Source: Pseudomonadota bacterium (GTDB lineage: Bacteria; Pseudomonadota; Gammaproteobacteria; Steroidobacterales; Steroidobacteraceae). From it: a stretch of DNA of 64,000 nucleotides. The first letter of the stretch is position 1; the number at the start of each line of letters is the position of its first letter. Below the pieces are notes generated by a model, which was given only the letters and a program-made list of their open reading frames with translations, had not been told where the DNA came from and made no database searches. Of the stretch, positions 1 through 64,000 are shown piece by piece. Made by a program: the position numbers and the translations under genes. The stretch lies in NCBI GenBank assembly GCA_025357635.1, contig JANXOV010000004.1, positions 1-64,000 on the forward strand. Reading direction: 5' to 3'.

Positions 1-355
1 CGCCGGCCTTGACCTCGAGCACCGAGCCGTCGGCTGAGATGAGCTTGACCCCGCCTTCCAGGAAATACATGAATTCGTCTTCGCCGTAGGATTCAACCGG
101 CACATCCGAAGGACCCGCGGAATACAGACCGGCCGTGAAACGGCCATCGTGGGATTTGAGCAGCGGCACGTCGGTCGCGGGCCCGTCGGGACCGTTTTCC
201 TTGACCGCAGACTTGCTATTGAAGATGGCGCCGCGTGCGTCCGCCGCGGACACCCTGACCGGCTTCAAGGCAGGCGCTTGAGGTTTTGAAGCGTCTGCCC
301 CGGCGGCGGCGGCAAGCAGAAGCGCAGACAGAACGGCGATGACCGGCATTTTCAT
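1..355 (-). CDS. Secreted cupin-domain protein (3' part beyond window)
   Basis: This is the N-terminal part (about 118 residues) of a minus-strand gene that runs off the left edge. It starts at the ATG at 355, with the strong ribosome-binding sequence GGGAGGA just upstream. Residues 1-20 form a signal peptide (MKMPVIAVLSALLLAAAAG). Residues 80-118 (ESYGEDEFMYFLEGGVKLI) resemble the first strand pair of a cupin barrel of the EutQ/DUF861 type, in which a periplasmic beta-barrel binds a small ligand or metal. The metal site lies outside the window, so substrate and activity cannot be judged. It is divergent from the permease gene that follows. Confidence 0.7.
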   Translation of the reverse strand, partial: MKMPVIAVLSALLLAAAAGADASKPQAPALKPVRVSAADARGAIFNSKSAVKENGPDGPATDVPLLKSHDGRFTAGLYSAGPSDVPVESYGEDEFMYFLEGGVKLISADGSVLEVKAG

Positions 356-442
356 TGGTAGATCCTCCCGAAAGTGGAGACAAAGCCTAACAACGCGAAG
401 ATTTCGAAGCAACCCGCGCGGCCGTTCATTAGACTCTACCGG

Positions 443-1324
443 ATGAACAACGCCCAGCTTGGGTTCTTCATCGCGCTGGCCGTCATCCTCGTCGTGTTTC
501 AGTTCACGTGGATAAGGGCCGCACGACGCAGCCCGGACGGCAATCGGCCGCGGCCCATCGACTTCGGCGTCGCCCTCGTGACCTGCTTTCTGGATACGCT
601 GGGCATCGGCTCATTCGCGCCGACCACCGCGCTGTTCAAGCTGTTTCACATGGTTCCGGATGAACTCATTCCAGCAACGCTGAATGTGGGACTGGCATGG
701 CCTGCGATCGCCGAGTCGGTCATTTTCGTCAAGTCGGTGGAAGTGGAACCCACGCTGTTGGCCAGCGCCATCGGCAGCGCGGCCATCGGCGCCTGGTTCG
801 GCGCCGGCGTCGTGCGGCGGCTGCCGCGCCGAGCGATACAACTGGCCATCGGCATCGCGCTGCTCATCGCCGCCAGCATTTTCGTCGCCGTCAGCCTGGG
901 CGCGCTGCCCGGTGGCGGGACCGCGATGGGCCTGGAGGGCTGGCGCTTCGCCGTCGCGGTGGGCGCCAATTTCATTTTCGGCGCGTTGATGACCGTTGGC
1001 ATCGGCCTGTTCGCACCGTGCATGATCACCCTCGCCTTGCTGGGCATGCATCCGATCGCGGCCTTTCCGATCATGATGGGCGCGTGCGCGCTGGTGCAGA
1101 TGGTGGGCGGCATCCGCTTCCTGGCGCGCGGGAAGATCGTGTTCGGCACCGCCTTGGGAATGGCGGCAGGCGGGCTGATCGGCGTCTTCGTGGCCGCCTT
1201 CATCGTCAAGGTACTGCCGCTGGAGGCCTTGCGCTGGCTCGTCGTGGTGGTCGTGGCCTACGCCGCCTTCGCCATGCTGAATTCAGCACGGCACTCCGCG
1301 CGGCAGGAATCCGCTGTCTTGTAA
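443..1324 (+). CDS. TauE/SafE (TSUP) family membrane permease
   Basis: The 293-residue protein is almost entirely hydrophobic, with about eight predicted membrane segments in two similar halves, and carries TSUP-like stretches such as FLDTLGIGSFAPTTALFK near residue 50. TSUP proteins export or import small anions such as sulfite and sulfoacetate; the substrate here is unknown. I chose the ATG at 443 because it sits immediately before the first membrane helix. A GTG at 374 is in frame and would add 23 polar residues, and neither start has a clear ribosome-binding site. A short TGACGC/GCGTCA hairpin follows the stop. Confidence 0.75.
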   Translation: MNNAQLGFFIALAVILVVFQFTWIRAARRSPDGNRPRPIDFGVALVTCFLDTLGIGSFAPTTALFKLFHMVPDELIPATLNVGLAWPAIAESVIFVKSVEVEPTLLASAIGSAAIGAWFGAGVVRRLPRRAIQLAIGIALLIAASIFVAVSLGALPGGGTAMGLEGWRFAVAVGANFIFGALMTVGIGLFAPCMITLALLGMHPIAAFPIMMGACALVQMVGGIRFLARGKIVFGTALGMAAGGLIGVFVAAFIVKVLPLEALRWLVVVVVAYAAFAMLNSARHSARQESAVL

Positions 1325-1362
1325 GACCGACAGATTGTCCTGTAAACCGATTGCTGCTCTCA

Positions 1363-1380
1363 TGACGCCACTCTGCGTCA
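1363..1380. repeat. Short inverted repeat after the permease gene
   Basis: TGACGC and GCGTCA form a 6-bp stem around a 6-base loop, 39 bases after the permease stop and 36 bases before the next start. No T-run follows, so a classic intrinsic terminator is unlikely. It could be a weak transcript-end hairpin or chance. Confidence 0.3.
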
Positions 1381-1415
1381 AGTCATGAATTCCACCGCCT
1401 GCGGGTTCGAACAAA

Positions 1416-2144
1416 ATGAGCAAGCCATTGGCCGACGACATGCCGTCGGACAGCGTTTTTTACGTCATAACACTGTGCTCTGCGAGCCTTCCGATGCCGC
1501 TGCAGGTCCCGTTCGTTCATGAGCTGGTGGGGTTTTCGGTCTTTCGCACGCGCTGCGTCGAAGACGGCCGGGAGCGCTTTCGACTGCATCTGGGCTATTT
1601 TGATTCGCAGATGCGCGCAGGCGAAGCGCTGGCCGTCGTGAGACGTTACTTTCCTGCGGCTTGGATCTCATCGGCGCCGCGCAACGATCAAAGCTCGCTC
1701 GATGACACGCTCAACACGGCATTTCGAATCATCAAGACTGCCCAAGCGCGGGTTGCGGGGCCCGAGGCGCAAGCGCAGGGTGCAGAGCAGTACACCGACA
1801 AGTATCTGCAGCGCTACGTCATCCAGCTCGCCTGGTCGGCCGAACCCATCGTCGCGCGGACGATTCCGCAGCTTCCCTCATTTCGTTCGTACTATCTGTA
1901 CAGCGTGCGCGCGCTGCGCGACGGCCGCCCGCAACACGGCCTGCGACTGGGTTTTTTCAAGAACATCAAGCTGGCTCAGCAGACCGCCGATCTTTCGCGC
2001 GCTCAATACCCGCGTTTGACCGTGTTGCCGATCAGCCATCGTGAGTACACGCGCGCGGTCGATCTCGTGCAGAAACGAGCACTCAAGGCGCTGTCCGCGA
2101 CCGGCCCGGCAAACGCTTTGTCGCTGGATGCCCGTCAGTTGTAG
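1416..2144 (+). CDS. Protein with two SPOR-like repeats
   Basis: The 242-residue protein has no signal peptide or membrane helix. Residues 15-85 and 133-207 look like two copies of one module: a FYVITLCSA/RYVIQLAWSA strand, a short helix, a FSVFRTR/YYLYSVRAL strand, then RLHLGYFDS or RLGFFKNIK followed by a helix ending in YFP/QYP. That order, with a final G-F/Y-F before the second helix, fits the SPOR (sporulation-related, peptidoglycan-binding) fold. True SPOR proteins usually carry one exported domain, so a soluble tandem form is odd. Start is the ATG at 1416; function unknown. Confidence 0.6.
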   Translation: MSKPLADDMPSDSVFYVITLCSASLPMPLQVPFVHELVGFSVFRTRCVEDGRERFRLHLGYFDSQMRAGEALAVVRRYFPAAWISSAPRNDQSSLDDTLNTAFRIIKTAQARVAGPEAQAQGAEQYTDKYLQRYVIQLAWSAEPIVARTIPQLPSFRSYYLYSVRALRDGRPQHGLRLGFFKNIKLAQQTADLSRAQYPRLTVLPISHREYTRAVDLVQKRALKALSATGPANALSLDARQL

Positions 2145-2155
2145 ACCCTGTGCGG

Positions 2156-4606
2156 CTACGAGCGAACGCGCACGTTGCGCGGATCATACAGCGGCATCAG
2201 CGAGGCGCGCGCTGCATACCGCCGGCCCCCCACATCGATCTCATACGCACCGCCGGTGACAAACGCATCGCTGACGCCATCCGGGTGGGACACGTAGCCC
2301 AGCGCCACCGCGGCGCCGAGCGTATGTCCATACATCGCTGAAGTCGTGATGCCGACGCGCCGGCCGTCGCGGTAGATCGGCTCGTTGTGATACAGCAGGC
2401 CTTGCGGATCCTGCAGCAGAAATTGCACCAGCCGGCGTTTGGGCAGGCCTGATTCGCGTTGCCGCAGCAGCGCATCGCGGCCGATGAAGCCGCCGGCCTT
2501 GTTCCAGGCGCAGGTGAACTCCAGTCCCGCCTGCAGCGGCGAGTCATCCGGACCGATGTCATGCGACCAATCGCGGTAAGCCTTTTCCATGCGCAGAGAA
2601 TTGAGCGCGTGATAGCCGCAGTGGCGCAAGCCATGGCTCCTGCCTGCCTGAATCAGCGCATCGTAGACAGGCAGCGCGAACGGCGCGGGAATGTACAGCT
2701 CCCAACCCAGCTCGCCCATGTAGGTCAGGCGCACGGCGAGAAGCGTCTGATAGCCGATGCGCACTTCGCGCGCCGTGCCAAACGCAAAACCCTCTTTGGA
2801 GAAATCATCGTCCGACACCGAGGCGAGCAGCGCCCGCGATGCCGGGCCTTGCAGGTTGAGCATGGCGTAGGCGTGGGAGACATCGGTGAGAATGCAGAAT
2901 GCGCCCTCGGGGGTGTGATTGCGGATCCAGCTCTCCACGTGAGTCTGCGTGAACGCAGCGGTGACCACCCAGAATCGATCCACCGCCAGGCGAGTGACAG
3001 TGAGATCCGCCTCGATCCCGCCACCGTCATTGAGGAATTGCGTGTACACACAGCGGCCGACCGCGACATCGAGATTGGCGGTTGCGATGCGATTCAGCAC
3101 GCTCAAGGCATCGCGCCCCTCCACCTGCAGCTTGGCGAAGGAGGATTGCTCGAATACGCCCACGTTCTCGCGCACCGCGCGGTGCTCAGCGGCGTTGTTC
3201 GCAAACCAGTTCTGCCGGCCCCAGGCATATTCGTACTGCGGCGTCTGGCCCACATCGGCGTACCAATTCGGTCTCTCCCACCCGGCTGATTCGCCAAAGC
3301 AGGCGCCCGCCGCGGCGAGGCGGTCATGCAAAATGCTCTTCTTGACGCCGCGGGCTGTTTCCCATTGCCGGAACGGCCAGTGATCCTGATAGCCGATGCC
3401 GAGGGACTCGACGGTGCGGTCGCGAAGGTAGCGGGGATTGTTCTGCCATGCATGCATGCGCCGGATGTTCACCGACCAGACGTCCATGGGAGGACGGCCG
3501 TTGACGATCCAATGCGCCATGACATGACCGACGCCGCCGCCGGACAGAATCCCCAACGAATTGAAGCCCGCCGCCACGAAGAAATTCCTCAGATCCGGCG
3601 CTTCGCCCATCAGGTAGTTGTGATCGGGCGTGAAGGATTCGGGACCGCAGAACAGCAGCTTGATGCCGGTACTGAGCAGACTGGGCACGCGCCGCATGGC
3701 GCGCTCGATCTCAGGAACCATGCGCTCCCAGTTCGGCGGGATATCGCCGAAGGCGAAGTCCTTCGGGATGCCCTGCAATCCCCAGGGCGCCGCTTCGCGT
3801 TCAAACAGGCCAACCATGATCTTGCCGGCTTCTTCGCGGATGTAGGCGGCATTGCCTGGGTCACGAAGAATCGGCAGCAGCGGATGCACGCCGGCTACGG
3901 GCTCGGAAATCAGATAGTAATGCTCGGCGGCCTGCAGCGGGACATGCACGCCCGCGAGCGCGCCGACCTCGCGCGCCCACATGCCGGCGCAATTCACCAC
4001 GATCTGCGCGGTGATGTCGCCCTGCCCGGTCCGCACGCCCGTCACCGTGCCGCGCTCACTCAGAATGCCGGTCACGGGGACACGTTCCAGAATGCGCGCG
4101 CCGCCCATGCGCGCACCCTTGGCCAGCGCCATGGTGACGTCGGTGGGATTGACGCGCGCGTCGTTGGGGAAATGAAACGCCGCCGCAAGATCGGACACAT
4201 CGGCCAACGGCCACAGCTCCTGCACTTCGCGCGGACTGATCTCGTGACCTTCAACGCCGAAGCAGCCCGCCATCGCCAGCCCACGCCGCATTTCCAGCGC
4301 CTTGTCAGCGGTCTGCGCCAATTGAATGGAACCGCAATTGATGATGCCCGTGGCCTGGCCGGTCTCCGCCTCCAGACTGCGGTACAGATCCTGAGAATAC
4401 TTGGCCAGGCGAGTCTGCGCTTCGGTGTCGCGCAGTGTGGTCAACAGACCGGCTGCATGCCAGGTGGTGCCCGAGGTCAGCTGATGGCGCTCCAGCAGCA
4501 GCACGTCGCGCCAACCCAGCTTGGTCAGATGGTAGGCGATGGAACAGCCGATGACGCCGCCGCCGATGATGACGACTTGCGCGGAAGACGGAAACTCGGT
4601 GCTCAC
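2156..4606 (-). CDS. FAD-dependent dimethylglycine/sarcosine dehydrogenase-like protein with GcvT domain
   Basis: The 816-residue protein has the order of the dimethylglycine dehydrogenase family: a Rossmann FAD site at residues 10-30 (VVIIGGGVIGCSIAYHL), a DAO oxidase domain to about 370, a linker, then a GcvT aminomethyltransferase domain from about 430. The motif TSGTTWHAAGL near residue 45 contains the His that carries covalent FAD in this family. Such enzymes oxidatively N-demethylate small amines, with tetrahydrofolate taking the one-carbon unit. Start is a GTG, 7 bases after the preceding gene. It is the last gene of the hpa operon; its real amine is unknown. Confidence 0.85.
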   Translation of the reverse strand: MSTEFPSSAQVVIIGGGVIGCSIAYHLTKLGWRDVLLLERHQLTSGTTWHAAGLLTTLRDTEAQTRLAKYSQDLYRSLEAETGQATGIINCGSIQLAQTADKALEMRRGLAMAGCFGVEGHEISPREVQELWPLADVSDLAAAFHFPNDARVNPTDVTMALAKGARMGGARILERVPVTGILSERGTVTGVRTGQGDITAQIVVNCAGMWAREVGALAGVHVPLQAAEHYYLISEPVAGVHPLLPILRDPGNAAYIREEAGKIMVGLFEREAAPWGLQGIPKDFAFGDIPPNWERMVPEIERAMRRVPSLLSTGIKLLFCGPESFTPDHNYLMGEAPDLRNFFVAAGFNSLGILSGGGVGHVMAHWIVNGRPPMDVWSVNIRRMHAWQNNPRYLRDRTVESLGIGYQDHWPFRQWETARGVKKSILHDRLAAAGACFGESAGWERPNWYADVGQTPQYEYAWGRQNWFANNAAEHRAVRENVGVFEQSSFAKLQVEGRDALSVLNRIATANLDVAVGRCVYTQFLNDGGGIEADLTVTRLAVDRFWVVTAAFTQTHVESWIRNHTPEGAFCILTDVSHAYAMLNLQGPASRALLASVSDDDFSKEGFAFGTAREVRIGYQTLLAVRLTYMGELGWELYIPAPFALPVYDALIQAGRSHGLRHCGYHALNSLRMEKAYRDWSHDIGPDDSPLQAGLEFTCAWNKAGGFIGRDALLRQRESGLPKRRLVQFLLQDPQGLLYHNEPIYRDGRRVGITTSAMYGHTLGAAVALGYVSHPDGVSDAFVTGGAYEIDVGGRRYAARASLMPLYDPRNVRVRS

Positions 4607-4613
4607 GGCGGAC

Positions 4614-6203
4614 TCATTTCAGTTTTTTCCAATCAGCGAGAATTTCGCGCGCCGCATTGTGTCCCGGCACGCCGGAGACGCCGCCGCCGGGATGGGTCGA
4701 GGACGCGCACTGGTACAGGCCCGCCACCGGCGTGCGGTAGTCGGCCCAATGCGGCGTGGGCCGCTGCCAGAACAATTGGTCCGCCGTCAGTTCGCCATGG
4801 AAGATGTGCCCCTGCGGCAACCCCACGATGCGCTCCAGATCCGTCGGCACCAGCATTTCCAGATCGATGATCTGCCTGGAAAAGCCCGGCGCCATTTCGT
4901 CCATGACATCCAACGAGGCCTGGATCAGCCGCGGCTTGGCCGTATCCCATTGCTCGTCCTTGAGTTTGTACGGCGCGTGTCCGCCAAACACGTTGATCAC
5001 GTGTTTGCCCGGCGGCGCCAGCGTGTCATCGACGATCGTGGGCACGACCGGCGTCAGGAAGGGCCGCGCGGAAAATCTGCCGTACTTCGCATCGTCGTAC
5101 GCACGCTCGAGATAGTCGATGCCGGGCGCGATGTGCACGTAGGTCGGATAGGCGAAGCCGGTCTTGGCCGGATCGAAGGCGCGGTAGGCAGGTGGAGATT
5201 CAGCGGCGATGTTCATCTTGAACGCGGTGGAGAAGGTGCGAAAGGCATCGATGTCGGTGAGCAATTCCGCCGGCAGATGCTCAGGCGCCACCAGCTGCTT
5301 GAACAGCGTCTTGGCAGTGGCGTTAGAGGCCACGAGCCGCGCATGGAATTCACGTCCGTCGGTGGTGCGAACCCCGGTGGCTCGTCCGCCGGAGACGGTG
5401 ATTTCGGCGACGGCGGCATCCGTCAGCACCTCCATGCCATAGCGCCTGGCGGATTGCGCGATCGCCGCCGGAATCGCGCCCATGCCGCCGCGGATGAAGC
5501 CCCAGCCGCCCGCGCCCTGATGTTCGCCCATGAGGTGATGCAGGATGACGTAGGCGGTGCCCGGCGAGCGCGGTCCGGCGAAAGTGCCGATGGAGGCGTA
5601 GTAGGCCAGCACCGATTTGACGGCATCGCTTTCGAACCAATGCGACAGATAGTCGTAGGCGCTCTGGCTGAGCAGGTCGATGAGCCGGTACATCTGCTTG
5701 CCCACGCGCCGGTAGCGCCACAGCAGCGCCGCGGATTTCTTGAAGCTGTTCCAGTCGCGGCGCGTCGGGTCGATGGGCGTTTCGAACAGCAGTTTGCGCA
5801 CCAGGTTGGCGGACTCCTGCAGCTGCCGGTTGAACTGCGGATAAACTTCCGCATCGCGTTTGGAGAAGCGCGCAAATTCACTCTGGATCTTTTTTTCGTC
5901 GTCACTGAAGACGATGTACTCATCGCCACCGAGCGGGCAGAACAAATCGTTGGCCGCCAATACTTCCAGGCCGAAGGATTTTAACTCCAGATCGGCAATG
6001 ACGCGCGGGTGCAGCAGGCTCATGACATAGGAAAAGCGCGAGCCCTTAAAACCAGGGCTGAACTCCTCAGTGACCGAAGCGCCGCCGATCAGATGCCGGC
6101 GCTCCAGCACCAGGGTCTTCAGACCCGCTTTGGCCAGGTACGCGCCGCAGACGAGACCATTGTGTCCGGACCCGACGATGATGGCGTCATAGGTCGATGT
6201 CAT
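4614..6203 (-). CDS. Phytoene-dehydrogenase-like FAD oxidoreductase
   Basis: The 529-residue protein begins with a dinucleotide-binding site (YDAIIVGSGHNGLVCGAYLA, residues 5-24) and ends with HPGGGVSGVPGHNAARE, the C-terminal signature of the CrtI/PYROXD2-like flavoprotein group. Members desaturate carotenoids or oxidise other substrates, and nothing nearby suggests carotenoid synthesis. The start ATG at 6203 overlaps the stop of the acylase gene by ATGA, so the two are translationally coupled. An upstream in-frame start at 6275 would add 24 residues unlike the family. Its place in the hpa operon suggests an amine- or side-chain-oxidising role (inference). Confidence 0.8.
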   Translation of the reverse strand: MTSTYDAIIVGSGHNGLVCGAYLAKAGLKTLVLERRHLIGGASVTEEFSPGFKGSRFSYVMSLLHPRVIADLELKSFGLEVLAANDLFCPLGGDEYIVFSDDEKKIQSEFARFSKRDAEVYPQFNRQLQESANLVRKLLFETPIDPTRRDWNSFKKSAALLWRYRRVGKQMYRLIDLLSQSAYDYLSHWFESDAVKSVLAYYASIGTFAGPRSPGTAYVILHHLMGEHQGAGGWGFIRGGMGAIPAAIAQSARRYGMEVLTDAAVAEITVSGGRATGVRTTDGREFHARLVASNATAKTLFKQLVAPEHLPAELLTDIDAFRTFSTAFKMNIAAESPPAYRAFDPAKTGFAYPTYVHIAPGIDYLERAYDDAKYGRFSARPFLTPVVPTIVDDTLAPPGKHVINVFGGHAPYKLKDEQWDTAKPRLIQASLDVMDEMAPGFSRQIIDLEMLVPTDLERIVGLPQGHIFHGELTADQLFWQRPTPHWADYRTPVAGLYQCASSTHPGGGVSGVPGHNAAREILADWKKLK

Positions 6204-8575
6204 CTCGCTGGCTCCAAAACCAATGAATGAATCGCTGCTCCGGGCAAGAAAGGCGCCGGCGTCCCGTTGGCCCACGCCGCAAAATCACCGCGATAAAACG
6301 GGGACAGCGGATGCCCGCTCTGTCCTCCGGGCATGTGGAAGTAGCCTTGCGCTTCATGACCCGGCGAGACGCTGAATCGCTCGGATGCGCCGTAGTCCTC
6401 GCCTTGCACGCGCGGCATGTCGGCCCAGCCACCGGGGACCACGGCCACGGGCATGTCCAACAGCCCAGCCAAGGCCGGCAAAGCCTTCGACAACGGATGC
6501 GCCACATGCACTGCATTGACCCGGCCCCAGGTGCAGGCGCTCAGCGTCTGGCAGGCGAGCGGCAGGCGCTCGGCGGCGGTGAGCGACTCGAGCAACAGGG
6601 CATCCCAATCCGTGTATTGCGCCGCCAGCAGGTGCAGCGGCCGCTGACGCATCAAACGCCACAGCGGTCCTTCGAAGGCCCCGGGAATCTCGAAGGCGAA
6701 ATCCGGCGCAAGCTTGCGCGCCGGCCCGATCAGCATGAAATAGACGCGCGCTTCCACCTGCGCGCGGAATGCGTGCACCAGCCGGTAGGCGGCATCATCG
6801 GGCGCGGCATGTCCGCTCCATTGCCGCAACACGCTGCACGCGTCGTCGTGCCGATGTTGACCTGCCGTGCTCGTGCGCGAGATGAGTTCGCTCAGCAGAT
6901 CGCGCCAGCGTTCCAGAAACAGCGCGCGGTCATCGAGCTGTACTTTCAAACTCGCAGCCGGTGTGAACGGTCGCGCCGCGCTTTGCAGATCGGCGTGAAT
7001 CTGCGCCGCGCGCGCACCTCGGTCCATGCCGTCATCGCCGATGCGCGCGGCCGCTTCGCCGCCGATGACGCGTGCATTGGCAGACCACAGCAGGCCTTCC
7101 GGCGGATCCAGAATATGCGGCTGATCCTCAGGTGCGATCCATCCGGTAAATCCAACGCTTGCATCGGTGGACATCTGCGGTACATCCGCTGCTGCGCTGC
7201 TGCGCACCGGCACGCGCCCCGCAACAGTCCAGGCGATGTGGCCGGCACTGTCGCCCAGCATCAGATTCTGCCCGGGGATGCCGAAGTCCGGCGCCGCCTG
7301 CACGGCCTCTTGCACCGATCGCGCGCTCTCCAGTGAACTCAAGTTCAGATTGACCGCCGCGGGATCGTGTGCCGTCCAGTCGAGCGCATAGGGGTGCCCC
7401 TCCCAGTCCTTGCCCATCACCGGGCCCCAGGGCGTCAACGCCACGCGCAGAATCTGGGGGGCGGCGCCCTTGACCGCAATGCGCTCCTCGACATATTGCA
7501 ACCGCTGCGGACCTGCGGCGGTCAGATAGGCATCCGGATCCCGCGGCGCAGGCACCAGACGCACCACCAATTCGAACTGACCGTAGCTATTGGTGAAACC
7601 CCAGGCAAGCGATCCGTTGCTGCCGGCCACCACCAGCGGCGCACCCGGCAAGGTCACGCCGGTCACATCAATGCCATCGGCGGAAGTCTGAATCATGCGC
7701 GCGCGGTACCAGATGTTGGGCACGCGAAATCCCAGGTGCATGTCATTCGCCACCAATGCTGCGCCGCCGGCGGTGCGCGATCCGGCGACGGCCCAGTTAT
7801 TGCTGCCCAACCCGCCGAGTTGACGCAGCACCTCATCCGGCAGCGCCGAAGGCAGACCCTGCAGCGCGCGCAGATCGAACTGCGCGGCAGTGGGCAGCAC
7901 CGGTTCAGGCCGCGGCGAGCCATCTACCGCCGCCTCCCACTCCGGCGCACCGGCCTCCATGAAGCGCCACGCGCTTTCCGGCAGCGCCGCTCGCAGCAGT
8001 CCGCGCTGCAGCTGCGTCCGGCCTTGCGGATCCTGCAATTGCAGGAACATGGCGTGCACGCTCAGCACGGAGTCCTCCGCGCTCCAATGCCGCGGCTGCG
8101 TTTGCAGCAGCCAATACTCGAACGGGCGGCTGCGCAGAGAGTCCAGTCCCGTGTTCACGCCGTCGACATAGGCGTCGATCATGGCGCGATGCATCGGGTC
8201 GAGCGCGGCAATCACCGCCCGCGCCACCACCCGAAAGCGATGCGCGCGCAGGCGGCGGTCGACGGGCAGCAGGCCCGGGCCCAGCAGTTCCGACAACTCG
8301 CCGGCCGTCGCGCGCCGCAGCAGATCCATTTGAAAGAATCGATCCTGCGCATGCGCGTAACCCAGCGCGCGCGCCAGATCGTTGCGATTGCCGGCGCGCA
8401 GCGTCGGCACGCCCAGCGCATCGCGCTGCACGGTGACCGGCGCGGCAAGTCCGGCGAGCGCCATCCGCCCGTCGAGTCTGGGGAGGCTGGCGCGAAAGCC
8501 CAGCCACAGGACTCCCGCAATCACGAGAACCAGCGTGATCGCCGACAGTCCCGCAATCTTCAGCGCGCGCTTCAC
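6200..8575 (-). CDS. Penicillin acylase family N-terminal-nucleophile amidohydrolase
   Basis: The 791-residue precursor has an N-terminal signal or anchor helix (residues 7-27), an alpha chain, and the autoprocessing motif Gly257-Ser258-Asn259-Asn260-Trp261. Cleavage before Ser258 would free the catalytic beta-chain N-terminus, as in penicillin G acylase and acyl-homoserine-lactone acylases. These periplasmic enzymes cleave amide bonds, often phenylacetyl or fatty acyl amides. The GTG start lies 1 base after the hpaI stop, and the end overlaps the next gene by ATGA. Being in an aromatic-acid operon favours release of an aromatic acid or amine from an amide (inference); AHL quenching is the alternative. 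Confidence 0.88.
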   Translation of the reverse strand: MKRALKIAGLSAITLVLVIAGVLWLGFRASLPRLDGRMALAGLAAPVTVQRDALGVPTLRAGNRNDLARALGYAHAQDRFFQMDLLRRATAGELSELLGPGLLPVDRRLRAHRFRVVARAVIAALDPMHRAMIDAYVDGVNTGLDSLRSRPFEYWLLQTQPRHWSAEDSVLSVHAMFLQLQDPQGRTQLQRGLLRAALPESAWRFMEAGAPEWEAAVDGSPRPEPVLPTAAQFDLRALQGLPSALPDEVLRQLGGLGSNNWAVAGSRTAGGAALVANDMHLGFRVPNIWYRARMIQTSADGIDVTGVTLPGAPLVVAGSNGSLAWGFTNSYGQFELVVRLVPAPRDPDAYLTAAGPQRLQYVEERIAVKGAAPQILRVALTPWGPVMGKDWEGHPYALDWTAHDPAAVNLNLSSLESARSVQEAVQAAPDFGIPGQNLMLGDSAGHIAWTVAGRVPVRSSAAADVPQMSTDASVGFTGWIAPEDQPHILDPPEGLLWSANARVIGGEAAARIGDDGMDRGARAAQIHADLQSAARPFTPAASLKVQLDDRALFLERWRDLLSELISRTSTAGQHRHDDACSVLRQWSGHAAPDDAAYRLVHAFRAQVEARVYFMLIGPARKLAPDFAFEIPGAFEGPLWRLMRQRPLHLLAAQYTDWDALLLESLTAAERLPLACQTLSACTWGRVNAVHVAHPLSKALPALAGLLDMPVAVVPGGWADMPRVQGEDYGASERFSVSPGHEAQGYFHMPGGQSGHPLSPFYRGDFAAWANGTPAPFLPGAAIHSLVLEPAR

Positions 8576-8576
8576 C

Positions 8577-9377
8577 TCAGTAGACGCCGGATTTGGCGGG
8601 CGCCTTGGCGCCGCCTTTGAACGCGGCCAGCAAGTCTTTGGCGGCGCGAATCAACAAGGTGGTGTCGGCGCCGACCGCGACGAAGGTCGCGCCCATCGCC
8701 AGATACTCCTGCGCCCGCTGCTGACTGGAGGTCAGAATGCCCGCAGCTTTCCCGCCGCTCCTGACCTGACCGATGCCCTCGGCAATGGCTTGCAGCACGC
8801 GCGGATGCTCGGGCTGACCCAGCAATCCCATCGAAGCGGCAAGATCCGCAGGTCCGAAGAACACGCCGTCCACACCCTCCACCGCCGTGATACCCGCCAG
8901 ATTCCCGATGCCGGCGACGGACTCCACCTGCAGCAGCAGGCAGATGTTCTCATCGGCGCCGGCGAGGTAGCCGTCCATTTGATTCCAGCGCGAGGCGCGC
9001 GCCAGCGCACTGCCGACACCACGAATGCCGCGCGGCGGATAGTGCACGGCGGCGACCATGCGCTGCGCCTGCTCCACGCTTTCCACCATCGGAACAAGCA
9101 ACGTCTGCGCGCCGATGTCCAGGTATTGCTTGATCAACGCAACGCTGCCTTGCACCGGGCGCACGATCGGATGCACCGGGTACGGCGCCACCGCCTGCAG
9201 TTGCGCCAGCACCGAACGCACGTCGCTGGGCGCGTGCTCCGCCTCGAGCAGCAGCCAGTCGAAGCCGACGCTGGCCAGCAGCTCCGTGACGTAGGGGTCC
9301 ACCAGCGCGCTCCACAAGCCGATCTGTACCTTGCCGGCGAGCAGGTTCTTTTTGAATTGATTGATGGTTGGCTGCAT
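8577..9377 (-). CDS. hpaI: 4-hydroxy-2-oxoheptane-1,7-dioate aldolase
   Basis: The 266-residue protein matches the HpcH/HpaI class II aldolase family in length (about 262 in E. coli) and motifs: LLLEAEHAPSD near residue 45, LVPMVES near 85, and the metal/substrate segment VFFGPADLAASMG near 175. It splits 4-hydroxy-2-oxo-heptanedioate into pyruvate and succinate semialdehyde, the last step of homoprotocatechuate degradation. I took the ATG at 9377, which gives the family's usual N-terminus; an in-frame start at 9422 inside hpaH adds 15 atypical residues. It is flanked by hpaH and the acylase gene. Confidence 0.9.
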   Translation of the reverse strand: MQPTINQFKKNLLAGKVQIGLWSALVDPYVTELLASVGFDWLLLEAEHAPSDVRSVLAQLQAVAPYPVHPIVRPVQGSVALIKQYLDIGAQTLLVPMVESVEQAQRMVAAVHYPPRGIRGVGSALARASRWNQMDGYLAGADENICLLLQVESVAGIGNLAGITAVEGVDGVFFGPADLAASMGLLGQPEHPRVLQAIAEGIGQVRSGGKAAGILTSSQQRAQEYLAMGATFVAVGADTTLLIRAAKDLLAAFKGGAKAPAKSGVY

Positions 9378-9384
9378 GAGGGCG

Positions 9385-10188
9385 CTACACGAATCGGAAG
9401 GAGATGCTGCCCAGCGGGCCATAGTCCGCGTGCAGCACGTCGCCGCGCTGCGCCGTGGTGGGCCGGGTGAACGAACCGCCGAGCACCAGGTCTCCGGCCT
9501 GCAACTGCTCGCCGAAGGGCGCGATCTTGTTGGCCAGCCATGCCACGCCGGTGGCGGGATGATTCAGCACCGCCGCCGCAAGCCCGGTTTCTTCGATGAC
9601 CGCGTTCTTGTACAGCATGGCGCCGGTCCAGCGCAGATCGACCGCATCCGGGCGCACCGGCTTGCCGCCCGTGACCACACCGGCATTGGCCGCGAAATCC
9701 GAGATGGTGTCGAACACCTTGCGCATCTGCTTCGTGTCGCGGTCAAATTGCTCGATGCGCGCGTCGATGATTTCCAGGGCCGGCGTCACGTACTCGGTGG
9801 CGCGCAGCACATCGTACAGGGTCACGCCGGGGCCCTTGAGTGGTTTGCCCAGGATGAATGCCAGCTCCACTTCCACGCGCGGCGCGATGAATCGCTCGAT
9901 GGGAATGTCCGAGGCCGTCTCGAAGAACATGTCGTCCATCAACGGCGCATAGTCCGGCTCGGTGATCTGCGAGGCCATCTGCATGGCGCGCGAGGTCAGA
10001 CCGATCTTGCGTCCCTTGATGGTGCGGCCGTCGGCCATTTCCAATTTGACCCATTCACGCTGAATCGAGTAGCCGTCCTCGATGGTCATGCCCGGATGGA
10101 GCGTTGAAAAATGCCGCAATTGCGTGCGCGATTTGCGGGCCTGATACAGCTGTCGGGCAAGGTCGGCGATCACGGTCTGCGGCAGCAT
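9385..10188 (-). CDS. hpaH: 2-oxo-hept-4-ene-1,7-dioate hydratase
   Basis: The 267-residue protein is the size of HpaH/MhpD hydratases and shares their sequence features: [12 protein letters not shown] near residue 80, [13 protein letters not shown] near 106, and [15 protein letters not shown] near 175. It adds water to the ring-opened C7 intermediate to give 4-hydroxy-2-oxoheptanedioate for HpaI. The ATG at 10188 has AAGG 9 bases upstream. It lies 3 bases after hpaF and 7 bases before hpaI, in pathway order. Confidence 0.92.
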
Positions 10189-10191
10189 CTG

Positions 10192-10596
10192 TCAAGCCTT
10201 TTTGAAGAGTGGATGAATGTTGCTGTGCTTGGCGCCGAAGCTCTCATCGCCTTCGTCCACCTGCAAGGTCACGCCGATCAGCCGGCGCTCGAATACCGGC
10301 GCAAGTTCCGCCTTGGCGGCCGCCAGCAGTGCCTCGCCGGCGCGCGTCTTCACCAGATCGCTGCGGCCCCGGCCCATGCGCAGATTCAGATACAAGAAGG
10401 CGTAGTCGCGTTTGCCGTCCGCCACCGCAAAGTGCGGCGCCGGGTAGGCAAACACGCGCGTGCCGCCGGTCGGAAACACCTGTCCGTCGGTTTCATCGCG
10501 CAGCTCGAGCATGGTGTCGGCCAGTCGCCGGCACAGAGCGCTCATGTCCACGTCGGGTTCCAGATTGGCGGTGTATAGCGCTACGAGGTGCGGCAT
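10192..10596 (-). CDS. hpaF: 5-carboxymethyl-2-hydroxymuconate isomerase
   Basis: The 134-residue protein starts MPHL, so removal of Met exposes Pro1, the catalytic base of the tautomerase superfamily, as in E. coli HpcD/HpaF. The C-terminal half (YAFLYLNLRMGRG, then SNIHPLF) follows the CHMI family. It isomerises 5-carboxymethyl-2-hydroxymuconate before decarboxylation by HpaG. The gene begins inside the last 16 bases of the dioxygenase gene, implying coupled translation. Sequence between the landmarks is divergent from E. coli, but family and context agree. Confidence 0.88.
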   Translation of the reverse strand: MPHLVALYTANLEPDVDMSALCRRLADTMLELRDETDGQVFPTGGTRVFAYPAPHFAVADGKRDYAFLYLNLRMGRGRSDLVKTRAGEALLAAAKAELAPVFERRLIGVTLQVDEGDESFGAKHSNIHPLFKKA

Positions 10597-11411
10597 TGAA
10601 TGCTCATGGTGCCGATGGTGCAGCTGACGGCGAAAATGGGAATGGGTTTGAAATACTGCACGCTGCCCTGACCGCCGGCCGCCGCGGCCAGCGCGATGAA
10701 GGTGCGGATCTCAAACCCGCCCTGGCCGCCATCGCGATAGGTCTCCACGTCGGTGTAAGACAACAGCGCGGCCTTGTCATTGCGGCCCCAGCGCTGCAGG
10801 AATTCACGGTCCCATGCCTCGTTGATCTTGCCCGAGTCGGGCGTCGCAGGCCAGTGTGAAATGCCGCCGGTGGCGACGATGGCGATGCGCTCGGGGACTA
10901 AATCCGCCGCGCGCCGCAGCGCCTCGCCGAATGCCCAGGCACGGTGCAGCGGCGCCAGCGGCGGCCCCTGGCAATTGATGTTGGCGGGAATGACGGGGAT
11001 GTCGTATTTGGGCGTCAGGAAATGCAGCGGCACGCTGATGGCGTGGTCGAATTTCCATTCTTCCGCGTAGGCGACATCCACGCTATTCATCACCTCGACG
11101 ATGAGGCGCTTGGACAAGGCGGCATTGCCCGCGATGCTGCGCCGTTCGATCTTCAACCAGGCCGGGTCCTCGATGGGACCTTCGTATTGATCCGACATGC
11201 CGATGGCGAACGCCGGCATGTTGTTCATGAAGAAATTGCCGAAGTGTTCCGCGCCGACGACGATCAACGCATCGGGCCGCGCCGCGTGCAGTTGATCGCC
11301 CATGTGCCGGAACGCGGCATGAAAGGACTCCTTGAGCGCCGGGTCGGCCAGTTCCGCGCGCCCGGTGATGCCCGGCGCATGGCTGCAGATGCCTGCAAAT
11401 ACCAGACTCAT
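10581..11411 (-). CDS. LigB-type extradiol dioxygenase catalytic subunit, likely homoprotocatechuate 2,3-dioxygenase
   Basis: The 276-residue protein belongs to the LigB class III extradiol dioxygenases. The expected Fe(II) ligands are visible as His11 (GICSHAPGI), His56 (GAEHFGNFF) and Glu234 (GGFEIRTF), with the acid-base His186 in GGISHWP and another conserved His123. It cleaves a catechol ring; the flanking hpa genes indicate 3,4-dihydroxyphenylacetate. Its start overlaps by ATGA the stop of a LigA-like subunit gene, so the enzyme is probably a two-subunit LigAB-type complex rather than the single-chain HpaD of enteric bacteria. Substrate is inferred from context. Confidence 0.85.
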   Translation of the reverse strand: MSLVFAGICSHAPGITGRAELADPALKESFHAAFRHMGDQLHAARPDALIVVGAEHFGNFFMNNMPAFAIGMSDQYEGPIEDPAWLKIERRSIAGNAALSKRLIVEVMNSVDVAYAEEWKFDHAISVPLHFLTPKYDIPVIPANINCQGPPLAPLHRAWAFGEALRRAADLVPERIAIVATGGISHWPATPDSGKINEAWDREFLQRWGRNDKAALLSYTDVETYRDGGQGGFEIRTFIALAAAAGGQGSVQYFKPIPIFAVSCTIGTMSIQCRTS

Positions 11412-11734
11412 ACGCCGGCCACCTTTTCATCCAGCCCCAGGGTCATCGTGTACACGCCGGCGCGCACCGGCCCGTATCGGACGACACCCTCGCGCATGGC
11501 CTGAATATAGCTCGGCCAGGGCATCCCCAAAAAGGCGGCAAAATGCATGAGCAGCTGGCCATTCGCGCCCAGCACGTAAATGAGGCCGATGTCGCCGCTG
11601 TCGATGGCGGCGCGCTCCTGCTCATCCAACGGATACTCCTGCAGCAACGCGGCTCGCTCCTCCTGGTAGCGGGTCTGGGTGCGCGGGTTGCGGTTCAGCT
11701 CGTAGAGAAATTTCTGCAGGCCGTACAGGCTCAT
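11408..11734 (-). CDS. LigA-like small subunit of extradiol dioxygenase
   Basis: The 108-residue helical protein resembles the alpha subunit (LigA) of protocatechuate 4,5-dioxygenase: an N-terminal FLYELNRNP helix, YPLDEQERAAIDSGDIGL near residues 34-51 and a VLGANGQLLMHFAA segment near 54-67. In LigAB the alpha chain covers the active site of the beta chain. It starts at the ATG at 11734, 2 bases after hpaE, and overlaps the catalytic subunit by 4 bases. A longer reading frame to 12169 is only the shadow of hpaE. The subunit is not part of the standard hpa cluster. Confidence 0.85.
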   Translation of the reverse strand: MSLYGLQKFLYELNRNPRTQTRYQEERAALLQEYPLDEQERAAIDSGDIGLIYVLGANGQLLMHFAAFLGMPWPSYIQAMREGVVRYGPVRAGVYTMTLGLDEKVAGV

Positions 11735-11736
11735 GG

Positions 11737-13194
11737 TCACACCCCCCAATGCGGGATGTGATGCGAGCCCAGACTCACGCACACATTCTTGGGCTCGAGG
11801 AACACTTCGTAGCTCCAGGCGCCGCCCTCGCGCCCTGTGCCGGAGGCCTTGGTGCCGCCGAAGGGCTGGCGCAGGTCGCGCACGTTCTGGCTGTTGACGA
11901 AGCACATGCCCGCCTCGATGGCGGCCGCAACGCGATGCGCCTTGCCGATGTTCTCGGTCCACACATAGCTGGACAGGCCGTAGGCGATGTCGTTGGACTT
12001 GGCGATGGCATCGGCCTCGTCCTCGAAGGCAATCAAGCAGGCGACGGGCCCGAAGATTTCTTCCTGCGCGATGCGCATGCGATTGTCGACGTCGGCAAAC
12101 ACCGTGGCCTTGACGAAATTGCCCCTGGCCATGGCGGCGGGAAGCGACGGCGCGTCCGTTCCGCCGCACAGCAGACTGGCGCCCTCCTTTGTTCCCAGTT
12201 CGATGTAGCCGCGCACCTTGGCCAGTTGCTGCGGGGAGATCATCGGACCGATGACGGTACGTTCGTCCATGGGATCACCCACCACGATCTTGCCGGCGCG
12301 TTCGGTGAAGCGCTGCACGAAGTCGGCGTAGATGGAGCGTTGCACGAGGATGCGCGAGCCGGCCGTGCAGCGCTCGCCATTGTTGGAGAAGATCATGAAC
12401 ACGGCGGCGTCCAGCGCGCGCGGCAGATCTGCGTCGGCGAACACCACGAAGGGGCTCTTGCCGCCCAGCTCCATGGAGAATTTCTTCATGCCCGCGGCCT
12501 TGACGATGCGGTTGCCCGTCGCGGTGGATCCGGTGAAGGAAATGGCGCGCACATCGGGGTGCGCACACAGCGGCTCGCCGGCTTCCGCGCCGTAGCCGTG
12601 CACGATGTTGAGGACGCCTGCGGGCACGCCGGCCTGCAGAGCAAGCTCGCCCAGCCGCGCCGCCGTCATGGGCGACAGCTCGCTCATTTTCAACACGGCG
12701 GTGTTGCCCAAGGCGATGCACGGCGCCACCTTCCAGGTCGAGGTCATGAACGGCACATTCCAGGGCGAGATGAGAGCGCACACGCCCACCGGCTGGAACA
12801 GCGTGTAGTTCAGGTGCGTGTCGGTGGGATAGGTGTGGCCATCGGTGCGTGTGCACACTTCGGCGAAGAAATTGAAATTATCGGCCGCGCGCGGCACCAG
12901 CTGCTTGCGCGTCTGCGAAATGACCTGGCCCGTGTCGTTGGTTTCGGTGGCGGAGATTTCCGGCACGTTCTGCGCGATCAACTCGCCCAGCTTGCGCATG
13001 ATGCGCGCCCGCTCCGCGGCGGGCCTGGCGGCCCAGCCCGGAAACGCCGCCTTGGCCGCCGCCACCGCCGCGTCGACCTCCGCGGCGCCGCCGCGCGCGA
13101 TCTCGGCCAGCGGCTCTTGCGTGGCCGGATTGACGCTCACGAAATAGTCGCGGCCTGCGACGCTTCTGCCGTTGATGAGATGATCGATCCGCAT
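11737..13194 (-). CDS. hpaE: 5-carboxymethyl-2-hydroxymuconate semialdehyde dehydrogenase
   Basis: The 485-residue aldehyde dehydrogenase has the usual signature segments: the NAD-site SPWNVPFM near residue 150, the general-base Glu in MELGGKSP near 250, the catalytic Cys in NNGERCTAGSR near 285 and EEIFGPV near 385. In this operon it oxidises the ring-cleavage product of homoprotocatechuate to 5-carboxymethyl-2-hydroxymuconate with NAD. The ATG at 13194 has AAGGAG 8 bases upstream; an in-frame start at 13224 lies inside hpaG2 and is less likely. It sits 13 bases after hpaG2. Confidence 0.92.
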   Translation of the reverse strand: MRIDHLINGRSVAGRDYFVSVNPATQEPLAEIARGGAAEVDAAVAAAKAAFPGWAARPAAERARIMRKLGELIAQNVPEISATETNDTGQVISQTRKQLVPRAADNFNFFAEVCTRTDGHTYPTDTHLNYTLFQPVGVCALISPWNVPFMTSTWKVAPCIALGNTAVLKMSELSPMTAARLGELALQAGVPAGVLNIVHGYGAEAGEPLCAHPDVRAISFTGSTATGNRIVKAAGMKKFSMELGGKSPFVVFADADLPRALDAAVFMIFSNNGERCTAGSRILVQRSIYADFVQRFTERAGKIVVGDPMDERTVIGPMISPQQLAKVRGYIELGTKEGASLLCGGTDAPSLPAAMARGNFVKATVFADVDNRMRIAQEEIFGPVACLIAFEDEADAIAKSNDIAYGLSSYVWTENIGKAHRVAAAIEAGMCFVNSQNVRDLRQPFGGTKASGTGREGGAWSYEVFLEPKNVCVSLGSHHIPHWGV

Positions 13195-13207
13195 GCCCGG
13201 CACTCCT

Positions 13208-13975
13208 TCAGCGGCCGAACACATCGTCGCCGACGATGGTATTGATCAGCCGACCCAACCCGTCGATTTCACACACGACTTCATCGCCCGGCGACACATT
13301 GACCACACCCTCGGGCGTGCCGGTCAGTATCACATCGCCCGCCACCAGGGTCATGAACGAACTCAAGTATGCAATCAAATAGGGAATATCGAAAATCAGA
13401 TCGCGCGTATTACCCGTTTGGGTCAGCTTGCCGGCGACAAAGGTGCGCAGATTCAGCGCTGACGGCTCCGCGATCGCTCCCGCGTCGACGAACCAGGGTC
13501 CCAGCACCGTGGCGCCGTCGCGATTCTTGGTGCGCAGATTGGGCCGGTACCAGTTCTCCAGATAGTCGCGCACCGCGTAGTCGTTGGCGATACAGTAACC
13601 GGCCACGTGCTGCAGGGCCTGCTCGCGGGTCACGTTCCGGGCGGTGCGTCCTATGACCACGGCGAGCTCACATTCGTAGTGCATGAACGCCGCATCGCGC
13701 GGCCGCCGAGTCTGGCCGCGGTGCCCGATCAGCGTGCCGGGCCCCTTGAGAAACACCAGCGGCTCTTCCTGCGCGCTGAAGGCCAGTTCGCGCGCGTGAT
13801 CCGCGTAGTTCAAGCCCAATGCGATGATGGTCCCCACCTCGAAAGGCGGCAGCCACACCACGGCATCCTCGGCGAGTACGCGGCCGTCGGTGAGACGGAT
13901 GCCGGCGCTGCCGTCGGTCAGCACCTGCGGGACGGCCTCGTGGATGGCGCCGGAATAGGCGACGCGGGCGCGCAT
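13208..13975 (-). CDS. hpaG2: Homoprotocatechuate pathway decarboxylase/isomerase, second half
   Basis: The 255-residue protein is a fumarylacetoacetate-hydrolase-fold enzyme. The metal-site segment FMHYECELAVVIGR (about residues 98-111) and NDYAVRDYLENWYRP, then GDVILTGTPEGV, match the C-terminal half of HpaG (5-oxopent-3-ene-1,2,5-tricarboxylate decarboxylase / 2-hydroxyhepta-2,4-diene-1,7-dioate isomerase). In E. coli both halves are one fused protein; here they are two genes that overlap as TGATG. It acts with HpaG1 after HpaF. Confidence 0.9.
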   Translation of the reverse strand: MRARVAYSGAIHEAVPQVLTDGSAGIRLTDGRVLAEDAVVWLPPFEVGTIIALGLNYADHARELAFSAQEEPLVFLKGPGTLIGHRGQTRRPRDAAFMHYECELAVVIGRTARNVTREQALQHVAGYCIANDYAVRDYLENWYRPNLRTKNRDGATVLGPWFVDAGAIAEPSALNLRTFVAGKLTQTGNTRDLIFDIPYLIAYLSSFMTLVAGDVILTGTPEGVVNVSPGDEVVCEIDGLGRLINTIVGDDVFGR

Positions 13976-14655
13976 CAGACTGCCGCCCGGAAGGCATTGG
14001 ACAGGCTGCCCAGGCCGTCGATCTGGATTCGCACATGCTGCCCGGCGCGCACCGGCGGCGCCGGTGCGGCCACGCCCATGGCCAGCACGTCGCCGGGCGC
14101 AAGCGTCATGAACTCGGTGACGTCAGTAAGCAACTGCGCGACCGAGCGGATGAGCCCGGAGGTGTTCGCCGATGCCTTCAACGAACCGTCGATGAAGATG
14201 CGGATGCCCAGCGCGTCCGGGTTCTCCACGGCGGCGCGCGGCGTGACCTGCGGGCCCAGCGGGCAGAACCCATCGCGCGCCTTCAGCCGCACGCTGGGCC
14301 GGTAGAAGTTGTCGTGCGGCACGCTGACATCGTTGACGATCACGAAGCCGGCGAGGTGATCCAGGGCATGCGCGGGGCTCACCCGGCAGGCGCTGCGGCC
14401 GATGACGAGCCCAAGGCAGGCGCCCACCTCCAACTCCTCGCAGCCGGCCGGCACGATGACTGCGGCGCCATCGATGCTCAGCGTGTTGCGCGGCTTGATG
14501 TACAGCACGGGGGCCTGCGGCGGCTTCTTGTACGGCGGCTGATTCACTGCATCGCCCAGCGCCTGCAGCGACGAGGCATGGTTGAGCAGCGTGCCATAGA
14601 CCGCGCCGGACAGCCGGAAGGGCGGAACCTCAAAGGCAATCGCAAGGTCGTGCAT
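13975..14655 (-). CDS. hpaG1: Homoprotocatechuate pathway decarboxylase/isomerase, first half
   Basis: The 226-residue protein is the other FAH-fold half of HpaG. Seen are LYIKPRNTL near residue 51, a metal-site stretch EELEVGACLGLVIGR near 70, and NDVSVPHDNFYRP near 104. It is the first gene of the operon. The ATG at 14655 is preceded by GAGAG, while an in-frame GTG at 14670 lies inside the operator palindrome and is unlikely to be used. It is divergent from hpaR, with 60 bases between starts. Confidence 0.9.
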   Translation of the reverse strand: MHDLAIAFEVPPFRLSGAVYGTLLNHASSLQALGDAVNQPPYKKPPQAPVLYIKPRNTLSIDGAAVIVPAGCEELEVGACLGLVIGRSACRVSPAHALDHLAGFVIVNDVSVPHDNFYRPSVRLKARDGFCPLGPQVTPRAAVENPDALGIRIFIDGSLKASANTSGLIRSVAQLLTDVTEFMTLAPGDVLAMGVAAPAPPVRAGQHVRIQIDGLGSLSNAFRAAV

Positions 14656-14668
14656 GCGGCTCTCGATC

Positions 14669-14682
14669 ACTAATATATTAGT
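14669..14682. promoter_or_regulatory. Probable HpaR operator (perfect 14-bp palindrome)
   Basis: ACTAATATATTAGT is a perfect palindrome in the 60-base gap between hpaG1 and hpaR. It contains a TAATAT/TATATT -10-like element for either direction, so a bound MarR dimer would block both promoters. MarR-family HpaR is known to repress its cluster from the divergent region; assigning this site to HpaR is inference. The core AATATATT recurs at 16304-16311. Confidence 0.7.
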
Positions 14683-14715
14683 AATTTAGGCGCGGCCGTG
14701 GGAGCATGTCAAGCC

Positions 14716-15153
14716 ATGAGCAGAAAACCGGCGCCCTTGCCGCGACGCAATCTTCCCTTGCTGCTGCTGCAGGCCCGCGAGCACGTGATCGCGCACTTCC
14801 GCCCCGTCTTGAACGCCGCCGGCGTCACCGAACAGCAATGGCGCATCATCCGGCTGCTGATCGACACCGGAGCGCTGGAGCCGCGCCAGATCGGCGAACT
14901 GTGCCGCATCTCCAGCCCCAGCCTTGCCGGCGTGCTCATGCGCATGGAGCAGATGGGATTCATCAGACGCGCGCGGGTGGACCGCGACCTGCGCCGCGTC
15001 AAAGTGTCGCTGACGCCGCGTAGCCGCGCGCTGGCCGCACGGCTGGCGCCGCAGATCGAGGCAACTTATTGTCACATCGAATCGCTCATCGGCGCCGGTT
15101 TCTGCGAGCGCTTCTACCGCACGCTGGATCAATTGATCGAGGCGGTGCGCTGA
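14716..15153 (+). CDS. hpaR: MarR-family repressor of homoprotocatechuate degradation
   Basis: The 145-residue protein has the MarR winged-helix layout: helix LLLLQAREHVIAHFRPVLN (about residues 13-31), TEQQWRIIRLL, then ISSPSLAGVLMRMEQMGFIRR as recognition helix, and the wing RVDRDLRRVKVSLT. It is close in length and order to HpaR/HpcR, which senses HPC-pathway aromatics. The start is taken at ATG 14716 with GGAG 11 bases upstream; earlier in-frame starts at 14698 and 14706 would add a few residues. It is divergent from the operon it presumably represses and convergent with the ADH gene. Confidence 0.88.
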   Translation: MSRKPAPLPRRNLPLLLLQAREHVIAHFRPVLNAAGVTEQQWRIIRLLIDTGALEPRQIGELCRISSPSLAGVLMRMEQMGFIRRARVDRDLRRVKVSLTPRSRALAARLAPQIEATYCHIESLIGAGFCERFYRTLDQLIEAVR

Positions 15154-15154
15154 T

Positions 15155-16282
15155 TCACTTGAACAAAATGACTTGCCGGACGGCGACGCCATCGGCCAGC
15201 GCGTCGAAGCCTGCGTTGATGTCTTCCAGGCGCAGATGCGACGACACCAGTTTGTCCACGGGCAGCCGGCCGGCGAGGAACCAGTCGATGTAGAGCGGAA
15301 TGTCGCGCTTGGGGTCGCAGCTGCCCAGGTAGCTGCCCTTGATGGTGCGCTCTTCGGCAACGATGCTCAGGTGCGCCACGCTGAACTGCGCCAGCGGGTG
15401 CGACAATCCGGCGCTCACGGTGGTGCCGCCACGGCGAGTGATCGCGTAGGCCAGATCCATGGCCTTGACCGACCCGGCCATTTCCAACGCATAGTCCACG
15501 CCGCCGCGGGTCGCGTCGCGAATCTTCTGCGCGCAATCCGCATCCGTCGCGTCGAACGCATGCGTCGCGCCCAGCTCCAATGCGAGGCGCAGCTTATCCT
15601 TGGAAACATCCACGGCGATCAGGACATCGGCATCGAGCGCGCGAGCGCCCAGCAATGCCGCCAGCCCCACCCCGCCCAGCCCGATCACGGCGGTGCGCGC
15701 ACCGGCGCGCATCTGTGCCGTGTTGACCACGGCGCCGACGCCGGTGATGACGGCGCAGCCGAACAGCGCCGCCTGATCGAAGGGCAGGCAGGCGTCGACG
15801 CGCACCAGCGATTCACGTGCCACGACCGCATGTTCGGCAAAGGCCGACACGCCCAGGTGGTGATGCAATTCCAGGCCGCCGCGATGCAGACGGCGAGCGC
15901 CATGCAGCAGCGTGCCTGCGCTGTTGCTGGCCGCGCCCGGTTCACACAGGGCCGGACGGCCGATGGCGCAGGGATCGCAATGACCGCAGCTGGGTACGAA
16001 TGCGGTGACCACGTGGTCGCCGACCTGCAAATCGTGCACGCCCTCCCCCAGCGCCTCGACAACGCCAGCCCCTTCGTGGCCGAGCGCCATGGGCAGCGGT
16101 CGCAGCCGAACGCCGTCGATGACCGACAGATCCGATTGACAAAGCCCGGCAGCTCGCATGGACAGCAGCACTTCGCCAGGTCCGGGCGGATCGAGCGTGA
16201 CCTCGGCGATGGCGAGCGGCCGCGATTGCGAGTAGGGCCGCGGCAATCCGCAGATCTCGAGTATGGCGGCGCGCGTATGCAT
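15155..16282 (-). CDS. Zinc-dependent alcohol dehydrogenase
   Basis: The 375-residue medium-chain dehydrogenase has GHEGAGVV (about residue 68), the structural-zinc motif CGHCDPCAIGRPALC and the NAD-site GLGGVGLAALLGAR near 195. Cys48 (AAGLCQSDLS), His69 and the cysteine at LFGCAV complete the catalytic zinc set of class III-like enzymes. It interconverts an alcohol and an aldehyde with NAD. The ATG at 16282 is used; a GTG at 16294 adds four residues. It shares a divergent promoter region, with a possible HpaR site, with an FAD oxidase. It might supply arylacetaldehyde (inference). Confidence 0.88.
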   Translation of the reverse strand: MHTRAAILEICGLPRPYSQSRPLAIAEVTLDPPGPGEVLLSMRAAGLCQSDLSVIDGVRLRPLPMALGHEGAGVVEALGEGVHDLQVGDHVVTAFVPSCGHCDPCAIGRPALCEPGAASNSAGTLLHGARRLHRGGLELHHHLGVSAFAEHAVVARESLVRVDACLPFDQAALFGCAVITGVGAVVNTAQMRAGARTAVIGLGGVGLAALLGARALDADVLIAVDVSKDKLRLALELGATHAFDATDADCAQKIRDATRGGVDYALEMAGSVKAMDLAYAITRRGGTTVSAGLSHPLAQFSVAHLSIVAEERTIKGSYLGSCDPKRDIPLYIDWFLAGRLPVDKLVSSHLRLEDINAGFDALADGVAVRQVILFK

Positions 16283-16298
16283 GTGGTTGCGCACGGTA

Positions 16299-16316
16299 CT
16301 GGTAATATATTTTCAG
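16299..16316. promoter_or_regulatory. Possible second HpaR operator
   Basis: CTGGTAATATATTTTCAG is an imperfect palindrome with the same 8-bp core AATATATT as the hpaG1/hpaR palindrome, flanked by CTG/CAG arms. It lies between the divergent ADH and FAD-oxidase starts. Sharing the core suggests co-regulation with the hpa operon, but AT-rich promoter cores can match by chance. Confidence 0.4.
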
Positions 16317-16320
16317 ATCA

Positions 16321-17481
16321 ATGCTGGATGGGGAGACAGTCTTGCGCCACGTGGAGGTCTTGATCGCCGGCGGCGGTGCGGTGGGCAGCGCGTGCGCGCA
16401 TTTTCTCACGCGTGAGCGGCCGGGGATTTCCGTGACCGTGATCGAACCCGACCCGAGCTATCAGCACGCCGCAAGCACCTTGTCCGCCGGCTCGATCAGG
16501 CAGCAGTTTTCCACGCCGCTCAACATTTCGCTGTCGGCGTTCGGCCTGCAATTTCTGCGTGCCGCCGGCGTCGATGTGGTCGATTCCACCTACCTGTATC
16601 TGGCGGGCACCGCGGGCGCGACGGGACTGCGCGGCAATGTGCAGACGCAACTGCGATGCGGTGTGGCCGTGAATCTGCTGGAACGGGCGGACTTGTCACG
16701 CCGCTATCCGTGGCTGCATACGGAAGATCTCGCCGTCGGCACGGACACCGACGCCGGTGAAGGCTGGTTCGATGGCTATTCGCTGCTGCGGCACCTGCGC
16801 TCGGAGAATGAACGCCGCGGCGTCGCCTATCATCGCAGCCGCGTGACGGGCCTTGCGCGGGCCAACGACGGCGCCGGCACAGCGCTGCTCGAGGACGGCA
16901 GCCGGATCGCGTACGGTCACTTCGTCAACGCCAGCGGCACCCATTCGCGCCCGGTGGCGGCGATGCTCGGCCTGGACCTGCCGGTTCATGCGCGCAAGCG
17001 CTGCGTGTTCGTGTTCACGTGTCCGACAAGAATCCCGCACTGTCCTCTGGTCATCGATCCGAGCGGTCTGTGGTTCCGCGCTGATGGCGAACGATTCATC
17101 GCCGGACTGACGCCGCCCGAGGATCCGAACGTCTCCCCGGATGACTTCGAGGTCGACCACCGTCTGTTCGATGACCTCTTGTGGCCGATACTCGCGCACC
17201 GCGTGCCGGCGTTCGAATCCGTGCGCGTCACCGGCTCCTGGGCGGGTCACTACGATTACAATGAGTTCGACCAGAACCCCTTCATCGGACCGGCGCCCGC
17301 GATCCCCGATTTCCTGTTCGCGAGCGGCTTCTCCGGCCACGGCCTGCAACACGCACCCGCCATCGGACGCGCTCTGGCGGAGTGGATCGTACACGGTGAA
17401 TACCGCAGCATCGACGTCGCGGCGCTGGGGTACGATCGCTGGCTGCAGCACCGGCCGCTGCGCGAGATGAACGTGATCTGA
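16321..17481 (+). CDS. DAO-family FAD-dependent amine/amino-acid oxidoreductase
   Basis: The 386-residue protein begins with VEVLIAGGGAVGSACAHFL (FAD-binding) and has the DAO-family C-terminus SGFSGHGLQHAPAIGRALAEW, with SWAGHYDYNEFDQNPFIG upstream. Relatives oxidise sarcosine, D-amino acids or glycine betaine derivatives, or act as FOXRED1-like proteins. Start is uncertain: ATG 16321 has little ribosome-binding support, whereas TTG 16342 follows GGGGAGA by 5 bases and would give MRHVEVLIAGGG. The ornithine-cyclodeaminase-like gene follows 37 bases on, suggesting an amine-handling pair. Confidence 0.82.
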   Translation: MLDGETVLRHVEVLIAGGGAVGSACAHFLTRERPGISVTVIEPDPSYQHAASTLSAGSIRQQFSTPLNISLSAFGLQFLRAAGVDVVDSTYLYLAGTAGATGLRGNVQTQLRCGVAVNLLERADLSRRYPWLHTEDLAVGTDTDAGEGWFDGYSLLRHLRSENERRGVAYHRSRVTGLARANDGAGTALLEDGSRIAYGHFVNASGTHSRPVAAMLGLDLPVHARKRCVFVFTCPTRIPHCPLVIDPSGLWFRADGERFIAGLTPPEDPNVSPDDFEVDHRLFDDLLWPILAHRVPAFESVRVTGSWAGHYDYNEFDQNPFIGPAPAIPDFLFASGFSGHGLQHAPAIGRALAEWIVHGEYRSIDVAALGYDRWLQHRPLREMNVI

Positions 17482-17518
17482 TGCGCGCCGAAAGTCCAAC
17501 GCAGGGAGACAGCAGCCG

Positions 17519-18454
17519 ATGAAGTACTTCGATCAGGCCGCCGTCGCCGCTGCGTTGCCGCCCGGCAAACTCATCGAGGCGCTGCGCGAAGCGTTTCGGA
17601 GCGACACTCAGGCGCCTCCGCGCGCGCACCATGCGTTGAACGGCTCCGAAGCGCGCACGCTGCTGCTCATGCCTGCATGGGACTCCTCGCACAGGTTCGG
17701 CGTCAAACTGGTCAGCGTGTTCGCGGACAATCCCGCCCGCGGATTGCCGGCCGTGAATGCCTGCTATGTGTTGTTCGACGGCGAGGACGGATCGGTGTGC
17801 GCCGTGCTGGATGGCAACGAACTCACCTTGCGCAGAACCGGCGCGGCCTCCGCACTGGCCTCGGGTTACTTGTCGCGGCCGGACAGCAGCAAGCTGTTGA
17901 TGGTGGGCTGCGGCGCTCTGGCGCCGCATCTGATCCGCAGCCATTGCTACATTCGCCCCATCGACAGCGTGCGTATCTGGGGGCGGTCCATCGATCGCGC
18001 CCGCGACCTGGTCCACGACCTGGCGGGGCTTGGACCGCGCATTGAGGCCACCGACGATCTGCGTTCGGCGGCGCAATGGGCGGACATCATCAGCTGCGCA
18101 ACACTGGCAACCGAGCCGCTGATTCAGGGCGACTGGCTGCATGCCGGCCAGCACCTGGAGCTGGTGGGTTCCTTCAAGGCAGGCATGCGCGAAGCCGATG
18201 CGGCAGCGCTGCAGCGATCGGATGTCTTCGTCGATATGCGCGCCAGCGCCATGGCCGATGCCGGCGAGATCCTCCACGCGCTCAACGCGGGGAGCCTGCT
18301 GCCCGCGGACATCCGCGGCGACTTGAGGGATCTGGCGCGCGGCAAACACGCCGGACGCGGCTCGGCGCAGAGCATCACGTTGTTCAAAAGCGTGGGGCAT
18401 GCGCTGGAGGATCTGGCGGCGGCGCAGCTGGTTGTGGCTCACGCTCGCCGGTGA
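17519..18454 (+). CDS. Ornithine cyclodeaminase/mu-crystallin family protein
   Basis: The 311-residue protein follows this NAD(P)-dependent family: LPPGKLIEALREAF near residue 13, LLLMPAW, GVKLVSVFADNPARGLPAVNA, then the Rossmann segment LLMVGCGALAPHLIRSH near 125 and DIISCATLATEPLIQGDWL. Family members are ornithine cyclodeaminase, ketimine or imine reductases and alanine dehydrogenase; sequence alone does not tell which. The ATG at 17519 has CAGGGAGA upstream. With the preceding DAO oxidase it could reduce or cyclise the imine that oxidase makes (inference). Confidence 0.85.
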   Translation: MKYFDQAAVAAALPPGKLIEALREAFRSDTQAPPRAHHALNGSEARTLLLMPAWDSSHRFGVKLVSVFADNPARGLPAVNACYVLFDGEDGSVCAVLDGNELTLRRTGAASALASGYLSRPDSSKLLMVGCGALAPHLIRSHCYIRPIDSVRIWGRSIDRARDLVHDLAGLGPRIEATDDLRSAAQWADIISCATLATEPLIQGDWLHAGQHLELVGSFKAGMREADAAALQRSDVFVDMRASAMADAGEILHALNAGSLLPADIRGDLRDLARGKHAGRGSAQSITLFKSVGHALEDLAAAQLVVAHARR

Positions 18455-18476
18455 AGAACGCTGTATCATCCACGCA

Positions 18477-19139
18477 ATGAAAAAACTGTTGCTCGTGGAT
18501 TTCGAAAACGTCCCCAAGGTCGACCTGTCGGCGCTGCCGGCGGACGTCACCGTGCCCTTCTTCTTCGGCGCCTCTCAGCGCACCGTGCCGACGGCTTTTT
18601 TGAAAGAGGCGCTGAAGCTGGGCGAGCGCTTCGTGCCCATCGACATCGAAGGTCAGGGAAAGAACGCGTTGGATTTTCACATCGCCTTTTATCTGGGCGA
18701 GTATCTGCAGGCGGTGCCCGGCGCGGAGTGCGTGATCCTATCGCGCGACAAGGGTTTTGACCCGCTGGTCAAACACCTGCTCGGGCGTGGCTTCAAAGTG
18801 CGTCGCGTCGGCGCGATCGGCGATGCGTTCATTGCGCCCGTGCCGGTGGCAGCGTCGGTGCGCGCGCGCAATCCGCGTTCCGCACCGGCAAAGTCCAAGG
18901 CGGTCAGGAAGGCCTCTCCAGCACCGGCGGCCGTTTCGGATCTGGAGCGTGCCAAGACCCAGTTGCGTAAAATGCCACTCAAGAATCTGCCGCGTAAACG
19001 GCAGCGGCTGGCCGCGATGCTGACGTCCTATTTCGCCCAGAAGCTCGATGGCGGCAGCATCGAACGGCTGATCGATGCGCTCATCGCCGATGGCGCCGTA
19101 CAGGTGTCGGCGGGCTCGCTGAACTATCCCAAGCCCTGA
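18477..19139 (+). CDS. NYN/PIN-like domain protein
   Basis: The 220-residue protein starts MKKLLLVDFENV, the NYN-domain opening with Asp9 and Asn12, and has DIEGQGKNALDFHIAFYLG near 56 and ILSRDKGFDPLVKHL near 85, giving the acidic set of a PIN-like metal-dependent RNase. Residues 115-155 are a basic, Ala/Pro-rich linker, followed by a helical tail (residues 160-215) that may be a small winged-helix-like domain. The RNA target is unknown. The gene lies 22 bases after the cyclodeaminase-like gene and converges with the crotonase gene, 9 bases away. Confidence 0.75.
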   Translation: MKKLLLVDFENVPKVDLSALPADVTVPFFFGASQRTVPTAFLKEALKLGERFVPIDIEGQGKNALDFHIAFYLGEYLQAVPGAECVILSRDKGFDPLVKHLLGRGFKVRRVGAIGDAFIAPVPVAASVRARNPRSAPAKSKAVRKASPAPAAVSDLERAKTQLRKMPLKNLPRKRQRLAAMLTSYFAQKLDGGSIERLIDALIADGAVQVSAGSLNYPKP

Positions 19140-19148
19140 TCCGTCGGC

Positions 19149-19958
19149 TCAAAGCCACTGCGGCTCACGCTTGCCGAAGAACGAGTCGATACCTTCCGTC
19201 GCATCGGCAAGGCCCATGTTGCAGGTCATGGCGCCGCCAGCCAGGTCATAGGCCGGTTTCAAGCCCAGTTCAATCTGGGAGTAGAAGGCTTTTTTGCCCA
19301 GGGCGATGGCCTGGCGGCTGCGTGTCGCGATGCGTTCAGCGTATTGGTTCACCACGGCGTCCAATTGATCGGCGGGAACCGCGCGATTGACCAAGCCCCA
19401 GGAGGCCGCGTCCTGCGCGCTGAACATCTCGCCGGTGAGCAGCATCTCCATGGCGCGCTTGCGGCCGATGTTTCGCGCCACGCCCACGGCCGGGGTGGAA
19501 CAGAACACGCCGAGGTTGGCACCGGGCAAGGCAAACGCCGACGTGTCGGCCGCCACGGCCAGATCGCACATCGACACCAGCTGACACCCGGCAGCCGTCG
19601 CGATGCCGTGAACGCGAGCGATGACCGGCTGCGGCAACTCGGTGATGTGGATCATCAGTTCATTGCACGCCGTGAAAAGCCCCTGCTGCCAGGCCGGATC
19701 TCCGGCATGCGCGCGCATTTCCTTCAGATCGTGTCCGGCGCAGAAACCCTTGCCTTCGGCAGCCAGAATCACGACCCGCACGCCGCTGTCTTTGGCGATC
19801 TCCTGCAGCGTGGCATCGAGCGCGCGGATCATGTCCAGCGACAAGGGGTTGAATCGGTTGCCGCGGTTCAAGGTCAGCCTGGCCACCGCCCCGTGGCGCG
19901 TTTGGAGAACGTAGGGAGCCGGCTCGGTCTTTTCACTGGGATTCGGGACTGCACTCAT
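19149..19958 (-). CDS. ECHDC3-type enoyl-CoA hydratase/isomerase homologue
   Basis: The 269-residue crotonase-fold protein has the oxyanion-hole stretch GKGFCAGHDLKEM near residue 70 and GIATAAGCQLVSMCDLAVA near 118. The two catalytic glutamates of true enoyl-CoA hydratases are replaced: Gln in AAGCQLV and Gly in LPGANLG. The segments ATAAGCQLV and FCSTPAVGVARNIGRK match the ECHDC3 subgroup, whose reaction is not settled. It should bind an acyl-CoA but may not hydrate. ATG 19958 is preceded by AGAGGG. It is divergent from the NDH-2 fusion, with 186 bases between. Confidence 0.85.
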   Translation of the reverse strand: MSAVPNPSEKTEPAPYVLQTRHGAVARLTLNRGNRFNPLSLDMIRALDATLQEIAKDSGVRVVILAAEGKGFCAGHDLKEMRAHAGDPAWQQGLFTACNELMIHITELPQPVIARVHGIATAAGCQLVSMCDLAVAADTSAFALPGANLGVFCSTPAVGVARNIGRKRAMEMLLTGEMFSAQDAASWGLVNRAVPADQLDAVVNQYAERIATRSRQAIALGKKAFYSQIELGLKPAYDLAGGAMTCNMGLADATEGIDSFFGKREPQWL

Positions 19959-20144
19959 GGATCTGCCCTCTGATCGATTGCATGGGGTATGTTGCGTACG
20001 GCCATTGCAGCCCAGCGGCGCGCAGATATCAAGCGCAGCCCACGGCCGGCGGCGGCCACCGCGCCCGGTCGAGGGCCATCGGGCCGTTCGGGGCATCCCA
20101 ATGAGCATTTCACCCTGGCATGGGGGATGCAAAGGAATTGAGGC

Positions 20145-22301
20145 ATGAAACACGAATTCTTGTTCCGGGTGTTCACCAAACTGGCCTGGCCGAAAATCGA
20201 CCTGGCCATCCGCTTGTGGCTGGCGCAGCTGTTTTTCGTTTCAGGCGTCCTGAAGCTGACCCACTGGCAGACGGCGCTGGATCTGGCCGCCAACGAATAT
20301 CCGGTGAGCTGGATGACCCCGGTGACCGCCGCTTACACCGGCGTCAGCATCGAGCTGATCGGCGCCGTCCTGCTGGCGGCCGGCTTCCTGACGCGCTATG
20401 CCGCCCTTCCCCTGCTGATCCTGTCGCTGGTCATCCAGTTTTCGTACCTGCCCTTCGACAATCAACTGTTCTGGTCGGCCTTGTTTGGCTGGTATGCGAT
20501 TCACGGCGCCGGCGCCTTGTCCATCGACGCGCTGGTCCGCCGCGGCCTGGCCGACAGCGCCTTGCCGCTGGTGCCCGCCATCGTGCGCGCATCCGCCTGG
20601 GTGCGGACACACGGGGGCCCGGTTTACCTGTCGCTGTTGCGAATCTGGTTGAGCGCAGCCTTGCTGCTGGCGGGTGTACAGCCGGCCGCGATGCACGGAC
20701 CGGCAGCAGCCGGATGGTCGCTCTGGCTCCCGCTCGCCACCGCGGTATCGGTTCCTGGCAGCGTTGCACTGATCGCCGGCGTGTTCTTGCTGCTGGGCCT
20801 GGCGACGCGCTATGTGAGCGTGCTCCTGGCCGCTTCGCTCATGATCGGCGCAATGATGGATCCGCGTCTGTCGGATAGCGCTTACCTGTTGATGATATTC
20901 GCCCTGTTTGTGAGTTTCGGCGGCGGCGTGCTCAGCGCCGATCGCCTCATATCCCACTGGTTTACCGGGCAAGCCGGTGCCGGATCTGCGGACGATGCCC
21001 GGGCGCGTGCGACGGCGCCCCGCGTGCTCATTATCGGCGCAGGCTTCGGTGGCCTGAGTTGCGCCGCGGCACTGCGCAAGTCCGGCGCCGCGGTGACCAT
21101 TGTGGACCGCGCCAATCATCATCTGTTTCAGCCCTTGTTGTATCAGGTCGCCACGGCGGCGCTGTCGCCGGGCGACATTGCTGCCCCTGTGCGCACTTTG
21201 TTTCGCGATGCGCCGCAGACGCAGGTGCTGCTGGGCGCAGTCACGGGGATCGACACGGCGCAGCGTCGTGTGGCCATCGGTGCGCGCTCGCTCGCCTACG
21301 ACTACCTCGTCATCGCGACCGGCGCAGCGCACAGCTATTTCGGCAAGGACCAATGGGCCCCCTACGCGCCGGGCTTGAAGCGCATCGAAGACGCCACCGA
21401 AATCCGCCGGCGGATTCTCACCGCCTTCGAGCGCGCCGAGGCCGCCGAGGACGCCGCCGAGCGTGCGGCGCTGCTGACCTTTCTGATCGTCGGCGGCGGA
21501 CCCACGGGGGTGGAGCTGGCCGGCGCCATCGCCGAACTGGCGCGCTTCGGCATGGACAAGGAATTCCGCCAGTTCGATCCGGCCAGCGCGCGAGTGATTC
21601 TGGTGCAATCAGCGCCCCGGCTGCTGCCGGCCTTTCCGGAAAAACTGGCCGCCATCGCGCAGGCATCGCTTGAGAAGCTGGGCGTGGAAGTGCTGACGCG
21701 CAGCCGCGTGGAACAGATTGACGCGGACGGCGTCGCGATAAGCGGCCGGCGCATTGCGGCACGCACGGTGCTGTGGGCCGCGGGCGTGATGGCATCACCT
21801 GCCGCCCAATGGCTGGGTGCGGCCGCGGATGGCGCGGGCCGTATCAAGGTGAATGCGGACCTCAGCGTGCCCGGCCTGCCCAATGTCTTCGCCATCGGCG
21901 ACACCGCCCTGAGCGAGAGGTGGAACGGCCAGGCGGTTCCGGGTCTTGCGCCGGCGGCGAAACAAGGTGGGCAATACGTGGCGCGGCGGATCATGGCGGC
22001 ACTCGCGGGACGGCCGGCGCCGGGACCCTTCATCTATCGGCATCTGGGCAGTCTGGCCACCATAGGCCGTAAATCCGCGGTTGCGGATTTCGGCTTCATC
22101 AAACTCTGGGGCGCGCCGGCCTGGTGGCTGTGGGGTCTGGTGCACGTCAGTTTTCTGGTGGGCCTGCGCAATCGGGTTGCCACCATGATGAACTGGTTCT
22201 GGGCCTATCTGACCTTCGGCGGCGGTATCCGTCTGATCACCGGCGCCGAGGTGCCGCCGGTGCTGCTCTCGGATCAGCGCTCCTCGAGCACCGCTGCGTG
22301 A
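20145..22301 (+). CDS. DoxX-DoxX-type-II NADH dehydrogenase fusion
   Basis: Residues 1-135 and 155-272 of this 718-residue protein are two DoxX-like membrane domains of about four helices each (LWLAQLFFVSGVLKL; LLRIWLSAALLLAGV). Residues 291-718 are a complete NDH-2 flavoprotein with the FAD site VLIIGAGFGGLSCAAAL, NADH site FLIVGGGPTGVELAGAIAE and C-terminal FAIGDTA. NDH-2 passes electrons from NADH to quinone; here the fused helices would anchor it. The ATG has GGAATTGAGG upstream. The 3' end overlaps the convergent VOC gene by 28 bases. Confidence 0.88.
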   Translation: MKHEFLFRVFTKLAWPKIDLAIRLWLAQLFFVSGVLKLTHWQTALDLAANEYPVSWMTPVTAAYTGVSIELIGAVLLAAGFLTRYAALPLLILSLVIQFSYLPFDNQLFWSALFGWYAIHGAGALSIDALVRRGLADSALPLVPAIVRASAWVRTHGGPVYLSLLRIWLSAALLLAGVQPAAMHGPAAAGWSLWLPLATAVSVPGSVALIAGVFLLLGLATRYVSVLLAASLMIGAMMDPRLSDSAYLLMIFALFVSFGGGVLSADRLISHWFTGQAGAGSADDARARATAPRVLIIGAGFGGLSCAAALRKSGAAVTIVDRANHHLFQPLLYQVATAALSPGDIAAPVRTLFRDAPQTQVLLGAVTGIDTAQRRVAIGARSLAYDYLVIATGAAHSYFGKDQWAPYAPGLKRIEDATEIRRRILTAFERAEAAEDAAERAALLTFLIVGGGPTGVELAGAIAELARFGMDKEFRQFDPASARVILVQSAPRLLPAFPEKLAAIAQASLEKLGVEVLTRSRVEQIDADGVAISGRRIAARTVLWAAGVMASPAAQWLGAAADGAGRIKVNADLSVPGLPNVFAIGDTALSERWNGQAVPGLAPAAKQGGQYVARRIMAALAGRPAPGPFIYRHLGSLATIGRKSAVADFGFIKLWGAPAWWLWGLVHVSFLVGLRNRVATMMNWFWAYLTFGGGIRLITGAEVPPVLLSDQRSSSTAA

Positions 22302-23287
22302 CCATCCGGATCACGGATCTGCAGCGCCGCGCGCGATAGCGTGTCGCCGGCAGGCACGATGCCGGGCGACACGTAGTCGAAGTGCCCGGCGCGCACCGCC
22401 TGATCGGCGCCGTTCACATCGGCGCTCATGTCGATGCGCCAGCTCCACAGGTCGTTGGCTCGGGTGTCCTGCGGCATGGGTCGCCCCGTGCGCGGCGCCA
22501 GATATTCGAGCAGTTCGACGCCGGGACCGGATGAGGCGCGCAAGGCCGTGATTCGCAGCCGGGCGCCGAACACATTGTTCAAACGCTCCTGCTCCGGGCC
22601 GTAGTTCTCGCTGTGGCCCGCAACCCGAAGTCCCAGCGCATCCACGTAGTAACGCAGGCTCACATCGGTGTCGCGCACCACAATGGCCGTGTGATCGATG
22701 CCCAGGAACAGATGCCCGTCCGCCACCTGCCATTTGGGATCGCCCTTGCCCTGGGGAAAATGCAGCACTTCGAGGTTATGCCCGTCAGGATCGCGAAAAT
22801 AGAAGGCGGCGATGCCGCCGGCGGCCGCATTCCATTGCGGCAACAGCTGCGGAGCGGTGGAGGCATGCTCGACCTTGTGCTCGCGCAACCAGGCATACGC
22901 GCGGTCCATATCCGACACAATGATGGCCACATGCTGAAACGAACCGTCGTTGCTCTGCGCATCCGGCGGCAGCGGCCTGCCGCGCGGCGCGATGAACTGC
23001 TCCAGCCGCAGGCTCTCCTGTCCCAGCTTCAATGAAACGACGCGCACGCGCGTGCCGAAAACGCCGTACAAATGCTCGATCCGCTCGCCGGCGTTTTCCG
23101 TATCCGCCACAACAGCGAACCCCAGCACGTCCCGATAGAACGCCACGCTGCGATCAGCGTCCGCCACGGTCACCGACACCGCATCGATGGATTGGACCAC
23201 GGCATGCGGTGCCGCGATTGCCGCGCCGTGGGCAAGCAAACCCAGCGATAGCAGCAGCGCGTCGCGCAGAAGATGGTGCTGTCTCAT
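22274..23287 (-). CDS. Secreted protein with two VOC (glyoxalase-fold) domains
   Basis: The 337-residue protein has a signal peptide (residues 1-25, ending HGAAIAA). VOC domain one covers about 30-180 (IDAVSVTVADADRSVAFYRDVLGF; YFRDPDGHNLEVLHF) and domain two about 190-335 (IDHTAIVVRDTDVSLRYYVDALGL; DPDGHAAVLE). The paired H/E positions typical of VOC metal sites are present. VOC enzymes are lyases, dioxygenases or resistance proteins, and nothing fixes the substrate. It is the last gene of the long sugar operon and its start overlaps the GMC gene stop by ATGA. Confidence 0.82.
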   Translation of the reverse strand: MRQHHLLRDALLLSLGLLAHGAAIAAPHAVVQSIDAVSVTVADADRSVAFYRDVLGFAVVADTENAGERIEHLYGVFGTRVRVVSLKLGQESLRLEQFIAPRGRPLPPDAQSNDGSFQHVAIIVSDMDRAYAWLREHKVEHASTAPQLLPQWNAAAGGIAAFYFRDPDGHNLEVLHFPQGKGDPKWQVADGHLFLGIDHTAIVVRDTDVSLRYYVDALGLRVAGHSENYGPEQERLNNVFGARLRITALRASSGPGVELLEYLAPRTGRPMPQDTRANDLWSWRIDMSADVNGADQAVRAGHFDYVSPGIVPAGDTLSRAALQIRDPDGHAAVLEER

Positions 23288-24756
23288 GTCGACGCACTCC
23301 GGATGGCATTGGTGGTTTGGCTCAATCGCGATGACAACGCCTGGGCTATGCGCAAACTCCAGGCATAAATGGTCAGCGATGGGTTCACGCGGCTGGACCG
23401 GGGCAGCACGCTGCCGTCGACCACATAGAGAGATTGCAATCCATGGACCTGACCATCGCCATCGACCACTGAGCTGGCCGGGTTCGCGCCCGCCGTCAGC
23501 GTGCCGCTGACATGGGCGGTGCCTGCCGGACCGATGCGCTCGGCGAAGGCCATCATGCCGGTGCGCAGCAAGGCGCTGCGGAAGCGGCGCACGAGTTGCT
23601 CGTGCTCCGCCAGGGCCGCCGGTGTGCGTGCCGCGTCGTAATCGAGCACCGGCAATCCGGCGGAGGCCGCGGAGGCGGCGCGCACGCAATTGTCCCGATG
23701 CGCACCATCTTCGGTCTGCAGAAAGAACCCATAGGATCGATTGCCGATCTGTCGCGCCAGCCAGCGGGGTATGATCTTTGGAATCAGCGTGCCGATCAAT
23801 TCACCGTCGAAACCCAGCGGCTGTACGCTGCTGTGCGGCAGCTCCGTGCTGAGAAACAGACGGGTCTTGCGTATCGCATCGCTCATGCGCCTCGGTGAAA
23901 CCGCCACCATCGCGGTGAGCAGATGCATTTTCAAATTGCGGCCCACGTTCGGGTAACAAGGCAGGCGTGCCGTCAGTCCGGCCGACTCGATGTACCGCTG
24001 CAGCAACCTCGGGGAATGCAAGGCACCGGCGGCGAGCAGTACCACGCGCGCGCGCAACACCCGGCCATCGGCAAGGCGCACGCCTTCAATGGCCGTCGCA
24101 TCGCCGGACTGCGCGACCAGGTCGGTCACGGTTGAACCGGTGAGAAGCTCGAAGTTTGGCGACTGCCGGATGGGGTTCAAGAACACGGTCTCGGCATCGG
24201 ACTTCAATCCCGCAGGCGATGCAAAGCCGTCGAAATGCCGTGCCTCGACGGCATTGTCCGCAATGCGCGGCGACAACCCCAGCGGCAGGGCCTCGGTGCG
24301 CCACGCCGGAGAGGTCCGGGTCAGCCGCCGTGAAATCCTCGAAAGATCCGGCTCACATTCGAATTCCCGCACCCCCAGCATCTGCTCGGCTTGCGCGTAG
24401 TACGCGGTCAGATCCTGATCCTGGATGGGCCATGCCGGGCATTGGTGCTCAGCGTCGCTGAGAAACTCTCGTGCGTCATACCGCAACAAAGCGGCGCCGT
24501 ACCACTTGGTCTTGCCGCCGAGATTGAAATACTCCTCCGGTGCGAACCGCTTGCCGCGTCCGTCAAGCCAGGTTTCAGCGCTTTTGAAACGGCCTTCGTG
24601 CACGACCTGCTGCACATCCAGGGTTCGGGCATCGCGCGGCAGTTCCAGTCCCTTCTCCACCAGCGCAACCCGCAGCCCGGCGCGCACCAGATGATGGGCG
24701 GCGGCCGAGCCGCCGGCGCCGGATCCGATAATGAGCACATCGCACGGCTTCAACAT
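23284..24756 (-). CDS. GMC-family FAD oxidoreductase
   Basis: The 490-residue protein starts with CDVLIIGSGAGGSAAAHHL (FAD site, residues 4-22). It has NLGGKTKWYGAALLRY near 90, LLAAGALHSPRLLQRY near 240, and a C-terminal GMC signature with the active-site His in AHVSGTLTAG and Asn in SRVNPSLTIYA. GMC enzymes oxidise sugar or other alcohols, often as periplasmic dehydrogenases; no Tat signal is visible on this chain. ATG 24756 has AAGGGG upstream. It follows the aquaporin gene by 10 bases within the sugar operon. A second GMC gene lies at 58564-60165. Confidence 0.85.
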   Translation of the reverse strand: MLKPCDVLIIGSGAGGSAAAHHLVRAGLRVALVEKGLELPRDARTLDVQQVVHEGRFKSAETWLDGRGKRFAPEEYFNLGGKTKWYGAALLRYDAREFLSDAEHQCPAWPIQDQDLTAYYAQAEQMLGVREFECEPDLSRISRRLTRTSPAWRTEALPLGLSPRIADNAVEARHFDGFASPAGLKSDAETVFLNPIRQSPNFELLTGSTVTDLVAQSGDATAIEGVRLADGRVLRARVVLLAAGALHSPRLLQRYIESAGLTARLPCYPNVGRNLKMHLLTAMVAVSPRRMSDAIRKTRLFLSTELPHSSVQPLGFDGELIGTLIPKIIPRWLARQIGNRSYGFFLQTEDGAHRDNCVRAASAASAGLPVLDYDAARTPAALAEHEQLVRRFRSALLRTGMMAFAERIGPAGTAHVSGTLTAGANPASSVVDGDGQVHGLQSLYVVDGSVLPRSSRVNPSLTIYAWSLRIAQALSSRLSQTTNAIRSAST

Positions 24757-24766
24757 GGAGACCCCT

Positions 24767-25564
24767 TCACGGAACATATCCGCAGTGAATGCAGCGCCGC
24801 GTCGACGAATGCATGAGCTTGGCGCACGCGACACGGCGCAGTCCGCGCCGATACCACGCGGCAGCGAATTGCATGCCCAGCAGCGGAGCGGTCAGGTAAA
24901 TCCAGAAGTGCGTCCAGATGCCGCCCGGCAGCGCCGATGCGAACGAACGCGCAGGATTCATGCTCATGCCCGACAGCGGCGCTTCGAAAGTGATGTACAG
25001 CGCCACCAGCGCACCGGCCCAGAGCCCGGTGAATCTGGCATGGCGGGGAGAATTGGAAACCCGCAGCACCACCGCCATGAGCAGCGCCGAAATCGCAAAC
25101 TCCGCGGCGAATGCAATGCCAACGCCGGCTGCGCCCGGCACCGTGGCAATGTAACTGACCGGCGGTGACGTAAATGCTTCGTTGAACCATGCCGTCACGA
25201 TCAGCACGCCGCAGACACCGCCGGCGAATTGCGCGAGGCAATAAAACACCGCATCCCATCCGCTCACCTTCCCCAGACGCCAGAAGGTCAGCGTCACCGA
25301 TGGATTCATATGCGCACCGGAGCGCTGACCCCAGGGGGAATAGATCAACGCGATGGCCGTCAACCCCATGGCAACGCCGATCAGCGCGCGACGCACACCG
25401 CCATCCGCAATGAGCCTGTGCAGCGGTGAGTCCGGATGCTCCAGCAGCGTGGAGAAGACGCCGGCCGAGATCATGAACATGCCCAATGCCCAGGCCTCGA
25501 TGAGATACTCCGGCCAATGAGCCCGCAATGCGGCGCGCATCCCGCTGCCACCCTGCTCGCTCAT
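24767..25564 (-). CDS. MIP-family aquaporin
   Basis: The 265-residue membrane protein has six predicted helices and the two pore half-loops: HMNPSVT (a variant NPS of the usual NPA) near residue 85 and MNPARS near 200. The NPARSF context is that of water-selective aquaporins (AqpZ-like) more than GlpF, but I would not exclude transport of small polyols. The gene overlaps by ATGA the end of the SDR gene upstream. In a sugar-oxidation operon it might serve osmotic balance (inference). Confidence 0.85.
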   Translation of the reverse strand: MSEQGGSGMRAALRAHWPEYLIEAWALGMFMISAGVFSTLLEHPDSPLHRLIADGGVRRALIGVAMGLTAIALIYSPWGQRSGAHMNPSVTLTFWRLGKVSGWDAVFYCLAQFAGGVCGVLIVTAWFNEAFTSPPVSYIATVPGAAGVGIAFAAEFAISALLMAVVLRVSNSPRHARFTGLWAGALVALYITFEAPLSGMSMNPARSFASALPGGIWTHFWIYLTAPLLGMQFAAAWYRRGLRRVACAKLMHSSTRRCIHCGYVP

Positions 25565-26421
25565 CCCCCGGTCTCGAAGCCAGGATACAAGGTCATGCCG
25601 CCGTCGACGAACAGACTGATGCCGTGAACGTAGTCAGCGTAATCCGATGCGAGCCACACCGCCGCACGGCCGATCTCATCCGCCTCGCCGATGCGCTTGT
25701 ACGGAATCAGCTTCAACAGTTCACGGTACGCCTCGGGTGTGCCCCAGGCTTCCATGTTGATGGGGGTGCGGATCGCGCCGGGGCAGATGCTGTTGACGCG
25801 GATGCGATACGGCGCAACTTCCTGCGCCAGGCTTTTCATCATCAGCATGACACCGCCCTTGGAGGCGGCGTAGTTGACGTGGCCCGCCCACGGAATCACC
25901 TCGTGAACCGAGCTGATGCACAAAATTTTGCCGGCGGAGCAGGACACCTCGGGCGTCACGCCGCGGCGCTTAAATTCCCGCACCGCTTCGCGCGCGCACA
26001 GGAATTGCCCGGTCAGGTTGATGCCGATGACCTTGTTCCACTGCGCCAGCGTCAAATCCTCGAACGCCGCGTCCTGCTGCAGCCCGGCGTTGTTCACCAG
26101 CACATCGACCGTGCCGAACTGGCGGATCATGCGCGCGAACATTTCCCGGACCTGCCCTTCGTCAGACACATCGGCGCGCACGGCCATGGCACGCACCCCG
26201 CAGCGGCGGATCTCCTCGCATACCTGTTCGGCCTTGTCTTCGCCTGCGACATAGTTGACGACCACGTCGGCGCCGGCCTGGCCAAGCGCCAGCGCGATCG
26301 CGCGGCCGATGCCTGAACTGGCGCCGGTGACGATGGCCTTCTGCCCCAGCAGCAGCTGCTGCGGCGGCACCTGCGGCATGACAGGCCGGGGCAGGTGCGC
26401 GGGATGCATTGAATTCTCCAT
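25561..26421 (-). CDS. Short-chain dehydrogenase/reductase, glucose-1-dehydrogenase-like
   Basis: The 286-residue SDR carries the cofactor motif VTGASSGIGRAIAL near residue 32, NNAG near 110, the catalytic ISS and Tyr-Lys in INYAASKGG-type context (VNYAASKGG near 180), and CPGAIRTP. It resembles bacterial glucose 1-dehydrogenases, which turn glucose to gluconolactone with NAD(P). That function fits the neighbouring lactonase and glucosidases, but SDR substrates are hard to call. ATG 26421 is 6 bases after AAGGA; an in-frame ATG at 26427 overlaps the glucosidase stop codon. Confidence 0.8.
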   Translation of the reverse strand: MENSMHPAHLPRPVMPQVPPQQLLLGQKAIVTGASSGIGRAIALALGQAGADVVVNYVAGEDKAEQVCEEIRRCGVRAMAVRADVSDEGQVREMFARMIRQFGTVDVLVNNAGLQQDAAFEDLTLAQWNKVIGINLTGQFLCAREAVREFKRRGVTPEVSCSAGKILCISSVHEVIPWAGHVNYAASKGGVMLMMKSLAQEVAPYRIRVNSICPGAIRTPINMEAWGTPEAYRELLKLIPYKRIGEADEIGRAAVWLASDYADYVHGISLFVDGGMTLYPGFETGG

Positions 26422-26423
26422 GA

Positions 26424-29102
26424 TCATTCCTTGTTGTGTTGACGAGGCTGGAGAAGCTTGGCCACGAGGCCGGTCCAGCCGGTTTGATGCGAAGCGCCGA
26501 CACCGCGGCCGGTGTCGCCGTGAAAGTACTCGTAGAACAGCACGTGGTCGCGGAAATGCGGATCGTCCTGCAGCCGCGGATGCTGTCCGAACACCGGACG
26601 GCGGCCGTTCTCGTCTTTCAGGAAGATCCGTGTCAGACGCCGTGCGATTTCAGCGGCGGCCGCATCGATGGATACCAGGTTGCCGGAGCCTGTGGGACAC
26701 TCGATGCGAAAGTCATCTCCGTAGTAGTGATGAAACTTCTGCAGCGATTCGATCAGCAGATAGTTGACGGGAAACCAGATCGGCCCGCGCCAGTTGGAGT
26801 TGCCGCCGAACAATCCTGAGTCCGACTCCGCCGGAAGATAGCGCACCGACAGGTCGCTGCCATCGACGTTGAACACATACGGGTTGTGCTCATGATGCTT
26901 GGAGATCGCGCGAATGCCGAACTCGGAAAGGAACTCGGTTTCGTCCAGCATGCGCGCCAGCAGCCGCTTCATGCGATGGCCCCGCAGCAGCGAAAGCAAT
27001 CGCCGATGACCGCGGCCCTCCTCATTCCAATGCGACACGAGCGCGGCGAGATCCGGACGGTACTTCAAGAACCACTCCAGCCGGCGCTTGAATTCCGGCA
27101 CCTTGTCCAGCAGTTCCGGCTCCAGCGTCTCCACCGCGAACAGCGGGATCAACCCGACCATGGAGCGCACCTTCAGCGGAATCATGCCGCCGTCGGGCAG
27201 GTGCAGCACGTCGTAGAAGAATTTATCCTGCTCGTCCCACAGACCGATGCCGGCCTCGCCCAGGTTGTTCATGGCTTCGGCGATCTGCAGAAAGTGTTCG
27301 AGAAACTTGGTGGCGATGTCCTCGTAGACATGGTTGTGCTGCGCCAGCTCGAGCGCGATGCGCATGAGATTCAGCGCATACATCGCCATCCAGCTGGTGC
27401 CGTCGGCCTGATCGATGTGGCCGCCGGTGGGCAGCTGCGCGCTGCGGTCAAAGACTCCGATGTTGTCCAGGCCGAGAAAACCGCCTTGAAACACATTCCG
27501 GCCCTCGGCGTCCTTGCGGTTCACCCACCAGGTGAAATTCAGCATCAGCTTGTGGAACACCGACTCCAGGAACACCAGGTCACCGGCGCCGCCGCGTTGT
27601 TTGCGGTCCATCTGAAACACCCGCCACGTGGCCCAGGCGTGCACCGGCGGGTTCACATCGCCGAAGGCCCATTCATAGGCAGGCATCTGCCCATTGGGGT
27701 GCATGTACCATTCACGCGTCAGCAGCAGCAGCTGCTCCTTGGCGAATTCAGAATCCACGATCGCCAGCGACAGCGTATGAAAGGCCAGGTCCCAGGCGGC
27801 ATACCACGGATATTCCCACTTGTCGGGCATTGAAATGACATCGGCATTGTTCAGATGCATCCACTCGCGGTTGCGCCCATGGCGACGCTGCGCCGGCGGC
27901 GGCAATTGCGCGGGGTCGCCCTTGATCCACTCCGGAATGTCGAAATAGAAGAATTGCTTGCTCCAGATCATGCCGGCGAACGCCTGGCGCTGGACCAGCC
28001 GTGCATCCGCATCGGCGATATCGCATTGGATATCGGCATAGAATGCGTCGGCTTCCTGCAGCCGTTGCGCGAACAGTGCATCGAATGAATCAAACGGTTT
28101 GGATTGCGGCATCTTGCTCAGCCGCAGTTTGAAGCTGACCTCACCGCCGGCAGGAACATCCACCGCGAAGCGCGCCGCGGCCTTCGTACCACGCTGCAGC
28201 GGATTCACCGCGTGCTCTTGAGCATGGATCACGTAGTCGTGGAAGGCGTCCTTGAAGTGGCCCTCGGCCGGGGCGCCGTACAGCCGCCTGGTATTGGTTT
28301 CATTGTCGGTGAACAGCCATTGCGGCACACCGTCCGCATAGGCGTGAAACTCACCCAGTTCCGGGTGCTCGAGCAGCACGTGACCATCGCTCAATTGCAT
28401 CAGCGGTCTGGGCTGATCGTGCTTCCAGCTCCAGGTATTGCGAAAACTCAATTGCGGCAACACCTGCAACGCGGCAGCCTCGGGGCCGCGATTGTGCACG
28501 GTGATGCGCATGAGAATGTCCTCGGGCTGGGCTTGCGCGTATTCGACGAACACGTCGAAGTAGCGGTTGTCCTCGAACGCACCGGCATCGAGCAGTTCGT
28601 ACTCTGGCTGCTGGATGCCGCGGCGCCGGTTCTCGTGCACCAGATCCGCATACGGATACTCCCGCTGCGGATACTTGTAGAGCATCTTCAGATAAGAATG
28701 CGCAGGCGTCGCATCCAGATAGTAGTAAAGCTCCTTGACGTCCTCGCCATGATTGCCCTCGCTGTTGGTCAGGCCGAAGAGCCGCTCCTTGAGGATGGGA
28801 TCGCGGCCGTTCCACAGCGCGACCGACAGGCACAGCCGCTGCTGCGTATCCGAAAACCCCATCAGGCCGTCCTCGCCCCAGCGATACGCGCGGCTGCGAG
28901 CGTGATCGTGCGGGAAGTAATCCCAGGCATTGCCGTGCGGACTGTAGTCCTCGCGCACCGTCCCCCACTGACGCTCGCTGAGGTAGGGACCCCACAGCTT
29001 CCAGGCAGGCGCCTTCGCCGTGCACTGCGCGAGACGCGCTCGTTCCTTGGCCACGGGCTTACTGCTTCTGCGCGCCGTTGCCGGCTTCAAGTTCGCATTC
29101 AT
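26424..29102 (-). CDS. GH63/MGH1-type glycoside hydrolase
   Basis: The 892-residue protein has an N-terminal beta-sandwich (WGPYLSERQWGTVREDYS near residue 37; GLMGFSDTQQRLCLSVALWN) and a C-terminal (alpha/alpha) barrel with YPWYAAWDLAFHTL, WAFGDVNPPVHAWATW and NWRGPIWFPVNYL, the hallmark segments of the GH63-like glucosidase group. The barrel Asp in AAWD is the likely general acid. It probably removes alpha-glucosyl units from an oligosaccharide or glucosylated small molecule in the cytoplasm, as no signal peptide is seen. ATG 29102 follows GGAG. It overlaps the debranching-enzyme gene by 44 bases. Confidence 0.85.
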   Translation of the reverse strand: MNANLKPATARRSSKPVAKERARLAQCTAKAPAWKLWGPYLSERQWGTVREDYSPHGNAWDYFPHDHARSRAYRWGEDGLMGFSDTQQRLCLSVALWNGRDPILKERLFGLTNSEGNHGEDVKELYYYLDATPAHSYLKMLYKYPQREYPYADLVHENRRRGIQQPEYELLDAGAFEDNRYFDVFVEYAQAQPEDILMRITVHNRGPEAAALQVLPQLSFRNTWSWKHDQPRPLMQLSDGHVLLEHPELGEFHAYADGVPQWLFTDNETNTRRLYGAPAEGHFKDAFHDYVIHAQEHAVNPLQRGTKAAARFAVDVPAGGEVSFKLRLSKMPQSKPFDSFDALFAQRLQEADAFYADIQCDIADADARLVQRQAFAGMIWSKQFFYFDIPEWIKGDPAQLPPPAQRRHGRNREWMHLNNADVISMPDKWEYPWYAAWDLAFHTLSLAIVDSEFAKEQLLLLTREWYMHPNGQMPAYEWAFGDVNPPVHAWATWRVFQMDRKQRGGAGDLVFLESVFHKLMLNFTWWVNRKDAEGRNVFQGGFLGLDNIGVFDRSAQLPTGGHIDQADGTSWMAMYALNLMRIALELAQHNHVYEDIATKFLEHFLQIAEAMNNLGEAGIGLWDEQDKFFYDVLHLPDGGMIPLKVRSMVGLIPLFAVETLEPELLDKVPEFKRRLEWFLKYRPDLAALVSHWNEEGRGHRRLLSLLRGHRMKRLLARMLDETEFLSEFGIRAISKHHEHNPYVFNVDGSDLSVRYLPAESDSGLFGGNSNWRGPIWFPVNYLLIESLQKFHHYYGDDFRIECPTGSGNLVSIDAAAAEIARRLTRIFLKDENGRRPVFGQHPRLQDDPHFRDHVLFYEYFHGDTGRGVGASHQTGWTGLVAKLLQPRQHNKE

Positions 29103-31053
29103 TGATATCACTCCAAGCTCTCAAGATTTCCGCCACACCCCAGGCCTGCGCGAAACAGCCGCGCGGCGCGAAGGGCGCTTCTGCATCGAAGATTTCGCTG
29201 ATCTGCCCCACGCACCCGCCGCGCAAATGCGCGGCCATTCCCGACAGGCGCGCCCGCGCCTGATCGGCATTGCCGTAGGCGCGCAGATGCGCCGTGGCGA
29301 ACGGACCGAGCAGCCAGCTCCATACCGTGCCCTGGTGATAGGCGCCGTCGCGCTCCCATGGACCGCCGTGATAGCCGGGGACGTAGCGCGGATCGGCCGG
29401 CGACAGGCTGCGCATGCCTACCGGCGTCCATAGCTGCGACGAACAGACATCGACAACGCTGCGCGCGCGCTCGATATCGAGCAGCGTGTAACGCAGACTG
29501 ACCGCAAACAACTGGTTGGGGCGCAGACTGGCGTCCGCACCGTCGGGCCCGTCGACGACGTCGTAGAGATGGCCGCCCGCATCAAACCAGAATCGGTCGT
29601 TGAAACTGCGCCGGATGCGCGCCGCCTGTGCGGCGTAGTCGGCCGCGGCCGGCGCATCCTGCTGCTGTTCGGCAAGGCGCGACATGATCATCCAGGCGTT
29701 GAACCACAGCGCATTGATCTCCACGCACTTGCCGATGCGCGGCGTCACCACCCACTCACCCACCTTGGCATCCATCCAGGTCAGCTGCACTCCGGGCTGA
29801 CCTGCGAACAGCAGTCCGTCGCCGGCATCGGCCTTGATGCCATAACGCGTGCCGCGCACATGGGCCTGGAGAATGATCTGCAGCACCGGATACAGCTCGG
29901 CGCGCAGCTGCGCATCGCCGGTCTTGCGCAGATACTCATCGATGGCAACGAAGAACCACAGCGTCGCGTCGACGGTGTTGTACTCCGGCGCATCGCCGGC
30001 ATCCGGGAACCGGTTCGGCAGCATGCCTTCACTGACGAAGCGGGCAAAAGTACGCAGGATGCTGGCCGCAATGTCATGGCGCCCGGTGGCCAATGTGAGC
30101 CCAGGCAGGGCGATCATGGTGTCGCGACCCCAATCGCTGAACCAGGGATAGCCGGCGATGATGGTTTGTCCCAGCAGGTTGCCAGCCGCGTCGCGGCGTT
30201 CCACGATGAACTGATCCGCGGCGAGGTGCAGCTGACCGATCCACTGCGGCGCGGGCGCCGTCGGCAGCAGGCGTCGCTGTCGCAGACGCTCCTGCTGCAG
30301 GGCGCGAGCCGAGTCTGACGGTGGCCCCGCTTCGGCCGTCATCACCACCGCCGTGCTGTCGCCCGGATTCAATTCCAGGCGCAGAAGAGCGGGGCTGAAC
30401 AAATCCTCGACATCATCCAGGCCGCGTTCGGACTCCACCCGGTGTTTGAAATTCCAATGCCACTGCGGACTCAAGGAGCAGTCGCCGGATTCCTGCATCA
30501 GCCGGTAAGGCCGCGCGCCCGGATACGCAATGATCTGAACGCCGTGATCCACGGACTGAACATCCATGTCGTACAGCCCGCGATGATGGGCGTGATAGTC
30601 ACGATAGGCGCACAGCGGCTGCGCGTGAATGACGAGCGGCGCGCCGGCGCGCATCAAGGTGAATGCCACATAGGTGGTGTTGAGGCCGTGTGCCATCCAG
30701 ATGCGTTGTTCGAGCAGGGCATCGCCGATGACCCAGGTCCACACCGGGATCGATCCGTCCAGACGGAATGAATCCAGATGGCAGAAGCCGTGCGGATCGA
30801 TGGTGCCGTCGGCGTACTCATTCGTGGCAAGCCGCGTCGACACACCGGCATAGCGCACAACGAGATCGAGCTTCGACACCATCACGGTGCGCTCGACCGG
30901 CGGCCGCAGCGAGGCGACAAGCAGGCCGTGATAACGGCGCGTGTTGACCAGACCGACCGTTCCGGATGCGAAGCCGCCGATGCCATTCGTCACCAGCCAT
31001 TCGCGCTGCCGCACTTCTTCGAAGCTGCCCAGAGAATCCCGCCCGATCATCAT
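29059..31053 (-). CDS. Amylo-alpha-1,6-glucosidase-type debranching enzyme
   Basis: The 664-residue protein has the GDE N-terminal domain (EWLVTNGIGGFASGTVGLV near residue 18; RRYHGLLVASL) and a C-terminal barrel with FSDWGRDTMIALPGLTL near 350 and EYNTVDATLWFF near 405. This fits prokaryotic debranching enzymes (GH133-type) that hydrolyse alpha-1,6 branch glucose. Start is the first of two ATGs at 31053, with GGAG upstream, overlapping the lactonase stop by ATGA. With the GH63 enzyme it would free glucose from glycogen-like or other alpha-glucans. Confidence 0.88.
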   Translation of the reverse strand: MMIGRDSLGSFEEVRQREWLVTNGIGGFASGTVGLVNTRRYHGLLVASLRPPVERTVMVSKLDLVVRYAGVSTRLATNEYADGTIDPHGFCHLDSFRLDGSIPVWTWVIGDALLEQRIWMAHGLNTTYVAFTLMRAGAPLVIHAQPLCAYRDYHAHHRGLYDMDVQSVDHGVQIIAYPGARPYRLMQESGDCSLSPQWHWNFKHRVESERGLDDVEDLFSPALLRLELNPGDSTAVVMTAEAGPPSDSARALQQERLRQRRLLPTAPAPQWIGQLHLAADQFIVERRDAAGNLLGQTIIAGYPWFSDWGRDTMIALPGLTLATGRHDIAASILRTFARFVSEGMLPNRFPDAGDAPEYNTVDATLWFFVAIDEYLRKTGDAQLRAELYPVLQIILQAHVRGTRYGIKADAGDGLLFAGQPGVQLTWMDAKVGEWVVTPRIGKCVEINALWFNAWMIMSRLAEQQQDAPAAADYAAQAARIRRSFNDRFWFDAGGHLYDVVDGPDGADASLRPNQLFAVSLRYTLLDIERARSVVDVCSSQLWTPVGMRSLSPADPRYVPGYHGGPWERDGAYHQGTVWSWLLGPFATAHLRAYGNADQARARLSGMAAHLRGGCVGQISEIFDAEAPFAPRGCFAQAWGVAEILRAWSDINECELEAGNGAQKQ

Positions 31054-32666
31054 GGCCGCACTCCGGCCTGCAGCAGCTCGATCCGATAGAGCCGGTCGTG
31101 CGCGCACAGATACAGCGAGCGCGCATCAGCCCCGCCCCAGGCGAAATTGTGCACGGTGCGTGGCGCCACGATGGTTCCCAGATGTGTGCCCGCCGGCGAG
31201 TAAATGCGCACGCCGTCCGGAGCAGCCACATACACGTTGCCACGCAAGTCCACCTTGATGCCATCGAGCGCCGCCTCCCCGGGCAGCTCCGAGGTCATAT
31301 CGGCAAACACCTCGCTCTTGCCCAGTGTGCCGTCGCGCTGTACCGGAAATCGAAGCACGACCTTGCGCTTTGCATCCCAGTCATCCACGTACAGGTGACG
31401 CTCATCGGGGGAAAAGGCGATGCCATTCGGTCCGGTCAGTTCATCGCTCAGCAGCGTCACCCGGCCGTCCTTGGCCCGGTACACACCGCTGAAGCCGAGC
31501 TCCTTGCGCGGATCGTCGAAGAATCGCGGCAGCCCGAAAGGCGGATCGGTGAAATACACCGCGCCGTCGGATTTGTAGACCAGATCGTTCGGACTATTCA
31601 GCCGCTTGCCGCGGAAGCGATCCGCAAGCACTCGCAGCTCGCCGTTGGGTTCGAGGCGGACGACCCGGCGGTTGCCGTGCTGATTGATGGTGAGCCGATG
31701 ACGCGGGTCCAGCGTCAATCCGTTCGAGCCGGGCTGTCCGTACTCGCCGATATCATCGCCCTCATAACCGCTTTTTTCCCGATACACCGACAGCGCCGCA
31801 GCGGCCGGATCATAGGAATAGATTCGGTTGGCATTCGGATCGCTGAACAGCAAGCGCTGCTGCTCGGCAATCCAGACTGGTCCTTCGGTGAATTGGAACC
31901 CTTCGGCCAGCTTGAATATTTTCGGGTTGGACGGAACGATGTCATCGAGCGCAGGGTCCAGCCGCAGCACCTGCACGTTGACTTCCTGCGGTGGCACTGC
32001 GGCCGGCAACGCATCTGCGGCTGTAGCTGGGTAGAAGTTCAGGCGCGCGTGCCGCATCCAGATGAAATTCGCCGGCGGATCCGACAGCGGACCGTTGATG
32101 CCGAACACGGCCAGCTGAATTTTCTGCCCCGGCTTCACATCACGGCCCACGATCAGGCGGTTCAGCGCATTCCACCCCTGGATCACCGATCCGCCGCTTT
32201 GCGCCGCGGCACGCGGCAATTCGCCATTCACCCACACTTCGGCGTAGTCATCGACGGAGGTTTCGAATTCGATGCTTGACCCGCGTGGATCGAATTCCCC
32301 GACGCGCTGCGGGACGGTGATCGAGATCCGGTACCACGCAAAGCTGATGCGGCCATTGCCGCGGCGCTGAGTCAGCGATGCAGCATCCAGACGCTGCCAT
32401 GCGGAGTCGTCGAACTCGCGCGCCCCGGCGCGCGGCCGGATGTCCCAGGTCGCCACCGGCGCCCCGGTCGGCTGGCCGGAGGCGTCGGGCCTCCGGTGAG
32501 TGACGTTGACCAGGTCCACATCGGCGTAGCGCCACACTCCCTGCACCAGCGTGGCGCCGGCAGGCGTCATCAGATCGATGCTGGCCGCCGGCGAACGCTC
32601 GGTCGCTTGCGCCAGCGGCATGCCGATCAGCGCCATCAGCGCCCACAAAGTCCTCTTGTATCCCAT
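31050..32666 (-). CDS. SMP-30/gluconolactonase-like protein with N-terminal sugar-binding domain
   Basis: The 538-residue protein has a signal peptide (residues 1-22). A galactose-binding-like beta-sandwich follows at about 40-210 (DDSAWQRLDAASL; YAEVWVNGELP), then a six-bladed SMP-30/LRE propeller from about 230 (EGFQFTEGPVWIAEQQRLLFSD; LNSPNDLVYKSDGAVYFTDPPFG; GPNGIAFSPDERHLYVDDW). The propeller has the metal-binding Glu, Asn and Asp residues of gluconolactonases, which open sugar lactones in the periplasm. The added sugar-binding domain is unusual and may target a glycan. ATG 32666 has GGAG upstream. Confidence 0.85.
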   Translation of the reverse strand: MGYKRTLWALMALIGMPLAQATERSPAASIDLMTPAGATLVQGVWRYADVDLVNVTHRRPDASGQPTGAPVATWDIRPRAGAREFDDSAWQRLDAASLTQRRGNGRISFAWYRISITVPQRVGEFDPRGSSIEFETSVDDYAEVWVNGELPRAAAQSGGSVIQGWNALNRLIVGRDVKPGQKIQLAVFGINGPLSDPPANFIWMRHARLNFYPATAADALPAAVPPQEVNVQVLRLDPALDDIVPSNPKIFKLAEGFQFTEGPVWIAEQQRLLFSDPNANRIYSYDPAAAALSVYREKSGYEGDDIGEYGQPGSNGLTLDPRHRLTINQHGNRRVVRLEPNGELRVLADRFRGKRLNSPNDLVYKSDGAVYFTDPPFGLPRFFDDPRKELGFSGVYRAKDGRVTLLSDELTGPNGIAFSPDERHLYVDDWDAKRKVVLRFPVQRDGTLGKSEVFADMTSELPGEAALDGIKVDLRGNVYVAAPDGVRIYSPAGTHLGTIVAPRTVHNFAWGGADARSLYLCAHDRLYRIELLQAGVRP

Positions 32667-32701
32667 GATCGGTGCTCCGTTTACTCGCCGCAGTGCGCGC
32701 C

Positions 32702-33577
32702 TCAAGGCGCCGTTGATTTCACGACGTAGTATTCAAAAGGGGCGCTCACTTGCTTGAACCAGTGCGGCACGCCGCGCGGAATGCTCACGACATCCCCTTT
32801 GGCCAACTGCATCGTTTCCCCGCCTTGAATCTGCGCGCCGCGCACTTCGCTTGCGGAGAGGTTGCGCGGCGTGATGAGCTCGCCCCCGACAATTAGTTGC
32901 GCCGATCCTGCGAGCACATAGAAGATGTCTGTGTCACGCAAATGGACCTCGGCCTCGCCCGCTGCGTCGCGGCGGCTGGCGTTGACCTGGAACGCCGGGT
33001 CGCTGATCAGGTTGGCATCCTCGCGAAACGCCTTTGCAACCCGCGCCCCGCTCAGGTGCTGCACGCGCGCACTCAGCTCGGCCTGCCGCTGTTGGAATGC
33101 GGCCGCGGCATTGCTGGCGATCTCATCGTCCTGCGCGGCGCTGGCCGCGCCGCTGACGCCGACGGCGCCGATGATCTGGCCGGCGACTTCGACGGGAACT
33201 CCGCCCATCAGCGGCGTGAATGGCGCCACCTCGGGCACTGCCAGCATGGCGTAGCGGCCCTTGTTGACGGCGTCTTCGAACACACGGGTCGGTTTGCCGA
33301 ACAACACCGCGGTGCGCGCCTTGCCGATGGAAATCGACGACGCGTTTTGAAATGTGCCATCGAGCCGTTCCAGATACAGCAGTACCCCGCCGGCATCGAC
33401 GACTGCGACCGCCGCACCGGGCGCTGAATGCTCGCGCGCATAGGCCAGAGCCTGCGCGGCAATGGCCTTGGCGCCCTCGGCGCTCAGCGTGGAACGCGAG
33501 AGAATTTCCGCAGGTGGAGCGGCTGAGGCTGCGCCATTGGCCAATAGAAGGATCAGCGACAGTGCGCAAGTCTTCAT
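32702..33577 (-). CDS. Secreted GlcG/HbpS-domain protein fused to a cupin
   Basis: The 291-residue protein has a signal peptide ending ANGAASA. Residues 30-165 are a GlcG/HbpS (heme-degradation-like) domain: AKAIAAQALAYAREH, AVAVVDAGGVLLYLERLDG, FTPLMGGVPVEVAGQIIGA. A cupin follows at about 205-290 (EVHLRDTDIFYVLAGSAQL; GDVVSIPRGVPHWF). GlcG domains bind heme or corrinoid-like ligands or act in glycolate and propanediol loci; the fusion's role is unknown. It overlaps the nucleotidyltransferase stop by ATGA and precedes the lactonase by 35 bases. Confidence 0.8.
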   Translation of the reverse strand: MKTCALSLILLLANGAASAAPPAEILSRSTLSAEGAKAIAAQALAYAREHSAPGAAVAVVDAGGVLLYLERLDGTFQNASSISIGKARTAVLFGKPTRVFEDAVNKGRYAMLAVPEVAPFTPLMGGVPVEVAGQIIGAVGVSGAASAAQDDEIASNAAAAFQQRQAELSARVQHLSGARVAKAFREDANLISDPAFQVNASRRDAAGEAEVHLRDTDIFYVLAGSAQLIVGGELITPRNLSASEVRGAQIQGGETMQLAKGDVVSIPRGVPHWFKQVSAPFEYYVVKSTAP

Positions 33578-34575
33578 GCCATGACTCCCTGCGAGGCTCC
33601 GCTGCGCGCCACCGACAACCGCCAATGCTGGGCGGCCAGACTCAGACCCGTTCCAGGACCTTCCCAATCATCACCCAGGTTGGGCGGGGTCGGCATTGCC
33701 TGTAGCGTCGCCGCCACCCGCTGCGGCGTTCCAAGATCGGTCCAGCCGCATTCCGGTACGCGCAGGACCCGCAAATTTTGTGTTCGCCCTTCGAGCACGT
33801 GGCGCGAGAAGTCCAGCGTCTCAAGTGCTCGATACAGCTCGGTGGTCGCGAGCGGACGCCTCGTCCGTTCTCGATCCACGCGCACGGCTTCGCGCATCCG
33901 ATTCAGCGTATCGCCGATCCGCTCTTGATACAGCGCCAGAAAGGCGCGGACCGATGCGGCAATGATGAATGCATTCCACAACGCGCCGCCGCGAAGCAGC
34001 GCACGCGCGCTCGAAGGCGCTGGCTTTTCGATGAACTGCAGCACCGCAGGCACTTCTTCGCCCGCCAGTTCCTGCGGCAGGATGTACCCCAGTTCGGTGT
34101 CGGGCGCGTCAGGTTCGATCCCCAGCAGAATCATCGTATTTGGATCCGCGGCCGCGAGGCCGGCGGCGCGGCGCAGAGACCCGGCCAGCACCGCCTCGTC
34201 GCGGACGTGATGATCGGCCGGCAACAGAACCACCGTGGCATGCGGATCGCGCGCGGCAATGTGCAGCAGCGGCAGGAGAATTCCATGCGCGGTGCCGCGA
34301 TTCTCAGGCTGCACGATGACATTGTGCTCGGGCAGGGCATCGAGGGCGCCCGCCCACCAGGTACCATGCTGAGCGGCCACGATGCTGCAGATGCGCTCAG
34401 GCCGCGCGACCGCGCGCGCGCGCTGCAATGCTTCTTGCAGCAGAGAAGAGCCGCCGCGCAGCGAGCAGAATTGCTTCGGGACCGCCACGCCGCAGGCCGT
34501 CGTGGTCAATCCCCTGAGCCGGCTGCCCTCGCCCGCCGCCAGGACCAAGGCCCAAATGTTCGTGTCGTTATTCAC
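33574..34575 (-). CDS. Mannose-1-phosphate guanylyltransferase-like nucleotidyltransferase
   Basis: The 333-residue protein starts with the nucleotidyltransferase loop ALVLAAGEGSRLRGLT near residue 9, and has PKQFCSL, the hallmark QPENRGTAHGIL near 88, VVLLPADHHV near 113 and FIEKPAP near 180. This is the pattern of GDP-mannose pyrophosphorylases, which make GDP-mannose from mannose-1-phosphate and GTP. It lacks the C-terminal isomerase domain of bifunctional enzymes. It starts with GTG 34575, preceded by AGGGGGT, 71 bases after the orphan bufferin gene. Confidence 0.82.
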   Translation of the reverse strand: MNNDTNIWALVLAAGEGSRLRGLTTTACGVAVPKQFCSLRGGSSLLQEALQRARAVARPERICSIVAAQHGTWWAGALDALPEHNVIVQPENRGTAHGILLPLLHIAARDPHATVVLLPADHHVRDEAVLAGSLRRAAGLAAADPNTMILLGIEPDAPDTELGYILPQELAGEEVPAVLQFIEKPAPSSARALLRGGALWNAFIIAASVRAFLALYQERIGDTLNRMREAVRVDRERTRRPLATTELYRALETLDFSRHVLEGRTQNLRVLRVPECGWTDLGTPQRVAATLQAMPTPPNLGDDWEGPGTGLSLAAQHWRLSVARSGASQGVMA

Positions 34576-34590
34576 TGTCTACCCCCTGGG

Positions 34591-34618
34591 CCGGATGGCG
34601 GCAAATGCCGCCATCCGG
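34591..34618 (-). repeat. Strong hairpin between orphan bufferin and nucleotidyltransferase genes
   Basis: CCGGATGGCGGC and GCCGCCATCCGG form a perfect 12-bp stem with a 4-base loop, 28 bases after the bufferin stop. On the transcribed minus strand no U-run follows, so it is more likely a transcript-stabilising or processing hairpin than an intrinsic terminator. It would let the bufferin message accumulate above the downstream sugar genes. Confidence 0.7.
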
Positions 34619-34646
34619 TGTGCCGATGAGAAAATAGCCGCCGGCA

Positions 34647-34940
34647 TTACTGCTTCTGCGGCGTCGGATCTTTGACCTTCACCAGATGCGCGCCTGCGAT
34701 GCGATCGCAGGTGCCCTTGGGAAGGTAAATCCAAGCCATTGCATTGGCATCCGTCGTCACATGCCCGTGGCAGGCATTGGTCGCGGTGGCGCAATCGTTC
34801 TTGCCCGCCTTGATCACGCCGGCGCATTGCTCCTCGCCCGCATGCTCATCGGCCGCAAGCGCCGAGACTGCGAATGAGACGGCGCCGAGCGCCAGCACGC
34901 TGGTCATTGCCGTTCGAATCAGATTCTTGGATGAATACAT
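34647..34940 (-). CDS. Stand-alone bufferin (DUF2282/BufA1 family)
   Basis: The 97-residue precursor has a signal peptide (residues 1-30, ending VSALAA) and then the DUF2282 pattern with four cysteines: EQCAGVIKAGKNDCA, ATNACHGH and LPKGTCDRIAG. Bufferins are periplasmic ribosomal peptides whose cysteines are modified by BufB/BufC and which sequester copper. This gene has no bufB/bufC of its own; the modifying genes lie 3-5 kb upstream. It ends with an extra KVKDPTPQKQ tail. ATG 34940 follows GGAG by 8 bases. A sigma-54 promoter lies at 34979-34995. Confidence 0.85.
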   Translation of the reverse strand: MYSSKNLIRTAMTSVLALGAVSFAVSALAADEHAGEEQCAGVIKAGKNDCATATNACHGHVTTDANAMAWIYLPKGTCDRIAGAHLVKVKDPTPQKQ

Positions 34941-34978
34941 GTCAATCACTCCGTTGGTTTGTTGGACCCAGGGGATAA

Positions 34979-34995
34979 AGCAACCGCCGTGCCAA
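34979..34995 (-). promoter_or_regulatory. Sigma-54 (-24/-12) promoter of the orphan bufferin gene
   Basis: On the minus strand the sequence is TTGGCACGGCGGTTGCT, matching the RpoN consensus TGGCACG-N4-TTGC with the exact GG-N10-GC spacing. Transcription would start near 34968, giving a leader of about 28 bases with the GGAG site intact. It differs at one position from the promoter of the buf operon at 39938-39954. Confidence 0.88.
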
Positions 34996-35020
34996 GTGTG
35001 CGGAGACTGAAAAAATTAGA

Positions 35021-35038
35021 GAAAATGCAGCGATTTTC
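35021..35038. promoter_or_regulatory. Inverted repeat upstream of the orphan bufferin promoter
   Basis: GAAAAT-N6-ATTTTC is an 18-bp dyad centred about 49 bases upstream of the -12 element. It could bind the enhancer-binding protein encoded at 35485-37431 or a bending protein; it is not the same sequence as the dyad at the buf operon. Confidence 0.35.
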
Positions 35039-35146
35039 GTTCTCATCGCGCATGCGGCGGCCCCGACCAGGTCAGGCTCGCGAGCCGCTCCGCTACTGCC
35101 CGCCGCGGCGCCATCACGTGTGGTGGGGAGGTTGAGGCCTGCGCCG

Positions 35147-35407
35147 CTATCTGGCCGAGGAGGCGAGCAAGCCCGCGATGAGCCCAGGCACGTTGCCAAG
35201 CTCAACGCCATCCTGCTGCAGCGCGCGCAGCAATTGCAGACCGGATTCGTCGGCAAACTGAAGTTGCGCGAGATTCAGCCGTACCAAACCCTGTTGGCGA
35301 GCCTCACTCACGTTCGTGCGCACTTCGGCGAGCCACGGCTGCAGCAGCTTGCCTTCGAGGTGAATGGTGGTCAGCGGAAGAGCGGCCGCATGGGTGATTC
35401 GAAGCAT
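35147..35407 (-). CDS. Small STAS-domain protein
   Basis: The 86-residue protein reads as one STAS domain: MLRITHAAALPLTTIHLEGK, then VRLNLAQLQFADESGLQLL with a Ser (residue about 59) at the position phosphorylated in anti-anti-sigma factors, and a final ELGNVPGLIAGLL. Similar short STAS proteins are common single genes of unknown role. It lies between the sigma-54 activator gene (77 bases upstream) and the orphan bufferin promoter. Start ATG 35407 has a poor ribosome-binding site; an in-frame start at 35488 is possible. Confidence 0.65.
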   Translation of the reverse strand: MLRITHAAALPLTTIHLEGKLLQPWLAEVRTNVSEARQQGLVRLNLAQLQFADESGLQLLRALQQDGVELGNVPGLIAGLLASSAR

Positions 35408-35484
35408 GATGGCGGTTGCCGGTAGGAGCCCACTCTCAGGCGGGACATTCCGCCATGGGAATGAACTGCAAGTTCTGCGCCAAC

Positions 35485-37431
35485 TCACTCCGCGCCGCGG
35501 GCGATCCCCAGTTTCTTCATCCGATGGCGCAGCGTACCCGGTTTTAAGCCCAGACGACTCGCTGCGCCACGCTGGCCTTCGATGACCCAGTTGGTGTCGC
35601 GCAGCATGGCCACGATGTGTCCGCGCTGCACGGCATTCAAATCGCCGCCGCCGGCGTTCTCGCCGTCCGGCGCGCCGGCATGCACTTGAGTACCATGCGC
35701 GGACGGCACGAGGTCCGTCAACGAGGTTGCCAGCCCGATGCCCAACACGTCGGCATCGAATTCCAGCACCGAGCCGCTCGACAGAATCAACGCCCGCTCG
35801 ATGATGTTTTCGAGTTCACGGATATTGCCCGGCCAGGCGTACTGCAGCAGCCGCTGCATGGTTTGTGCATCGATGCACTCGATGCGCCGGCCGATACGGC
35901 CGGCATACTTCTGCACGAAGAACTGCACCAACAGCGCGATGTCCTCCCGTCGCTCTCGCAGGGGCGGCAGATGGACCGGGAACACGTTGAGCCGGTAGAA
36001 GAGGTCGGCGCGGAAGGCGCCATCGCGAATCGATTTTTGCAGGTCGCGATTGGTGGCCGCGATGATGCGCACGTCGGTGCGGATGGTCTGATTGCTGCCT
36101 ATGCGCTCGAATTCGTGCTCTTGCAGCACCCGCAGCAGCTTCACCTGCACGTCCATCGGCACCTCACCGATCTCATCCAGAAAGATCGTGCCCGTATTCG
36201 CAAGCTCGAAGCGGCCGATGCGGCGCTGGATGGCGCCGCTGAAGGCGCCGCGTTCATGCCCGAAAAGTTCGCTCTCCACCAGCGAAGTGGGCAACGCCGC
36301 GCAATTTATCTTGATGAAGGGCTTGTCGGCCCGGCTGCCGCCCGAATGAATCGCGCGTGCAATCAGTTCCTTGCCGGTGCCGGACTCGCCTGTGATCAGC
36401 ACGGAAGCGTCGGTCGGCGCGACCCGTTTGACCTTGTCCAGCACCTTGAGGAGGCCTGCGCTGGCGCCAATGATCTCTTCAAAATTGTGTACCGACTTGA
36501 TCTCTTCCTGCAAATAGACGTTTTGCGCCTGCAGCTTCTCCTGCTCCTGCTCCATCAGAACGCGCTGGGTGATGTCCACAAACATGGTGCGCGTATAGGT
36601 GCCGCCCGGATCGGGCTTGGACCACCACTGGACCCAGATCGGTTTGCCGTTGTCCTTGCGTCGCAGCTCCAGAATCACGCCGCTGGTGTCGGTGCCCTTG
36701 CCGACAGATTCGAACGCTTCGCGCAGCCGCCGTTTCGCCTCCGGCGTATCGGGCACCAACGTGGCGCCGCGCAATTCCCTCACCTCTTCCTCGCTGATGC
36801 CAAGGATCCGTCGCGCTGCGTGGTTGGCGCGGATGAAATGCGTGTCCAGCCCTTCGTGCACGTACGCGATGGGCGCTTCGTCGAACAGGTCGCGCAAGCG
36901 CAATTCGTTGTCGCGGATCTGCTGATCCATGCGGATACGCTCCAGCTCGGCCGTGGCACGCGCTGCGAATATCCGGAACAACGCCAGACGGCGCGGGTCA
37001 TTGGGCAGCGGCGCTTCATCGAACACGGCAAGATGCCCCATGACCTCGCCCGCGCGCGTCTTGAGCGGGACGCCGAGATAGCTGTCCATGCCATCGTGCC
37101 CGGTCGGAAAACTGGCGGGAAGACCGGTTGGATAAAAGCAAAAGCCGCCCTCGATCACGTCCTGGCAGGGTGTGCCGCGCAGATCGAATTGATAATTCGG
37201 AATGATCCCGCCGTTGGACCAATAGGCGATGGTGCGGATTTGGTGAGGTGAGATGAACTCAGTGACGAAGGCATGGCGCGCGCCAACGACCTGCGCCAGA
37301 TACTGGACCAGCGTTCGAAAATATTCATCGCCCGTGGAACTCGCCGTGCCCTCAACGACGATCTGCAGGGCGCGCGTATCCTGCGCGCTGAGCGCGGGAG
37401 AGTCCAAATCCTGCGGTGCTTTGCCTGTCAT
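35485..37431 (-). CDS. Sigma-54-dependent transcriptional activator (GAF-PAS-AAA+-Fis HTH)
   Basis: The 648-residue protein has a GAF domain (about residues 20-165, [20 protein letters not shown]), a PAS domain (about 175-300, [30 protein letters not shown]), a short coiled coil, an AAA+ domain (Walker [13 protein letters not shown]-type [15 protein letters not shown], Walker [22 protein letters not shown]) and a C-terminal Fis-type helix-turn-helix ([19 protein letters not shown]). The sigma-54-contacting loop is GAFSGA instead of GAFTGA. The AAA+ part is FhlA-like. Sitting between two sigma-54-promoted bufferin genes, it is their probable activator (inference). Confidence 0.9.
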
Positions 37432-37475
37432 GAATGCGATGACTCTGCCATACGGCCACCAGCCGCGGCCATTAT

Positions 37476-37934
37476 CTAGCGGCGTGGAATTCCGAGCAAC
37501 CGATCCAGCGACCAGGATCCATTGCCGAATACTGCCAGCAATGCCAGCATGAATCCCCACAACACATGCTGCGCCAATGCCGCCTCGAAGCCTTCGGCCA
37601 GCAGCACCTGCGAATACGACACGACTGCCATGAGGTTCACGGCGAACAGCCCGAGCGGACCGATGCGTCCGCCGATGCCCAGCACGAGCAGCACGGGAAA
37701 GAACAGTTCCCCGAATGCACCGGTAACGGCGGCAGCCACCGGCGGCAGCAGCGGCACATGATACTCATCGCGAAACAATGCCAGTGTGCTGTCCCAACTG
37801 GCGACCTTGATCCATCCGGATTTGAGGAACTGCCAGCTGACATACCAGCGGGTCAGCAGCAAGAACAAGGGCTGCAGGGGATCGAGCAGCCGCTCGAGCA
37901 GGACCAGGGTGCGGTTGATCAGGTTTGTATTCAT
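37476..37934 (-). CDS. DoxX-family membrane protein of the bufferin operon
   Basis: The 152-residue protein has about four membrane helices with DoxX motifs: LLTRWYVSWQFLKSGWIK (residues 27-44), PVAAAVTGAFGELFFPVLLVLG and LLAVFGNGSWSLDRL. DoxX proteins are regular partners in bufferin operons, with a proposed redox or quinone-linked role. ATG 37934 overlaps the bufC stop by ATGA. The activator gene begins 44 bases further on. Confidence 0.88.
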   Translation of the reverse strand: MNTNLINRTLVLLERLLDPLQPLFLLLTRWYVSWQFLKSGWIKVASWDSTLALFRDEYHVPLLPPVAAAVTGAFGELFFPVLLVLGIGGRIGPLGLFAVNLMAVVSYSQVLLAEGFEAALAQHVLWGFMLALLAVFGNGSWSLDRLLGIPRR

Positions 37935-38719
37935 GAGATTGCCTCGGCAATGTGGATGGCGGCGACGCATTGCGCCGCCAATAGATGATTCAAGCTCTGG
38001 GTCAGATCAAAGTCAGGGAAGGCGGCGACAATGGCCGCAACCGCCTCGCCCAGCTGCGCGCCATTCGAAATCTGCCGCAGCAGTGCAGCCGTGAGCGGCG
38101 GCCATTCGCGCAATTCGACATGATCGTCACGGCGAATCAGCAACACGGCCTGACCGCCCTGGTCCAATCGAATCGGCTGCACATCGTCACCGGCGCCGGG
38201 CTGATTCGCCTTCCAGATCGTCAACAGCGGAAACTCCGATTGCACCAGACGCAGATCTGGCCGCAGTTCGAACACGATGCGCTCATGATCCTGCGGGTCG
38301 ATGGCCCGCAGGTCGGCAGGATCGAACGGCGCGCCGGGCGCCGCCGTTAGCACTTCCTGGTAGGCCCACTCCAGCCGCGCGACATCCTCGAAGTACGCAT
38401 GCGGTGTCGCCGCCAGCTCGGCGCGCAGATGCTGGGCGTAGCGTTCGCCGACAAACTGCAGATCGCCCGATTGCGAGGGAAAGAGGCGCTGATACCCGCG
38501 CACCGATTGAGCAAACCAGTCCTCCCCGCTCAGCCGCTGAATCACCGGAAAACTGGCCTGCATGGTGGCGAGGAATCCTGCGCGCGTGTTGTTGCGATAG
38601 ATTTGCAGTCGCTGTGCGGGGGCGATGCCCGCATCGACCACCCACTGCTGCATGCGCCCGGGGTCGCCGGACAGGATGCCGGCGCAGAATTCACGCTGCA
38701 GATCACGCAGCGATGTCAT
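37931..38719 (-). CDS. bufC: BufC: DUF2063 bufferin-biosynthesis partner protein
   Basis: The 262-residue protein has the DUF2063 N-terminal signature QREFCAGILSGDP, LQIYRNNTRAGFLATMQASFPVIQRL (about residues 36-61) and YFEDVARLEWAYQEV near 118. DUF2063 proteins pair with DUF692 enzymes and are thought to recognise the precursor peptide and help position it, as MbnC does for MbnB. ATG 38719 lies 17 bases inside the end of bufB, so translation is coupled. The C-terminal half is less conserved. Confidence 0.9.
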   Translation of the reverse strand: MTSLRDLQREFCAGILSGDPGRMQQWVVDAGIAPAQRLQIYRNNTRAGFLATMQASFPVIQRLSGEDWFAQSVRGYQRLFPSQSGDLQFVGERYAQHLRAELAATPHAYFEDVARLEWAYQEVLTAAPGAPFDPADLRAIDPQDHERIVFELRPDLRLVQSEFPLLTIWKANQPGAGDDVQPIRLDQGGQAVLLIRRDDHVELREWPPLTAALLRQISNGAQLGEAVAAIVAAFPDFDLTQSLNHLLAAQCVAAIHIAEAIS

Positions 38720-39578
38720 GGGAGCGCTCCAGGAATCCATCGGCCTTGTCCGCTTCGGCGGCAAGCACCGCGAGTGCGGGAATGTCGGTGTCCCATTCGA
38801 TCAGCGTGGGCCGCGGGCCGTAGCAGCGCAGCGCGAAATCGAACAGCGACCACACCTCCTCGCACACCGGCGTGGAATGCGTGTCGATGAGGATCTCGCG
38901 CCCGTCATGGCGGTTGACGCTGTGGCCGGCCAGATGCAGTTCCTGCACATGGCGAGCAGGAATCGCACGCAGGAACTCCCGCGCATCGAAACCGTGATTG
39001 TGCGCGCTCACATACACGTTGTTGACGTCCACCAGCAGGCCGCAGCCGGATGCCGCAGCCAGCGCCGCGAGAAACTCCCACTCCGGCATCTGCTGGAAAT
39101 TGAAGCGCAGGTAGCTGGAAATGTTCTCGATCAGAATCTGACGGCGCAGACGATCCTGCAGTTCGCCGACTCTCGCGATCATGTGCCGCAACGCCTCTTC
39201 GGTGTAGGGTAGCGGCAGCAGGTCGTTTAGAAACGTGCCGTCGATCGACGACCAGGACAGGTGCTCCGACACCACGCTCGGTTCGCTCCACGCGATCAGA
39301 CGTTCCAGCTTGCGCAGGTGCTGTGCATTCGGCGGATCGGTGGAACCGAGCGACAGTCCCACGCCATGCAGGCTCAGCGGATACAGCGAGCGGATCTTTT
39401 CCAGGAATTGGATCTGCGCGCCGCCGTCGGCAAAATAGTTTTCACTGTGCGCTTCGAGCCAGCCCACCGCAGGCCTTTCACTCAGAATGGCCTGATGATG
39501 AACGGCCCGCAGACCGATTCCGGCCCGCGCCGGAATCGAGTCTGCGGCAGGCGCCGCGGTGGGCAGCCTCGCGCTCAT
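38703..39578 (-). CDS. bufB: BufB: DUF692 multinuclear iron enzyme modifying bufferin
   Basis: The 291-residue protein is a DUF692 (MbnB/TglH-like) TIM barrel. The expected iron ligands are seen along the chain: His in LSLHGVGLSLG, Glu-His in VVSEHLSW, Glu-Asn in LIENISSYLRF, Asp-Asn in LVDVNNVYVSAHNHGFD, His in LHLAGHS, Asp-His in IDTHSTPV and Glu-Asp in LIEWDTDIP. The family uses iron and oxygen to convert precursor cysteines to oxazolone or thiooxazole groups. The start ATG overlaps the bufA stop as TAATG, so precursor and enzyme are translated together. Confidence 0.93.
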   Translation of the reverse strand: MSARLPTAAPAADSIPARAGIGLRAVHHQAILSERPAVGWLEAHSENYFADGGAQIQFLEKIRSLYPLSLHGVGLSLGSTDPPNAQHLRKLERLIAWSEPSVVSEHLSWSSIDGTFLNDLLPLPYTEEALRHMIARVGELQDRLRRQILIENISSYLRFNFQQMPEWEFLAALAAASGCGLLVDVNNVYVSAHNHGFDAREFLRAIPARHVQELHLAGHSVNRHDGREILIDTHSTPVCEEVWSLFDFALRCYGPRPTLIEWDTDIPALAVLAAEADKADGFLERSHDIAA

Positions 39579-39832
39579 TACTTGGACTTGAGCGAGCCGC
39601 CGACCAGACGTTCACAGGTGCCCTTGGGAACCGAAATGAATTCCTTCGGGTTGGCATCGGTCTTGGACTGACCTGCACAGGCATGCGCCGCACCGGCGCA
39701 ATCGTTCTTGGCGGCCTTGGCGACGCCGTAGCATTTCTCGGATTTGGCATCGTCCGCCGCAAACGCCGTGCTGCTGATCATGCCCAAAGCGAGGGCGCCG
39801 CCGATGGCGGCGGAAAGGAAAGCGGTTTTCAT
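39578..39832 (-). CDS. bufA1: Bufferin precursor (DUF2282/BufA1 family)
   Basis: The 84-residue precursor has a signal peptide (residues 1-25, MKTAFLSAAIGGALALGM then STAFAA) and a mature part with four Cys: EKCYGVAKAAKNDCA, AHACAGQSK and VPKGTCERLVGG. Bufferins bind copper in the periplasm after BufB/BufC modification. Two adjacent ATGs exist; 39832 sits 7 bases after AGGAG and is preferred to 39835. It heads the operon bufA-bufB-bufC-doxX and lies under a sigma-54 promoter. It shares about half its mature residues with the second bufferin at 34647-34940. Confidence 0.92.
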   Translation of the reverse strand: MKTAFLSAAIGGALALGMISSTAFAADDAKSEKCYGVAKAAKNDCAGAAHACAGQSKTDANPKEFISVPKGTCERLVGGSLKSK

Positions 39833-39937
39833 CATGAAACTCCTAAAATGAATGGGACCTGCAAGGGACCGTGATTGGGTGACTTTAATTTCGCTTGAAT
39901 GGCGGCGCGCCTCGTGGCGCACCCCGCCGGATAGAAA

Positions 39938-39954
39938 AGCAAGCGCCGTGCCAA
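39938..39954 (-). promoter_or_regulatory. Sigma-54 (-24/-12) promoter of the bufferin operon
   Basis: On the minus strand TTGGCACGGCGCTTGCT fits the RpoN consensus with exact GG-N10-GC spacing. The start site would be near 39928, about 95 bases before bufA. The following TTT is shared with the promoter at 34979-34995, so 18 of 19 positions agree, far more than the surrounding leader sequences. Confidence 0.9.
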
Positions 39955-39970
39955 CGCTGTAACCCTATGA

Positions 39971-39988
39971 CTTTCAATTGGTTGAAAG
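39971..39988. promoter_or_regulatory. Inverted repeat upstream of the buf operon promoter
   Basis: CTTTCAATTGGTTGAAAG has 7-bp perfect arms around a 4-base centre, about 40 bases upstream of the -12 element. The position is close for a classic enhancer but possible for an activator dimer site; the binder is unknown. Confidence 0.45.
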
Positions 39989-40000
39989 CGGCGGGGACTG

Positions 40001-40022
40001 AGGCCGCCACCGGTGGCGGCCT
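40001..40022 (-). repeat. Perfect 22-bp GC-rich palindrome after the MBL-fold gene
   Basis: The two 11-base arms (AGGCCGCCACC and its complement) are perfect. The palindrome starts 21 bases after the stop of the metallo-hydrolase gene and would fold into a strong RNA hairpin. There is no following U-run, so it may be a transcript-end hairpin separating that gene from the buf promoter, or a protein-binding site. Confidence 0.55.
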
Positions 40023-40043
40023 TGGCCGCGACCGGCGGCGGGG

Positions 40044-41420
40044 TCAATGCGGCATGTCCTCGCGAGGCAGATCGACCATGTCCCGATAGTCCGGAACGCA
40101 CGCGCGCCATTGCAATTCATGCTCGAGACGCAGCCGCAACGCCTCACTGGCGCCGGGCTCGCCATGCGTCACATAAACACGCCGCGGCGATGTGGGCAGT
40201 CGCTGCGCCCATGCGAGCAATTGATTGGCATCGGCGTGCGCGGACAGCGAACGCAGCTGCAGGACCTGCGCGCGCACGGCCACGTCCTGTCCGTGAATGC
40301 GCACCCGGTCGGCGCCCGAGGCAAGACTTGCGCCGCGCGTGCCTGCCGCCTGAAATCCGCTCAGCAGCACCAGATTGCGCGCATCCCCGGCAAAGCGCTT
40401 GAGGTGATGAATGACCCGGCCGCCAGTAGCCATGCCGCTGGCGGCGAGGATGATCATCGGGCCGGGCCGTTCGTCGAGTTCGCGCGATTGCTGCGAGGTG
40501 GTCACGTACTGCGCGATGCGCTGCATGTCCTCACACTGCTCAGCCGTCAGTCGATGCTCAGAGCGCAGCCGGCCGTACAGCCCAGTCGCCTCGATCGCCA
40601 TGGGGCTGTCGAGATAGATCGGCACCTGCGCAAGCGCCCCTGCGCGCTGCAAACGCGACAAGAACACCAGCAGCTCCTGCGCGCGGCCCACGGAGAAGGT
40701 TGGAACGAGGGCCACGCCGCCGCGCGCCATCACTGCCTGCAACGCGCTACGCAACTCTTCTTCCCCCTCCACGGCCGGGTGCAGGCGATCGCCGTACGTG
40801 GATTCGATGACCAGATAGTCGCAGGCAGGCGGTGCGGCCGGCGGCGGCATGATCACATCGTCATCCCGTCCCAGATCGCCGGAGAACAGCACGCGGGTGC
40901 CCGCATGCTCGATCAGCACTGAGGCCGCGCCGAGCAGATGCGAGGCTGCGCTGAATGAGGCACGCAGTCCCGGAATGGGCTCGACGGCCGCGCCAAACTC
41001 AACGGCCCGGAAGCTCTGCAGACAGCGCTGCACATCGGCCAGGGTGTACAGCGGCAGCGCCGGGGAGTGCTTGGAAAATCCGCGCTGGTTGGCGAACTTC
41101 GCATCTTCTTCCTGCAAGTGCGCGCTGTCGGGCAGCAGAATCCTGCACAGCTCCAGCGTTGCGGCGCTGGCGTAGACCGCACCGCGAAATCCTTGCGCGC
41201 CCAGGCGCGGCAGATAGCCGCTGTGATCCAGGTGAGCGTGGCTCAGGACCACCGCATCGATGGAAGATGCCGCGACCGGCAGCGCGGCCCAATTGCGCAG
41301 CCGCAGTTGCTTGTAGCCTTGAAACAAGCCGCAATCCACCAGCACGCGCCGGCCGTCCGCTTCGAGCAGATATTTGGATCCGGTCACCGTGCCGGTGCCG
41401 CCGAGAAAGGTGATCCGCAT
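40044..41420 (-). CDS. MBL-fold beta-CASP RNA-processing-type metallo-hydrolase
   Basis: The 458-residue protein opens with MRITFLGGTGTVTGSKYLLE and has the zinc motif LSHAHLDHSGYLP near residue 61 and FSGDLGRDD near 183. The beta-CASP motifs A (VIESTYGDR), B (IIIL-type MIILAASGMATGGRV) and C (SLSAHADANQLL, YVTHGEPGASEAL) are present, the set seen in CPSF73/RNase J-like exo/endonucleases of the YsrD/Ysh1 subgroup. It likely cleaves RNA. It is divergent from the L,D-transpeptidase gene, with 118 bases between. Confidence 0.88.
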   Translation of the reverse strand: MRITFLGGTGTVTGSKYLLEADGRRVLVDCGLFQGYKQLRLRNWAALPVAASSIDAVVLSHAHLDHSGYLPRLGAQGFRGAVYASAATLELCRILLPDSAHLQEEDAKFANQRGFSKHSPALPLYTLADVQRCLQSFRAVEFGAAVEPIPGLRASFSAASHLLGAASVLIEHAGTRVLFSGDLGRDDDVIMPPPAAPPACDYLVIESTYGDRLHPAVEGEEELRSALQAVMARGGVALVPTFSVGRAQELLVFLSRLQRAGALAQVPIYLDSPMAIEATGLYGRLRSEHRLTAEQCEDMQRIAQYVTTSQQSRELDERPGPMIILAASGMATGGRVIHHLKRFAGDARNLVLLSGFQAAGTRGASLASGADRVRIHGQDVAVRAQVLQLRSLSAHADANQLLAWAQRLPTSPRRVYVTHGEPGASEALRLRLEHELQWRACVPDYRDMVDLPREDMPH

Positions 41421-41538
41421 GAAAGCCCGCCGCGCCGCCTCACTGTTGGGCCATGGTAGCGCACGCAGTTCGATGCGTTCATCCCGATGCCCACATAATT
41501 CTCGATTTCCTCATCGCCAGCCCGTAGTCTGGCGGCAC

Positions 41539-43128
41539 ATGCTCAAATGCTTTCTTGCAGTTTTTGTTCTTGCCGCAGGCGCGGCGCATGGATCCGAAAC
41601 CGACGACCTGAACGCTCTGTATGCCGTGCCGGGCGCCCCGCTGCTGTGGAGCCCTCAGGGCAACGTATCGCAACAAGCCGTCGCGCTGAGTACGATCCTG
41701 CAGTCGGCGGACGCTCTGGGCCTGCGGCCCGACGACTACGATGCCGGACTCATCGCCACGGAGCGCAACCGCCTCTCGAGCGGCGCTGCTTCCGCGCAAG
41801 ACCGGGCGCAATTCGACTCCCTGCTGTCGCGCGCGGCAATTCGACTGGTCACGCATTTGCATGTTGGCCGCATCGACCCGCGGGCCGCCGGCTTTGAACT
41901 GCAGGAATCGCGACCGGCACTGGACATTCCTGCCATCGTCCGAAGAATCGCCAATGCGCCACACGTCGATGACGAGATTGCGGCAATTGAGCCACCGTTT
42001 TATCACTACGCCCTGCTCAAGACCGCCCTGTCCCGCTATCGCTCGCTTGCGCAGGACGCTTCCCTGACCCGGTTGCCGGACGCCGGCCGGCGCACGCTTC
42101 GCGGCGGCGACATCTACGAAGGCGCGCCGGAACTGCGGCGATTATTGACAGCGCTCGGCGACCTCCCCGTGGGTGCTTCGCCGCCCCCGGAACTGCAGCA
42201 GCGTTTGGATCCGGCGCTCGTGGGCGCATTGCAGAACTTCCAGACGCGTCTTGGATTGACGCCAGACGGATCCCTGGGCCCGCAAACCTTTGCCGCATTG
42301 ACGATTCCTCTGGCGCAGCGAATCCGGCAGATCGAACTGACGCTGGAGCGCTGGCGCTGGCTGCCGCCGTTTACGACGCCGCCCATCATCGTCAACATCC
42401 CGCAGTTCCGATTGTTCGCGTTTCGCACGCTCGCGGATCGCGTTGCGGACATCATGCAAATGGATGTGATCGTCGGGCAGACGTATCCGCGCACGCGCAC
42501 GCCCATCTTCATCGGGAACCTGAAGCGCGTGATTTTCAGACCGTTCTGGGATGTGCCCCGCAGCATCACGGTGCGCGAAATGCTGCCGAAGATGCGCGCC
42601 GATGCAGCGTACTTGCAGCGCAACAATCTGGACATCGTGCGCGGCGAGAGCGATGCGGGCGAGGTTTTGAGCCCAACCGCGGCGGCGATCGATGAGTTGG
42701 CGTCCGGAAAAGCGCGATTGCGTCAGCGGCCCGGGAACGATAATGCCCTCGGATTGGTCAAATTCATCTTTCCCAACCCCCACAATGTGTACATGCACTC
42801 GACACCGGCACACGAACTGTTCGCGAACGCGCGCCGCACCTTCAGTCATGGCTGCATCCGCGTCAGCGATCCAGGCGCCCTGGCGGCATTCGTGCTGAAG
42901 AACGCGGCAGATCCGTGGGACGACGCGCGCATCGCCGCGGCCATGCAGGGGCCGGAATCCATGCGCGTCGAATTGCAGGAGCCCATCCGCGTGATGATCC
43001 TGTACGCGACCGTGCAGGCCACCGAAGCCGGTCCGATCCAGTTTTTTGACGATGTCTATGGACACGACCGGCGGCTGGAGGGTTTGCTGGGCCTTGCGCC
43101 GCTTCACGGAACGGCGGCGGCGCGCTAG
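41539..43128 (+). CDS. YcbB-like L,D-transpeptidase
   Basis: The 529-residue protein has a signal peptide (MLKCFLAVFVLAAGAAHG), an N-terminal helical domain (LLWSPQGNVSQQAVAL), a peptidoglycan-binding helix bundle near 230-255 (LVGALQNFQTRLGLTPDG) and a YkuD catalytic domain at about 290-470. The catalytic SHGCIRVSDP holds His-Cys-Arg near residue 438. Such enzymes make 3-3 cross-links in periplasmic peptidoglycan or attach proteins. ATG 41539 begins the signal peptide; longer in-frame starts are antisense to the upstream gene. It pairs with the DUF882 gene downstream, as ycbB and ycbK do in E. coli. Confidence 0.9.
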   Translation: MLKCFLAVFVLAAGAAHGSETDDLNALYAVPGAPLLWSPQGNVSQQAVALSTILQSADALGLRPDDYDAGLIATERNRLSSGAASAQDRAQFDSLLSRAAIRLVTHLHVGRIDPRAAGFELQESRPALDIPAIVRRIANAPHVDDEIAAIEPPFYHYALLKTALSRYRSLAQDASLTRLPDAGRRTLRGGDIYEGAPELRRLLTALGDLPVGASPPPELQQRLDPALVGALQNFQTRLGLTPDGSLGPQTFAALTIPLAQRIRQIELTLERWRWLPPFTTPPIIVNIPQFRLFAFRTLADRVADIMQMDVIVGQTYPRTRTPIFIGNLKRVIFRPFWDVPRSITVREMLPKMRADAAYLQRNNLDIVRGESDAGEVLSPTAAAIDELASGKARLRQRPGNDNALGLVKFIFPNPHNVYMHSTPAHELFANARRTFSHGCIRVSDPGALAAFVLKNAADPWDDARIAAAMQGPESMRVELQEPIRVMILYATVQATEAGPIQFFDDVYGHDRRLEGLLGLAPLHGTAAAR

Positions 43129-43174
43129 GCTATGCTGCCCGTGTGTGGAGGGCGCTGAGCCGAGGACCAAGCCT

Positions 43175-43738
43175 ATGAACCGTGGACGTGATCTGGGCTG
43201 CGAGAGCCGCCGGCGCTTTTTACGCCGGGCCGGAGCGCTTTGCGCCGCTGCCGGCGCCCTGGCAGCAATGCCCACCCTGGCGACCACCACGCCTCAGCCG
43301 CGACGACTGCGGTTTGTGCATACGCACACGGGGGAAACCCTCACGACCACGTATTTCGACGGCAGCGACTATGACGCCGCCGCCATGCTGGATGTCGACT
43401 ACCTGCTGCGGGATTTTCGCACCGGCGACTGCCTGCAAATGGATCCGCAACTGCTCGACATATTATGGAATCTGCAGGTGCTCGCCGATCGCGACGAGCC
43501 CTTTGAAATCATTTCCGGCTATCGGTCCCCGCTCACCAATGCGATGCTGCATCGCCGTTCCAACGGCGTGGCCGAACACAGCCAGCATTTGCTGGGCAAG
43601 GCCATCGATCTGCGCCTCAGCGGTTATTCCACGCGCCGGCTCGGCGAACACGCGCGATCACTGGCGCGCGGAGGCGTCGGCTTCTACGAGGCATCGGATT
43701 TCGTGCACGTGGACACCGGCCGCGTTCGATTCTGGTAG
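43175..43738 (+). CDS. DUF882 (MepK/YcbK-like) Tat-exported peptidoglycan peptidase
   Basis: The 187-residue protein has a twin-arginine signal (ESRRRFLRRAGALCA, residues 10-24, then an alanine-rich stretch) and a peptidase M15-like core. ISGYRSPLTNAML near 112, the zinc-site run VAEHSQHLLGKAIDLRL near 134 and FVHVDTGRVRFW at the end supply His, Asp and His ligands. E. coli MepK cuts the 3-3 cross-links that L,D-transpeptidases make, which fits the adjacent gene. ATG 43175 follows CGAGGA by 8 bases. Confidence 0.88.
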   Translation: MNRGRDLGCESRRRFLRRAGALCAAAGALAAMPTLATTTPQPRRLRFVHTHTGETLTTTYFDGSDYDAAAMLDVDYLLRDFRTGDCLQMDPQLLDILWNLQVLADRDEPFEIISGYRSPLTNAMLHRRSNGVAEHSQHLLGKAIDLRLSGYSTRRLGEHARSLARGGVGFYEASDFVHVDTGRVRFW

Positions 43739-43741
43739 CAA

Positions 43742-44383
43742 CTAATCGGCAAGCACGGGGATCATGATTTCGTTGCGCCGCATGAACCAGGGTGTCCAGG
43801 GCGGATTGTAGCGGGCCAGCGATGCGGGCCCCGCAGGCTGAAGGTGATGCGAGACGATGAATGCCTGCAGATCCGCGGTGCTGCGGGCAATGTCGGGCTC
43901 ATGCGCCAGGCCTGAGAATCGCACCACCGCAACGCGCTCCGGCGGCAATGCACGCAGGCGCACGGTCGGATCATTGGGTGCGGGGAGTGTTTCGAGCGTA
44001 TAGGCCTTGGGCATGATGAAGCGGATCACCCAGGCGCCGGCAACCGGCGTCTGCGTCACCGGCGCCGTCATCGGGATGCGTTCGCCGGCGCTCGGCGCCT
44101 GCACGACCGGCGCCGTCATGGGAATCTTTTGACGGCGCGTGTTGCCGCCGAATATGTAGCCGGCAAGCGCGCGGAAACCGGCGCTTACTGCTTCGTTGCG
44201 TTGGCCGCTGATCGTCACCTCTGCCGCAACCAATGCCGGGTACTCGCGCACTTCGAATGCGCCTTCGTGGTGTTTGACTGTGTAAGCAGGTTCCTCGGCA
44301 GCCATTGCATCGCTTCTCGTCAATAGAACGAAGGGGATCACCCAAAACGCAGCGTGTTTGACAGCCATCATAGTCAAGCTCAT
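43742..44383 (-). CDS. SOUL-family heme-binding protein
   Basis: The 213-residue protein has a signal peptide (about residues 1-27) and the SOUL/HBP fold: YTVKHHEGAFEVREYPALVAAEV, GFRALAGYIFGGNTRRQKIPMTAPVVQ and FIMPKAYTLETLPAPND, ending PPWTPWFMRRNEIMIPV. Two tandem IPMTAPV motifs are visible. SOUL proteins bind heme or porphyrins. The start ATG 44383 is chosen at the first residue that gives a compact signal peptide; 44371 is an alternative. Its 3' end converges with the DUF882 gene, and it lies 38 bases after hemN, a heme-synthesis gene. Confidence 0.82.
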   Translation of the reverse strand: MSLTMMAVKHAAFWVIPFVLLTRSDAMAAEEPAYTVKHHEGAFEVREYPALVAAEVTISGQRNEAVSAGFRALAGYIFGGNTRRQKIPMTAPVVQAPSAGERIPMTAPVTQTPVAGAWVIRFIMPKAYTLETLPAPNDPTVRLRALPPERVAVVRFSGLAHEPDIARSTADLQAFIVSHHLQPAGPASLARYNPPWTPWFMRRNEIMIPVLAD

Positions 44384-44421
44384 TGCTGTTGTACTGGAAT
44401 CATGGGCACTGCGCCCGGGAA

Positions 44422-45822
44422 TCAAATCACGCGCGACTGCAGCGGCAGTCCGGTTTGCCGGGCCAGGTACGCATCGAACGCCATGGCGACATTGCGCATC
44501 AGCAGACGGCCGCGCGCGGTCAGGGTCACAGCACCGGCGCCGATGTCCACCAGGCCATCATCCGCCAGTTCGCGCACTCGCGGCCATTCGGCGGCGAAGT
44601 AATCGTCGAATTCGATGCCGTGCGCGCGCTCGATGGAGCCAATGTCGAGTTTGCCGTGACACATGATCTGCTGAATCACGTCTTTGCGAACGACGTCGTC
44701 CTGCGTCATGGTGACACCGCGATGCTGTGGCAGCACGCCGCGATCCAGCGCGGCGTCATAATCGGGCAGCAGCTTGTAGTTCTGGACGTACAGAGCACCC
44801 ACCTGGCCGATCGCGCTCACGCCCAGGCTCACCAGATCGCGGCTGGCATGCGTCGTGTAGCCCTGGAAGGTGCGATGCAGCGTGCCATTGCGCTGCGCTT
44901 GCGCCAGCGTATCGCCGGGCAGCGCGAAATGGTCCATGCCGATGTATTCGTAGCCCGCCACGGTCAGCTTGCTCACCGCCAGCTGCAGCAGCGCAAGCCG
45001 GGTTGCGGCACCGGGAAGTTCGCCAGCGCGGATCTGGCGCTGCGCCTTGAAGATCTTGGGCATGTGCGCGTAACCGTAGACGGCGAGCCGATCGGGGCGC
45101 ATTTGAATGACGCGATCCAGCGTTGCAGTGAAGGTTTCCACGGTCTGCCGCGGCAGCCCGTAGATCAGATCGAAGTTGATCGAGCGCAGCCCGAGCGAGC
45201 GGGCGGCATCCAGAATGTCCTGCACCATCTGTGGCGGCTGCTCGCGATTGATGGCGACCTGCACCTGCGGGTCGAAATCCTGCACCCCCAGACTGAGGCG
45301 GTTGAAGCCGATATCGGTGAGCATCTTGATCGAGGCCGGGCTCACCGTGCGCGGATCGATCTCGATGGAATAGTCGCGCCCTGGGTCGCCGGTCAGCGCG
45401 AAATGGCGGCCGATCGTTTCAATCAGGGCCGCCAGGCGCCGCTGCGGCAGGAAGGTGGGCGTGCCACCGCCCAGATGCAGCTGCTCGACCGTGCGCGATG
45501 AGTCGAAATGCCGGCTGCGCAGCGTAATTTCCGTGTTCAGGCGCCGGACATAGTCATCGGCGCGGTCCATCTGCCGCGTGATGACCTTGTTGCAGCCGCA
45601 ATAAAAGCAGGGACTGAAGCAAAAGGGAATGTGAACGTACAGCGACAGCGGCTCGCGCCCGAGCGCGCCGCGGCTGGTGCGAGCCGCCGTTTCATAGGTC
45701 GCCGGCGCCAACCCTTCCTGAAACTGCAGCGCGGTGGGATACGAGGTGTAACGCGGCCCTTCGCGATCGTATCGGCGCATCAAATCCGGGTCGAAGCATA
45801 CGTCCATCGGCTCATGCTTCAT
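44422..45822 (-). CDS. hemN: Oxygen-independent coproporphyrinogen III oxidase
   Basis: The 466-residue radical-SAM protein has YVHIPFCFSPCFYCGCNK near residue 62, which contains the CxxxCxxC iron-sulfur motif plus the HemN-specific extra Cys. Also seen are GGGTPTFLP near 113, GVQDFDPQVQVAINR near 172 and the HemN C-terminal winged region. It decarboxylates coproporphyrinogen III to protoporphyrinogen IX under low oxygen. The start is ATG 45822 (MKHEPMDVCFDPDLMRRYD). It is divergent from ccoN, consistent with shared low-oxygen induction, but I find no clean FNR box between them. Confidence 0.95.
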   Translation of the reverse strand: MKHEPMDVCFDPDLMRRYDREGPRYTSYPTALQFQEGLAPATYETAARTSRGALGREPLSLYVHIPFCFSPCFYCGCNKVITRQMDRADDYVRRLNTEITLRSRHFDSSRTVEQLHLGGGTPTFLPQRRLAALIETIGRHFALTGDPGRDYSIEIDPRTVSPASIKMLTDIGFNRLSLGVQDFDPQVQVAINREQPPQMVQDILDAARSLGLRSINFDLIYGLPRQTVETFTATLDRVIQMRPDRLAVYGYAHMPKIFKAQRQIRAGELPGAATRLALLQLAVSKLTVAGYEYIGMDHFALPGDTLAQAQRNGTLHRTFQGYTTHASRDLVSLGVSAIGQVGALYVQNYKLLPDYDAALDRGVLPQHRGVTMTQDDVVRKDVIQQIMCHGKLDIGSIERAHGIEFDDYFAAEWPRVRELADDGLVDIGAGAVTLTARGRLLMRNVAMAFDAYLARQTGLPLQSRVI

Positions 45823-45949
45823 CAGCCGGCTACCTAGAGCTATATGGACTTATCCGTAGAGCCGATGGGGGGTTCCTTATATCAGGGTTTGCCGACACTC
45901 CCTAGCATGTTTCCCCAGCACTGACCATAAAAATCCGAGGTTGATCAAG

Positions 45950-47392
45950 ATGCAGAGTGCGATGGACTCCGCCCAGGGAATCCCTGTGGTTTACAACGAC
46001 AAGGTGGTTCGCCAGTTCGCGGTCATGACCGTGATCTGGGGCATCGTCGGCATGAGCGTCGGCGTCCTCATCGCGGCGCAGTTGCTCTGGCCCGCCCTGA
46101 ACTTCGACATTGCCTGGCTGAGCTACGGCCGTCTGCGGCCCCTGCACACCAATGCCGTGATCTTCGCCTTCGGCGGCTGTGCGCTGTTCGCCAGCTCCTA
46201 TCACATCGTGCAGCGCACCTGCCATGTGCGACTGATCTCCGACAAGCTCGCGGCCTTCACCTTCTGGGGATGGCAGCTGGTGATTCTGGCCGCCGCGATC
46301 ACGCTCCCGCTGGGCATCACGCAGAGCAGGGAATACGCCGAGCTGGAATGGCCGATCGATTTGTTGATCGCGGTGGTATGGGTCGCCTACGGCATCGTAT
46401 TTTTCGGCACGCTCGCGATCCGCAAGGTCAAGCACATCTACGTGGCGAACTGGTTCTTCGCAGCCTACGTCATCACCATTGCGGTGCTGCACATCATCAA
46501 CAATCTCGCGATTCCGGTGTCCGCGACCAAGTCCTACATCATCTATTCGGGTGTGGTCGATGCGATGGTGCAGTGGTGGTACGGACACAATGCGGTGGGA
46601 TTCTTTCTGACGGCGGCGTTCCTGGGAATGATGTACTACTTCGTTCCCAAGCAGGCCGGGCGGCCGATCTACTCCTACCGGCTGTCGATCGTGCATTTCT
46701 GGGCATTGATATCGACTTACATGTGGGCGGGCCCGCATCACCTGCACTACACCACCCTGCCTGACTGGGCGCAGTCGCTGGGCATGGTGTTCTCGCTGAT
46801 TCTGCTGGCTCCGTCCTGGGGCGGCATGATCAACGGCATCATGACCTTGTCGGGCGCGTGGCATAAGCTGCGCACCGATCCGATCCTGAAGTTCATGATC
46901 GTGTCCCTGTCCTTCTACGGCATGTCGACCTTCGAAGGCCCGATGATGTCGATCAAGACCGTGAACGCTTTGTCGCACTACACCGATTGGACCATCGGTC
47001 ACGTGCATTCCGGCGCATTGGGCTGGGTCGCGTTCATGAGCATCGGGACCATGTATGCGCTGATTCCGAAACTGCACGGCCAGCGGCAGATGTGGAGCAC
47101 GCGGCTGATCGACGTGCATTTTTGGATCGCGACCATCGGCGTGGTGCTGTATGTGGCCGCGATGTGGATCGCCGGCGTCATGCAGGGCCTGATGTGGCGC
47201 GCCTTCAACACGGACGGCACGCTGACCTACACCTTCGTGGAAGCACTGAAAGCCACGTACCCCTTCTATGCGGTGCGACTGGTCGGCGGCCTGCTGTTTC
47301 TCATCGGCATGCTGATCATGCTGTTCAACCTCATCAAGACCATCGCAGCGCCGCGCGAAGCCGCCATGCCGCTCGCGGTGCCCGCAGTTTAA
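45950..47392 (+). CDS. ccoN: cbb3-type cytochrome c oxidase subunit I
   Basis: The 480-residue protein has about twelve membrane helices and the heme-copper oxidase histidines: [20 protein letters not shown] near residue 65 (low-spin heme ligand), [13 protein letters not shown] near 205 and [18 protein letters not shown] near 263 for Cu[16 protein letters not shown] near 346 holds the high-spin and low-spin heme ligands. It reduces oxygen to water at high affinity. ATG 45950 follows GAGG by 8 bases; a TTG at 45941 is in frame. It is first in ccoNOQP. Confidence 0.96.
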
Positions 47393-47414
47393 GTATTGGT
47401 GGAGCTTCCAGCAG

Positions 47415-48023
47415 ATGAATCATGAAGTCGTCGAGAAGAATGCCTGGCTGATGGGGGCGCTGATCGCCATCGTGATCAGCATCGGCGGCCTGGTGGAAAT
47501 CGTGCCGCTGTACACCCAGGCATCGGTAGTCCAGCCCTCCCCCGGGATCAAGCCCTACGGTGCGCTGGAACTCGCGGGACGCGACGTGTACGTGCGCGAA
47601 GGCTGCTACAACTGCCACTCGCAGATGGTGCGCCCGCTGCAGGGGGACACAGAGCGTTACGGCCACTACTCGCTCGCGGGCGAGTCGGTGTATGACCATC
47701 CGTTTCAATTCGGCTCCAAGCGCACGGGTCCGGATCTGGCGCGCGTCGGCGGACGTTACTCGGATCAATGGCAGCGCATTCATCTGAACAATCCACGCGA
47801 CCTGGTTCCCGAATCCAACATGCCAGGCTTTCCGTGGCTCGCGAAAGACACGCTGGACGGCGCTTTGGTGAGCGTGAAGATGCGAGCGCTCACGCATATC
47901 GGCGTGCCGTACACGGAACAGGAAATCAAGGACGCGCCTTCCGTGGTAAGCGGGCATACCGAACTGGATGCCCTGGTGGCCTACCTGCAAGGGCTTCAAT
48001 TTCACGGCGAGGCAAAGCCATGA
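47415..48023 (+). CDS. ccoO: cbb3-type cytochrome c oxidase subunit II (monoheme cytochrome c)
   Basis: The 202-residue protein has an N-terminal membrane anchor (residues 10-34) and a single heme c site CYNCHSQM (CxxCH, about residues 72-76), with the methionine ligand likely in NMPGFPWL. It hands electrons from CcoP to the CcoN active site. It begins 22 bases after ccoN and overlaps ccoQ by ATGA. Confidence 0.96.
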
Positions 48024-48184
48024 TCGGCATCATCCGCGGCATCATCACCCTGGTCTTGATGCTTCTGTTCATAACGCTCGTGATCTGGGCGTGGAGCGGC
48101 AGACGCAAAGCGCAGTTCAACGCGGCGGCACAACTGCCTTTGGAAGATGAACCGAAAGAGGCGCCGAGGAACACGCAATCATGA
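48020..48184 (+). CDS. ccoQ: cbb3-type cytochrome oxidase subunit CcoQ
   Basis: The 54-residue protein is one membrane helix (residues 4-25, [20 protein letters not shown]) followed by a short charged tail with the family's DEPKEAP-type ending. CcoQ stabilises the assembled oxidase. It starts inside the end of ccoO (ATGA) and ends overlapping the start of ccoP. Confidence 0.92.
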
Positions 48185-49083
48185 ATTCCGGTATCTCACT
48201 ATTCATATCCATTGCCGTGGCGGTGAACGTACTGGCCTGCGTATGGCTGATCTGGTGGACGGCCCGCGGCAGCGCCGGGAAAAACCCCCAAGAAACCACG
48301 CATGTCTGGGACGGCGATCTGACCGAATACAACAACCCTCTGCCACGCTGGTGGCTGTGGCTGTTCATCATCACCATCCTGTTCAGCTTCGTCTACCTCG
48401 CCTTGTATCCGGGCATGGGCGCATTCAAAGGCAGCAAGAATTGGACGCAAGTATCGCAATGGCAGGCCGAAGACCAGGCCGCGGGCGCCGCGCTGGAACG
48501 GCGATTTGCCTCATTCAAGGGCAAGAGTCTTGCGCAGATGTCGAAGGATGCCGGCGCCATGAGCACAGCGCGCAATCTGTTCGCGCTGAATTGCTCGACA
48601 TGCCACGGATCCGACGCACGCGGCGCCAAGGGCTTTCCCAATCTGACGGACAAGGACTGGCTCTGGGGCGGGAGCGAAGAGGCGGTCTATCAGACCATCT
48701 CGCAGGGACGCAATGGCGTGATGCCGGGCTGGGGCGAGGTGCTGGGCAAGGACGGCACCGACAACGTGGCGGCGTATGTGCTCAGGTTGAGCGGCAAGCC
48801 GGCCTCGGCCGAGGCGGCCCGCGCCGGCATGGCTCAGTTCACCGCGCTCTGCGCGGCCTGCCACGGGGCGGAGGGCAAGGGCAATCAGGCGCTCGGCGCA
48901 CCCAACCTCACCGACAACGTCTGGCTCCACGGCAGCTCCATGAAGGACCTCCATGAAACGATAGCGAACGGCCGCACCAATCACATGCCGCCGCAACTGG
49001 AGCGGTTGGGTGAAACCAAGGTACGTCTGCTCGCCGCCTATGTGCTGAGCCTGTCGGAACCGGCGCATGACGCAGGCCCCTGA
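48181..49083 (+). CDS. ccoP: cbb3-type cytochrome c oxidase subunit III (diheme cytochrome c)
   Basis: The 300-residue protein has two N-terminal membrane helices (about 5-25 and 55-80, with WDGDLTEYNNPLPRWW between) and two cytochrome c domains with CSTCHGSDARG near residue 138 and CAACHGAEGKG near 222. The axial Met residues lie in GVMPGW and NHMPPQ. It takes electrons from soluble cytochromes into the oxidase. The start ATG overlaps ccoQ by 4 bases. Confidence 0.96.
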   Translation: MNSGISLFISIAVAVNVLACVWLIWWTARGSAGKNPQETTHVWDGDLTEYNNPLPRWWLWLFIITILFSFVYLALYPGMGAFKGSKNWTQVSQWQAEDQAAGAALERRFASFKGKSLAQMSKDAGAMSTARNLFALNCSTCHGSDARGAKGFPNLTDKDWLWGGSEEAVYQTISQGRNGVMPGWGEVLGKDGTDNVAAYVLRLSGKPASAEAARAGMAQFTALCAACHGAEGKGNQALGAPNLTDNVWLHGSSMKDLHETIANGRTNHMPPQLERLGETKVRLLAAYVLSLSEPAHDAGP

Positions 49084-49396
49084 CAAACGCTGGCGCAGCG
49101 CACGCTGGCGCAGCGCACGCAGGCGCGAGCGCCTGTGGCAGGACATCGGCATCGTCGTCTGGGCGTCCTTCCTGGCCGCGTGCGTCGAGACCATGACATT
49201 TTTTGCGTACTTCGATCCGGCGATGCTGGGGCTTCACGAGATTCCCTCCGCATGGGTCGCCAACCGGCTCGCCGGCTACAGCGTTGGATTCTTTATCTTC
49301 TGGGGATTCACCCTGTGCGCCGCGCTGCTGACGGCGTACCTGATCAATTCCCACCCGCGTAGAAGCCGAACGCGCGCTGATCGGGAAGCGCGCTGA
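49067..49396 (+). CDS. Small two-helix membrane protein between ccoP and ccoG
   Basis: The 109-residue protein starts inside the end of ccoP and its stop overlaps the ccoG start (TGATG), so it is translated with the cco operon. It has a basic N-terminus with the repeated peptide RWRSA, two membrane helices (about 28-48 and 69-93) and a basic tail. I do not recognise it as CcoQ, CcoH or CcoS. A role in oxidase assembly is inferred only from position. The repeat in its N-terminus comes from a 15-bp tandem duplication. Confidence 0.65.
   Translation: MTQAPDKRWRSARWRSARRRERLWQDIGIVVWASFLAACVETMTFFAYFDPAMLGLHEIPSAWVANRLAGYSVGFFIFWGFTLCAALLTAYLINSHPRRSRTRADREAR
49089..49118. repeat. 15-bp direct repeat, two copies
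   Basis: Two adjacent perfect copies of GCTGGCGCAGCGCAC lie at 49089-49103 and 49104-49118, near the start of the small membrane-protein gene. The repeat is in frame and adds five residues per copy, so copy-number change would not shift the frame. Confidence 0.85.
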
Positions 49397-50775
49397 TGAG
49401 CGTTGACCCGGGCACTGCAGAGCAGAGCTTCTACGCGCCTCACCAAAAAGTGTACCCACGAGAGGTTTCGGGCCGGTTCGCGCGCTTGCGCTCGCTCGCA
49501 GTGACGGTGCTGCTGGGATCGTTTTACCTCATGCCCTGGGTGCAATGGTCGGGACGGCAGGCGCTGCTGTTCGATCTGCCGGCCCGAAAATTCTTTGTTT
49601 TCGGGCTGACATTCTTTCCGCAGGACTTCTTCCTGCTGACCTGGCTGCTCATCATGGCGGCCCTGTCGCTGTTTTTCTTCACTGCGCTTGCGGGCCGTTT
49701 ATGGTGCGGATTCGCCTGTCCGCAGACAGTCTGGACCGAGGCGTTCTTGTGGATGGAGCGTCTCACCGAAGGCAAGCGCGCTCAGCGTATGAAGCTCGAT
49801 AGCGCGCCCTGGGGCGCCGCAAAGATATTTCGTAAAGCCTCCAAGCAGCTGCTCTGGCTGAGCTTTGCAGCTTTCACCGGATTCACTTTCGTCGGCTTCT
49901 TCGTGCCGATCCATGATCTGGCAGCCGGCATCGCCTCGGCCACATTGAGCTTCTGGGAATACTTCTGGGTCGGTTTCTATGGTCTTGCCACCTACGGCAA
50001 CGCCGGATTCCTGCGCGAGCAGGTGTGCAAGTACATGTGTCCGTACGCACGCTTCCAGAGCGCCATGTTCGACCGCAATACGCTGATCATTTCCTACGAT
50101 ACAGCGCGCGGCGAACCGCGCGGCGCCCGCGGCCGCGGAGTCGACTACAAAGCCCAAGGCCTCGGCGACTGCGTGGATTGCACGCTGTGCGTGCAGGCAT
50201 GCCCCACCGGCATCGACATCCGCAAGGGGCTGCAGTATGAGTGCATCGCCTGCGCCGCCTGCATCGACGCCTGCGACACGGTGATGGACAAAGTGGGCAC
50301 ACCGCGCGGTCTGGTGCGCTATTCGACACAGGCTGAAATTGACGGCGCACCGCTCCGCGTCCTGCGGCCGAGAATCGTGCTCTACGCCTGCGGCCTGCTG
50401 TTGTTGCTGGCGGGCTTCATCTATGTGGTGAGCGTTCGTTCGCCGGTGCAGTTGGATGTATTGCGCGATCGCAACGCGCTGTTCCGCGAACTGGACGACG
50501 AGCGCATCGAGAACGTGTTCAGCGTCCGCATCATCAACAAGGATCAGCGCCCGCATGTTTTCAAGCTGGTGGCCGAAGGCCTGCCCGGCGCGCAGATCGA
50601 CAGCGAGTTCCCGACACAGAGCGTGGCCGCGGAGGACGTGAAGAACGTGGCGGTGCGCGTGCGGGCCGGCGGCGATGACAGGCACGGAGGCCACGATTTC
50701 ACGCTTCGCGCGCAGAGCGTGGATCAGCCCGGACTGAATGCCAGCAGCCGCGCACGGTTTTTCTTCGAACCCTAA
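49396..50775 (+). CDS. ccoG: cbb3 oxidase accessory polyferredoxin CcoG (FixG/RdxA)
   Basis: The 459-residue protein has membrane helices around 35-52, 75-95 and 155-180, the CGFACPQTVWTE motif near residue 103, CKYMCPYARFQ near 212, and two 4Fe-4S ferredoxin motifs (CVDCTLCVQACPTG near 258 and CIACAACIDACD near 281). A last helix near 330-350 and a C-terminal immunoglobulin-like domain follow. CcoG reduces Cu(II) to Cu(I) for cbb3 assembly. It overlaps the preceding small gene and precedes the ccoH-like gene. Confidence 0.94.
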   Translation: MSVDPGTAEQSFYAPHQKVYPREVSGRFARLRSLAVTVLLGSFYLMPWVQWSGRQALLFDLPARKFFVFGLTFFPQDFFLLTWLLIMAALSLFFFTALAGRLWCGFACPQTVWTEAFLWMERLTEGKRAQRMKLDSAPWGAAKIFRKASKQLLWLSFAAFTGFTFVGFFVPIHDLAAGIASATLSFWEYFWVGFYGLATYGNAGFLREQVCKYMCPYARFQSAMFDRNTLIISYDTARGEPRGARGRGVDYKAQGLGDCVDCTLCVQACPTGIDIRKGLQYECIACAACIDACDTVMDKVGTPRGLVRYSTQAEIDGAPLRVLRPRIVLYACGLLLLLAGFIYVVSVRSPVQLDVLRDRNALFRELDDERIENVFSVRIINKDQRPHVFKLVAEGLPGAQIDSEFPTQSVAAEDVKNVAVRVRAGGDDRHGGHDFTLRAQSVDQPGLNASSRARFFFEP

Positions 50776-50794
50776 AGGCGCAGGTGATGATGAA

Positions 50795-51004
50795 ATGAAT
50801 GCCCAAACCGCAAGCCTGGCCTGGTACCGCTATCCGATCATGTGGCTGGTGATCGCGCCGCCGCTGCTGTCGGTGGTTGCAGGGGTGATCACGGCTTTTC
50901 TGATACTGCAACATCCCGACAGGGATGTACGCACACCCATTGCGGTGACTGCCGTCGTGATTCAAGGTCACGCGTCCAGCTCCGTGGTCCCGCCCGCCCG
51001 GTAG
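50795..51004 (+). CDS. Short FixH/CcoH-like protein
   Basis: The 69-residue protein begins in the FixH manner (WYRYPIMWLVIAPPLLSVVAG, a membrane helix near residues 10-38) and ends 30 residues later at QGHASSSVVPPAR. Usual FixH proteins run to about 150 residues with a periplasmic domain, which is absent. The stop is only 7 bases before the ccoI start, so there is no room for a frameshifted remainder. CcoH helps assemble cbb3 with CcoI. Position is right, but identity rests on the helix and context only. Confidence 0.6.
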   Translation: MNAQTASLAWYRYPIMWLVIAPPLLSVVAGVITAFLILQHPDRDVRTPIAVTAVVIQGHASSSVVPPAR

Positions 51005-51011
51005 CCCAGCC

Positions 51012-53483
51012 GTGCTCGAGGCCACTGCACAATGCTTTCACTGTGGTGAACCCTTCGCCGGCCGCGCTGTGTTGCGGGTGCGCATACAGGGCGCCGACGT
51101 GGCCGTCTGCTGCGCCGGCTGCCGCGCGGCCGCACAGCTCATCGCCGAACTGGGGCTGGAGGACTTCTACACATTCCGTACGGCGCCCTCGTCACGACCG
51201 CAGGCACTCACCGATGAATGGCTGGCGTACGACACCCCGGCCGTAGCCGCCAGTCTCACGCGCATCGAAACCGGCGGCCGTTCCATCGTGCTGCTCATCG
51301 ACGGCTTGACCTGCGCCGCGTGCAGCTGGCTGCTGACCCGGGTTCTGCAGAAGATTCCCGGCGTCGAGCGCGCCAGCGTCAACTCCGCAACGGGGCGCGC
51401 GCAGATTCTCTGGAATGAGGACCAGGTGGCTCTGTCGCAGCTGCTGCGCACCATCGCGAAACTGGGCTACCGCGCCAATCCCGTAACCGCCGAGACCACG
51501 CAGGCGCAGGCCCAGAACGAGCGGCATGCCATCATGAAGCGGCTCGCGGCGGCAGGCCTTGGGATGATGCAGGTGATGATGTTCGCGGTGGCCATGTATG
51601 CCGGCGACCTGCAGGGCATGGACCTGGATATCCGCATGTATCTGCGCCTGGTCAGCCTGCTGGTGTGCACGCCGGTCATGCTGTACGCCGGCTGGCCCTT
51701 TCTTTCGGGTGCGGCCAAGGCACTGCGCATGCACAGCATCACCATGGATGTGCCGGTCAGCCTCGGGCTGCTGCTTGCCTACGGCGCCAGCGTCTTCAAC
51801 ACCTGGCGCCACGCGGGCGATGTCTACTTCGATTCGGTCACCATGTTCATCTTCTTTCTCACCGTGGCGCGCTACGTGGAAATGGTGGCGCGCCACAAGA
51901 GCGCGAGCGTGACGGACTCGCTGAGCCGGCTGCTCCCCGTCACGGCGCACCGCGTCGAGCGCAGCGAGTCGGGCGACACATTGACCGATGTGACCGTCTC
52001 GCAACTCAAGACCGGCGACATTCTGATGGTGCGTGCCGGTGAGATCGTGCCCGCGGACGGTGAGATCCTCGATACACGAACGCGGATCGATGAATCTATG
52101 CTCACCGGTGAGTCCTTGCCGGTGACGCGCGGTCCCGGCGAGCGCCTGGCCGCCGGCACCATCAACGTGGATGCGCCACTGCAATTGCGCGTCACCGCGG
52201 TTGGCGCATCGACCATCCTCGCCAGCATCGTGGCGCTGCTGAACCGGGCGCAATCGGAGCGGCCGCGCATCACGCGCGCCGCGGACCGCACCGCCAGCCG
52301 CTTCCTCGCCAAGGTGCTGATCGGCGCCGCGGTGGTCTGCGCCGCATGGATCCTGATCGATCCGAGTCGCGCCTTTGGCGCAACGCTGGCGGTGCTGGTG
52401 GTGGCCTGCCCCTGCGCCTTGTCGCTGGCCACGCTGGTGGCAGTGGCCAGCGCCAACGCGGCGCTTGCGCGCCGCGGCGTGCTGGTCACGCATGCCGATG
52501 CCATCGAAGGCCTGGGCAAGGTCAGCCGCGTAGTGTTCGACAAGACCGGCACACTGACCACGGGCGCCATCCGCATCTACCGCTGTGAAGTTCTCGGTCC
52601 GGAAACGAAGGAGCAATGCCTGGCGATCGCCGGCGCGCTCGAGGCCGCATCGGAGCATCCGATCGCCAGAAGCTTCGCCTCCCTCGGAATCACCGGCGAA
52701 CGCGCCACGGCCGTTCACATCGTGCCCGGCGAAGGCGTCGAGGGCAGCGTGCGCGGCACGCGCTATCGGATCGGTACGGCACGCTTCGTCGCGCAGGCAG
52801 GCGATGCACGCGATGCCTGCCCACCCCGCCTCGAGCATGACGCAGCGGTCATGCTCGGTGATGCGTGCGGCGTACTCGCGGCGTTCCACCTCGGCGATGA
52901 ACCGCGCCCCGAGTCCCGGCGCGCCGTAGCGGACCTGGCCGCGCAGGGATTGGCCGTGGAAATACTCAGCGGCGATACGCTGGCAAGCGTGGCGCGCGTG
53001 GCGCAACACTGCGGCATCGCCCGCTTCGCCGCCCGGCAGTCGCCGCAGGATAAACTGGAGCGCGTCCGCGACCTCACGGCTGGCGGTGACTTCGTCGCCA
53101 TGGTCGGCGATGGCATCAATGATGCGCCGGTGCTGGGCGGATCGGGCGTCTCCATCGCCATGAGCCGCGGCTCGGCACTGGCGCTGGCGAGCGCCGATCT
53201 GATCCTGGTGGGCGACTCGCTGCAGGCGCTGCCGCAGGCATTCGAGCTGGCGCGGCGTGCCCAGCGCATCATCAGACAAAATCTGGTTTGGGCGGCCGGC
53301 TACAATCTCTCCGCGATGCCGCTGGCGGCGCTGGGCTGGGTGCCGCCGTGGCTGGCGGCCATCGGCATGTCGCTGAGTTCCATTGCCGTGGTTTTGAATT
53401 CAATGCGGCTGCTGCGCGACGGCGCAAGCGCAACCAACCCGGAGCCGGTGAGGCCGGCGCTACATCCGAAGTACAGCGGATGA
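51012..53483 (+). CDS. ccoI: Copper-exporting P-type ATPase for cbb3 assembly
   Basis: The 823-residue P1B ATPase has an N-terminal Cys-rich region (CFHCG at 8-12; CCAGC at 33-37), an HMA domain with CAAC at 101-104, the phosphatase motif TGES, the membrane ion-site CPC near 465, the phosphorylation site DKTGTLT near 512, HP in SEHPIARS and GDGINDAPV near 700. In this cluster it is CcoI/FixI, moving Cu(I) to the periplasm for CcoN. It starts with GTG 51012; no in-frame ATG fits. It overlaps ccoS by ATGA. Confidence 0.93.
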   Translation: MLEATAQCFHCGEPFAGRAVLRVRIQGADVAVCCAGCRAAAQLIAELGLEDFYTFRTAPSSRPQALTDEWLAYDTPAVAASLTRIETGGRSIVLLIDGLTCAACSWLLTRVLQKIPGVERASVNSATGRAQILWNEDQVALSQLLRTIAKLGYRANPVTAETTQAQAQNERHAIMKRLAAAGLGMMQVMMFAVAMYAGDLQGMDLDIRMYLRLVSLLVCTPVMLYAGWPFLSGAAKALRMHSITMDVPVSLGLLLAYGASVFNTWRHAGDVYFDSVTMFIFFLTVARYVEMVARHKSASVTDSLSRLLPVTAHRVERSESGDTLTDVTVSQLKTGDILMVRAGEIVPADGEILDTRTRIDESMLTGESLPVTRGPGERLAAGTINVDAPLQLRVTAVGASTILASIVALLNRAQSERPRITRAADRTASRFLAKVLIGAAVVCAAWILIDPSRAFGATLAVLVVACPCALSLATLVAVASANAALARRGVLVTHADAIEGLGKVSRVVFDKTGTLTTGAIRIYRCEVLGPETKEQCLAIAGALEAASEHPIARSFASLGITGERATAVHIVPGEGVEGSVRGTRYRIGTARFVAQAGDARDACPPRLEHDAAVMLGDACGVLAAFHLGDEPRPESRRAVADLAAQGLAVEILSGDTLASVARVAQHCGIARFAARQSPQDKLERVRDLTAGGDFVAMVGDGINDAPVLGGSGVSIAMSRGSALALASADLILVGDSLQALPQAFELARRAQRIIRQNLVWAAGYNLSAMPLAALGWVPPWLAAIGMSLSSIAVVLNSMRLLRDGASATNPEPVRPALHPKYSG

Positions 53484-53647
53484 ACATCATCTTGATATTG
53501 ATTCCGGTCACGCTGCTGCTGGTGGGCTGCGCTGCCTGGGCCTTCTTTTGGGCCGTGGGATCCGGTCAATTTGATGAACTCGACACGCCAGCCTGGGAGA
53601 TTCTCCACGACGACGGCGAGTCAGGCACTCGGGAATCCAAACCATGA
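53480..53647 (+). CDS. ccoS: cbb3-type oxidase assembly protein CcoS
   Basis: The 55-residue protein is the classic CcoS: one helix (ILILIPVTLLLVGCAAWAFF) directly followed by WAVGSGQFDELD and an acidic tail. CcoS is needed for cofactor insertion into cbb3 oxidase. It overlaps ccoI at its start and the TauE/SafE gene at its end, both by ATGA. Confidence 0.93.
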   Translation: MNIILILIPVTLLLVGCAAWAFFWAVGSGQFDELDTPAWEILHDDGESGTRESKP

Positions 53648-54351
53648 TTCAGCCCATGGCCGCCGGCGCATCCATCGGTCTCGCTGCAGCGTTCATCGCC
53701 GGCCTCGCCGGCAGTGTGCATTGTCTGGCCATGTGCGGCGGCGTGTCAGGGGCCTTGGGGATGCGCGCGCGGCGCGTGGGTGCAGGCCCCGCGCGGACAT
53801 TCATGCACAATGCCTCGTATCAGATCGGCCGGGTCGGAAGCTACACACTCGCCGGCGCCTTATGCGGCGGCTTTGGCGCAATGCTGGCGACGCTTGCGGA
53901 TCTGTCGAGCCTCACCCGCATCGTGCGCATGCTTGCGGGCCTGCTGCTGATCGGGATCGCGCTGCGGGTCCTGGTGGGCTGGCGGCTGTTCGGCGCATTG
54001 GAGAGCCTCGGCGCAAGGGTTTGGATGCGGCTGTCGCCGCTGGCGCGTTCCGCCAACCCGCAGCATCTGGGCGGCTCGCTGCTGCTGGGCGCGTTATGGG
54101 GCTGGCTGCCCTGCGGCATGGTGTATTCCATGCTGATCTTCGCCTCGTTGTCGGGCAGCGCATTGCAGGGCGCCGCAACGCTGCTGATGTTCGGCGTGGG
54201 CACCTGGCCCGCCATGCTCGGAGGAAGTCTGCTGAGCGCGCAGATAGGGCGATTCAGCGCCGCGCGCGGACTGCACACGGTGGCAGGTGCGCTGCTGCTG
54301 GCCTTTGGCGTATTGACACTGCTGGCGCCGCTGAGGCAGGCGCATCACTAG
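53644..54351 (+). CDS. TauE/SafE-type membrane protein of the cbb3 cluster
   Basis: The 235-residue protein has about six membrane helices with the UreH/TauE-like motifs GLAGSVHCLAMCGG (residues 19-32) and GALWGWLPCGMVYSML (about 145-160). The paired Met-Cys and Pro-Cys motifs are typical of the type encoded at the end of cco clusters, with a proposed role in metal or redox handling during oxidase assembly. It is translationally coupled to ccoS and converges with the HPF-like gene, 6 bases away. Confidence 0.85.
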   Translation: MIQPMAAGASIGLAAAFIAGLAGSVHCLAMCGGVSGALGMRARRVGAGPARTFMHNASYQIGRVGSYTLAGALCGGFGAMLATLADLSSLTRIVRMLAGLLLIGIALRVLVGWRLFGALESLGARVWMRLSPLARSANPQHLGGSLLLGALWGWLPCGMVYSMLIFASLSGSALQGAATLLMFGVGTWPAMLGGSLLSAQIGRFSAARGLHTVAGALLLAFGVLTLLAPLRQAHH

Positions 54352-54357
54352 TGGGTA

Positions 54358-54675
54358 TCAGTGGTCCCAGCGCAGGCGTTGCAGCTGGCGCTTGGCGTCG
54401 TCGAAGGCTGCGCGCAGCGCCAGATTCAAGTCGCCCTGCTGCGCAGGATCCAGATGCAGATTATCCGCATGGATCTGCGCCCCCGGAACGCTGATATCGA
54501 TCTTCACGGCGTACTTGGCGCCATCCGCCGCCCCGGCTTCTGAACCGTCGACCGTCAAATGACAATGAGCGATGCGATCGTTGACGCGTTCCAGCCGCTG
54601 CACTGATTCGCGCACGCGCGCCTCCAGCTCGGCTGTGCGATCGAGGTGCCGCAGGGTCAGTGTCAGCAGCGGCAT
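54358..54675 (-). CDS. HPF/RaiA-family ribosome-associated protein
   Basis: The 105-residue protein fits the ribosome hibernation fold: a first strand (TLTLRHLDRTAELEARVRES), the helix with RLERVNDRIAHCHLTVD, KYAVKIDISVPGAQIHADN and a final helix LNLALRAAFDDAKRQLQRLR. Such proteins bind the 30S decoding site and idle ribosomes in stress. The basic patch is at the C-terminal helix. It begins 7 bases after the response-regulator gene, so it may be part of that two-component operon. Confidence 0.8.
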   Translation of the reverse strand: MPLLTLTLRHLDRTAELEARVRESVQRLERVNDRIAHCHLTVDGSEAGAADGAKYAVKIDISVPGAQIHADNLHLDPAQQGDLNLALRAAFDDAKRQLQRLRWDH

Positions 54676-54682
54676 CGCGGCC

Positions 54683-55318
54683 TCAGTGCTGATCGCTCAG
54701 GGTCAGATGCATTTTCACCAGATGCGCCACCGAGCGCGCGCCCATTTTGTCCATGACCTTGGCACGGTGAATTTCCACCGTGCGTTCACTCAACCCCAGG
54801 TCGATGGCAATCACCTTGTTGGCGCCTCCATCGACGACCAGATCCATCACCTGCCGCTCGCGCGGCGTCAGCAATCCGAGCCGGCGCACCACTTCGGCGC
54901 GGCGCGCCACGGTCTTGCGATTCTCGGCATCGTGCTGCAAGGCGTGGTTGATGCGGTCGAGCAGATCCTGATCGCGGAAGGGTTTTTGAATGAACTCGAA
55001 CGCGCCCTCTTTCATGGCCTGCACCGCCATCGGCACATCGCCGTGACCGGTGATGAAAATGACGGGGAGCATGGAGCCGGTGCGGTTGAGATGCTGCTGC
55101 AGTTCCAGGCCGCTCATTTCCGGCATGCGCACATCCAGCACCAGGCAGCCCGGTTCGTCCGGCTTGAAGCGCTGTAGGAAATCCTGCGCGCGTGAAAAGG
55201 CGGCGGTGGTGTAGCCGACGGTGCTGAGCAATGTGCTCAACGCATTGCGCATCCCGTCATCGTCATCGACGACGTATACGGTGGGTCCTGTTCGCGGCAA
55301 TTCTTTTGCAGCGGCCAT
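54683..55318 (-). CDS. FixJ/LuxR-type response regulator
   Basis: The 211-residue protein has a receiver domain (VYVVDDDDGMRNALS at residues 14-28, phosphoacceptor Asp in LVLDVRMPEMSG near 60, Lys in FIQKPF near 110) and a LuxR helix-turn-helix (LTPRERQVMDLVVDGGANK; LSERTVEIHRAKVMDKM). It belongs to the FixJ/TodT type. Its start overlaps the sensor-kinase stop by ATGA. It may control the cco genes next door, but no binding site is shown. Confidence 0.92.
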   Translation of the reverse strand: MAAAKELPRTGPTVYVVDDDDGMRNALSTLLSTVGYTTAAFSRAQDFLQRFKPDEPGCLVLDVRMPEMSGLELQQHLNRTGSMLPVIFITGHGDVPMAVQAMKEGAFEFIQKPFRDQDLLDRINHALQHDAENRKTVARRAEVVRRLGLLTPRERQVMDLVVDGGANKVIAIDLGLSERTVEIHRAKVMDKMGARSVAHLVKMHLTLSDQH

Positions 55319-56118
55319 CAGCGCTCCGATTCCATGGCGGCGGCCGGCAACCGAAACCAAAATCGGCTGCCCCCGGCGGGTAAGTTTTCGAATCCGATTG
55401 TACCTTCGTGCGCCTCGACTATAGCCCGGCAGGAAGCCAGCCCGAGGCCGGTGCCGCCTCGCTTGGTCGTGAAGAACGGCCGGAACATCTGACCTTGGTT
55501 CTCCGGCGCGACGCCGGCGCCTGAATCCGTGACGCTGGTCTGCACCGCATAGCGGTCCCCCGCCACATCGATCGTGACCTGCGGCAAGCCCGCATTCTGA
55601 CTGCCGGCATCGCAGGCGTTCTGCACCAGAGCGAACAGCACATGCTGAATCCGCAGGCGGTCGAGCAGCAGCGTCGGCAGCGACGTGGCGGCGTGCAGCT
55701 GCAGCCGGCCGCGATGGCGGGAAGCCAGCATTTGCAGCACCGGATGCAGTTCGCTGACCAGGTCGCTCATCTGACAGCGGACGCGGGCCGATTCGCCCGG
55801 ATCGAACATGCGGCGGATGCGGTGGATGCCCGCGCCCGCGGACAGCGCCTCGTGGTTGATCTGACGGAAGACCTCCACGGCGCGGCCCACCAGCGGCTCG
55901 CCGCGGTCGAGCATGCGCTCGCCGGCTTGAGAAAAAGTGGCAATGGCGCCCAGCGGCTGGTTCAGCTCGTGGGCGATGCCGCTGGCCAGTTCTTCGAGCG
56001 CAGAAACACGCGCGATTTCCATCAATCGCTTGAAAATGACTTCGGACCCGACTGTCTCGGGATTACTGTCGCTCAATGTCCACCTGCCCGGCGTGAAATC
56101 TGCAAACCCCCGCAACAA
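55318..56118 (-). CDS. Sensor histidine kinase lacking a PAS domain (FixL-like partner)
   Basis: The 266-residue protein has an H-box SALEELASGIAHELNQPLGAI (His near residue 49) and the ATPase boxes: N-box FALVQNACDAG, G1 VTDSGAGV and G2 GGTGLGLAS. There is no PAS, GAF or membrane sensor domain, only about 32 residues before the H-box region. Start is uncertain: a TTG at 56118 opens the frame, and an ATG at 56022 starts MEIARVSALEEL. It is coupled to the FixJ-type regulator, so it probably phosphorylates it. Confidence 0.85.
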   Translation of the reverse strand: MLRGFADFTPGRWTLSDSNPETVGSEVIFKRLMEIARVSALEELASGIAHELNQPLGAIATFSQAGERMLDRGEPLVGRAVEVFRQINHEALSAGAGIHRIRRMFDPGESARVRCQMSDLVSELHPVLQMLASRHRGRLQLHAATSLPTLLLDRLRIQHVLFALVQNACDAGSQNAGLPQVTIDVAGDRYAVQTSVTDSGAGVAPENQGQMFRPFFTTKRGGTGLGLASCRAIVEAHEGTIGFENLPAGGSRFWFRLPAAAMESER

Positions 56119-56269
56119 TGGTGCCAGCCTGCCAGAATTGCCAAGCGCTCACATCTGCGAGTTTCCCGCATACCTCTGCGCCTGCCCCTTAGCGGCGGTA
56201 CGAATCGTGATAGGCTTTGTGCAACTGAAGCGCGACGGCATGCATGCCGTACCAGCGCGCAGGCCGATC

Positions 56270-57796
56270 ATGAATGAACTCGCCTCGATTTCGCAGCATT
56301 TGCTGCAGTTTTCTCCGGATGCTCTCATTGTCGTGGATGCGAGGGGCGTCATTCAATTCGCCAACGACACCGTGACCACCCTGTTCGGCTACCGGCCGTC
56401 GGAATTGGTCGGGCAGACCCTGGAGATTCTCGTTCCTGAGCGGTTCCGGATCCGGCACGGAGCCCATATGGCCGCCTATTCGCGCGACCCGACCAACCGC
56501 GAAATGGGCGCCCGCATGAACGACCTGTTCGCGCGGCGGGCTGACGGCAGTGAATTTCCGGCAGGCATCCGCCTGGCTGCCTTTCGCGCCGGCGAGAACA
56601 GCTTCTTCGCCGCCGCCATCCGCGACGTGACCGAACGGCGCGCCATCAGCGACGCGCTGGTCGCCGCGCGTGAAGAAGCCGACCGCGCCAACCGCGCCAA
56701 GTCCCGCTTCCTGGCCACAGCCAGCCACGACCTGCGTCAGCCTCTGCAGACCATCCGTCTGCTCAATGCCTCGCTGCAGAGGCTCACACAACACTCCAGC
56801 GGCGTGAGCGACTTGCTGCATCGCCAAGAGCAGGCCATCGACGGAGCAACGCGCCTGCTCAACGCCGTGCTCGACATCAGCCGGATGGAATCCGGCGCCA
56901 TCGAGCCGCAGATCAGCGCGGTGAGCGTGGCCGAGGTGTTCGAGGATCTGGCGCATGAGTTTGCCCCTTCCGCCGAGGCCAAGGGACTTAAACTGGAATT
57001 CACCGCCGCGGCCGTCGTGCTCAATACCGATCGCATGTTGTTCATGCAGCTGCTGCAGAATCTGGTCGGCAATGCCATCAAGTACACCGACCACGGCAGG
57101 GTCAGCGTCTCGCAGAGCATCGAAGCCGATGCGCTGATTCTCAAGGTGGAAGACACCGGCATCGGCATACCGGCGGACAAACTGGAGCGGATATTCGATG
57201 AATATTACCAGGTGGACGCCAAGGGAGCCCAACGCCTCGGCGTCGGCCTGGGTCTTGCCATCGTGCGAGAAGCCGCGCGCCTGCTGGGCTGGTCCGTCGA
57301 CGTCTCCTCCAGACTGGGCGAGGGCACGCGGGTGCGGCTGCGCATATCAATGCAGAAGATCGTAACAGACCGAGCAGCGCCGCCGCGTGATGAGCGCGTC
57401 ATCGGCAAAACGGGCGCGCAGAGCGCGCGCTGCCGCCTGGTGCTGCTGGAAGACAATGACTCGGTGCGGGTGGCGACCGAATTGTTCCTCGGTCTGGAGG
57501 GCTATGAAATCAAGAGCGCAGCGTCAGTGGCCGAAGCGGAGGGCCTCCTCAGCGCCATGCAGCCCGGCGACGTGCTGATCACCGACTATCATCTGGATGG
57601 ATCGCTGACGGGCCTGGATGTGCTGCATCAGTTGCGCGCCCGGCAGGGCCGGCTCGTGCCGGCCATTGTGTTGAGCGGCGACATTCAATCCATGCTGCGC
57701 GTGGTGAAGACCGAGATTCCGCGCTGCCGCTTCCTGAGCAAGCCCGTCGACACCAAAGCATTGCTGGCGGCGATCGTCGAACTGGGCGAAAATTGA
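56270..57796 (+). CDS. PAS-domain hybrid sensor histidine kinase
   Basis: The 508-residue protein has one PAS domain (residues 10-125, ALIVVDARGVIQFANDTVTTL; IRDVTERR), an H-box FLATASHDLRQPLQTIRLL (His near 147), a kinase domain (NAIKYTDHG, EDTGIGIP, GVGLGLAIV) and a C-terminal receiver with VLITDYHLDGSLTGLDVL, the Asp near 444. ATG 56270 is taken; ATG 56240 is in frame and adds 10 residues. It is soluble. It is divergent from the PAS-less kinase and upstream of a cytochrome c gene, so it may sense redox state or oxygen (inference). Confidence 0.9.
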   Translation: MNELASISQHLLQFSPDALIVVDARGVIQFANDTVTTLFGYRPSELVGQTLEILVPERFRIRHGAHMAAYSRDPTNREMGARMNDLFARRADGSEFPAGIRLAAFRAGENSFFAAAIRDVTERRAISDALVAAREEADRANRAKSRFLATASHDLRQPLQTIRLLNASLQRLTQHSSGVSDLLHRQEQAIDGATRLLNAVLDISRMESGAIEPQISAVSVAEVFEDLAHEFAPSAEAKGLKLEFTAAAVVLNTDRMLFMQLLQNLVGNAIKYTDHGRVSVSQSIEADALILKVEDTGIGIPADKLERIFDEYYQVDAKGAQRLGVGLGLAIVREAARLLGWSVDVSSRLGEGTRVRLRISMQKIVTDRAAPPRDERVIGKTGAQSARCRLVLLEDNDSVRVATELFLGLEGYEIKSAASVAEAEGLLSAMQPGDVLITDYHLDGSLTGLDVLHQLRARQGRLVPAIVLSGDIQSMLRVVKTEIPRCRFLSKPVDTKALLAAIVELGEN

Positions 57797-57822
57797 AACA
57801 TTCATCGAACAAGGTCCACGAC

Positions 57823-58539
57823 ATGATCGCATCGATCCGAACCCGCCTTCCCGGTGCATTGCTCGCGGCGGTTTTGTGCGCCGCCGGCATACAGGCCGCG
57901 CTCGCTTCGGAGGAATCCGTCGATCAGGCGACGCACGCGGCGATGTCCATGGATGCGCACCCCAAGCGCGGTGCGTCGATCTTTGCGAACAATTGCGCAG
58001 GCTGCCACGGGCCGCAGGCGCACGGCGATGCCACGCGCAACATTCCCGCTCTCGCCGGTCAGCGCTTTGCCTATCTGGTACGGCAGCTGGCCAATTTTTC
58101 CGGCGGCGAGCGCGACAGCAGCGCCATGCACAAGGTCGTTTCGAGCAAGGCGCTGCAAAAGCCGCAGGTCTGGGTCGACATCGCGGCCTATCTGAACAAC
58201 GCGCCGCTCATCAGTGCCGCGCAGAACGGCGCCGGCGATCACCTGAGCCTGGGCGAAGGTATTTTTCACGAGCAATGCGCCTCCTGCCACGCGCTGGATG
58301 CGCGCGGCGACGACGACGGCTTCGTGCCCTCGCTGCGCTCCCAGCACTATGCGTATCTGGTGGCGCAGATTCACGGTCTCGCCGCGGGCCGGCGGCACAA
58401 CGTGGATGAAAACCTGATGCGTTTTTTCCGCAGTTTCGAAGACAGCGACATCGCCGCAGTGGCCGACTATCTTTCACGGCTGCAAGGGCCTGGAAAAGAC
58501 CGCAAGAAAATGCGCGGTGACGGGACCGTGGTCGACTGA
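57823..58539 (+). CDS. Diheme cytochrome c, c4-like
   Basis: The 238-residue protein has a signal peptide (residues 5-30, ALLAAVLCAAGIQAALA) and two CxxCH heme sites: NCAGCHGPQA near 57 and QCASCHALDARG near 155. The two domains are similar, each with RFAYLVRQL or HYAYLVAQI, as in cytochrome c4. Such proteins carry electrons from membrane complexes or periplasmic dehydrogenases to oxidases. ATG 57823 follows AAGG by 8 bases; a TTG at 57793 is possible. It converges with the GMC gene and could be its acceptor or a donor to cbb3. Confidence 0.9.
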   Translation: MIASIRTRLPGALLAAVLCAAGIQAALASEESVDQATHAAMSMDAHPKRGASIFANNCAGCHGPQAHGDATRNIPALAGQRFAYLVRQLANFSGGERDSSAMHKVVSSKALQKPQVWVDIAAYLNNAPLISAAQNGAGDHLSLGEGIFHEQCASCHALDARGDDDGFVPSLRSQHYAYLVAQIHGLAAGRRHNVDENLMRFFRSFEDSDIAAVADYLSRLQGPGKDRKKMRGDGTVVD

Positions 58540-58563
58540 GTCAGCGCAAAATGCCGCCTGCGC

Positions 58564-60165
58564 CTAGACTCCAAGGCGCGGCGCTGCGACGGCACGCTGC
58601 CAGTCGGACAACAACCTGCGGGCCGAACGCAGAGTCAATGCATGCACTGTAAAGGTGGGATTCACGCCGCCGCTGCTGGCAAAAAGCCCTGGACCCGCCA
58701 CAACCAGATTCGCGATGCCGTGCACCTGACCGATGTCGTTGGTCACCGAATCAGCCGCAGTCTTGCCCATCACGGTGCCACCCATGATATGCATCCGGCC
58801 CGGCGGTCCGGTCCAGACCTCTTTTGCGCCGGCCGCTTCGAACACTGCCTTACCCTCCGCCAGCGAGGCCTGCCACAGCGCTACGGACTCCTCACTGGTC
58901 GTGTGATGGACCTGCGCCAGGTTCACGCCGTGGCGATCTTTGCGCTGCGACAGCGAAATGCGATTGTCCGCCAAGGGAAGATCCTCGACGACGGCCGTCA
59001 TACCCGCAAAGCCTCGGGTGGCACGCTGCATGAAGTCATGCAGCGGGGCGCCGAACAGATCGGCCCGCGTGGTCGAAATGCCGAGCAGATCGTTGGGCTT
59101 CACCGCCTGCCCAATCATCCACTGATAGCTGCCGAACGCTCCCTTCGCCGCGTGGGTCAGCTTCGGATAACTATCCTGATTGACCAGCTGCCCGCCAAAC
59201 GCGCCCAGGTAGCTCTGCGTGTCCTCGTCGAACAATCCGAACACCAGGCCCGCTGTGTGCGACATGACGAAGCGGCCAACAAGACCAGCGTCGTTGCCCA
59301 GGCCGCCAGGATGCCGCGCATTTGCAGAGGCAAGCAGAAGGCGCGCGTTTTCCACTGCGAATGCAGCCATTACCACGAGATCAGCACGATAGTTGCGCCG
59401 CGAGCCGTCCGCCATGGCGACGTCCACGCCCGTCGCGCGCATGCCTTGCGCATCGAGATTGACGCAGGTCACCGTCGCATCGCACAGAATCTGAGCGCCG
59501 GCGGCGCGCGCGCGCGGTAGGTGCACGGTGAGTGGATTGCCGAGGGCGCCGATCGGACAGCCGGCATCGCACCAGCCATCCCACAGACAGGCGGGACGGC
59601 CCCGATACGCAATGCTGGTCACGGCCAGCGGCAGTGGCGCGACGCGGCGGCCCATTTTTTCGAAGCCTCGCGCGATGACCCGTCCTTGCGCAAACGTCGG
59701 CACCGGTGGCATCGGGTAAGCCTGCCCGGACGGCCTCCATACCTCTTGCGCGGCATCGCCGGACACGCCAACCTCGAGTTGGACTTGATCGTAATGCGGC
59801 TCCAGATCCGCATAGCGCAGCGGCCAGTTGAGCCCGCGGCCGTGCCGGCTGTGTAGGTCGAAGTCTTCCTCGTGCAGGCGCGGCCATACCGCGTAGTGAT
59901 GCAACGCCGATCCACCCAGACCGAATCCGGAATTGAAGGCGTGGCCGATCGGGTTCTTTCCAGTCTCGATCACCGGCGCGCCGTTCCACTTCAACCGCCG
60001 CGCATACAAGGTGGAACTGATGAGATCGGCGCTGCTGCGTTCGGGGCCGGCCTCCAGTATCAAGACCCGCTTGCCGCCTTCCGCCAGGTACGCAGCCATG
60101 GCCGATCCCGCGGCGCCCGAACCCACCACAATAGCGTCGAAAACCTGTGTGGCTTGCGCGCTCAT
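58564..60165 (-). CDS. GMC oxidoreductase (dehydrogenase large subunit type)
   Basis: The 533-residue protein has the FAD site DAIVVGSGAAGSAMAAYLA (residues 10-28), SGFGLGGSALHHYAVWP near 89 and a C-terminal GMC active site (GRMHIMGGTVMG with His; GGVNPTFTVHALTL with Asn). This arrangement is that of the large subunit of flavin-linked sugar or alcohol dehydrogenases. ATG 60165 overlaps by ATGA the stop of a Tat-exported small-subunit gene, suggesting export as a complex. Substrate unknown; TonB uptake upstream suggests a large or scarce substrate. Confidence 0.88.
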   Translation of the reverse strand: MSAQATQVFDAIVVGSGAAGSAMAAYLAEGGKRVLILEAGPERSSADLISSTLYARRLKWNGAPVIETGKNPIGHAFNSGFGLGGSALHHYAVWPRLHEEDFDLHSRHGRGLNWPLRYADLEPHYDQVQLEVGVSGDAAQEVWRPSGQAYPMPPVPTFAQGRVIARGFEKMGRRVAPLPLAVTSIAYRGRPACLWDGWCDAGCPIGALGNPLTVHLPRARAAGAQILCDATVTCVNLDAQGMRATGVDVAMADGSRRNYRADLVVMAAFAVENARLLLASANARHPGGLGNDAGLVGRFVMSHTAGLVFGLFDEDTQSYLGAFGGQLVNQDSYPKLTHAAKGAFGSYQWMIGQAVKPNDLLGISTTRADLFGAPLHDFMQRATRGFAGMTAVVEDLPLADNRISLSQRKDRHGVNLAQVHHTTSEESVALWQASLAEGKAVFEAAGAKEVWTGPPGRMHIMGGTVMGKTAADSVTNDIGQVHGIANLVVAGPGLFASSGGVNPTFTVHALTLRSARRLLSDWQRAVAAPRLGV

Positions 60166-60731
60166 GCGCCCCAACGCGCCGGCGGCTCGATGTGCGGCAT
60201 ATACGGCACGCCGAGCCGCTCGAAACCTGCGCGAGATCCGTAGCTCACGTCCACCGCATCGCTACGCAGGACGAAATACAGCAGAGGTGCCGGCGGTCCC
60301 TCCCAGCCGGGCGCAGCACCCGAACTCAGTGCCGATACCAACATATGCGCCGCCTTGGCCTCCAACGCCGACGCCGATTTGCCGAAGCGTCGCTGCGCCA
60401 GCGACTCCACCGCTGCGAGTCCCGGCCGGTAAAAATCCAGAAAGGGCGGCGATACACCGACGTACTTCGCCATGAACATGCACTGCGACGCGGGCACCGC
60501 GAGCTGATGATCGATGTAGTGCACGAAGCCAGCTGCCACGCTGCCGGGCAGCAGCGTCTCACCCAGCATGGATAGCGTTCTGGTTTCGACATCGGTCAAC
60601 GTGCGCAGCGGCAACTGCCGCGCGTACGCCTCGCTCGGCGTAAGGGGTGCGGCGCAACCGGCGAAACTCAGAACCAGCACGCCGGCGCCCACCGTCGCGC
60701 CCTGATGCAGAAATTGCCGCCGCGTTGTCAC
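60162..60731 (-). CDS. Tat-exported small subunit of a GMC dehydrogenase (gluconate 2-dehydrogenase subunit 3-like)
   Basis: The 189-residue protein starts with a twin-arginine signal (TTRRQFLHQGATVGAGVLVL) followed by a lipobox-like SFAGCA. The remainder, LTDVETRTLSMLGETLLPG then a helical stretch, resembles gluconate 2-dehydrogenase subunit 3, which escorts the FAD subunit through the Tat system. I chose GTG 60731, which gives a compact signal and lies 2 bases after the receptor stop. An ATG at 60767 inside the receptor gene would add 12 residues. It is translationally coupled to the GMC gene. Confidence 0.75.
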   Translation of the reverse strand: MTTRRQFLHQGATVGAGVLVLSFAGCAAPLTPSEAYARQLPLRTLTDVETRTLSMLGETLLPGSVAAGFVHYIDHQLAVPASQCMFMAKYVGVSPPFLDFYRPGLAAVESLAQRRFGKSASALEAKAAHMLVSALSSGAAPGWEGPPAPLLYFVLRSDAVDVSYGSRAGFERLGVPYMPHIEPPARWGA

Positions 60732-60733
60732 CG

Positions 60734-63175
60734 CTAGAATGATCGCCTCAAGGACAGTCCGTACCATCGCGGCGGCTGATACGAGACCTCGTTGCAGCCG
60801 CACAGCGTCGCCAGGTCGAACCCCTGGATGCCGGCCTGGGTGTCAGTCAGGTTATGAATGTCAAGCGATGCTTCCCAATGCTTGTTGCCGGTGGCCCAGC
60901 CCAATCCGGCATTGACCATGGTGTAGGAAGGAAACTTGTCGGCATCGAAATTGCGCAAGTTGTAGTAAAACGAGTCCGAAAAATTGACTTCGCCACGCAC
61001 GTTCGCGCGGCCGCCAAGCGCCGCCCATTCATAGCGCAGCATAGCGGTGGCTTGAAACTCGGGTGCGTAGGTGGGCTTGACGTCGCGAGGCGGCAGCGGC
61101 GATGCGTTGCGCAGAAGTATGTCCTTCACCGTTGCGTCGAACTTGGACAGCGACAGTGTGAAATCCAACCCATCGGTGATCGCCGTCTGCAGCTGCAGTT
61201 CAGCGCCGATGGTGCGCGCGTCGGCATTGATCACCACACCGCCCACGCCGACGAACAAGAACGCCTGATAGTCCTTGTAGTCGTAGTAGTACACCGAGCC
61301 GTTCAGGCGCGTGCGGCCGCCCATGAGCGTGGACTTGAAGCCGGCCTCGTAGGCCATCAGCGTCTCCGGACCGTAGGGCAGCGCCTTGTCGCCGCCAGCG
61401 CCCAGGTACGCTCCGAGCAACGGTGCGTTGTAGCTGCCGGCCTTCACACCGCGATTGATGCCGCCGTAAATGAGCAGGCCGTCGCGTGCATGCCAGTCCA
61501 ACTGCGCCTTCCCGGTCCACAGCGTCTTTGAATTGCTGTCCGCATACAGGAACGGCGTTCCCGGAACGAGCGCGTCGGGTATAGGCGCGCCTTGATTGAC
61601 CGAGTAGTTACCGAATGATTGGTAAATTCCGATGGTCGTGTTGAAGTCTTTCTTTTCGCGAATCACGCGGCCGCCGATGATGCCGGTGAACGCAGGTGAG
61701 AAGTCATATTCGAGTTGTCCAAACACGCTCAGTGAGTCGGTCTTGAGCTTGGCCTTCACGCCAATGTCCACGGGTGCGATCAGCGTGCCGACGATGCTGC
61801 CCACCGGCGCTTTCAATCCGTTGTCGGACTTGTTGTCTATATTCAGGTAGTACACGCCCGTAACCCAGCGTGTCTTGTCGGTGCTGCCGGCAAGGCGCAA
61901 TTCCTGCGTGACGCTTGTGGCATCGACCCCGGCGTAATTGGCCAGCTGATTGACGGGTGCGGAGTCGACGTCGATGAACAGCAGTTTCTCGTACTTCTTG
62001 TAGTCCGTGATGGAGACAAAGGTGGTGCCGCCGCCCAGGTCCCACTCGACACGGCCATCCAGGCCCGAGGTTTTGGTGAAGCCCTGATCCTTGAAGGCGA
62101 AATCACCGCTCGTGGCCCAGCCCTTGGGATTGGAATCCAGGTAACCGAAGAAATCCCCGCCTGGCACCGGACGGCCCGGAAGCCCCAGTCCGCCGCCGGG
62201 CAGGAAGGAGCTGCCGTCGAAGACGTTGCCGCCCGCGTCACCATTGCCCTGGATGGAAAATCGCGTCTCGTTGGCCGGCGTGTTGATCACATTGATGAGT
62301 TCACCGTTCTGATCCGCAACGGCAATCGTGGATTTGGCCTTGTACGGGCCAGTGCCCAGCGTGCTGTGGGCATGGTTGACGGACAGCCGCAGCAGCACGG
62401 AATCGCTGGCCTTAAAATCCAGCGTGCCACGCACCGCGTAGGTGTTGTCATCACCCATATTTGCACCGGCACCGGCGCCCGGCGATGCGCCGCCGAGTCC
62501 GGCCGGCGCCTGCGAGGGGTACAGATTTTTCAGGTACCCGGGATGCTCGTTGTAGAACGCCGCGACACGGCCGGCGAAGCGATCGCTGAACGGACCGCCG
62601 ACGGCGGCCTCGATGCGCTTGGAGAATGCATTCGTGTCGCTGTCGAACACGCCGAAGGTGACGCTGGCATAGCCGTCAACCTTAGTGAAGCTCGGCTTCT
62701 TCGACAAGTAATGAACCAGGCCGCCCGTGGCATTGCGTCCGAACAGCGTACCCTGTGGGCCTTTAAGGATTTCGACGCGCTCGATGTCGTAGACGCCGAA
62801 CGTCTGCGCTTGCGCTATCGCAATGTAGCCTTCATCCAGGTACACGGCGTTTGGCGCTTCGACAATGTCATTGAAATCGTTCTGAGTGACGCCACGGATC
62901 GTGAACTGCGTGTTCTGCCCCGCAAGGTTGCCCGAGATGTGTACGCCCGGCGTGTAGGCAGCAATGTCGAAGCTGGAGGTGACGCCGAATTCACGCAGCT
63001 GATCGCCGCTGTAGGCGGCGATGGCGATACCCACGTCCTGCACGTTCTGCTCACGCTTTTGCGCCGAGACCACGATCTCCTCCAGGACGCTCTCTGCTTG
63101 CACGGTCCCGGCTGGAAATGCCATAAAACCAAACAAAATTCCTGCAAATGCCGCATTGCGGCCGTAGTTACTCAT
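60734..63175 (-). CDS. TonB-dependent outer-membrane receptor
   Basis: The 813-residue protein has a signal peptide (residues 1-27), a TonB box region (EEIVVSAQKREQNVQDV near 32), a plug domain (GVTSSFDIAAYTPGV; FTIRGVTQND; VEILKGPQGTLFGRNATGG) and a beta-barrel ending in YGLSLRRSF. The sequence is of the type common in bacteria feeding on plant or xenobiotic compounds rather than siderophore receptors. It is first in the receptor/small subunit/GMC operon, so it probably imports the dehydrogenase substrate (inference). Confidence 0.94.
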   Translation of the reverse strand: MSNYGRNAAFAGILFGFMAFPAGTVQAESVLEEIVVSAQKREQNVQDVGIAIAAYSGDQLREFGVTSSFDIAAYTPGVHISGNLAGQNTQFTIRGVTQNDFNDIVEAPNAVYLDEGYIAIAQAQTFGVYDIERVEILKGPQGTLFGRNATGGLVHYLSKKPSFTKVDGYASVTFGVFDSDTNAFSKRIEAAVGGPFSDRFAGRVAAFYNEHPGYLKNLYPSQAPAGLGGASPGAGAGANMGDDNTYAVRGTLDFKASDSVLLRLSVNHAHSTLGTGPYKAKSTIAVADQNGELINVINTPANETRFSIQGNGDAGGNVFDGSSFLPGGGLGLPGRPVPGGDFFGYLDSNPKGWATSGDFAFKDQGFTKTSGLDGRVEWDLGGGTTFVSITDYKKYEKLLFIDVDSAPVNQLANYAGVDATSVTQELRLAGSTDKTRWVTGVYYLNIDNKSDNGLKAPVGSIVGTLIAPVDIGVKAKLKTDSLSVFGQLEYDFSPAFTGIIGGRVIREKKDFNTTIGIYQSFGNYSVNQGAPIPDALVPGTPFLYADSNSKTLWTGKAQLDWHARDGLLIYGGINRGVKAGSYNAPLLGAYLGAGGDKALPYGPETLMAYEAGFKSTLMGGRTRLNGSVYYYDYKDYQAFLFVGVGGVVINADARTIGAELQLQTAITDGLDFTLSLSKFDATVKDILLRNASPLPPRDVKPTYAPEFQATAMLRYEWAALGGRANVRGEVNFSDSFYYNLRNFDADKFPSYTMVNAGLGWATGNKHWEASLDIHNLTDTQAGIQGFDLATLCGCNEVSYQPPRWYGLSLRRSF

Positions 63176-63329
63176 GTGTCATTTCTCCCGTGAATGCGAA
63201 CAACACCGCGATGCTGTCATCCCTAAACCAATTCTAACCGTTGTTTTAATCTTTACTTTGCTTTCTAATTCTATAGTTCAGCCGCGCGCCGTTCAAGTAT
63301 CATCGCCGCCGCGAATCAATGGAGAGCGT
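63176..63329. promoter_or_regulatory. Divergent promoter region between TonB receptor and winged-helix regulator
   Basis: This 154-base gap is clearly more AT-rich than its surroundings, especially 63215-63285 with several TTT/TAAT runs. It must hold the promoters of both divergent genes. I cannot pick a convincing -35/-10 pair or an operator dyad by eye. Confidence 0.5.
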
Positions 63330-63896
63330 ATGCGCATTGCATCAAAGTCGAAGCCGCCAATGTCCGCAAAAGCCCAGAAGGGACTGGACAAGCACTGGCA
63401 TCTGGCCACGAATGAATTTGAGGTGGGGCTGACGGAGTTGGAGTTCTCGATCTTCCGAGTCTCCGCCGCCTTCGAGCGCTGGCAGTCCGATTGCCTGGGC
63501 TGCTGCAATGGCCAGCCGTTCTCCGGCACGGATACGGCGGTGTTGCACGTGATCCGCATGCATGACCGGCCCAAGAGCATCTCCGAGATCGGCAGGCTCT
63601 TGAAGCGCGACGATCAGTCGAACCTGCAGTATGGCGTGCGCAAACTGCTCAAAGCCGGACTGATCGAAAAAACCCAGGGTGCGGGCAGCAAGCGCGACGT
63701 GACCTATCGCGTGACGCAGAGGGGACGCGAGGTCACCGACCAATACGCGGTGTTTCGGCGCGAGCTGCTGATCTCGATGACGCGCAACACCGCCGTCGGC
63801 ACCGACTTCGAATCGATAGCCAGGGCATTGAACATGATGTCCGCGCTGTACGATCAGGCCTCCTGCATCGCCGCGACACATCGCATGGCGCCGTAG
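63330..63896 (+). CDS. Winged-helix (MarR-like) transcriptional regulator
   Basis: The 188-residue protein has a basic N-terminus, a helix with VGLTELEFSIFRVSAAFERW, the cysteine cluster DCLGCCNGQPFSG near residue 54, and a winged-helix domain (AVLHVIRMHDRPKSISEIGR; DDQSNLQYGVRKLLKAGLIEK; DVTYRVTQRGREV). The fold is MarR-like, but the CxxCC cluster before it is unusual and might sense metal or redox state (inference). ATG 63330 follows GGAG by 6 bases. It is divergent from the TonB receptor gene, its likely target. Confidence 0.8.
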   Translation: MRIASKSKPPMSAKAQKGLDKHWHLATNEFEVGLTELEFSIFRVSAAFERWQSDCLGCCNGQPFSGTDTAVLHVIRMHDRPKSISEIGRLLKRDDQSNLQYGVRKLLKAGLIEKTQGAGSKRDVTYRVTQRGREVTDQYAVFRRELLISMTRNTAVGTDFESIARALNMMSALYDQASCIAATHRMAP

Positions 63897-63908
63897 CAGC
63901 GCACGCCG

Positions 63909-64000
63909 CTAGGCGATCGGGGCTGCCGGGCTGCGCAAGCCCTTGCGCTCCAGCCGCGGCAGCACCTCATCGCGAAAGTAAGGGAATTCCTTCGCGTAGT
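63909..64000 (-). CDS. C-terminal end of a probable luciferase-like (LLM) oxidoreductase
   Basis: Only the last 30 codons are in the window, reading YAKEFPYFRDEVLPRLERKG, then LRSPAAPIA and a stop. The FRDEVLPRLERKGLR ending is typical of LLM-class flavin-dependent monooxygenases, but a fragment this short supports only a weak call. It converges with the winged-helix regulator gene. Confidence 0.45.
   Translation of the reverse strand, partial: YAKEFPYFRDEVLPRLERKGLRSPAAPIA

Follow-up and report, generated by a model that had tools for sequence, protein, structure and literature searches.

A second Buf1 bufferin precursor gene heading a sugar-oxidation operon in a predicted sigma-54 regulon

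Bufferins are widespread, and in the open-licence literature, as far as its texts were available, sigma-70-family (ECF) factors are the only regulators described for them. In Sinorhizobium, RpoE7 exerts ECF control over a DUF692/DUF2063 unit (PMC6180224, available part). Bufferin chemistry, and a related cluster that is not induced by copper, are covered in the available parts of PMC12668002 and PMC12538549. The accessible text of PMC12452194 on Buf1 clusters reports stand-alone and tandem precursors, as well as sizeable proportions of precursors that do not lie beside MNIO genes, and proposes that such non-adjacent precursors are modified by MNIOs encoded elsewhere, or are unmodified. In the MsrPQ stress circuits, including that of Brucella ECF16/NrsF, envelope methionine repair is switched on by copper or hypochlorite, according to the accessible portions of PMC9302797 and PMC8315932; in E. 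coli, reactive chlorine induces MsrPQ, and copper does so through CusSR (PMC9302797).

The locus described here lies in a 64-kb stretch of DNA, referred to below as the window. Caulobacter sigma-F is also said to exert ECF control over bufferin-type genes. The window would share with RpoE7 and sigma-F, as far as these are described in the texts available, control by an alternative sigma factor, but theirs are sigma-70-family ECF factors whereas here sigma-54 and an enhancer-binding protein are predicted. The same precursor family with four Cys, the MNIO with its DUF2063 partner and DoxX are all found in the Buf1 clusters of PMC12452194; unlike those clusters, which in the accessible text have sigma-70-family factors with NrsF, the window carries a sigma-54 activator and sigma-54 promoters, and an extra precursor heads a sugar operon. 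It differs from the E. coli and Brucella MsrPQ circuits in that msrPQ occurs only in the clusters of relatives, beside the sigma-54 activator.

No report of sigma-54 control of bufferins was found among the open-licence papers listed, judged by titles and the start of abstracts, and the combinations of DUF692 with an enhancer-binding protein and of DUF2282 with sigma-54 gave nothing there either. Orphan bufferins and modification in trans have already been proposed in print (PMC12452194, available part). The reading preferred here, with a probability of about 0.66, is that the orphan gene of the window is a second Buf1 precursor gene that was added as the first gene of a sugar-oxidation operon, within a sigma-54 regulon.

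Buf1 precursor genes and their sigma-54 promoters

The orphan gene and the main buf operon are arranged as follows (some start codons in the buf operon were set by reading).

34647..34940, minus strand: orphan Buf1 (DUF2282) bufferin precursor, 97 aa, four Cys, ATG at 34940 (Pfam match)
37476..37934, minus strand: doxX of the buf operon (Pfam; start codon chosen by reading)
37931..38764, minus strand: bufC, DUF2063 partner protein (Pfam)
38703..39578, minus strand: bufB, MNIO maturase (Pfam; above the NCBIfam MNIO_BufB cut-off)
39578..39835, minus strand: bufA1, Buf1 precursor of the main operon (Pfam)
34979..34994, minus strand: sigma-54 promoter P2, TGGCACGGCGGTTGCT, a perfect match whose inner end is 39 bp from the orphan start codon
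39938..39953, minus strand: sigma-54 promoter P1 of bufA1, TGGCACGGCGCTTGCT, a perfect match about 100 bp before the bufA1 start codon

A preliminary description of this DNA had claimed a four-cysteine DUF2282 precursor at 34647-34940 with its own sigma-54 promoter, without bufB and bufC of its own and downstream of a full buf operon on the same strand. All of this was borne out. The open reading frame is present and its product matches the PF10048 DUF2282 profile with 70.2 bits against a cut-off of 22.4 (E 1.4e-19, Pfam); all four Buf1-family Cys columns are kept in it in an alignment of 38 DUF2282 proteins. By eye, its N-terminus resembles a Sec signal peptide reaching to ...SALA-ADE, with the four Cys after it. 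No MNIO or DUF2063 gene adjoins the orphan, and directly 3' of it, in place of bufB and bufC, lie genes for a nucleotidyltransferase and an HbpS-like protein. The bufABC-doxX genes are on the minus strand with the orphan 2.5 kb downstream, and a site with no mismatch stands before it at 34979-34994 (minus strand). A stand-alone precursor like this one is of a type that the Buf1 family also contains. The label "orphan" is fair for the gene, but it hides its apparent wiring into the regulon of the main operon. The name bufA2 was avoided because NCBIfam and the literature use it for the Buf2 family, whose NCBIfam model (Buf2/BufA2, NF050166) the orphan misses with 28.1 bits against a cut-off of 60.

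In a tree of BufA proteins, bufA1 groups with Propionivibrio bufA1 at 0.92, and the orphan groups with Methylomagnum at 0.51 only. Matches to the orphan were present in 194 plasmid records, all below 60% identity, the best four plasmid-borne relatives being 44-49% identical.

The -24/-12 consensus of sigma-54 promoters is TGGCACR-N4-TTGCW. When up to two mismatches are allowed, the window contains no more matches to this pattern than chance would give (21 found, 25.8 expected). Perfect sites are rarer: two in the window, each before a bufA, and nine in the 4.29-Mb genome, against two perfect genomic matches for a backwards control pattern. P1 and P2 have in common an extended form of the site that occurs nowhere else in the genome, which has one rpoN (Sigma54_DBD match, E 2.1e-65). 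Of the 38 DUF2282 genes compared, four have a site with no more than two mismatches in front of them (window bufA1, the orphan, Propionivibrio bufA1 and Methylomagnum bufA), all of them linked to the activator described below; the other 34 have none. This control held 32 genes from relatives, two from the window, the one on contig C162 of the same genome, two from Propionivibrio and one from Methylomagnum; the genes were distinct and measured from the first conserved Cys. Of the 46 DUF2282 matches in the search of 118 genomes, the window genome included, some were without a locus, and identical proteins, fragments below 50 aa and frames without a start had been left out. No sigma-70-like promoter was found on the minus strand of 33000-40500 by a consensus scan, a weak test in a GC-rich genome; the 16 window proteins that were scanned with Pfam, all from the 22-40 kb part, include neither an ECF sigma factor nor NrsF, and no match to an Rfam family emerged.

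The genome's third DUF2282 gene, that on C162 (L062:8104-8256; G000:C162:23106-23255, minus strand), was considered as a regulon member and rejected, its best sigma-54 match having five mismatches and its upstream-site score being weak. Within the 16-kb stretch around it there was no bufB or bufC match. A lipobox-like ALDGC near the N-terminus of its product suggests, by reading, a possible lipoprotein.

The activator, its proposed upstream sites and related loci

Two genes are placed between the two bufferin operons.

35485..37431, minus strand: sigma-54 activator (enhancer-binding protein), GAF-PAS-AAA+ with a Fis-like end (Pfam; start codon chosen by reading)
35147..35407, minus strand: small STAS-like gene (STAS_2 below the Pfam cut-off; start codon chosen by reading)

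The activator is proposed, from its sequence and position, to regulate both operons. Like FhlA/NorR-like enhancer-binding proteins, it has a sensor domain, an AAA+ core and a Fis-like DNA-binding end, although HTH_8, at 18.6 bits, stays below the cut-off of 22 (it is above it in three compared orthologues). Unlike them, it aligns only by the AAA+ and C-terminal part in the 25 NCBIfam matches listed; since every curated cut-off is missed among these, it is none of the named FhlA/NorR-like regulators.

In a scan of genome contigs for the activator, the best 80 of 182 loci were compared, 16 of these 80 being shorter than 8 kb. DUF2282 or bufB matches occurred in only one of the best 80, that of Propionivibrio (L104); in a run over 90 loci, the second positive was the Buf2 cluster of the window genome itself. 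The Propionivibrio locus is the best one and has a perfect sigma-54 site, bufA1, bufB, bufC, doxX, the activator (69% identical) and the STAS-like gene (56%). After the latter come a second perfect sigma-54 site and then GH63 (81%), SDR (87%), MIP, GMC and VOC genes, the products of the locus being 51-87% identical to those of the window. No bufferin lies between this second promoter and GH63, so the place of the orphan is known from one genome only. Since the second Propionivibrio promoter precedes the same GH63-SDR-MIP-GMC-VOC genes without a bufferin, this regulon most likely includes the sugar operon, to whose head the orphan would have been added. Co-regulation of the bufferin and sugar-oxidation operons may thus be called well supported at the level of sequence, chiefly from Propionivibrio. 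A second DUF2282 gene of Propionivibrio was rejected as a regulon member; it is part of another bufABC-doxX cluster, which has no such promoter.

On the Methylomagnum ishizawai plasmid pRS11DPr2 (L189), an activator orthologue (57%) is divergent from bufA-bufB-bufC-doxX-msrQ, and a sigma-54-like site that has two mismatches but keeps GG and GC stands before bufA. This operon (L189:5546-10809) ends with msrQ, and msrP was not annotated in the 20-kb stretch. In a Methylococcaceae bin (L105:720-6192), the orthologue (57%) is divergent from lactonase-msrP-msrQ-FMN reductase genes, with a perfect site and tandem upstream sites, and a search of that genome for DUF2282 gave no match. The same holds for G300, a genome of the window's order, in which a 48% relative with a different N-terminus is divergent from two lactonase genes. 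More distant relatives (43-45%) in G536 and G648 are followed by a sigma-54-like site and an SDR gene whose product is 57% identical to that of the window. One further relative (L106; 58.5% over 487 aligned residues) is on a contig of 3.5 kb that carries neither buf nor msr genes. The genes, the promoter and upstream-site sequences and the order of both operons, kept in one other genome, are directly seen, as is the linkage of activator and bufferin in two other genomes, that one included.

Another contig (L099:7637-9588, G047:C13) carries a doxX that is 65% identical to the window's and is immediately followed by a gene for a GAF-type relative of the sigma-54 activator (33-49% by parts). It lies apart from the bufABC genes of G047.

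Upstream palindromes are expected of enhancer-binding activators. The palindrome CCRCCA-N4-TGGYGG, first noticed by eye in these same promoters, the window among them, precedes all six promoters of the window, Propionivibrio, Methylomagnum and Methylococcaceae-bin clusters, 66-132 bp before the -24 end. The window sites are as follows.

35111..35126, minus strand: candidate upstream activator site for P2, CCACCACACGTGATGG, at a distance of 132 bp from the -24 end, ranked 3rd or 4th among 63,985 positions
40004..40041, minus strand: proposed tandem upstream activator sites of P1, from matrix ranks
40004-40019, minus strand: P1 upstream site CCGCCACCGGTGGCGG, rank 2 or 1 of 63,985
40026-40041, minus strand: P1 upstream site CCGCCGCCGGTCGCGG, rank 17 or 22 of 63,985

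The best palindromes have 0 and 1 mismatches at P1 and P2 of the window, 2 and 1 at P1 and P2 of Propionivibrio, 0 in Methylomagnum and 1 in the Methylococcaceae bin; the promoters of G536, G648 and G300 have only forms with three mismatches. Seven of the nine promoters show a tandem appearance (spacing 16-22 bp), with one clear site in window P2 and in G300. In random 300-bp pieces, matches with at most one mismatch arise at rates of 1.8% (window), 2.4% (Propionivibrio, L104), 4.3% (Methylomagnum, L189) and 7.2% (Methylococcaceae bin, L105). If two mismatches are allowed, 9-18% of such pieces from these loci contain a chance match, so single upstream sites prove little.

To guard against circularity, a matrix was trained on sites outside the window, either twelve or a set of eight. 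Among the 63,985 window positions, the P1 site ranked 2nd and the P2 site 3rd with the twelve-site matrix, and 1st and 4th with the eight-site matrix. Of the nine perfect sigma-54 sites in the genome, only P1 and P2 have an upstream site within 300 bp (scores 12.0 and 11.6), and the other seven reach 3.8 at most. Rank 1 of the twelve-site matrix is 45925 (45925-45940), just before a cbb3-oxidase-like gene, with no sigma-54 site nearby. A tandem motif-like pair at 45222-45258 was rejected as a promoter; it is inside a hemN-like reading frame and also has no sigma-54 site nearby. Both matches are probably due to chance.

It is proposed that the activator binds these palindromes upstream of both operons and, with sigma-54 RNA polymerase, would turn on bufA1-bufB-bufC-doxX and the orphan operon under the same conditions.

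At E <= 1e-140, and with at most three candidates scored per genome, the activator was found in 3 of 369 genomes of the class (its own and two others), in 1 of 395 genomes of the Propionivibrio family (that of Propionivibrio itself) and in 1 of 398 in the phylum (its own). Its N-terminal half exceeded 200 bits in the window genome and G300 only, among 396 genomes of the order. Plasmid records contained three relatives at E <= 1e-100, one of them full-length. This rarity, together with the occurrence on plasmids, suggests a patchy horizontal spread.

Two Cys of the GAF domain, nine residues apart (alignment columns 119 and 128), are common to the window, Propionivibrio, Methylomagnum and Methylococcaceae-bin activators. 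In G536, G648 and G300 the first is kept and the second is shifted or lost, and the L106 relative is without the region. A putative role of this pair as a redox or metal switch is an attractive idea. The structure model of the sensor is good for the GAF part only; a PDB fold search with this part gave phytochrome-type GAF matches among the best 50, with no ligand hint, and the sensor has no PDB sequence match.

These features could point to an undescribed family of two-Cys-GAF sigma-54 activators, governing a patchy, horizontally moving envelope-stress regulon whose individual members recruit new cargo, such as the orphan bufferin, behind a shared promoter; this broader view is tentative and falls somewhat short of an even chance.

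The signal of the regulon may be copper and/or an oxidant. That the main signal is an envelope oxidant such as reactive chlorine, not copper, with bufferins, DoxX, MsrP/MsrQ, lactonases and glucose oxidation all answering damage, is a possible reading of lower probability still. It would account for the adjacency of orthologues to lactonase-msrP-msrQ-FMN reductase in the Methylococcaceae bin and to bufABC-doxX-msrQ in Methylomagnum, and it fits the GAF Cys pair common to these two, Propionivibrio and the window; E. coli MsrPQ answers both reactive chlorine and copper (PMC9302797, available part), but the generic result of the GAF fold search tells against it. With a sigma-54 activator and a candidate site before bufferin, MsrPQ and glucose-oxidation genes, the purpose of bufferins (metal, or metal and oxidant) becomes testable.

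Likely modification of the orphan precursor

In the preferred reading of the orphan as a second Buf1 precursor gene of the regulon, its product would be made while BufB and BufC are abundant and would most likely be converted in trans, with thiooxazoles formed on its two central Cys. The peptide would then reach the periplasm through Sec and bind copper, or a metal like it, there.

Two MNIO genes occur in the genome, and the second also passes the MNIO_BufB cut-off. This one belongs to a Buf2 cluster (L100:935-4625, G000:C64) together with a BufA2-family precursor with six Cys (91.3 bits against the NF050166 cut-off of 60) and a DUF2063 partner. A gene for an MsbA-related ABC transporter follows that cluster. 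Because the second MNIO sits with its own precursor and partner, the Buf1-type BufB and BufC of the window are the likelier modifiers of the orphan. The Cys surroundings of the orphan diverge from those of bufA1 (CHGH against CAGQ at the third Cys, EEQC against SEKC), so recognition by BufB and BufC is not assured. Additional copper ligands could come from the His beside the third Cys (CHGH) and from that of DEH, close to where the mature peptide probably begins.

It is therefore conceivable, though rather unlikely, that the orphan is unmodified by these two proteins, being a plain Cys/His metal-binding peptide or one handled by the other MNIO. The lack of an adjacent maturase, the divergent Cys surroundings with the added His and the very existence of a second MNIO above the MNIO_BufB cut-off are all consistent with such a peptide, and the accessible text of PMC12452194 leaves unmodified orphans possible; but that MNIO has a Buf2 cluster of its own, all four Buf1 Cys are kept in the orphan, and its promoter type is common with the Buf1 cluster. 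With one activator, two promoters, two precursors and one BufB/BufC pair, the window is a compact system for a test of modification in trans.

A search for paired bufferins in relatives, put forward in the preliminary description, did not return the arrangement of the window. Forty of 118 genomes, with the window genome counted, had DUF2282, and 5 of these 40 carry at least two such genes, the close pairs being laid out differently. Pairs about 5 kb apart (G014, G033 and G050) were rejected as the same arrangement, with a divergent second MNIO/partner pair between their members; these stretches gave no activator match and no perfect sigma-54 site. At three loci of one genus (L043, L044 and L045), two Buf1 precursors are about 5 kb apart, one of them is followed by doxX only, and a second MNIO/partner pair, divergent in orientation, lies between the two.

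The sugar-oxidation operon and the hairpin after the orphan

The genes that follow the orphan encode a nucleotidyltransferase and sugar enzymes, just as the preliminary description had stated (Pfam and NCBIfam scans).

34591..34618, minus strand: 12-bp perfect hairpin with a 4-nt loop and no T-run, 28 bp after the orphan and before the nucleotidyltransferase gene
33574..34575, minus strand: nucleotidyltransferase, resembling mannose-1-phosphate guanylyltransferase (Pfam; below the NCBIfam cut-off)
32702..33667, minus strand: HbpS-like plus cupin protein (Pfam)
31050..32705, minus strand: SMP-30/gluconolactonase-like beta-propeller protein (Pfam)
29059..31107, minus strand: glycogen debranching enzyme / amylo-alpha-1,6-glucosidase (Pfam)
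26424..29111, minus strand: GH63/MGH1-like glucosidase (Pfam; locus comparison with Propionivibrio)
25561..26427, minus strand: SDR, glucose-1-dehydrogenase-like (Pfam, NCBIfam; locus comparison with Propionivibrio)
24767..25564, minus strand: MIP aquaporin/glycerol facilitator (Pfam; locus comparison)
23284..24834, minus strand: GMC oxidoreductase (Pfam; locus comparison)
22274..23689, minus strand: double glyoxalase/VOC protein, proposed last gene of the operon (Pfam; locus comparison)

A 71-bp gap follows the orphan; beyond it, beginning with the nucleotidyltransferase gene, neighbouring genes overlap or are almost contiguous. The predicted order is orphan bufA-NTase-HbpS/cupin-SGL-GDE-GH63-SDR-MIP-GMC-VOC, with presumed read-through past the hairpin. 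The VOC gene is proposed as the end because the next open reading frame read as a gene, 20145-22301, is on the plus strand. This frame, which converges on the end of the sugar operon, appears by reading to encode DoxX-like membrane segments fused to an NDH-2-type NADH dehydrogenase.

The preliminary description had also suggested that copper defence and sugar oxidation are co-expressed, and had set against this a separate promoter and full termination before the nucleotidyltransferase gene. The co-expression is supported by a like regulator, upstream site and sigma-54 promoter at both operons, here and in Propionivibrio; "copper defence" is carried over from the protein family. No sigma-70-like promoter turned up in the scan of 33000-40500, and a strong hairpin, without a T-run, is present. 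In a 101-nt fold the hairpin has a z-score of -2.94, and none of 200 shuffles was as stable. It was rejected as a repeated element, being unique in the genome at up to three mismatches.

Because this strong hairpin stands in the gap, partial or full termination after the orphan is possible. A monocistronic orphan, with an independent sugar operon and the bufferins alone co-regulated, is nevertheless an unlikely arrangement. The strength and uniqueness of the hairpin are in keeping with it, and some stand-alone precursor genes form single-gene units in the available text of PMC12452194; however, the hairpin has no T-run after it, the minus strand yielded no sigma-70-like promoter in the consensus scan, and the equivalent Propionivibrio promoter is directly before the sugar operon. 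The hairpin is taken to stabilise or attenuate the transcript and not to terminate it fully; it would probably stabilise a short bufA message or pass part of the transcription, giving bufferin in excess over the sugar enzymes. That the promoter and site matches are mere chance in a GC-rich genome and the orphan a decaying duplicate is highly improbable: loose sigma-54-like matches are indeed as common as chance and the upstream matrix also scores promoterless places (45925, rank 1 with the full training set, and the 45222 pair), but of only nine perfect sites in 4.29 Mb two stand before the two bufA genes, both upstream sites are picked out by a matrix trained on other genomes, and the same arrangement occurs in other lineages.

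In the tentative broader view of a two-Cys-GAF activator family, such a regulon would couple metal-binding thiooxazole peptides and methionine-sulfoxide repair to an alpha-glucoside-to-gluconate pathway supplying reducing power.

The sugar genes are usually found elsewhere: GH63 relatives occur in 54 plasmid records, activator relatives at E <= 1e-100 in three. Contexts were viewed in three of these 54. A Gemmatirosa plasmid with GH63 has no other gene of the query set. MIP, SDR, gluconolactonase and GH63 genes are together on a Nostoc plasmid, and GDE-GH63 genes on a Caballeronia plasmid; therefore, the sugar cassette exists independently of bufferins.
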